From positions 1-22,654 of IMG/VR virus record IMGVR_UViG_3300017989_000460: a stretch of DNA of 22,654 nt; one strand, 5' to 3'. The notes beneath the pieces were generated by a model, which saw only the letters and a program-made list of their open reading frames with translations, was not told where the DNA came from and ran no database searches. This document shows positions 1 to 22,654 of this stretch, piece by piece. Numbering within the stretch: position 1 is the stretch's first letter; the number at the start of each line of letters is the position of its first letter. The position numbers were made by a program, and so were the translations under genes. This stretch comes from a virus.

Positions 1-17
1 GAATTCCAGGTAGCAAC

Positions 18-185
18 ATGCACCGACGATTCTGCAGGGTGTGCGGCGGCGCAATGCGAATGTTTGTCGGTGGCGACGGGTGGGTAACGGGGCCGATTTG
101 CACGGATTGCCGAGGCGAGATGCCGGGTCCGCATGCCCACCTCACGCAGAGGCAGCGGGTCAAACTTAAGGCGACAACGACATGA
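18..185 (+). CDS. CxxC/CxxC mini-protein (55 aa)
   Basis: This small reading frame encodes a basic protein with two cysteine pairs, CRVC at residues 6-9 and CTDC at 28-31. The spacing fits a zinc ribbon or a rubredoxin-like knuckle. The frame is open to the left edge, so the true start could lie upstream, but ATG 18 follows a weak AGG-containing site. The stop TGA 183-185 overlaps the ATG of the next gene (ATGA), which is the same junction used by the following genes and the main reason to believe it. I do not recognise the family. It is too short for a function call beyond possible metal binding. Confidence 0.5.
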   Translation: MHRRFCRVCGGAMRMFVGGDGWVTGPICTDCRGEMPGPHAHLTQRQRVKLKATTT

Positions 186-451
186 ACAGGCGAGAAACTT
201 TACGGGCAATGTTGGCGGCGCCGCTTGCGTTGGCGCTCGGGACGGACGCCGAAGCCGACGAGCCGAAGGTTGTGCGCACGGACGGCAAGGTGTCGCTTAC
301 CGTGACGGGCGGGACCGTTATCTGCCCGAACGCAACCGGAATCGAATATTCGTACCTGCAGGGCGGAAGCCTCATCGTCGGAGAACCGCCCGAAATGCGC
401 ATGTGTAGGATCGACGCCGGATTTACGGGCAAGATTGGGTCGACGACATGA
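182..451 (+). CDS. Small exported protein with Tat-like leader (89 aa)
   Basis: The first ~25 residues form a leader: a basic start MNRRETLR, an alanine/leucine-rich core, and a small-residue region ending near TDAEA that could be a signal-peptidase cut site. The N-R-R-E-T-L-R start resembles a twin-arginine signal. The mature part is about 65 residues, probably beta-rich, with two cysteines (C48 and C74, near NATG and RMCRID) that could form a disulfide. Both ends overlap neighbours by ATGA, so translation is likely coupled. Its function is unknown. Its place in a run of membrane and exported mini-genes before the terminase suggests a role in the envelope or lysis. Confidence 0.6.
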   Translation: MNRRETLRAMLAAPLALALGTDAEADEPKVVRTDGKVSLTVTGGTVICPNATGIEYSYLQGGSLIVGEPPEMRMCRIDAGFTGKIGSTT

Positions 452-783
452 ACCGACGCGAGCTTCTGAAGGGACTGGCCTGCCTGCTGTGCATCGGCCT
501 CTTTACGGGCTGCACCATGAAGCAGGTTGCCCAAAGCGCCAAACGCACAGAATCGCCCGCTACGGAACGATCGGACCCCGATGTGGGCAACCGCACAGGC
601 GACACCGCGCAATCGCAACAGGGCGGCGTAAACGCAGCCGTCGGGCAAGCTACGGGAGTGTCCTTCACGAAAAACCAGTTCTTCGCGCTTCCGCTCGGCC
701 TCGCTTTACTTCTTGGGTTCGACAAGTGGATGTCCCACCGGCGGGAAATGGCGAGGATCAAGCAAAACGGGAAGCCGAAATGA
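448..783 (+). CDS. Putative lipoprotein with second hydrophobic segment (111 aa)
   Basis: The protein starts MNRRELLKGL, again a Tat-like twin arginine, followed by a hydrophobic core and a lipobox-like LFTGC with Cys22 as the candidate lipidated residue. A polar, Ser/Thr/Gln-rich stretch follows. Near residues 77-92 there is a second hydrophobic segment (FFALPLGLALLLGF) and a short basic tail. An outer-membrane lipoprotein would normally lack this second segment. Together with the anchored coiled-coil protein encoded next, it could form a spanin-like pair, but this rests only on topology and position. Both ends overlap neighbours by ATGA. Confidence 0.6.
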   Translation: MNRRELLKGLACLLCIGLFTGCTMKQVAQSAKRTESPATERSDPDVGNRTGDTAQSQQGGVNAAVGQATGVSFTKNQFFALPLGLALLLGFDKWMSHRREMARIKQNGKPK

Positions 784-1073
784 ACGTGCCCGGATGGATG
801 CTGGTCGCGGGGTTGCTCGTGCTGCAAATGTACCTCGGAAGGCAAAGGGCGAAGCGCCTGAGGGACGAGCAGGAATCGCTCCGCAAACTGATCGAAGCGA
901 TGAATCGGTCCCAAGGCAAGGCGCATTGCGTGGCGTGCGACGGGAATGTCGGTTGCGCCCTTCACGGCACCAAGGGCACGACGCAACCCGTCGGAAAAAA
1001 GCACGCACAGCAAACGCTCGACATGTGGAAACGATTCGAGGAGAGCACGGCGAAAATGGACGAGCACAAGTGA
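780..1073 (+). CDS. N-anchored coiled-coil protein with Cys/His cluster (97 aa)
   Basis: Residues 5-19 form one transmembrane helix (GWMLVAGLLVLQMYL). A charged stretch at about 20-45 follows, with heptad-like leucines (RLRDEQESLRKLIEAM), probably a coiled coil. A cluster H49-C50-x2-C53-x5-C59-x2-H62 could bind metal or form disulfides. One N-terminal anchor followed by a coiled coil is the topology of inner-membrane spanins (Rz type), and the preceding gene encodes a lipoprotein. I see no Rz sequence signature, so spanin is only one option. ATG 780 overlaps the upstream stop (ATGA). Confidence 0.6.
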   Translation: MNVPGWMLVAGLLVLQMYLGRQRAKRLRDEQESLRKLIEAMNRSQGKAHCVACDGNVGCALHGTKGTTQPVGKKHAQQTLDMWKRFEESTAKMDEHK

Positions 1074-1162
1074 GCCGGGGCGTGGTGCTACGCGGCGCTC
1101 TCCTTCCTCCGGTCGCGTACCTCACGACGCGACGGATACCGCAACAGCACGAATCGGACTGA
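1070..1162 (+). CDS. Possible 30-aa coupled microprotein
   Basis: A GTG at 1070 overlaps the stop of the preceding gene (GTGA) and opens a 30-codon frame ending at 1160-1162. The product starts (M/V)SRGVVLRGALLPPVAYL, moderately hydrophobic, with a polar tail. The same GTGA junction is used by the large terminase and by the first tail-tip gene in this window, which supports it. It has no family match that I know and could simply be chance. Confidence 0.3.
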   Translation: MSRGVVLRGALLPPVAYLTTRRIPQQHESD

Positions 1163-1191
1163 CCCGCCGAGCGCCCCGGCTTACGCAACAC

Positions 1192-1196
1192 AGGAG
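1192..1196 (+). promoter_or_regulatory. AGGAG ribosome binding site for the 28-aa gene
   Basis: AGGAG lies nine bases before ATG 1206. It is as strong as the sites before the capsid genes and supports translation of the very short frame that follows. Confidence 0.55.
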
Positions 1197-1205
1197 ACGA
1201 CGCAA

Positions 1206-1292
1206 ATGGACTCGTTCGTAATAGCATTCCTGCTCGGAATGGGTGTGGCCTACCTCGCAAAAATAGCGAAGGCGCAGGAAGGCAAAAAATGA
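1206..1292 (+). CDS. 28-aa single-span membrane microprotein
   Basis: The frame encodes MDSFVIAFLLGMGVAYLAKI followed by a short lysine-rich tail. It is one hydrophobic helix with a positively charged C-terminus, so the predicted orientation is N-out/C-in. A good AGGAG site precedes it and its stop overlaps the next ATG (ATGA). Size and topology fit a holin/pinholin-like or regulatory membrane peptide, and the surrounding genes are also membrane or exported proteins. No known family is recognisable at this length. It is short enough to be missed by gene callers with a length cutoff. Confidence 0.55.
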   Translation: MDSFVIAFLLGMGVAYLAKIAKAQEGKK

Positions 1293-1675
1293 GCGACGCG
1301 CCGAACGCACCACCGCCCCTGCTCGTGGAAGACGTGGGAAACCTGTCCCTCGCCGGAGAATGCGCCGCAGAACTCGGCGCCGACGGACACCTGAAAATGA
1401 ACGTGCATTACCTGCCGTTCCGCCTGACGATCCGCGAACCCGCGCTGATGGAATACCTGCACTGGCGACACGAAAACGCCGGAACAGCATCGACCCGGCA
1501 CCTCTCCGAAGCAATCGCACGCGACGTGATGGACGCAACCCAGGCGCTCCGAGTCGACGTATACGTAGCGCGCCGACACGAACAGCACGGCGGACACACC
1601 CGAGGGCATACCCGCCTCGAACACCCCCGAAACGACGGAACGCACAGCATCCCGCAGATAGACGTGGACGCCTAA
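1289..1675 (+). CDS. Hypothetical protein (128 aa), last gene before the leader
   Basis: This is a soluble protein without signal or membrane segment. It has a proline-rich start and a mixed central part including HYLPFRLTIREPALMEYLHW. The last 35 residues are His/Arg/Gly-rich (HEQHGGHTRGHTRLEH) and look disordered, perhaps metal- or nucleic-acid-binding. It starts at ATG 1289, overlapping the microprotein stop. I do not recognise the family. It closes the small-gene cluster and is followed by 340 bases without a convincing gene. Confidence 0.6.
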   Translation: MSDAPNAPPPLLVEDVGNLSLAGECAAELGADGHLKMNVHYLPFRLTIREPALMEYLHWRHENAGTASTRHLSEAIARDVMDATQALRVDVYVARRHEQHGGHTRGHTRLEHPRNDGTHSIPQIDVDA

Positions 1676-1764
1676 TGCGCGCAGTTGTTCCGGGCGCTTG
1701 ACAGCAGCCGAAGCATCGCTACAAGCAATACTTGACACGATCGTTAAAATAGGATGCGGTCGGT

Positions 1765-1788
1765 CGGGGGCGTTCATTCAAACCCCCG
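1765..1788 (+). other. Hairpin CGGGGG/CCCCCG
   Basis: CGGGGG (1765-1770) pairs with CCCCCG (1783-1788) across a 12-base loop. No run of T follows, so it is not a standard terminator. Confidence 0.45.
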
Positions 1789-1802
1789 TAAACATCCGTA
1801 AG

Positions 1803-1843
1803 GCCACCGCGCCGCTTTGCCGCAAAGGGCAGCTGGCGGTGGC
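1803..1843 (+). other. Long imperfect hairpin in the leader
   Basis: GCCACCGC (1803-1810) is perfectly complementary to GCGGTGGC (1836-1843). Inside it, GCC/GGC and CTTTG/CAAAG (1815-1819 and 1823-1827) pair around a CCG triloop. This gives about 16 base pairs with one bulged G and an AGCTG internal loop. No T-run follows. It could be an attenuator, a protein-binding RNA or a processing site. Confidence 0.5.
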
Positions 1844-1897
1844 GATCAAACGGAACGACAACCCACAGGCAAAAGCCCGCGTTTTTACGCGCGCGCC

Positions 1898-1942
1898 TTT
1901 CAATCCTTTCAAAAGATTCAATCGTTTCAGAAGTTTCAAAAA
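1898..1942. repeat. Five tandem 9-base TTTCAA-type units
   Basis: Units start at 1898, 1907, 1916, 1925 and 1934 with exact 9-base spacing: TTTCAATCC, TTTCAAAAG, ATTCAATCG, TTTCAGAAG, TTTCAAAAA. An inverted copy GATTGAAA follows at 1944-1951 and is complementary to 1898-1905. The tract is much more A+T-rich than its surroundings. It resembles an iteron or operator array. As coding sequence it would read F-x-x repeats, but I see no supported gene there. Confidence 0.6.
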
Positions 1943-2015
1943 AGATTGAAAACCCGTTGCCCGAAAACGAGATCGGCGGTATAGCGGACAGCAGCACCCA
2001 GACGGGAGGTGGCCC

Positions 2016-2450
2016 ATGAGCGGGGAAAACGGAAACGGCAGCAACGGAAAGAAAAACGGGCGCGCCGCGAAAAAGAACGGAAAGGCGACAGGTAAGCAGC
2101 GCAAAAGCAATCCCTGCGAGCATCTGAAGCCGCACCAGTGGAAGAAAGGGCAATCCGGCAACCCGTCCGGCAGGGCGAAAGGGTGCGTGTCGCTTACCAA
2201 GATGATCCGCGAGACGCTGAGCGCGGAGACCGGCGGGCCATCCGAAACCGCCAAGGAACTGATACGCGTCGGCTTTGAAAAGGCGCTTGAGGGCGACTTT
2301 CGGTTCTGGGAAGAGTTGGTCAAGCGAGTAGACGGCAGGGTGCTGGAGCAGGTCGTCAACTACGAAGGCGGGCCGCTCGTCCGCGAGGTGGGGACCGACA
2401 TCAGCGCGGTTCTCGCGGGGCGCATGGCTGGAGGCGGCGATGACGAGTGA
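2016..2450 (+). CDS. Terminase small subunit-like, DUF5681 (144 aa)
   Basis: Residues 1-35 are a Lys/Gly/Asn-rich basic tail. Residues 41-56 carry the DUF5681 signature QWKKGQSGNPSGRAKG. A helical region at about 60-115 follows, with an acidic C-terminus. DUF5681 proteins are commonly encoded next to large terminases in Mu-like and other phages and are thought to recognise or hold packaging DNA, with the basic tail as a likely DNA contact. The GGGAGGT site sits six bases before ATG 2016. The stop overlaps the GTG of the large terminase (GTGA), so the two subunits are probably made in coupled amounts. Confidence 0.8.
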   Translation: MSGENGNGSNGKKNGRAAKKNGKATGKQRKSNPCEHLKPHQWKKGQSGNPSGRAKGCVSLTKMIRETLSAETGGPSETAKELIRVGFEKALEGDFRFWEELVKRVDGRVLEQVVNYEGGPLVREVGTDISAVLAGRMAGGGDDE

Positions 2451-3778
2451 TCGACGCGCACGACGCCTATTGCCCGATCGGATCAGCCGAGGAGATGCTG
2501 CACGCGGGCGACCCCGAGGTGCTCATCGCGGGACCGGCTGGCACGGGCAAGACGCTCGCATGCCTGTACAAGCTCTACATCATCGCGGCGGCGCTGCCAG
2601 GTGCTCGCTTGCTCATGGTCCGCAAGACGCGGGCCTCATGCACGGAGTCGATCCTGGTCACGTGGGAAACGCAGGTCGTTCCCTCGGGCTCGCCGATTCT
2701 GCGGGGCGCGCAGCGGATGAACCGGCACAGCTATCGCTTTCCCAACGGTTCAGAGGTCGTCGTCGGCGGCATGGACAACTCGGACCGCATCATGTCGACC
2801 GAGTACGACCTGATATACGTCGCCGAGGCTACCGAGCTTTCGGAAGAGGACTGGGACAAGCTTACAACGCGGCTCGGGCGGCGCACGCTACTTGCGTATC
2901 ACCAGATTTTGGGGGACTGCAATCCGAACTCGCCAACGCACTGGCTCAAGCAGCGGTGCGACCGGGGCGCGTGTCGCATGGTACACAGCACGCACCAGGA
3001 CAACCCGCTGTTGTACGCCGACGGGGATTGGACGGATGTCGGGCGGTCCTACCTCGACCGGCTGTCCAATCTGGCGGGCGCGAGGCGCGAGCGGCTGCTG
3101 TACGGGCGATGGGTAGCCGCCGAGGGCGTGGTATACGACGAATGGGAACCGGCGACGCACCTGGTCAAGCGGTTTGCGATACCCGTGCACTGGACGAAAG
3201 TCTGCGCGATCGACTTCGGCTATACCAACCCGTTTGTGTGCCTCTGGGGAGCACTGGACGAAGACAAGCGTCTCTACATCTACCGCTATATCTACATGAG
3301 TCGGCGGCTTGTCGAGGACCACGCCCGGCAGATTCAGGCGCTTACGATGTCGGAAAAAATCTCGGCGATCGTAGCGGACCACGACGCGGAGGACGCGGCA
3401 ACGCTCAAGCGGTACGGCGTGCCCTGCAGGCCAGCACGCAAAGAGATACGCACGGGCATAGAACTCGTGCAACAGCGATTGCGCAGGCAGCCGGACGGAC
3501 GGCCTCGGCTGTTCGTGCTGGAGGACTCGCTCGCGGAAGTGGACCACGACCTCGTGGAGGCTGGCGATCCGTGGACGATGGAGCAGGAATTCGACATGTA
3601 CATCTGGCCGACGCCAACGCCGTCAGGTGTGCTGCGAGAGGTGCCGGTCGATCGGCACAATCACGCGATGGACGCGCTGCGGTACATGGTGCGGTGGTGT
3701 GACGGTGCAAGGGCAACGGAAACGAAGATACGGCCCGCGCGCACGACGCGACGCCGGGACGCTTTGAGGTCGCACTAA
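2447..3778 (+). CDS. terL: Terminase large subunit (443 aa)
   Basis: This is the ATP-driven packaging motor and headful nuclease. Walker A is GPAGTGKT at residues 29-36. The Walker B region is YDLIYVAEATE at 120-130, with Glu127 as the catalytic carboxylate and alanine where an aspartate or other polar residue often sits. The nuclease domain shows the three expected acidic residues: D256 in AIDFGYTNP, D311 in IVADHDAED, and D409 in RHNHAMDALRY. Length is normal for the family. The GTG start at 2447 overlaps the small-subunit stop, and an ATG at 2440 is in another frame. The stop TAA touches the portal ATG. Confidence 0.95.
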   Translation: MIDAHDAYCPIGSAEEMLHAGDPEVLIAGPAGTGKTLACLYKLYIIAAALPGARLLMVRKTRASCTESILVTWETQVVPSGSPILRGAQRMNRHSYRFPNGSEVVVGGMDNSDRIMSTEYDLIYVAEATELSEEDWDKLTTRLGRRTLLAYHQILGDCNPNSPTHWLKQRCDRGACRMVHSTHQDNPLLYADGDWTDVGRSYLDRLSNLAGARRERLLYGRWVAAEGVVYDEWEPATHLVKRFAIPVHWTKVCAIDFGYTNPFVCLWGALDEDKRLYIYRYIYMSRRLVEDHARQIQALTMSEKISAIVADHDAEDAATLKRYGVPCRPARKEIRTGIELVQQRLRRQPDGRPRLFVLEDSLAEVDHDLVEAGDPWTMEQEFDMYIWPTPTPSGVLREVPVDRHNHAMDALRYMVRWCDGARATETKIRPARTTRRRDALRSH

Positions 3779-5080
3779 ATGGCCAAGACATCGAACAACG
3801 GCACAGCGATACGACCTCAGCGCCCGGGTAGTCCGACGACGGGCGGCAAGCGCATCGTCAAGTGGTCCAACCTCGACACGGTACGGGACTACGTTACCAA
3901 CAGCCCGACCGCATCGAGCATCGCCGCGCTGCTGCAGGACGCAGACGACGGCGAGGTGTCGAGCCTGCTTAAGCTGGACGTGGAGATTCGGGCGAAAGAC
4001 CCGCACATCCAGGGGCTCGCCAACACTCGGCAGCTTGCGTTGACGGCTCTTGACTGGGCTATCGAGCCAGCCGAACTGCCCGACGACGACGAACGGCGAG
4101 CACTTGCGGAAGACGCTGCGGGATACGTTGCGGAGGTCGTCGGCGAGATCGCCAACTTTGACGAGTCGCTCGAACACCTCGCAACGGCGATCGGCCCGAA
4201 TCTGTCGGTCGTCGAACTGCTCTGGGAAAAGGGCAGGGTCATCGAGACCGTCGACGTGCCCGGGCATCGGTTGTGCGTCGACCCTACGCTCGGCCCCGAG
4301 GTGCGAGTCGAGACAGACGAGAATCCGCTCGGCGTCGAATGCGAGCCGGGTAAGTTCATCGTCTACACGCCGAACGCGAACGCGGGCTTCCCGATGGCGG
4401 TCAACATCACGCGGGCGCTGGCGTGGTCGTATCTGCTCAAGCACTTCGCCAAGGCGGACTGGTCGGCGTTCTGCGAGTTGTTCGGCGCACCGATACGGGT
4501 GGGAAGCGGATCGGCAGACGTAACGCAAGAGGCGGGGGATGCCGCAATCGAGATGCTGCGGAATATGTCCGCCGACTCGTGGGCGTACTTCTCCGAGGGC
4601 ATCCAGTTCCAGCTTGTCGAGGCGAACCGCGGAACGGAGCCGTTCAGTGCAATCGTCGATTGGATCGAACGCAAGCAGTCTATCATTTACCTCGGTCAGA
4701 CACTCACGACGGAACAAGCTGCGACCGGCTCGTTTGCGATGGCGAAGGTTCACGACAACGTGCGTGCGGACCTTCTGCTGTCGGACATCAAAAAAGAGGC
4801 GCGGTGCTTGCGTGACGGCCTGATTCGCCCGCTCGTGCAGATGCGGTGGCCGAAGAAGAGGAACGTGCCGATGCCGCGATTCGTGCGACAGCTTACGGCA
4901 CAGAAGGACATCGAGGGCGAGCGGTTGGCGCTTGACCAACTGACAAAGGCGATGGAGTTCGGCCTCGAAGTCGACGAGGACGTGAAATACAACATGCTCG
5001 GCATACCGAAGCCGGTGCGTGCAACTGAGGTGGACGACGATGGGGAAGGCGCTACAGCCGATCCGTCTATCGCTCAATAG
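3779..5080 (+). CDS. Portal protein, Mu gp29 / DUF935 family (433 aa)
   Basis: This forms the head portal ring through which DNA is packaged and to which the connector attaches. The family call rests on the order of features typical of DUF935 proteins. There is a disordered N-terminus, a helical clip/wing part (LLKLDVEIRAKDPHIQGLAN, WAIEP), a central ARALAWSYLLKHFAKADW and FCELFGAPIRVG segment, and the later GQTLTTEQAATGSFA motif with the helix that follows. Length is a little shorter than Mu gp29. The start ATG 3779 directly follows the terL stop and has a GAGGT site upstream. The C-terminal end overlaps the next gene by 41 bases. Confidence 0.92.
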   Translation: MAKTSNNGTAIRPQRPGSPTTGGKRIVKWSNLDTVRDYVTNSPTASSIAALLQDADDGEVSSLLKLDVEIRAKDPHIQGLANTRQLALTALDWAIEPAELPDDDERRALAEDAAGYVAEVVGEIANFDESLEHLATAIGPNLSVVELLWEKGRVIETVDVPGHRLCVDPTLGPEVRVETDENPLGVECEPGKFIVYTPNANAGFPMAVNITRALAWSYLLKHFAKADWSAFCELFGAPIRVGSGSADVTQEAGDAAIEMLRNMSADSWAYFSEGIQFQLVEANRGTEPFSAIVDWIERKQSIIYLGQTLTTEQAATGSFAMAKVHDNVRADLLLSDIKKEARCLRDGLIRPLVQMRWPKKRNVPMPRFVRQLTAQKDIEGERLALDQLTKAMEFGLEVDEDVKYNMLGIPKPVRATEVDDDGEGATADPSIAQ

Positions 5081-5306
5081 CGACTTGGACGGTGCCATAG
5101 AAGACGTAAGCGCGATCGGCCAAGCCATCGTGCATGCGTCGCTGGAACTCGTCAGCGTCCAGGTATTGGACGAGAACGGCGAGCCGACGGACGCGACGTG
5201 CGTCATCAGTTGGTCGGACAACGCATGCGAGCAGCTTGGCACGCTCGCGCGGGATGCTGTCATCGCGACGGCGATATCACGAAACGGAGCCGTGGGACAT
5301 GGCTAA
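5040..5306 (+). CDS. Unknown 88-aa protein in the place of Mu F
   Basis: The product is a small soluble protein with no signal or membrane segment. It has a central hydrophobic helix (AIGQAIVHASLELVSVQVL) and a short beta-like region (ATCVISWSDN). A GAGGT site eight bases upstream favours ATG 5040, and GTG 5019 in the same frame is an alternative. It overlaps the portal gene by 41 bases and the protease gene by 8. In Mu the minor head protein F (gp30) lies between portal and protease and is several times larger. This protein has no visible F features, so its role is unknown. Confidence 0.65.
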   Translation: MGKALQPIRLSLNSDLDGAIEDVSAIGQAIVHASLELVSVQVLDENGEPTDATCVISWSDNACEQLGTLARDAVIATAISRNGAVGHG

Positions 5307-6474
5307 CGCACTTGCGGTACTACGCGGGCCGGAATTGGGCAAGGCGCCGAGCGAGTTGGTCGTTATGGCATCCGGCAAGGTCGAGCACAGCAACGGCGAG
5401 CCGCTCGTCATGGACGTTGCAGCCGCCGAGGCGATCATCGCGCAGTTCGAGGAACACGGCGTAGACCTGCCGATCGACTACGAGCACGCGAGCGTGCCCG
5501 GGCGCAGCATGACGGGCAAGGCCCCGGCTGCGGGCTGGATCAAGGCTCTGACGTGGGACGGCGATCGCGGGCTCGTTGCAACCGTCGAATGGACGGACGA
5601 AGCGTCGGAAGAGATCGCGTCCAAGCAATACAAGTATTGGTCGCCCGTCGTGCTCTACGACAAGGAGACGATGCGGCCCTACAAGCTCCATAGTGTGGCC
5701 CTGACGAACAAGCCCGCAATGCGCGGGATTGGGGAGTTGCTAGCGGCCTCTGAGGATTTGCGAGAGGAGTTGGATATGCCGGAGAAGAAGACCAAGGAAT
5801 CCACCGCTACGCTCCAGGAAGGCGAGGTGGTGGAGGGCGGCGACAAGATGGCCGATTTGGCCATCGCGTTGACCAAAGCTGGGGTGGATGTCGAGGGCAA
5901 GGGCGGCGACGCGTTGCTTGCTGCTGCCATCGAGTTCATCAAGGCCGGTAGCGACCAAGAGGGCGGCGACGCCGAGGAGGCCCCGGACATGGAGGCTGCA
6001 ACCGAGGTTCTGAAGGCGTTGGACGCGAAGGACGCGACCGAGGCGGTGCTCAAGCTCAAGTCGGATTTCGTGGCCCGCAAGGACTACGATGCGATGAGCG
6101 AGCGGCTGGAGGCCATCGAGACGAAGGCCAAGGCGGACGCGATCGCGGGCAAGCTCGACGAATACGAGCGGGCCAACAAGATCAACCCGCACGACGCCGA
6201 GCAGGTCAAGGCGTGCAAGGCGTTTGCCGAGCGCGACTTCGACGGGTTCGTTTCGTTCATGGACGCGCAGCCCGCGCTCGTTGCTGCGGGGCGCGTGACG
6301 CCGAAGGCTGACCCGGAGAGCGGGCGGGACGCGACGATTGCGAAGGCCGCGAAGAACTACGAAGCCTTGAGCGCGGTTGAGCAGCGTTTGGCGACGAAGC
6401 GTGCGTGGATTGACGACGAACTGCGCGGCAAGGGGCTGGCGGTTCTCGACGACAAGGAAATCGCGGGCCTGTAG
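5299..6474 (+). CDS. I: Prohead protease, Mu I-like, with C-terminal scaffold (391 aa)
   Basis: This protein cleaves the internal scaffold during prohead maturation. The protease part covers about residues 1-155 and shows the Mu I family blocks PIDYEHAS (H63, likely catalytic), YKYWSPVVLY (S115, likely nucleophile) and HSVALTNKPAM (131-141). Residues 160-391 are Lys/Glu/Ala-rich, largely helical and repetitive, as in scaffold proteins. An in-frame second start at 5776 would give the scaffold alone. The gene overlaps the upstream gene by 8 bases and precedes the decoration and capsid genes, as in Mu. Confidence 0.9.
   Translation: MANALAVLRGPELGKAPSELVVMASGKVEHSNGEPLVMDVAAAEAIIAQFEEHGVDLPIDYEHASVPGRSMTGKAPAAGWIKALTWDGDRGLVATVEWTDEASEEIASKQYKYWSPVVLYDKETMRPYKLHSVALTNKPAMRGIGELLAASEDLREELDMPEKKTKESTATLQEGEVVEGGDKMADLAIALTKAGVDVEGKGGDALLAAAIEFIKAGSDQEGGDAEEAPDMEAATEVLKALDAKDATEAVLKLKSDFVARKDYDAMSERLEAIETKAKADAIAGKLDEYERANKINPHDAEQVKACKAFAERDFDGFVSFMDAQPALVAAGRVTPKADPESGRDATIAKAAKNYEALSAVEQRLATKRAWIDDELRGKGLAVLDDKEIAGL
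5763..5769 (+). promoter_or_regulatory. Internal ribosome binding site for the nested scaffold
   Basis: AGAGGAG lies six bases before the in-frame ATG 5776 inside the protease gene. It is better than the site of the protease gene itself, which has only a weak match before ATG 5299. Confidence 0.7.
5776..6474 (+). CDS. Z: Nested scaffold protein, Mu Z-like (232 aa)
   Basis: The same frame as the protease restarts at ATG 5776, right after the last protease motif, behind a strong AGAGGAG site. The product starts MPEKKTKES and is rich in Ala, Lys, Glu and Asp, with long predicted helices and no cysteines except one near the middle (VKACKAF). In Mu, Z is made in this way from inside I and forms the scaffold that the protease later destroys. 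Lambda (C/Nu3) uses the same trick. The start and site are seen. The scaffold role is by family analogy. Confidence 0.75.
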   Translation: MPEKKTKESTATLQEGEVVEGGDKMADLAIALTKAGVDVEGKGGDALLAAAIEFIKAGSDQEGGDAEEAPDMEAATEVLKALDAKDATEAVLKLKSDFVARKDYDAMSERLEAIETKAKADAIAGKLDEYERANKINPHDAEQVKACKAFAERDFDGFVSFMDAQPALVAAGRVTPKADPESGRDATIAKAAKNYEALSAVEQRLATKRAWIDDELRGKGLAVLDDKEIAGL

Positions 6475-6500
6475 GTCGGCGAGCTGTTGGGAGGTAACAC

Positions 6501-7607
6501 ATGACGGCACTTACGGCTAATGCGAATGTCACTCGCCTTGTCGATCAGGAATTGCGAGAGTTCCCGGTCGGCGCCGCGGTGACGATCTACCGGGGCGGAT
6601 TCGTCGGGATCGACCCGGCGGGGTACGCCAAGGACTTTGAGCCGGGCGACCTGTTCGCGGGTATCGCCTACGAGTACGTCGACAACTCGTCGGGTGCGGC
6701 TGCTGCCGACAAGGTGCGGGTATACACTCAGGGCGACTTCGAGTTCACGCTGACGAGTGCGGCCCTCACGGACGTTGGTAAGCCGGTCTACGCGACCGAC
6801 GATTCGACGCTGGCTCTGACGGGGCACCCGGATGCCTACGTGGGCAAGGTTGTCCACTACGAAGCTGCGAATACGGTCATCTTCCGCATGCGGCAGTGGG
6901 GCGAGGCGCCGCCGAACGGCAACGGGTCGATTACGCTCGGCCTCACGGGGCACGAGACGTTCACCGAGACCGGCGCGACGGCGGGCACGTTCACGCTCAA
7001 CGGGTTCGACGGCAAGTCGGCGCTCGGGCTCGGCATTCTGATGGCCGACGCCGAGAACGCCGGGATTACGTTTCAGTTCGACGCGACGGCTGAGGTTGCT
7101 CTTGCGTCGATCCGCACGACCGACGACCGTCTGCCGATCGACAAGGGCGTGACGATGGACGTGGAGCTTGTCGTATCCGACAAGGGAGACGATGCCGCGC
7201 TCGATATTGACTGGGGCTTCGGCACTGCGCTGACGACGAACTCCGAGGCCGACATCGACCACGCGGACATGGTGCAACTCGCCTGTTTCCACATGAACGG
7301 GAACAGCGACAACATCCTGTGCCAGTCGGACGACAACACGACCGACGTTGCGGCTACGGACTCGACCATTGACAACGACTCGACGACGGACGTTGCCAAG
7401 AAGTTCAAGATCATCGTGCGCCCGGCTGGGACGGTTGAGTTCTGGATCGCCGGTGCTCGCGTCCTTTCGTCCACGTCGTTCGGTGTGCTCAGCACGGCGA
7501 ACCTCGCGGCGTTCATCAACATGGAAAAAACGTCGAACGATACGACCGCCGTTCTGACGTTCCGAAATCTTGTGGTCAAGGGTGGCACGGCCTCTTGCGC
7601 GTACTAG
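6501..7607 (+). CDS. Capsid decoration-like protein with extra C-terminal domain (368 aa)
   Basis: Residues 1-133 look like a small capsid decoration/cement domain of the kind encoded just before Mu T-like capsids. They form a short beta-rich module with VTIYRGGFVGIDPAGYAKDF and LFAGIAYEYVD. A Gly/Pro/Asn linker (134-142) leads to a second, beta-rich domain of about 225 residues (143-368). It has many Asp/Thr residues and no motif I know, ending in VLTFRNLVVKGG. A sandwich or lectin-like fold on the capsid surface is possible, but that is inference. A strong GGGAGGT site lies four bases before ATG 6501. Typical decoration proteins are only 100-150 residues. Confidence 0.7.
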   Translation: MTALTANANVTRLVDQELREFPVGAAVTIYRGGFVGIDPAGYAKDFEPGDLFAGIAYEYVDNSSGAAAADKVRVYTQGDFEFTLTSAALTDVGKPVYATDDSTLALTGHPDAYVGKVVHYEAANTVIFRMRQWGEAPPNGNGSITLGLTGHETFTETGATAGTFTLNGFDGKSALGLGILMADAENAGITFQFDATAEVALASIRTTDDRLPIDKGVTMDVELVVSDKGDDAALDIDWGFGTALTTNSEADIDHADMVQLACFHMNGNSDNILCQSDDNTTDVAATDSTIDNDSTTDVAKKFKIIVRPAGTVEFWIAGARVLSSTSFGVLSTANLAAFINMEKTSNDTTAVLTFRNLVVKGGTASCAY

Positions 7608-7637
7608 AGGGCGCCCGTTTGAACAAGGAGCCATGAT

Positions 7638-8609
7638 ATGGCAGTTATCAATACCGGGTTGCTCGAAAAGGGGCTGCGGAGCACGTTTTTCGAGCGATTC
7701 AATCAAGTGCACGGCCAGCAGACCGTGTTCCAGGACCTCTGCACCGTTGTGCCGAGCGACAGGAACCAGGAAGTCTACAAGTGGCTCGGGCAGGTTCCGG
7801 CGGTGCGAGAGTGGGGCACTGGGCGTAAGGCCAAGGGGCTGCACGACGAGTCGTATACCGTCGAGAACCTGAAGTACGAGGCCACGATCGAGGTCGACCG
7901 GGACGAGATCAGCGACGATCAGACCGGGCAGATTCGCATCCGCACGACGGAGATGGCGAACCGTGCGGCGTGGCACAAGGACTACCTGTTGGCGCAGTTG
8001 ATCATCAACGGATCGACCTCGGGCTACAACAGCTACGACGGCACGGAGTTCTTCGCGTCGGATCATACGTTCGGCTCGTCGGGCTCGCAGGCCAACGAGG
8101 GCAGTTTCGACGTTGGAACGGTCGCCGGGGCGAACCTGTACGATGAGCCGGACAGCGCGACGCTTTGGGGGCCGCAGACGGCGCTCGCCGCCTACAACGA
8201 TGCGGTCTCTAAGATGCTGCGCTTCAAGGACGACCAAGGTGAGTACATGCACCGGTCGCCGGGCGGGTTCGTCGTCGTCTGCTCGCAGGCGAAGTTGCAC
8301 ACGTTCCAGAAGGCTTTCGGCGCGATGTTGCTGCCGCAGGTCGGCACGAATGTGACGCCGTACGATTCGCCGCCTCGCGTGATTGCGATGCCGGACTTCA
8401 CCGTCAATACCGCGTTCTATGTCTTCAAGACCGACGGCACGGTGCGTCCGTTCATTCTTCAGGACCGCGAGCCGGTCGAGTTCGCTGCGCTGGAGCGGGG
8501 CTCGGAGGAAGAGTTCAAGCGCGAGAAGTACCTGTACGGCGTTCGGGCTCGCTACCGCGTCACGTACGGGCAGCCGCTCTGCGCGTACGCTGTCACGATG
8601 ACCACGTAG
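7638..8609 (+). CDS. T: Major capsid protein, Mu T-like (323 aa)
   Basis: This is the HK97-fold shell subunit. It matches the Mu gpT family in length (about 305-325), in position after protease/scaffold, and in segments. These include the start LLEKGLRSTFFERF, the N-arm/E-loop part VPSDRNQEVYKWLGQVP, ENLKYEATIEVDRDEI and FFASDHTF, and a C-terminal AALERGSEEEFKREKYLYGV followed by RARYRVTYGQPLCAYAV. There is no visible N-terminal delta domain, which agrees with a separate scaffold. AAGGAG lies seven bases before ATG 7638. The 30-base gap to the upstream gene shows no terminator. Confidence 0.92.
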   Translation: MAVINTGLLEKGLRSTFFERFNQVHGQQTVFQDLCTVVPSDRNQEVYKWLGQVPAVREWGTGRKAKGLHDESYTVENLKYEATIEVDRDEISDDQTGQIRIRTTEMANRAAWHKDYLLAQLIINGSTSGYNSYDGTEFFASDHTFGSSGSQANEGSFDVGTVAGANLYDEPDSATLWGPQTALAAYNDAVSKMLRFKDDQGEYMHRSPGGFVVVCSQAKLHTFQKAFGAMLLPQVGTNVTPYDSPPRVIAMPDFTVNTAFYVFKTDGTVRPFILQDREPVEFAALERGSEEEFKREKYLYGVRARYRVTYGQPLCAYAVTMTT

Positions 8610-8623
8610 GAGGCACAGCAGAG

Positions 8624-8878
8624 ATGTCACAGGCGATCATGCACGGGCCGCTTAAGAAGCCGGTAACGGAGTCGGCGCGGGGGAAGCTTGCCCGCCAACT
8701 CGGGTTGTCGATCGATGCGGGCGACATTCAGCTTATGCAGGATGCCGCAATCGAGATCGAACGGCTGCGCGAACTTGCGAACGAGGCGCCGCCGCCGTCT
8801 GCGGTTGGCGCACCGACGCAGGTTGTCAACGCGGAACCGGCGAAGCGGCGCGGGCGACCGCCGAAGAATCGAGGATAG
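8624..8878 (+). CDS. Small protein with C-terminal AT-hook-like tail (84 aa)
   Basis: The protein is helical for about residues 15-55 (SARGKLARQLGLS, QLMQDAAIEIERLRELANE), then a Pro/Ala linker. It ends in KRRGRPPKNRG, which contains the R-G-R-P core of an AT hook. It sits where Mu has gp35, between the capsid and the gp36-like connector. A role in contacting packaged DNA or the head interior is possible. GGAGG lies about ten bases before ATG 8624, partly inside the capsid stop codon. The short length and disordered tail limit the confidence in function. Confidence 0.7.
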   Translation: MSQAIMHGPLKKPVTESARGKLARQLGLSIDAGDIQLMQDAAIEIERLRELANEAPPPSAVGAPTQVVNAEPAKRRGRPPKNRG

Positions 8879-8883
8879 CGGCG

Positions 8884-9360
8884 ATGGGATACCACGTCAC
8901 AACGGATCAACTGATTGCCCGGTTCGAGTCCGAGGCTGCGGTAGCGCACCTGACGGACGCGAGCTTTGATTCGGCGGATACCGACGTGCTGAATGCGATC
9001 ATCAACGAATCCGAGGGGTTCGTGTACTCGTATTTGGCTCGCCGGTACAAGACGCCGGTCATTACGGTGGGCGATCCGCAACTAGAGTACGTGCTCGAAG
9101 GCATCGTGCTCGACATTGCGCAATACCGGCTGCTTGCGCGCGGCAACAACATCACCGACGCCAAGCAGCAGGTGTACGATCACGCTTTGAAGTGGTGCGA
9201 AGGCGTCGCCGACGGAAGTATTCCGCTGCCTGCCGAGGCGCAGCCGGACCCGACTGAGGTGCGGAGTCCGGTTGCGTCTTGGGGCAGTGGGGACTTTGAC
9301 GAGGACAACGATTCGACGAACCGTCGGATCTTCACGCGGGACTCGTTGTCAAACCTATGA
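8884..9360 (+). CDS. Head-tail connector, Mu gp36 / DUF1320-like (158 aa)
   Basis: The N-terminal 95 residues are helical and fit the DUF1320 head-completion family: YHVTTDQLIARF, LNAIINESEGFVYSYLARRY, a Val/Pro turn, then LEYVLEGIVLDIAQYRL. The tail (about 105-158) is acidic, Pro/Ser-rich and probably flexible. Such proteins form an adaptor ring below the portal. It follows the AT-hook gene by five bases. Its stop overlaps the next ATG (ATGA), as usual for a connector pair. Confidence 0.85.
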   Translation: MGYHVTTDQLIARFESEAAVAHLTDASFDSADTDVLNAIINESEGFVYSYLARRYKTPVITVGDPQLEYVLEGIVLDIAQYRLLARGNNITDAKQQVYDHALKWCEGVADGSIPLPAEAQPDPTEVRSPVASWGSGDFDEDNDSTNRRIFTRDSLSNL

Positions 9361-9785
9361 AAGCGGTTCTCGATGCCATCGAGGCGACCTTTGACGCGGA
9401 CGAGGCGCTTGTGCGCTCGGGTCGAAAGGTGTACTTCGGCCTGCAGGGTAGGCCGGACAAACCGATAAAGCCGTTTGTCGATGTGACGGTTGAGAATCAA
9501 GGCGCTATCGACACGTTCGGCGCGGACGTGGAGCAGTATGCGGTCACGTTCACGGCGCACACCGACGCGCAGAGGTACGACAACGCGTTTACGCTCAAAG
9601 AGGACTTGATCCGCGTCTTCGACGACGTGGATATGACAGACGAAGACGATACGTTCCACACCGTCATGTGCTATCGCACGGGCGGAAGCGGTCCGACGTT
9701 CGTCGACGGCCAGTACCAAGTAGAACTCGAATACGAGTTGTCTATCGAGCGGCGGACGATGGTGCCTGCAGAAAGGGGCACGTGA
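9357..9785 (+). CDS. Tail terminator / Mu gp37-position protein (142 aa)
   Basis: This alpha/beta protein begins MKAVLDAIEATFDADEAL. A beta-rich middle follows (KPFVDVTVENQG, YAVTFTAHTD), then a helix and a final beta segment (YQVELEYELSIERR). The pattern and place between the gp36-like and HK97 gp10-like genes fit a tail-terminator or tail-completion protein. I see no strict sequence signature, so the role is drawn from position. It overlaps the previous stop by ATGA and the next start by one base (TGATG). Confidence 0.6.
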   Translation: MKAVLDAIEATFDADEALVRSGRKVYFGLQGRPDKPIKPFVDVTVENQGAIDTFGADVEQYAVTFTAHTDAQRYDNAFTLKEDLIRVFDDVDMTDEDDTFHTVMCYRTGGSGPTFVDGQYQVELEYELSIERRTMVPAERGT

Positions 9786-10174
9786 TGGCGATGAACTACG
9801 GCAAGGTGAGGGGTAAGAACTTCACCATCTCCTACAGTGCCAAGCGCGCCGTGGGTAACGTCAACAAGGACGTTGAAAAGGCCATGAAGAAGGTGGCCAA
9901 GAAGATCCAAGCCGCCATCAAGTCGTTTGCGCCGGTCGATACGGGCAAGCTCAAGCGGTCCGTCGCTGTGCGCGGGGTTGCGCGAGGCAACAAGCCGCGT
10001 ATCGAGGTCAAGACGACCCATTACGGGCAGTACGTGGAGTTCGGCACGCGGAACATGGCGGCACAGCCGTACATCCGGCCCGTCGTCAAGGGCATGCGGA
10101 AGGACTGGGAGCGCGAACTGAAGAAAGAGGCTGCCAAGTCGCAGAAGCGGCGGGCGAAGCGCAAGAAACGATAA
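9785..10174 (+). CDS. HK97 gp10-like connector protein (129 aa)
   Basis: The family pattern is clear. An N-terminal helix (VNKDVEKAMKKVAKKI) is followed by APVDTGKLKRSV (49-60), then HYGQYVEFGTRNMAAQPYIRPV (79-100) and a lysine-rich C-terminal tail. The family includes tail-completion proteins such as HK97 gp10 and lambda gpZ-type neck proteins, which close the head-tail joint in long-tailed phages. The long basic tail is unusual and may bind DNA or RNA. The start ATG 9785 overlaps the previous stop by one base, and a second in-frame ATG follows two codons later. Confidence 0.88.
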   Translation: MAMNYGKVRGKNFTISYSAKRAVGNVNKDVEKAMKKVAKKIQAAIKSFAPVDTGKLKRSVAVRGVARGNKPRIEVKTTHYGQYVEFGTRNMAAQPYIRPVVKGMRKDWERELKKEAAKSQKRRAKRKKR

Positions 10175-10199
10175 CCGCCGTCAGGCGAGGAGTATAGCG

Positions 10200-10622
10200 A
10201 TGGCAAAATCAATGCTTTCCGGCAACGGCGGATCGATCACGGTTACGCAGGGCGGGTCGGACATTCTCGTTGACCTGTATCCTGCGGAATGGACGCTGCA
10301 GTGGACGCAGGACACGTTTGAGGCGTTGCCGTTCTCGCCGACAAACAACATGCCGACGATCGGCAAGGGGGCGACGCGCATCACCGGCACGGCGAGCGGA
10401 TTTCTCGGCTACAACTCGACAGACCTTGCCATGCAGGCGGCGAACGCGATCCACGACGCGACCACGAAGTCGGATATCGTCCTGAACGTCGACGGGTCGT
10501 ATCCGTGGCCGTGCAGCAACGCGATTGTCGATTCGTCCAACGTCACGACCCGGCAGGCCGACTTCGCGTCGTTTACGATGTCGTTTACCTGCACTGAAGA
10601 CGTGGACATCACGCACAGCTAG
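10200..10622 (+). CDS. Major tail tube protein candidate (140 aa)
   Basis: This small beta-rich protein lies between the connectors and the chaperone, exactly where siphoviruses encode the tail tube. The sequence shows alternating strands (GSITVTQGGSDILVDLYPAEW, KGATRITGTASGF, SDIVLNVDGSYPW, DFASFTMSFTCTEDV), consistent with the tube fold. It has no membrane segment. A GAGGAG site lies about seven bases before ATG 10200. No sheath gene is near it, so a non-contractile tail is expected. The size matches small tube proteins. Confidence 0.65.
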   Translation: MAKSMLSGNGGSITVTQGGSDILVDLYPAEWTLQWTQDTFEALPFSPTNNMPTIGKGATRITGTASGFLGYNSTDLAMQAANAIHDATTKSDIVLNVDGSYPWPCSNAIVDSSNVTTRQADFASFTMSFTCTEDVDITHS

Positions 10623-10636
10623 CCAACGGAGGATTT

Positions 10637-11059
10637 ATGCCGAACGATGCCGCACCTGACACGCTGTCTGCCGTTTGCCCGCACCCGATCACGGTCAAGG
10701 TCGACGGGGAGGACGTAACGCTACGGCCTCTGACGCCGAGGGACTTCGCGGCGGCGGAACAACACATCCGCGAGTCGCGGGTGCGCACGATGATCGCTGC
10801 GACGCGACAGGAGCCGTTGTCCGCCGAAACGCGGGGGCAGGCGCTCGCCGCGATCCTTGCGGCGACGGTTACCTATGCCGACGTGTTTGAGAGCAACACG
10901 GGTCGCGCCTATCTCATCTGGCTTGCGGTCGACATGCCGAAGAAACCGCACTTCGAGGACTTCCTCAAGCGGATGGACTCGGCGGGCGTCGGCAGCATGG
11001 CGGATATCGTGCTTGCGATCAGCGGCATTGCCGGAGAGCAGGACGCGGACCCTACCTAG
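10637..11059 (+). CDS. Tail assembly chaperone, G-like (140 aa)
   Basis: The product begins with a beta part (ITVKVDGEDVTLRPLTPRDF, resembling the N-terminal motif of tail chaperones). A helical body follows, including AAEQHIRESRVRTMIAATR and FEDFLKRMDSAG, ending ADPT before TAG 11057-11059. It sits directly between tube and tape measure, the position of lambda G/GT. These proteins coat and chaperone the tape measure before the tube polymerises. GGAGG lies six bases before ATG 10637. A -1 frame is open across its 3' part and continues to the tape measure start. Confidence 0.78.
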   Translation: MPNDAAPDTLSAVCPHPITVKVDGEDVTLRPLTPRDFAAAEQHIRESRVRTMIAATRQEPLSAETRGQALAAILAATVTYADVFESNTGRAYLIWLAVDMPKKPHFEDFLKRMDSAGVGSMADIVLAISGIAGEQDADPT

Positions 11060-11238
11060 CGGCACTTCCCAAGAGTGCGCGGGCGGGCGGCTGGGCAAGG
11101 GCGCTCGGGGAGATGTGCTATTACTACAACATGGGCGTTAACGAGGTGCTCGATTTGCCTTGGCCCACGTTTCAGCGGTTGCACGCGGCTTTGTCGGATA
11201 TAGCGTCTGCGGACGCGGCGAGGCGGTCGAATGGCTGA
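11053..11238 (+). CDS. T-like extension, probably read by -1 frameshift from the G-like gene
   Basis: The -1 frame relative to the G-like gene is open from 10891 to the TGA at 11236-11238. It reads like protein (GGWARALGEMCYYYNMGV, EVLDLPWPTFQRLHAAL). Between 10891 and 11113 it has no ATG, GTG or TTG start. ATG 11113 has a GGGGAG too close to serve as a binding site. A slip on CCC-T (11050-11053, Pro CCT read as CCC) two codons before the G stop would give a 200-residue GT fusion with 61 added residues. A different slip point within 10891-11059 is possible. The frame ends 8 bases inside the tape measure gene. Confidence 0.65.
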   Translation, partial: YLAALPKSARAGGWARALGEMCYYYNMGVNEVLDLPWPTFQRLHAALSDIASADAARRSNG

Positions 11239-12568
11239 AGAACTCGGACAGCTAGTATACGAGATCGACGCGAAGAACGACCGTCTTAAGAAGTCGGTCG
11301 CGCAGTCTCAGCGCATTATGAAGCAGGGCGCGGACAAGATGTCCGCCTCGCTCGGCAAGGTCGAAAAGGCATCTCTCGAAACATCGGACGGACTCGGGCT
11401 GCTTGAGAAGGCGGCGGCTGCGACGGGGCAGGCGTGGCTCGGTCAGGTCAAGGCCATGATCGAGTTCGTCATTCAGTCCGTCAAGATTCGGACGGCGTTG
11501 TCGGCAACGACAGCGGGATACGCGGCGGAAACGGCTGCGATCAACCGCAACACGGCAGCGAAGATGGCGAATGCTGGCGTGGGGCCGGGCGGTCGCATTT
11601 CACGCGCTATCGACCCGATGGCCGACCTGCTTGCGTCGGGCGCCGGTGGGGCTGGCGGTACTGCGGCTGTTCAGTCCGGCATCTTCGCCAAGGCCACCTC
11701 TGCCATCGGCTCTTTTGCGTCCGCGATCGGTATCGCCACTGCCGGGCTTGCGGCGCTTGCTGCCGGAGTTATCGCGTTTGACCGCGACCTTTTCGGCATG
11801 AAAACCAGCCTTACCGACTGGTGGTACAACGTCGGCGAGGCCCGCGAGACCGAAGCACGGATGGAGGCCGAGCTTGCCAAGCGGCAGGCGGCGAAAGCGT
11901 CCGCGCTAGACCTCCTGTCTCGGCAGATTTACGTACAGCGCGCGGGACTTGTCGGTGGCGCAGCCGTCAACGCTCTTGGGCAAGGCCGGGTGGATGCGGA
12001 CATTCTGCGGAGCCAAGTCGAGCTTGCCGAACTGCAACTCAAGCAGCGGGAAGAGGCGGAACGCACCGCCAACGCAAAACAGGCGATAGCAGCGGCAGCC
12101 GCCAAAGAGCGGGTGGAAACCGAAAAGGCGATAGCCGCCATCCGCGAGCGCGGCGCGCTTATGGTCTCGCAGAAGCAATGGGCGATTGCCACGGGCACGG
12201 CATCGCCGGAAGACATGCGGAAGCACGCCGAATCGCTTGCGAGGCAGGCGTCGGCGCAACAGCGAGGCCGAGACGCGCTCGTTCAGGCGTTGCGGGCTAC
12301 GGATTTGCCCGGCGCCCGGCTTGTGCTCAAGTCGATGGGGCTCATCGGCGGCGACGGCGCGGCGAGCGCGCCAGTTCCGGCCATGCTACCGCAGGGCGAC
12401 GCTACCGGGCGACGCTGGCGGGAGCTTGGCATGCAGGCCCCGGTTTGGGGCCAAGGTGCGTCGGGTAACCAGCAGACCGGGGAGGTGCTCGTCCGCGAAA
12501 GCAAGCGGCAAAGCAGTACGCTTGAACAGATCGAACGCAACACGCGCGGCGGGGGGCTCCGACCGTGA
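11231..12568 (+). CDS. Tape measure protein, short (445 aa)
   Basis: The start resembles other tape measures: LGQLVYEIDAKNDRLKKSVAQ and IMKQGADKM. The body is Ala/Gly-rich and helical. A hydrophobic segment lies at about 157-183 (AIGSFASAIGIATAGLAALA), and a long charged coiled coil at 258-308 is rich in Glu, Lys and Ala. The C-terminal third is Gly/Ser/Pro-rich and flexible. Tape measures set tail length by about 0.15 nm per residue, so 445 residues imply a tail of roughly 65-70 nm, half that of lambda. There is no muramidase or peptidase motif. The start is ATG 11231, and the stop overlaps the next GTG. Confidence 0.82.
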   Translation: MAEELGQLVYEIDAKNDRLKKSVAQSQRIMKQGADKMSASLGKVEKASLETSDGLGLLEKAAAATGQAWLGQVKAMIEFVIQSVKIRTALSATTAGYAAETAAINRNTAAKMANAGVGPGGRISRAIDPMADLLASGAGGAGGTAAVQSGIFAKATSAIGSFASAIGIATAGLAALAAGVIAFDRDLFGMKTSLTDWWYNVGEARETEARMEAELAKRQAAKASALDLLSRQIYVQRAGLVGGAAVNALGQGRVDADILRSQVELAELQLKQREEAERTANAKQAIAAAAAKERVETEKAIAAIRERGALMVSQKQWAIATGTASPEDMRKHAESLARQASAQQRGRDALVQALRATDLPGARLVLKSMGLIGGDGAASAPVPAMLPQGDATGRRWRELGMQAPVWGQGASGNQQTGEVLVRESKRQSSTLEQIERNTRGGGLRP

Positions 12569-13518
12569 GTAGCTACACGAAACTCGCCGAATCGCACGTA
12601 GGCCGACACGACGGGGTGAATCCGTCTGATCAGGAGACGTACCTTGTCGAGATCGACGCCATTACCGACGATCCGGTCGCGGTACTGTCTACGGCGTCGG
12701 CTGTTCCTCGCGGGACACCGCACCCGCACGATTCCACGCTATTCGCACAGTCATACGACATCGTTTCACGGGAAAACCCCTATCACTACAGGGTGCGCGT
12801 CAACTACGGGCACTTGTCGGGCGTAGATTACGCAAACGACGATTGGCACGTGTCGTATTCGTCGTCTTCGCAGCCGTATACGATGCGTAAGACCGTAGGG
12901 TCGGACGCAACGGCCAAGATCATCGGTCCGCTCGTGTACAAGTCGGCGGACCCCATGACGCCGCCGAACTACGTCGAAGCTCCGGCCTCTCCGACGCACA
13001 AAACGCGACTCGTCGGGGGCACGGAGCAAGACCTATGGGTGACGGAGCAGCGTAAGGCAATAGGGCACCCGGCAGAATGGCCGTCGGTCTACATCACGTT
13101 TTGGAAAAACGTGCCGACGATCTACCGCACGATGGGACGGCGGGTATCGCAGTACCTCGAAACCACCAACGCCGACATTCTCACAGTCAACGGGGACGAC
13201 GTTGCGTATGCCCACGAACTCATGTTTAAGGGCTTCGGCATCACCGAAGGGACGGGAACGCTGCCGGGTGGCGGTCAGGACGAATACGGGCGCATATACC
13301 GCATCGAACTGCAGTTTCTCTGGGTCGAAAAGTTCGACGACGCCGACAACCCGGGCGAATTCATCGGCGGACATACGCCACTGCGGCTCTATCACCAGTA
13401 CGTCGACGATCAGGGCAACGAATCGCAGGTGTTCACGCTGGACGGTAAGCCGGTGTGGGAGAATTTTGACGTGGCGCACGTGCGGGACTTCGGCACGTTG
13501 TTAAGCATCGTGGGATAG
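12565..13518 (+). CDS. Tail-tip/baseplate protein, unknown family (317 aa)
   Basis: This soluble, mixed beta protein has many aromatic residues and no signal or membrane part. It starts at GTG 12565, overlapping the tape measure stop (GTGA). Being the first gene after the tape measure, it occupies the slot of the distal tail protein. Segments such as DPVAVLSTASAVPRG, YHYRVRVNYG and YRIELQFLWVEKF suggest layered beta sheets. No known distal-tail signature is visible, so the role is positional only. Confidence 0.7.
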   Translation: MSSYTKLAESHVGRHDGVNPSDQETYLVEIDAITDDPVAVLSTASAVPRGTPHPHDSTLFAQSYDIVSRENPYHYRVRVNYGHLSGVDYANDDWHVSYSSSSQPYTMRKTVGSDATAKIIGPLVYKSADPMTPPNYVEAPASPTHKTRLVGGTEQDLWVTEQRKAIGHPAEWPSVYITFWKNVPTIYRTMGRRVSQYLETTNADILTVNGDDVAYAHELMFKGFGITEGTGTLPGGGQDEYGRIYRIELQFLWVEKFDDADNPGEFIGGHTPLRLYHQYVDDQGNESQVFTLDGKPVWENFDVAHVRDFGTLLSIVG

Positions 13519-13519
13519 C

Positions 13520-14383
13520 ATGGCACGACCGGGCGACAACCTACCCGCGTTTCAGGCGGGCCAGCGCTTCGACGACCTGTCGGCAGGCGAATTGCGCGCG
13601 ATGGTCGAGGCTGTGCGCCGTGCGGACAACATCGTCGGAGGTCCGGGTATCGACATACGCGACCACCAGGGCGGCAAGGTTGTCAGCCTCGCGGGCGCCG
13701 GTTTCGACGGGTCGCCGGACGTGCGAACGTGCGTTGTCGCCAAGTACCCGGACGGCGGATGCTCGCGCATGCTCGTGCGGGAGGTCAAGCACTACGATGC
13801 GCCGCCGCAGGAGGATCGGTACACGTGGGCGGGGCCTCCGTTCTGGGCATACCCCGATTTCGGGCGCGTGTGCGAGGATTACCGTGCCGTCAGCTACGCG
13901 GAAGAGGGCGACGATGTAGACCTCATGTTCCCGCCGGGCTTGGACGCGCCGTTTCTTCGCGTGCGACCTGCGGGCGATACGTGGATTGTCGAGTACCCGA
14001 GCGCCGGGCCAGCGGGCGGGCGTTTCGTCATCCTTCGCGGCTATCACCCCGCGTCGGGCGAAGACGGGCTGTTTGTGCTCGCCGAGACGGCTGTGCATAG
14101 CGACACGGACCCGTGGGACGGGCAGTGGACGATTCAGGGCTCGCAGGCTGCCGATTACGAGCCCGAGCCGTACGTAGTTGCGACCTATCCGCACGTGCCC
14201 GCCAGGTACTACGAGCCGTGGTTCTGGCGTGTTGCCGACGGGCCGACGACGTTTTTTACGGACGTGCTGCCGGTGACGAAGATCGCGGGCGTTTGGACGC
14301 TGGAGCGTCCGATCCCGCCGATCGAGACGGCGCGGCTGCAGGGCAACCCGGTATTCGCACCTCGCTGCGACGGGACAGGATGA
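13520..14383 (+). CDS. Tail-tip protein, unknown family (287 aa)
   Basis: The N-terminus is helical (FDDLSAGELRAMVEAVRRAD) and followed by GGPGIDIRDHQGGKVVSL, a kind of segment common where phage tail proteins join a fibre. The rest is beta-rich and full of Trp, Tyr, Pro and Asp, with three cysteines in the TCVVAKYPDGGCSRM and RVCEDY segments. It starts one base after the previous stop, with only a weak GGGA upstream, so coupling is likely. I do not recognise the family. A host-facing tail part is plausible. Confidence 0.68.
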   Translation: MARPGDNLPAFQAGQRFDDLSAGELRAMVEAVRRADNIVGGPGIDIRDHQGGKVVSLAGAGFDGSPDVRTCVVAKYPDGGCSRMLVREVKHYDAPPQEDRYTWAGPPFWAYPDFGRVCEDYRAVSYAEEGDDVDLMFPPGLDAPFLRVRPAGDTWIVEYPSAGPAGGRFVILRGYHPASGEDGLFVLAETAVHSDTDPWDGQWTIQGSQAADYEPEPYVVATYPHVPARYYEPWFWRVADGPTTFFTDVLPVTKIAGVWTLERPIPPIETARLQGNPVFAPRCDGTG

Positions 14384-14386
14384 TAT

Positions 14387-15184
14387 ATGGGTGCGTGTTG
14401 CTACGGACAGGCGTGTTACGACCAAGACGAGGCGTCGTGCCTCGACGCGGGCGGCGCGTATTATCCGGGCGAGACCTGCGACGGATTCGAGTGCCCCGAG
14501 TTGGTGTCGGCCTGTTGTTGGGGCGACGGCCATTGCTCGGACCTGACGCCGAGCGAGTGTTTAGCGTTCGGCGGGAGCCCCGAGCCTGCGGGCAGATGCG
14601 CGGACCTGCCCGGGCTTGGGCTCGACTGTCCGCAGACGGAGCCGCCCCGGGCGTGCTGTCTGCCGGACGGTCGGTGCGTCGAATACTCGATCGGGCATTG
14701 TTCGGCGCTCGGCGGGAGTTCCGCGCCGGTCGACGTGCTGTGCGACGGGTGGGATTGCGAGCAGGCGGTATGCCGCAAGAACCGCCCGGAGCCGGTCGGT
14801 GCCCGGTGGTCGGCTGACGAGCACGAGATTGCCCCGTTCGGGCCGCACAAGGACGCGAACACGGGTCGGTGGGACATGCTGTCGCACTACGGCATCCGGG
14901 CGTCGAAAGACGGGCTCGACCAGCGACGCGAGAGCCCGTGCCGGTATCACTACGCCTACCCGCGGAAGCGACCGGACGGACTCGGCGAATACGTCATGTG
15001 CGGTGCCCCGAGCGAGGGCGGCGACGAGGACATCGGCATTCCGACGAAGCGGCGCTGGTATCGAGGGGTTGTCTTCAAGGACGCGGACAGCGGCGAGTGG
15101 AAGCTTGCTATCGGCTGGGCGAACCGAGAGAAGTACGAAGCGGCGTACTACAAGCAGCGGCACCTTTGTTTGGGTGTGCGGTAA
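14387..15184 (+). CDS. Cys-repeat tail protein with three six-cysteine repeats (265 aa)
   Basis: Residues 3-125 contain three tandem repeats of about 40 residues with the plan CC-x4/5-C-x7-C-x3-GG-x7/8-C-x4/9-C. The cysteines are at 4,5,10,18,31,36; 43,44,50,58,71,81; and 90,91,97,105,119,124. I know repeats of this plan, with cores like ACCLPDGRC, from secreted proteins of planctomycetes. After an extra C129 comes an ordinary C-terminal domain (about 135-265) with many Arg, Tyr and Asp residues. There is no signal peptide, so if disulfides form they do so outside the cytoplasm after release. It follows the preceding gene by three bases. Confidence 0.72.
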   Translation: MGACCYGQACYDQDEASCLDAGGAYYPGETCDGFECPELVSACCWGDGHCSDLTPSECLAFGGSPEPAGRCADLPGLGLDCPQTEPPRACCLPDGRCVEYSIGHCSALGGSSAPVDVLCDGWDCEQAVCRKNRPEPVGARWSADEHEIAPFGPHKDANTGRWDMLSHYGIRASKDGLDQRRESPCRYHYAYPRKRPDGLGEYVMCGAPSEGGDEDIGIPTKRRWYRGVVFKDADSGEWKLAIGWANREKYEAAYYKQRHLCLGVR

Positions 15185-16920
15185 TGGGTTGCACGGGCAA
15201 CACATGCGAGGGTCGGGACGGTCGATGTTACTGCGATGACTTCGATTATGGAGATCCTACGTTCGGGCGCCGCCGGTGTTGGACTCGGATCGAAGACCGA
15301 GACGAGTACGGGCAGCTTGGGATGGTCGGTTGTGCGGGCGGGTGCAAGCCGCTTGACGATTCGCCGTCTCGGGGCGAGTTCGCCGGATCGTTCGGATGCT
15401 CGACGCTTGCGTTTGACCATCTCGCGCCTAACCGTACATTCCTGATTCCGGACCCGGATGCGCTTGAATTCGAGCAGGTGGACGCGCACGGCGCGCACGC
15501 TGACCTGCGACACAACGACCCGCACCTGTACGATCGACCTGTGCGGTTTATGCGCCCCAGCGGCTCGGCGTTGGACGGTACAACGTGCTTCGCCGAGCCG
15601 TGCGCCTTTTATCTCGGCGCGGACGCGCACGAGGGCGCAGACGGAACAGGCGTCTGCCACGACCCCGGAAATGCGCGTGTTGGGCAGGCCCTTGAGGGCC
15701 TCGCTACCGACGGGTTCTTCTACTACGGCAACAACTGGCCACCGACGATCCAGTGCCGGAAGTTCGACGAGTATCCGGGCAGCCCGTGGGACTACGTCAA
15801 CCGGGTGCAGATCGACCCCGAACACCCGCGTATGACTCAGTTCCTGCGAGAGTCGCAGCAATCGAGCATCAACCGGGACGCGGCTGGCGGTGCGAATCTC
15901 TGGCATACCGGGGCGTTTCACGACCTCATGGTATTTGCTGCCGGTCGCGTGCTTATGCCCCCCTACGAGTGCCCCAGCGGGTTCGGGCGCGAGGAGTACA
16001 TCGACGGGCCGGACCAGATGGCGGCGCATACCGAGTACATGGAGCACGTGCATTACGGTTGCATCGGGATGTGCGACCAGATCACGGTCGGCGTCCACGA
16101 GCCGCTCGGTCTGGCTGGCGGGCGGCACGAGTCCCAGATTTGGGCGGTCGCGCTGGATCGCGTGTTCGCGTCGCCATTGCCGAACCTCGGTTACGGCGAC
16201 GGGGATATGTCGAGGCTCATCCATTCTGTTCGTCGCGGCGTCGGGTCGCAGGAATCGGAACTCGGCCAGTTCAAGAAGCATTGGATTTCGTGGGACGCGG
16301 GCCCGCAGGCCGACTATCCGCTCGTGTGGCGCTACGACAACTGCACGACCCGGAAGGGCGAGCACGTGCTTGCCGAGTTGCTGCTTGTGCGTGCTGACGT
16401 GCGGCTGCGGTTGGTTATCCAGCGGCTCGGGATTCATTACGGCGCGAACAACTACGCCTATTTCGTCATGCCCCACGCGGCGGTCGATGTCGTGGCGCAT
16501 CTCGGCTTGCGGCTGACGACCGAGGCTGACGTGCGGTACGGGGCGAACATGGCGGATTGGCCGACGATCAACGGCCTTCCGGTGCACGAGGGGCTGGTTT
16601 TCCGCCACGCTTCGGAGCGCTTCGACACGCCACCGAGGCGCTGCCATTGGGAGGGCGTGCTCAACAACTCGTCTTCCCCGTCGCTCGCCGATCAGGACTT
16701 TGTGGCGAGTCGCGGCAGCCGGGCCGAGGTCGAGGGCACGATCAATCTGGCGCAGGCGGCGAAGCGGGGCACTCACGCGATCAACGGATTCCGCGTCGGC
16801 GCTGTGCCGTCGCATCTGGACACGTACCCGGGCGAGCGTCGCTTCGGGACGGGGCAGCTTACGTTTTCGTTTGACGGGAATGGGAATTGGGACGCATGCG
16901 ATCCACCGGGCTGGATGTAG
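15184..16920 (+). CDS. Large Cys-rich tail protein, unknown (578 aa)
   Basis: The first 55 residues are rich in cysteine (MGCTGNTCEGRDGRCYC, CAGGCKPL) and echo the Cys-rich start of the preceding gene. The rest is a large globular protein with many His, Asp and Tyr residues (HAHADLRHNDPHLYDRP, AFHDLMVFAAGRVLMPPYEC, HVHYGCIGMCDQ) and a beta-rich C-terminus ending FSFDGNGNWDACDPPGWM. The ATG overlaps the previous TAA by one base. A tail-tip enzyme or receptor-binding protein is possible. I cannot assign a catalytic motif with confidence. Confidence 0.68.
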   Translation: MGCTGNTCEGRDGRCYCDDFDYGDPTFGRRRCWTRIEDRDEYGQLGMVGCAGGCKPLDDSPSRGEFAGSFGCSTLAFDHLAPNRTFLIPDPDALEFEQVDAHGAHADLRHNDPHLYDRPVRFMRPSGSALDGTTCFAEPCAFYLGADAHEGADGTGVCHDPGNARVGQALEGLATDGFFYYGNNWPPTIQCRKFDEYPGSPWDYVNRVQIDPEHPRMTQFLRESQQSSINRDAAGGANLWHTGAFHDLMVFAAGRVLMPPYECPSGFGREEYIDGPDQMAAHTEYMEHVHYGCIGMCDQITVGVHEPLGLAGGRHESQIWAVALDRVFASPLPNLGYGDGDMSRLIHSVRRGVGSQESELGQFKKHWISWDAGPQADYPLVWRYDNCTTRKGEHVLAELLLVRADVRLRLVIQRLGIHYGANNYAYFVMPHAAVDVVAHLGLRLTTEADVRYGANMADWPTINGLPVHEGLVFRHASERFDTPPRRCHWEGVLNNSSSPSLADQDFVASRGSRAEVEGTINLAQAAKRGTHAINGFRVGAVPSHLDTYPGERRFGTGQLTFSFDGNGNWDACDPPGWM

Positions 16921-17477
16921 AACTTGACGCGGCTACCGAGGCTGCGATTCGCAACGGTGCGAGGCGACCGATTACGCCTGCGCCGGAGCAGGCCGTACGC
17001 CAGGAGCCCCGAGAACGCGTAGAAAGGCAGCGCCACGCCACGAAGCCGCCGCGATGGGGTTACGAGGCGTTGGTAGGCAGGCTGCACCAGGCGGCTCAAT
17101 ACGGCGTTATCACGGTGCTGCGGCACATCCTCATCGGCTGGTTGTTGCGCGGCCTGCGGTGGTACCCCAAGGTCAAGGATTTTCTGCGGGCAATAACCGG
17201 CGGGCGGGTCGGTGCTGGGGAATACGCTGCACGGATGTCGGCGTGTGCCACGTGCCCGTCGCGGCTGTTGCATAAGGCGCGCGCCTATTGCGGGGCGTGC
17301 GGGTGCGGAAAATGGATTCTCGCGCGACTGTCGGTTAAAAACAGCTTCCGGCGATGGGCGTGCCCACTGGGGCGGCACCCCGGCCAGCGTGAGGAGGCAG
17401 GCGATGTTCGCACGGATCGTGTTGGCGGTGTTGTTGACGGCGGCGACGGCGGGCGCGGGCGAGCGGGTCAAGCTTAG
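16896..17477 (+). CDS. Small protein with zinc-ribbon-like Cys motif (193 aa)
   Basis: The first third is charged and Arg/Pro-rich. The middle has a semi-hydrophobic stretch (YGVITVLRHILIGWLLRGL) that could touch a membrane. Residues around 112-150 carry C-x2-C-x10-C-x2-C-x-C and later a further C in RRWACPLGRHPG, a pattern suggesting metal binding. ATG 16896 is preferred to the TTG at 16887. It overlaps the previous gene by 25 bases. The last 24 codons overlap the next gene and look compositionally like read-through (Gly/Arg/Asp/Val-rich). Function is unknown. Confidence 0.6.
   Translation: MRSTGLDVELDAATEAAIRNGARRPITPAPEQAVRQEPRERVERQRHATKPPRWGYEALVGRLHQAAQYGVITVLRHILIGWLLRGLRWYPKVKDFLRAITGGRVGAGEYAARMSACATCPSRLLHKARAYCGACGCGKWILARLSVKNSFRRWACPLGRHPGQREEAGDVRTDRVGGVVDGGDGGRGRAGQA
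17392..17397 (+). promoter_or_regulatory. AGGAGG ribosome binding site for the leader-bearing fibre start
   Basis: AGGAGG six bases before ATG 17404 is the best match in this stretch. It argues that the longer, leader-containing form of the fibre is translated. Confidence 0.6.
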
Positions 17478-18405
17478 TTGGCCTCGAAAGGCGGCAGATA
17501 TGGCGGCAACCTACAAGACGACGCGATGGAACAACGGCGCCGCCGACGGCGACTGGGAAAACGACGCCAATTGGGATAACGACGCGCCGAACGGCGGCGA
17601 CACGGCGATTTTCCCGTCAGGTGTCGGCGGCGAGGTAACGACGAACCTAGACCAGTCGGACCTCACAGACAACGATGCACCGCCGGTCGCCGACAAGCTC
17701 GCCAAGCTCATCACGGAAAAGGGCAACACCACGAAAATCGGAAACTCTGGCGCGTACCTCAAGATCGCTACCGAGGAGGTCGTCCTGCGCGGCTCTGGCG
17801 ATGTGTACTACGATGACGAGTTCGACGTGGCTGGCAACACCGAGTCCATCACCGTTGACGTGCATCCGTCGGCTACGGTTTATCTCGACGGCGACGACAT
17901 CGATAGTCTGCTATGCACGTCAGGGACGACCGAGATTACGTCGGCTCTGGCGGCAGGCATAGCGAACACGCGACTTGCGGATTCCCCGACATGGCACACG
18001 TCGCCTTTCGTGCAGTACGGAAGCAACGGCGCCAGCTTGTCACCTACATCGTTCGTGTACGTCGATTCCGGCCAGCTTACTATCGAAAAGGGCGTCGCGC
18101 TTATCGTGCAAACCGGCGGTACGGTAACCGTGGGCGGCAACCCCGTGTCGACGATCTACAGCCGTGTCGTTATGACCGGCGGCGTGATGTACTACAACCT
18201 GCGCGAGTCGGGCGTCGGGGCCGAGATCGGCCAACTGGATATCGGCGGGAGCGCGGTATTCGACCTGCGCGAGGACGCCCGGACGTTCGAGTTTAACGGA
18301 TACGTATACCTGCGCACGGGCGGCACGATTCGCGCATTCGGCGGGCAGATTGAATGGGGCGCTGGCGGGCTGTACAAGCGCGGCGGCAATCTCATAGAGG
18401 ATTAA
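17404..18405 (+). CDS. Beta-rich fibre protein with possible signal peptide (333 aa; 301 aa from second start)
   Basis: From ATG 17404 the product begins with a typical export signal (FARIVLAVLLTAATAGAG). The fibre body starts at an in-frame ATG 17500 (MAATYKTTRWNNGAADGDW). The body is made of repeated beta strands (SATVYLDGDD, GQLTIEKGVALIVQTGGTVTVGG, GGVMYYNLR), suggesting a beta-helix or solenoid. The WNNGAADGDW...NWDNDAPNGGDTAIF segment resembles the start of many planctomycete secreted beta-solenoids and of the next gene. The strong AGGAGG site favours 17404. The 17500 start has only a weak AAAGG. Both may be used. Confidence 0.7.
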   Translation: MFARIVLAVLLTAATAGAGERVKLSWPRKAADMAATYKTTRWNNGAADGDWENDANWDNDAPNGGDTAIFPSGVGGEVTTNLDQSDLTDNDAPPVADKLAKLITEKGNTTKIGNSGAYLKIATEEVVLRGSGDVYYDDEFDVAGNTESITVDVHPSATVYLDGDDIDSLLCTSGTTEITSALAAGIANTRLADSPTWHTSPFVQYGSNGASLSPTSFVYVDSGQLTIEKGVALIVQTGGTVTVGGNPVSTIYSRVVMTGGVMYYNLRESGVGAEIGQLDIGGSAVFDLREDARTFEFNGYVYLRTGGTIRAFGGQIEWGAGGLYKRGGNLIED

Positions 18406-18408
18406 GAC

Positions 18409-19263
18409 ATGGCGACCACGATTTGGACGGGCACGACAGACGGCGACTTTACCGACGACACCAACTGGTCGGGCAGTTCGCCAGCGAACACCAACACGGT
18501 GCTATTCCGCGATGGTGCGTCCAACGGATGCACTTCGGCGCTGCAGACGGGCTCCAACGGCGAAACATACCCCAAGCTGTCGATTTCGCGCGGGTACACC
18601 TACGATTTCGGCGCGTCCGGCGCGGCCAACTACCTCGATGCGACGCTTACAGAGTTGTCGTGCGAATGGGGCGGCAACGGCACGGCATACTTCGACGGCG
18701 CGATCACCAACGGCGTTATCGACTGCTACGGTAGCGGGCTGGTCAAGTGCCAGTCGGACCTGACGAGCGGCGACCTCAGCATCCGCGCGGGCCGCGTGCA
18801 GTTTGAGTCGGCGGCGGACCTGGAAAGCGCCGACATTCGCATTTGCCCGAGGGCTGGGGCCTCGACGCCACCCCGCGTCACGATCGACAGCGGCGCGACG
18901 ACGACCACGAGCACGATTACCGTGGGCGGCGGCGAACTGGTGTCCGCGCAGGCGCTCGTCAACCTGTTCATCTACGGCGGCGTCGTCAAGGTGACCGGGA
19001 CGGCAACGATTGCGACGGTACGCATGTACGGCGGCACGCTGCTTTGGGACAGTTCGGGAACCATAACGACGGCCTACGTGGGCGGCAACGCGACGCTTGC
19101 AACCACTGAGTACCTGCGCGAGAAGACGCTTACGACGCTTTACATGGACCACGATGGCATTGTTGACCTTCGTGCCGGTGGCGATCACGTTACCGTCACC
19201 AACTGCTGGATCAGCGGCGCCAATAGCCCGATGCTTTCGCCGGGCGCCAAGATTGCGATTTGA
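18409..19263 (+). CDS. Paralogous beta-solenoid fibre (284 aa)
   Basis: The start MATTIWTGTTDGDFTDDTNW is followed by NTVLFRDG, the same plan as the neighbour's second start (W-x-x-G-x-x-D-G-D/W, N-W, then x-T-x-x-F). Many short beta strands with Thr/Gly/Ser turns follow (ITNGVIDCYGSGLVKCQSD, GGELVSAQALVNLFIYGGVVKVTG, ATIATVRMYGGTLLWDSSG), ending in IVDLRAGGDHVTVTNCWISG. It probably arose from the preceding gene, or the two share an ancestor. The start ATG 18409 has GAGG about eight bases upstream. A tail-fibre or surface-binding role is inferred. Confidence 0.7.
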   Translation: MATTIWTGTTDGDFTDDTNWSGSSPANTNTVLFRDGASNGCTSALQTGSNGETYPKLSISRGYTYDFGASGAANYLDATLTELSCEWGGNGTAYFDGAITNGVIDCYGSGLVKCQSDLTSGDLSIRAGRVQFESAADLESADIRICPRAGASTPPRVTIDSGATTTTSTITVGGGELVSAQALVNLFIYGGVVKVTGTATIATVRMYGGTLLWDSSGTITTAYVGGNATLATTEYLREKTLTTLYMDHDGIVDLRAGGDHVTVTNCWISGANSPMLSPGAKIAI

Positions 19264-19266
19264 TAC

Positions 19267-19683
19267 ATGATAGACCCACGCGGAATCATACGGCAGCGCA
19301 TGTGCGGCACGTCCGACATGGACGACGTGGACGGGTTCGGCACGCAGGACGGGACCACCGGGCGAATCGCTCGGTTCTATCTCGCCGACCGCAAGTTCTG
19401 CCTGTCGGCTCTGCGCGTGCATTTCAGCGGCGGCACGGGCACGGCGACGCTATACCTCAAGGTCGACGCGAAGGCGGGCACGCCGTACGACACAACGCTG
19501 TTCGAGCTTACGGGCGCGGGCACGGGCGTGGACATTAACCTGCGGATACCGGACGAAGAGTTGCGGCACTGGTGTTTTCATCCGGGCGACGAGTTGACGC
19601 TCGAATGGGAGAACCCGGACGACGGCAATATGGCGTGGGGCGCGACGTGCGACCTGCTGCCAGCGGAGGCGATCGGTGCCTAA
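19267..19683 (+). CDS. Small beta-rich tail protein (138 aa)
   Basis: The product has MIDPRGIIRQRMCGTSD, then strands such as IARFYLADRKFCLSALRVHFSGG, GTATLYLKVD and DELTLEWENPDDG. This is a beta-sandwich-like pattern with three separated cysteines. It begins three bases after the previous stop and overlaps the next gene by eight bases. A host-recognition accessory or fibre-tip domain is possible. I do not recognise the family. Confidence 0.62.
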   Translation: MIDPRGIIRQRMCGTSDMDDVDGFGTQDGTTGRIARFYLADRKFCLSALRVHFSGGTGTATLYLKVDAKAGTPYDTTLFELTGAGTGVDINLRIPDEELRHWCFHPGDELTLEWENPDDGNMAWGATCDLLPAEAIGA

Positions 19684-21604
19684 GGCAACCCGCAAGGACG
19701 ATGCCGCGACGAATCGCCAGACGGCGCCGGTCGACGCCGACGAGGTGTCCTTCGTGCCGAACGACACGTCCGACTGGTCGGGCAGCGTCGATCCGGGCAC
19801 GGTCGCGGACGCACTCGACCAACTCGCCAGCACAGGCGGCGGGGGCGGCAGCAGTGACACCTACAAGACCGTCACGGGCGACACGGGCAGCACGGTTGCC
19901 AGCGGCGAAGACACGCTCAACGTCGAGGGCGGCGCGGGCATCGAGACGACGGTTACGAGCGACAACGTAGAGGTCGCGCAGACTTCCACGCTGTTCATCG
20001 TTGGGGCGGCGGGTAGCGGCGGCACGACGGTCTCGGACAAGAACTACGAGGCGGGCACCAGCCCCGCGAGCAAGGTACTTACCGACTTTGACTGCGACGG
20101 CGACAGCCTGACGATTGACGTGGAGGCGGACGCGGGCGCAGGGGCGACGGTTGCGAGCGGATGGCAACCCGCCGTTACGGTGTACGGGCCGGGCGGGGAG
20201 AGCCACGCAGTTACGCTCAGTCAGATCGACGATACGCGACGATTCGAGGGGACGGCTACCTTTTCGGCGGCGGACCAGGACGGCACGTTTTACGCGACAA
20301 GTGCGGACGGCGGCAGGTCGCAAGATGTCGCCTACGACCGCCTCGAAGACCCGCCCGTGTGCTCGTCGGCCACGTGGGGGCAGTACGACGGCGGCTGGAC
20401 GGGCAGCGAGTACCCCACGTCGCCGGACACGGGCGCGCAGACGGCGGTCAAGAGCGGCGACACGATCGACATACAGTTTACGCTCGACTCGTCCGCGACC
20501 AACATCCAGGTCACCAGTTCGGGCGCGTCGTCCAGTACGCAAAACTTCGGGGGCTCGTACTCCAGCGGCACCAACTACATCGAGGGCGTAACGTGCGGCT
20601 CGGCTAGCGGTTCGCAGGTGTTCACGATCAAGGCCAACCGCGACGGCGGGACATACGGCGCGACGACGAACACCGACTCTATCTCGATGGACCAGACGGA
20701 CCATTCGTACACGAGCGTCCACAACCACGTCTTTTCGCCGGTCGACAACTTCGCGCTCGGCTCGGGCGATAGCTGCACGGCGGATGTGCAGATTACCAAC
20801 TGGGCCGCAGGGGACTACGCCGAATACACCTCAAGCGAGGTGTCGATTACATCGGACACGACCTACGCCGAGACGAAAACGTACACGTACGCGAGCGGGT
20901 CGTATCGGGACAGCGGCACGAACGTCACGCTCACGAGCAGGCGCAAGGCGAACGGCAAGCAGGACAGCACCACCTACCTCATCAAGATATGCAATCGCTC
21001 GCCCGTTCTCACGGTTAGCGGCGCGACGGCGCGTTTGCGCTCGCGCGCGTCTGGCGGCGACAAGACCTACGGTATCACGTTGTCGTGCAACAACGAACTC
21101 AAGGATACGCCGACGCTGGCGCGCGATGCGGCTGACGACGGGGATGCCCTGCCGGGCCTGAGTGGATCGGAGCCAGATAAGACGTGGACGGCTAATATTG
21201 CGATTGGCGAGGAAGACACGAAGAACACAGGCGCCAACTCGCATACGTGGACGGGCATTTCGGCAGAAGACGGCGCGGGGAACACGGTTAGCTCGATTAC
21301 GACCAACCCCGACTACACGGTCGGCGGGTTCGAGGAGCGCGACGTAGCGATGGCGCGCTTCGATCAGTACAACGCCATCGGGACGATGGTCAGCAACAAG
21401 AACAACGCCAGCCTGCTTAACTGTGAGGTGCCGGAATACGGCAAGACCTTGACCTACGTCGGCAGCGTGACGCCGACAACGGACGGCTTCACCATCACCG
21501 ACAGCAGCGGGAACTTCGACGCGGATGGCGACTACGTGCGCTGCCTCGACTCGAACATCTACGACGCGGCGGCGTATACCATGCGCATCAGCGAGGACGC
21601 ATAG
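19676..21604 (+). CDS. Large fibre protein (642 aa)
   Basis: It starts at GTG 19676, overlapping the previous gene by eight bases. The N-terminal part contains GTVADALDQLAS followed by a GGGGGSS linker and TYKTVTGDTGSTVASGEDTL, a phage-fibre style entry. The body is Thr/Ser/Gly/Asp-rich with repeated strands. It holds many GTN/TSS segments and few hydrophobic cores, like an elongated trimeric fibre. No endosialidase or lyase motif is clear. The C-terminus (QYNAIGTMVSNKNNASLLNC...) may be a distal domain. Receptor binding is inferred. Confidence 0.75.
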   Translation: MPKATRKDDAATNRQTAPVDADEVSFVPNDTSDWSGSVDPGTVADALDQLASTGGGGGSSDTYKTVTGDTGSTVASGEDTLNVEGGAGIETTVTSDNVEVAQTSTLFIVGAAGSGGTTVSDKNYEAGTSPASKVLTDFDCDGDSLTIDVEADAGAGATVASGWQPAVTVYGPGGESHAVTLSQIDDTRRFEGTATFSAADQDGTFYATSADGGRSQDVAYDRLEDPPVCSSATWGQYDGGWTGSEYPTSPDTGAQTAVKSGDTIDIQFTLDSSATNIQVTSSGASSSTQNFGGSYSSGTNYIEGVTCGSASGSQVFTIKANRDGGTYGATTNTDSISMDQTDHSYTSVHNHVFSPVDNFALGSGDSCTADVQITNWAAGDYAEYTSSEVSITSDTTYAETKTYTYASGSYRDSGTNVTLTSRRKANGKQDSTTYLIKICNRSPVLTVSGATARLRSRASGGDKTYGITLSCNNELKDTPTLARDAADDGDALPGLSGSEPDKTWTANIAIGEEDTKNTGANSHTWTGISAEDGAGNTVSSITTNPDYTVGGFEERDVAMARFDQYNAIGTMVSNKNNASLLNCEVPEYGKTLTYVGSVTPTTDGFTITDSSGNFDADGDYVRCLDSNIYDAAAYTMRISEDA

Positions 21605-21605
21605 C

Positions 21606-21812
21606 ATGGCCGACGAACTTGTGTTAATGGCGACGGCGCGCGAAGACATCGCGTGTGCGAACTGCGGCGAGACGCTGCCGAACACGGTGCGGCTGTACTA
21701 CAACAACACGACGGGCAAGCTGGAAGTGCAGATGCAATGCCAGTGCCAGAACAGCGGCGACGACGGCGACGCCTATCAGGAAGAAAGCGACGTGGCTTTG
21801 ACGGCGAAATGA
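21606..21812 (+). CDS. Small Cys-pair protein (68 aa)
   Basis: The protein carries CANCGETLP (C-x2-C) and MQCQCQNSG (C-x-C) about 28 residues apart, a ribbon-like metal site. Between them is a short beta hairpin (VRLYYNNTTGKLEVQM). It begins one base after the fibre stop and is followed after one base by the next fibre gene. It may be a fibre-assembly helper or a structural spacer. The family is unknown. Confidence 0.6.
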   Translation: MADELVLMATAREDIACANCGETLPNTVRLYYNNTTGKLEVQMQCQCQNSGDDGDAYQEESDVALTAK

Positions 21813-21813
21813 C

Positions 21814-22654
21814 ATGGCGGACATTGACGAACTGATCGCGGGTATAGACGGGCTACTTGGCACGCTTGCCAACATGACCGACTTGGGCACGTGGGGCACA
21901 CCTACGGACTACTCCCTCATCGTGCGTCAGGACCAGCCCGCCGGGTCGGGGTCGTCGCAATACAAGTGCGAGGATCTGCCGATGGGCACGCAGACCGTCA
22001 TCGGTCGCGGCGCGTCGGGGGACATCGCTGCGGTCAGCTTGTCGGAGGAGCAGGTGCTCGGGCGCGCTTCCGGCGGTAACGTCGGCGCCGTCAACTTCAG
22101 CACCATCCTTGCCACGAGCCACAACCACGCAGCCAGCGAGATTACTAGCGGCACGCTGGACAACGGCAGGGTGTCGTCGGGCAACGTCACGCAGCACGAG
22201 GGCGACATTGACCACGACAACCTCACAAACTTCGTTGCCGACGAGCACGTCGATCACACGGGCGTTACCATCACGGCGGGCACGGGGCTTGACGGCGGCG
22301 GCGACATATCCGCCAACCGCACGATCAACATCGACTCAACCGTCACGACGCTGACCGGCTCGCAGACGCTCACCAACAAGACGCTCACGACGCCGACGAT
22401 CGGCGACTTCACGAACGCGACGCACGATCACGCAGATGCGGCAGGCGGCGGCAACCTCGCGGCGAAGTATCGCCAGCACTCGCACATGTTTTATCTGTCG
22501 GAGCCCGCGACGGACGATGCCTACGTCATGTTCTCGGTGCCGGTCGCATCGACGATCAAGCAGGTGAAACATCGGTGCTACGGATCGAGCACGCCGACGG
22601 TGGATTTCAACATCGAAGAGCGCGGCATGTCCGATCCAGAAGCGGCGGGCACTA
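21814..22654 (+). CDS. Tail fibre, truncated by the window edge (280+ aa)
   Basis: The frame starts at ATG 21814 and is open to the last base. The N-terminal 20 residues are a short helix (ADIDELIAGIDGLLGTL), perhaps the attachment to the tail. Then come classical fibre motifs: SHNHAASEITSGTLDNGRV (102-120), HTGVTITAGTGLDGGGDIS, and LTGSQTLTNKTLTTPTIGDF (180-199) followed by HDHADAAGGG. Such motifs recur in phage and prophage fibres of many hosts. The C-terminal receptor-binding part lies outside the window. Confidence 0.85.
   Translation, partial: MADIDELIAGIDGLLGTLANMTDLGTWGTPTDYSLIVRQDQPAGSGSSQYKCEDLPMGTQTVIGRGASGDIAAVSLSEEQVLGRASGGNVGAVNFSTILATSHNHAASEITSGTLDNGRVSSGNVTQHEGDIDHDNLTNFVADEHVDHTGVTITAGTGLDGGGDISANRTINIDSTVTTLTGSQTLTNKTLTTPTIGDFTNATHDHADAAGGGNLAAKYRQHSHMFYLSEPATDDAYVMFSVPVASTIKQVKHRCYGSSTPTVDFNIEERGMSDPEAAGT

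Follow-up and report, generated by a model that had tools for sequence, protein, structure and literature searches.

Six-cysteine repeats in a phage tail-region protein belong to an unnamed bacterial family and likely share a fold with a unit of the iRhom homology domain

Three tandem repeats of six cysteines each form the N-terminal part of a protein encoded in the tail region of a virus, and these repeats are real, non-chance members of a protein family. We studied them in a window of 22,654 bases, the whole stretch of DNA analyzed here (IMG/VR virus record IMGVR_UViG_3300017989_000460), where the gene at 14387-15184 (plus strand, like the repeats within it) encodes 265 amino acids with 22 cysteines and without a signal peptide. 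Repeat 1 comprises residues 2 to 38 (14390-14500; profile domain of 23.2 bits), repeat 2, with a longer loop ahead of its last cysteine, residues 42 to 82 (14510-14632; 31.7 bits), and repeat 3 residues 89 to 126 (14651-14764; 33.4 bits). The remainder of the protein (residues 127 to 265; 14765-15181, plus strand) belongs to no known family. Cysteines are found at positions 4, 5, 10, 18, 31, and 36 in the first repeat, at 43, 44, 50, 58, 71, and 81 in the second, and at 90, 91, 97, 105, 119, and 124 in the third; residues 4 to 124 hold 18 of them, and the other four are at 129, 185, 205, and 261. Repeat 1 follows the spacing CC-x4-C-x7-C-x3-GG, and repeats 2 and 3 follow CC-x5-C-x7-C-x3-GG, in each case with two further cysteines afterwards.

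A profile was constructed from 268 repeats, all of them taken from bacterial genomes and none from viruses, and was searched against all open reading frames of the window. It recognized the 14387-15184 protein at 75.8 bits (E = 6e-23) in three domains, with all six cysteines and the GG, and the second-best open reading frame scored 6.6 bits. When residues 1 to 130 were shuffled 5,000 times, the maximum obtained with this profile was 11.3 bits. The core DNA pattern of the repeat, CC-x2-DG-x-C-x3-T-x2-[DE]-C-x3-GG, occurred twice in the window, both times within this gene, and never in 100 dinucleotide shuffles. An earlier note on this DNA had described three repeats with this spacing and 18 cysteines, and that description is correct.

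The repeat is a family without a name and without a model in Pfam, NCBIfam, or PHROGs. None of these three collections gave a real match to the 14387-15184 protein, and searching them across the aligned relatives returned scattered weak matches only (best E = 0.0005). TIGR04201 (Myxo_Cys_RPT), likewise a cysteine-rich repeat of bacterial proteins, was considered and rejected: it did not match the protein up to E = 1, and just one of 37 aligned members reached E = 0.041. The whole protein had no close relative in IMG/VR, among INPHARED phages, or among PDB sequences. Consensus repeat arrays had no match in INPHARED or PLSDB, in searches where low-complexity filtering may mask cysteine-rich matches. 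A literature search of open-licence papers returned none on the six-cysteine repeat or on its relation to iRhoms.

Scanning 84,980 GTDB species with the core pattern yielded at least 117 loci. By their record titles, 91 of the 117 listed loci carry planctomycete names, mostly Phycisphaerae or Phycisphaerales, and nine are Eisenbacteria; the others belong to KSB1, Zixiibacteriota, Gemmatimonadetes, Atribacteria, and "Proteobacteria," include one labelled Leptolyngbya, or have no taxon name. We then counted genomes with a 36-repeat profile at E = 1e-5 or better, assigning to each sample the class or phylum of its center genome, which is itself counted among the positives. The repeat was present in 47 of 198 genomes (24%) of the class of a Phycisphaerales metagenome-assembled genome (MAG), which is probably Phycisphaerae, many positive genomes holding 20 to 38 counted copies each, and in 8 of 246 genomes sampled from the phylum of the same MAG. 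In other samples, 18 of 47 genomes (38%) from the phylum to which an Eisenbacteria MAG belongs were positive, as were 14 of 189 from that of another MAG, deposited as Proteobacteria, and 2 of 7 genomes of a small phylum. Enrichment of the repeat in Phycisphaerae is strong, yet the repeat is not exclusive to planctomycetes; the tie to planctomycetes suggested by the earlier note therefore holds as an enrichment and, given the positive genomes of the Eisenbacteria and other phyla, fails as a specific trait.

The same note had likened the repeats to those of planctomycete secreted proteins, a likeness borne out by the names of the listed loci and by the N-termini of the proteins. Of the 92 bacterial repeat proteins whose 5' end is complete, 78 begin with a sequence that a home-made rule classes as signal-peptide-like, and dockerin-like repeats form the C-terminal end of many. 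All six cysteines are kept in 651 of 663 complete repeats (from 800 repeat domains, 765 of them distinct). Cys1 was lost in three repeats and Cys4 was lost along with it in all three, a small hint that these two residues may be bonded to each other. By profile, the phage protein and the secreted proteins of Phycisphaerae and Eisenbacteria contain the same repeat, arranged in tandem at a spacing of ∼40 residues. The secreted proteins are longer, however, with signal peptides and often with dockerin-like or other C-terminal tails, whereas the phage protein has neither; by the home-made rule, none of the seven window proteins checked, including this one, has a signal-peptide-like start. The QG motif that commonly follows the GG in bacterial repeats is also absent from the repeats of the phage protein. 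What phage and bacterial proteins have in common is the domain and not the secretion route. A C-terminal tail, VPT-x4-WG-x-IK-x2-(F/Y)R, is common to repeat proteins of Eisenbacteria and "bacterium Co_bin.215" (loci L014, L019, L020, L070, L086, L099, and L111), and it may perhaps be a sorting signal.

AlphaFold2, run with a 37-row alignment, modelled the repeats well as units of a beta-hairpin, a helix, and a strand (pLDDT of ten-residue blocks mostly 79 to 96, with 58 around residues 71 to 80), and it gave no confident model for the poorly modelled C-terminal half. The full-length model had no significant Foldseek match in the PDB or BFVD, probably because the C-terminal half was not modelled, and a single-repeat model was needed. 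Modelled alone, repeat 3 reached a pLDDT of 87.5. When this model was compared by Foldseek with 350,542 PDB chains, three iRhom chains ranked first to third (TM 0.73 to 0.74, 1.6 Å over 39 columns, 26 to 31% identity), and the next chains had a TM of 0.48 or less. VIA-align superimposed 43 of 43 residues on iRhom at 1.8 to 1.9 Å (Z of 4.4 to 4.9, 23 to 28% identity) and gave no non-iRhom chain a Z of 2 or more among 41 compared; the identity figures of both comparisons include the six cysteines. Structure prediction, which had been proposed as a check on the repeats, has in this way provided a unit that matches part of the iRhom domain. VIA matches of residues 169 to 265 (PC4-like, COMMD, and others, with Z of about 3 to 4.4) fall in the low-confidence part of the model and were set aside.

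Searching the PDB with the repeat sequence profile returned the same iRhom segment first, with all six cysteines aligned (E = 0.085 to 0.11), and up to E = 10 it returned only iRhoms and one bacteriocin. The individual E-values of the iRhoms are marginal (0.085 to 1.5), since the unit is tiny. The iRhom2 unit reached 22.6 bits when scored by the bacterial-only profile, and the maximum in 3,000 shuffles that kept the cysteine positions was 18.2 bits. The last third of repeat profiles A2 (the profile of 36 repeats) and A9, GG-x-Y-x-G-x-G-x2-C-x4-C, also gave a weak match to the YGNGVSC region of carnobacteriocin B2 (PDB 1ry3; E = 0.12 to 0.32), probably by chance.

The matched part of the iRhom homology domain (IRHD) of human iRhom1 and iRhom2 is its second CC unit, at about residues 571 to 606 of iRhom2 (PDB 8snl; iRhom1 is represented by 9q7y and 9xy4). 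This unit and the phage repeat have their six cysteines in equal order and at near-identical spacing. The iRhom domain differs in being one 240-residue ectodomain of a membrane protein with no tandem array, in which we detected one complete unit and a second, partial match at the first CC; the 265-residue phage protein, which has no rhomboid domain and no Pfam match, is not part of a rhomboid-like membrane protein. In solved structures, the iRhom domain is extracellular and stapled by eight disulfides (PMC11248996, PMC12184519), which engage all of its cysteines (PMC11248996, PMC10148629), and it presents a protein-binding surface (PMC11248996). Its fold has been called unique (PMC10148629), and a comparison with the PDB and with human AlphaFold models was reported to find no similar structure (PMC11248996). 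On the basis of the predicted models, the six-cysteine repeat and the iRhom unit likely share a fold, and common descent of the two is possible. A further proposal sees in the six-cysteine module an ancient extracellular domain that is widespread in Phycisphaerae, other bacteria, and phages and whose descendants are contained in the animal iRhom homology domain; this is tentative, and we regard it as rather less probable than its opposite.

The 14387-15184 protein is a member of a tail-region cassette common to two phages with different heads. The second phage is a 37-kb record (G009, of which contig L002 is a part), and phmmer detected no relation between its head genes and those of the window. 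Upstream of the cassette lies a probable tape-measure gene of 445 codons (11231-12568; this and the following cassette genes are on the plus strand), which has no family match and was assigned by position only: the G009 gene in the same place encodes a tape-measure protein, confirmed by PHROG at E = 1e-49. It is followed by genes for 317 (12565-13518) and 287 (13520-14383) amino acids, which align with G009 homologues at E = 5e-5 and 1e-7, respectively. The counterpart of the repeat protein in G009 is a cysteine-containing protein of 397 amino acids which starts with MGACC and has five repeat-like units, and the alignment of the two proteins extends past the repeats as far as residue 212 of the window protein (E = 6e-9 in a single comparison).

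Downstream, the repeat gene overlaps its neighbor by one base. This fourth gene (15184-16920) encodes 578 amino acids with 18 cysteines and was paired with a G009 protein of 571 amino acids and 16 cysteines by place, length, and cysteine content, the BLASTP E-value of 0.15 being not significant. The product of the fifth gene (16887-17477) has a zinc-ribbon-like motif, C-x2-C ... YCGACGCGKW, and homologues in several phages, that of G009 matching at E = 6e-13. Two G009 proteins in the same place match the two further genes (17212-18405 and 18409-19263), with E-values against the latter of 5e-10 and 4e-8, and a fibre-like gene that runs past the window end (21814-22654) has a G009 homologue at E = 2e-10. 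Homologous genes flank the repeat protein on both sides in G009, in the same order as in the window. A search for further copies of the cassette with genes 1 and 2 found none beyond G009.

In siphophages, the tail-tip genes are located behind the tape measure. By gene order, the 14387-15184 protein would be located at the tail tip; window genes between the tape-measure place and 19676 had no family or structure match naming any tail component. The location in a tail that the earlier note had assumed draws support from the gene order shared with G009, where the tape-measure gene is confirmed. Its idea that the repeats were acquired from the host finds no such backing as far as the present host is concerned, since the protein sits in a cassette that also occurs in a phage with unrelated head genes.

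Several neighbors of the repeat gene deserve mention in their own right. Small zinc-ribbon-like proteins of the type C-x2-C ... YCGACGC(G/P)KW ... CP are encoded in the window (16887-17477), in L003 (11222-11716), in L135 (7436-7948), and in L195, L197, and L198, recurring 3' of tail-type or cysteine-rich genes in unrelated phages; in L195 the 16887-17477 homologue again lies 3' of a cysteine-rich protein (31 cysteines), which is without clear repeats. Both cassette phages contain a neighboring related gene pair with a W-x-N-x2-G-D ... N-W start (window 17212-19263 and L141 7104-8739). For the 642-residue product of 19676-21604, the PHROG match was phrog_15433 (E = 2e-29), whose label, tail sheath, is odd for the distal end of a tail region and may be wrong.

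The window encodes a terminase, a Mu-type portal, and a Mu-type capsid, and its head genes (portal, protease/scaffold, 6501-7607, major capsid, and connector; 3779-9360, plus strand) match chromosomal loci of the Phycisphaerae class. Full-length homologues of the portal, with up to 41% identity, are present in the class of the Phycisphaerales MAG, where 64 of 298 genomes have matches; the capsid protein is 53 to 55% identical to those of Phycisphaerae proviruses over 311 amino acids. The fetched Phycisphaerae-class regions likewise contained matches to the protease/scaffold, 6501-7607, and connector genes, and none to the terminase and the tail genes. Elsewhere, the capsid protein had one match at 36% identity in the phylum of the Eisenbacteria MAG (1 of 47 genomes) and matches of 26 to 39%, mostly over partial stretches, in the phylum of the MAG deposited as Proteobacteria (11 of 189 genomes). 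We thus consider the host of the phage to be most likely a member of the Phycisphaerae, as suggested by the head-gene sequences and not by the repeat, and the earlier guess of a planctomycete host gains independent support from these genes. The homologous blocks in the 64 genomes match portal, protease, capsid, and connector and are mostly single copy; they might represent Mu-like proviruses, remnants, or gene-transfer-agent-like elements. Phycisphaerae proviruses with the head module were without the repeat protein, and six-cysteine open reading frames were found in just 1 of 40 provirus regions, within chromosomal-type proteins.

Scanning IMG/VR with two DNA patterns yielded 20 contigs carrying the repeat, on which the gene labels are our own reading, without database matches behind them. 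These contigs are diverse (GC of 35 to 65%, some with collagen-like fibres) and vary widely in the number and sequence of their repeats. In L133, a probable tail region ends with five repeats; in L127 the repeats adjoin probable terminase genes, in L005 the gene with a single repeat lies between probable portal and probable capsid genes, and in L007 one repeat is near replication-type genes. Such placement beside head, terminase, or replication genes speaks against the tail-tip reading of the window protein. The repeat is not bound to a single phage lineage and, since the other viral carriers are unrelated, it is by itself a weak host marker for viruses; its presence in non-planctomycete phyla weakens the suggestion that it might help to predict hosts, an idea that the varied contigs themselves neither favor nor exclude. 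Compared by sequence, 35 of 41 viral repeats were nearer to a bacterial repeat than to a repeat of another viral contig, which may fit repeated capture by phages, weakly so because the set of bacterial repeats exceeds the viral one 16-fold. In the low-GC contigs L003, L125, L131, L134, L135, and L138, we observed strings of genes for very long cysteine-rich proteins with up to 217 cysteines per open reading frame, many with collagen-like N-termini (GPTGPTG).

The 14387-15184 protein would most likely act at the tail tip as a stalk or an adhesion module stapled by disulfides, and we lean slightly toward a tail-tip protein whose rod of three stapled modules would serve as an extracellular arm of a Phycisphaerae phage. 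Each module of the N-terminal rod, with its ∼38 residues, would consist of a beta-hairpin, a short helix, and a strand, and its six cysteines would most likely pair in three disulfides. Disulfides are favored by the secreted bacterial relatives, the near-invariant cysteines, the iRhom match, and the lack of C-x2-C pairs. Phage proteins are made in the reducing cytoplasm, where disulfides do not readily form, so the bonds would arise after cell lysis, once the virion meets an oxidizing medium. Stapling would make the arm stiff and protease resistant, and the arm would carry or position the C-terminal part and contact the host surface along with neighboring cassette proteins. The module itself would be a general extracellular building block of Phycisphaerae, Eisenbacteria, and others, taken up by phages more than once. 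Phage tail and fibre proteins are known to bear add-on domains, Ig-like and collagen-like ones among them. Like these, the six-cysteine repeat is a small extracellular module which also occurs in host secreted proteins and is grafted on tail-region genes of unrelated phages; unlike them, it has another fold, is rich in cysteine, and is known here from genes and predicted models.

We think it unlikely that the repeats themselves bind the receptor, mimicking or docking onto host surface proteins that contain the same repeats, with the array as a host-recognition element instead of a stalk. Secreted proteins of the likely host class contain the same repeats in abundance, the iRhom domain is a protein-binding surface, and the repeat occurs in 31 of the 36 genomes that had a portal match and belonged to the repeat sample as well. 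This co-occurrence could, however, be explained by host relatedness alone, there is no evidence that repeats of the family bind one another, and viral repeats are highly variable in number and sequence. Binding of zinc or iron by the six cysteines in the cytoplasm, without disulfides and with a function in tail assembly, would agree with synthesis in a reducing compartment and with the zinc-ribbon-like product of the neighboring gene 16887-17477, but we judge it quite improbable, as the bacterial relatives are secreted, the matched iRhom domain has every cysteine in a disulfide, and the repeat offers no C-x2-C ligand pairs. That the gene is a moron, taken recently and incidentally from a host, carried in the late region, and acting outside the virion, is very improbable: the window repeats are individually nearest to bacterial repeats and some viral carriers, such as L007, have theirs outside structural modules, but the G009 positional homologue with homology reaching past the repeats, the homologous neighbors on both sides, the one-base overlap, and the missing signal peptide all argue against it.

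With these results, the role of the repeats becomes a question for structure, disulfide, and adsorption experiments on the 38-residue unit. Our analysis defines a protein module that is unmodelled in the family databases searched and that phages carry in tail and other genes. It illustrates, too, that a domain frequent in one group of hosts is, taken alone, an unsafe basis for naming the host of a virus that carries it. The module is also a first candidate relative for a human iRhom domain that had been reported without a known relative and, if the tentative reading of an ancient domain is true, a human regulatory domain would have bacterial and viral relatives.
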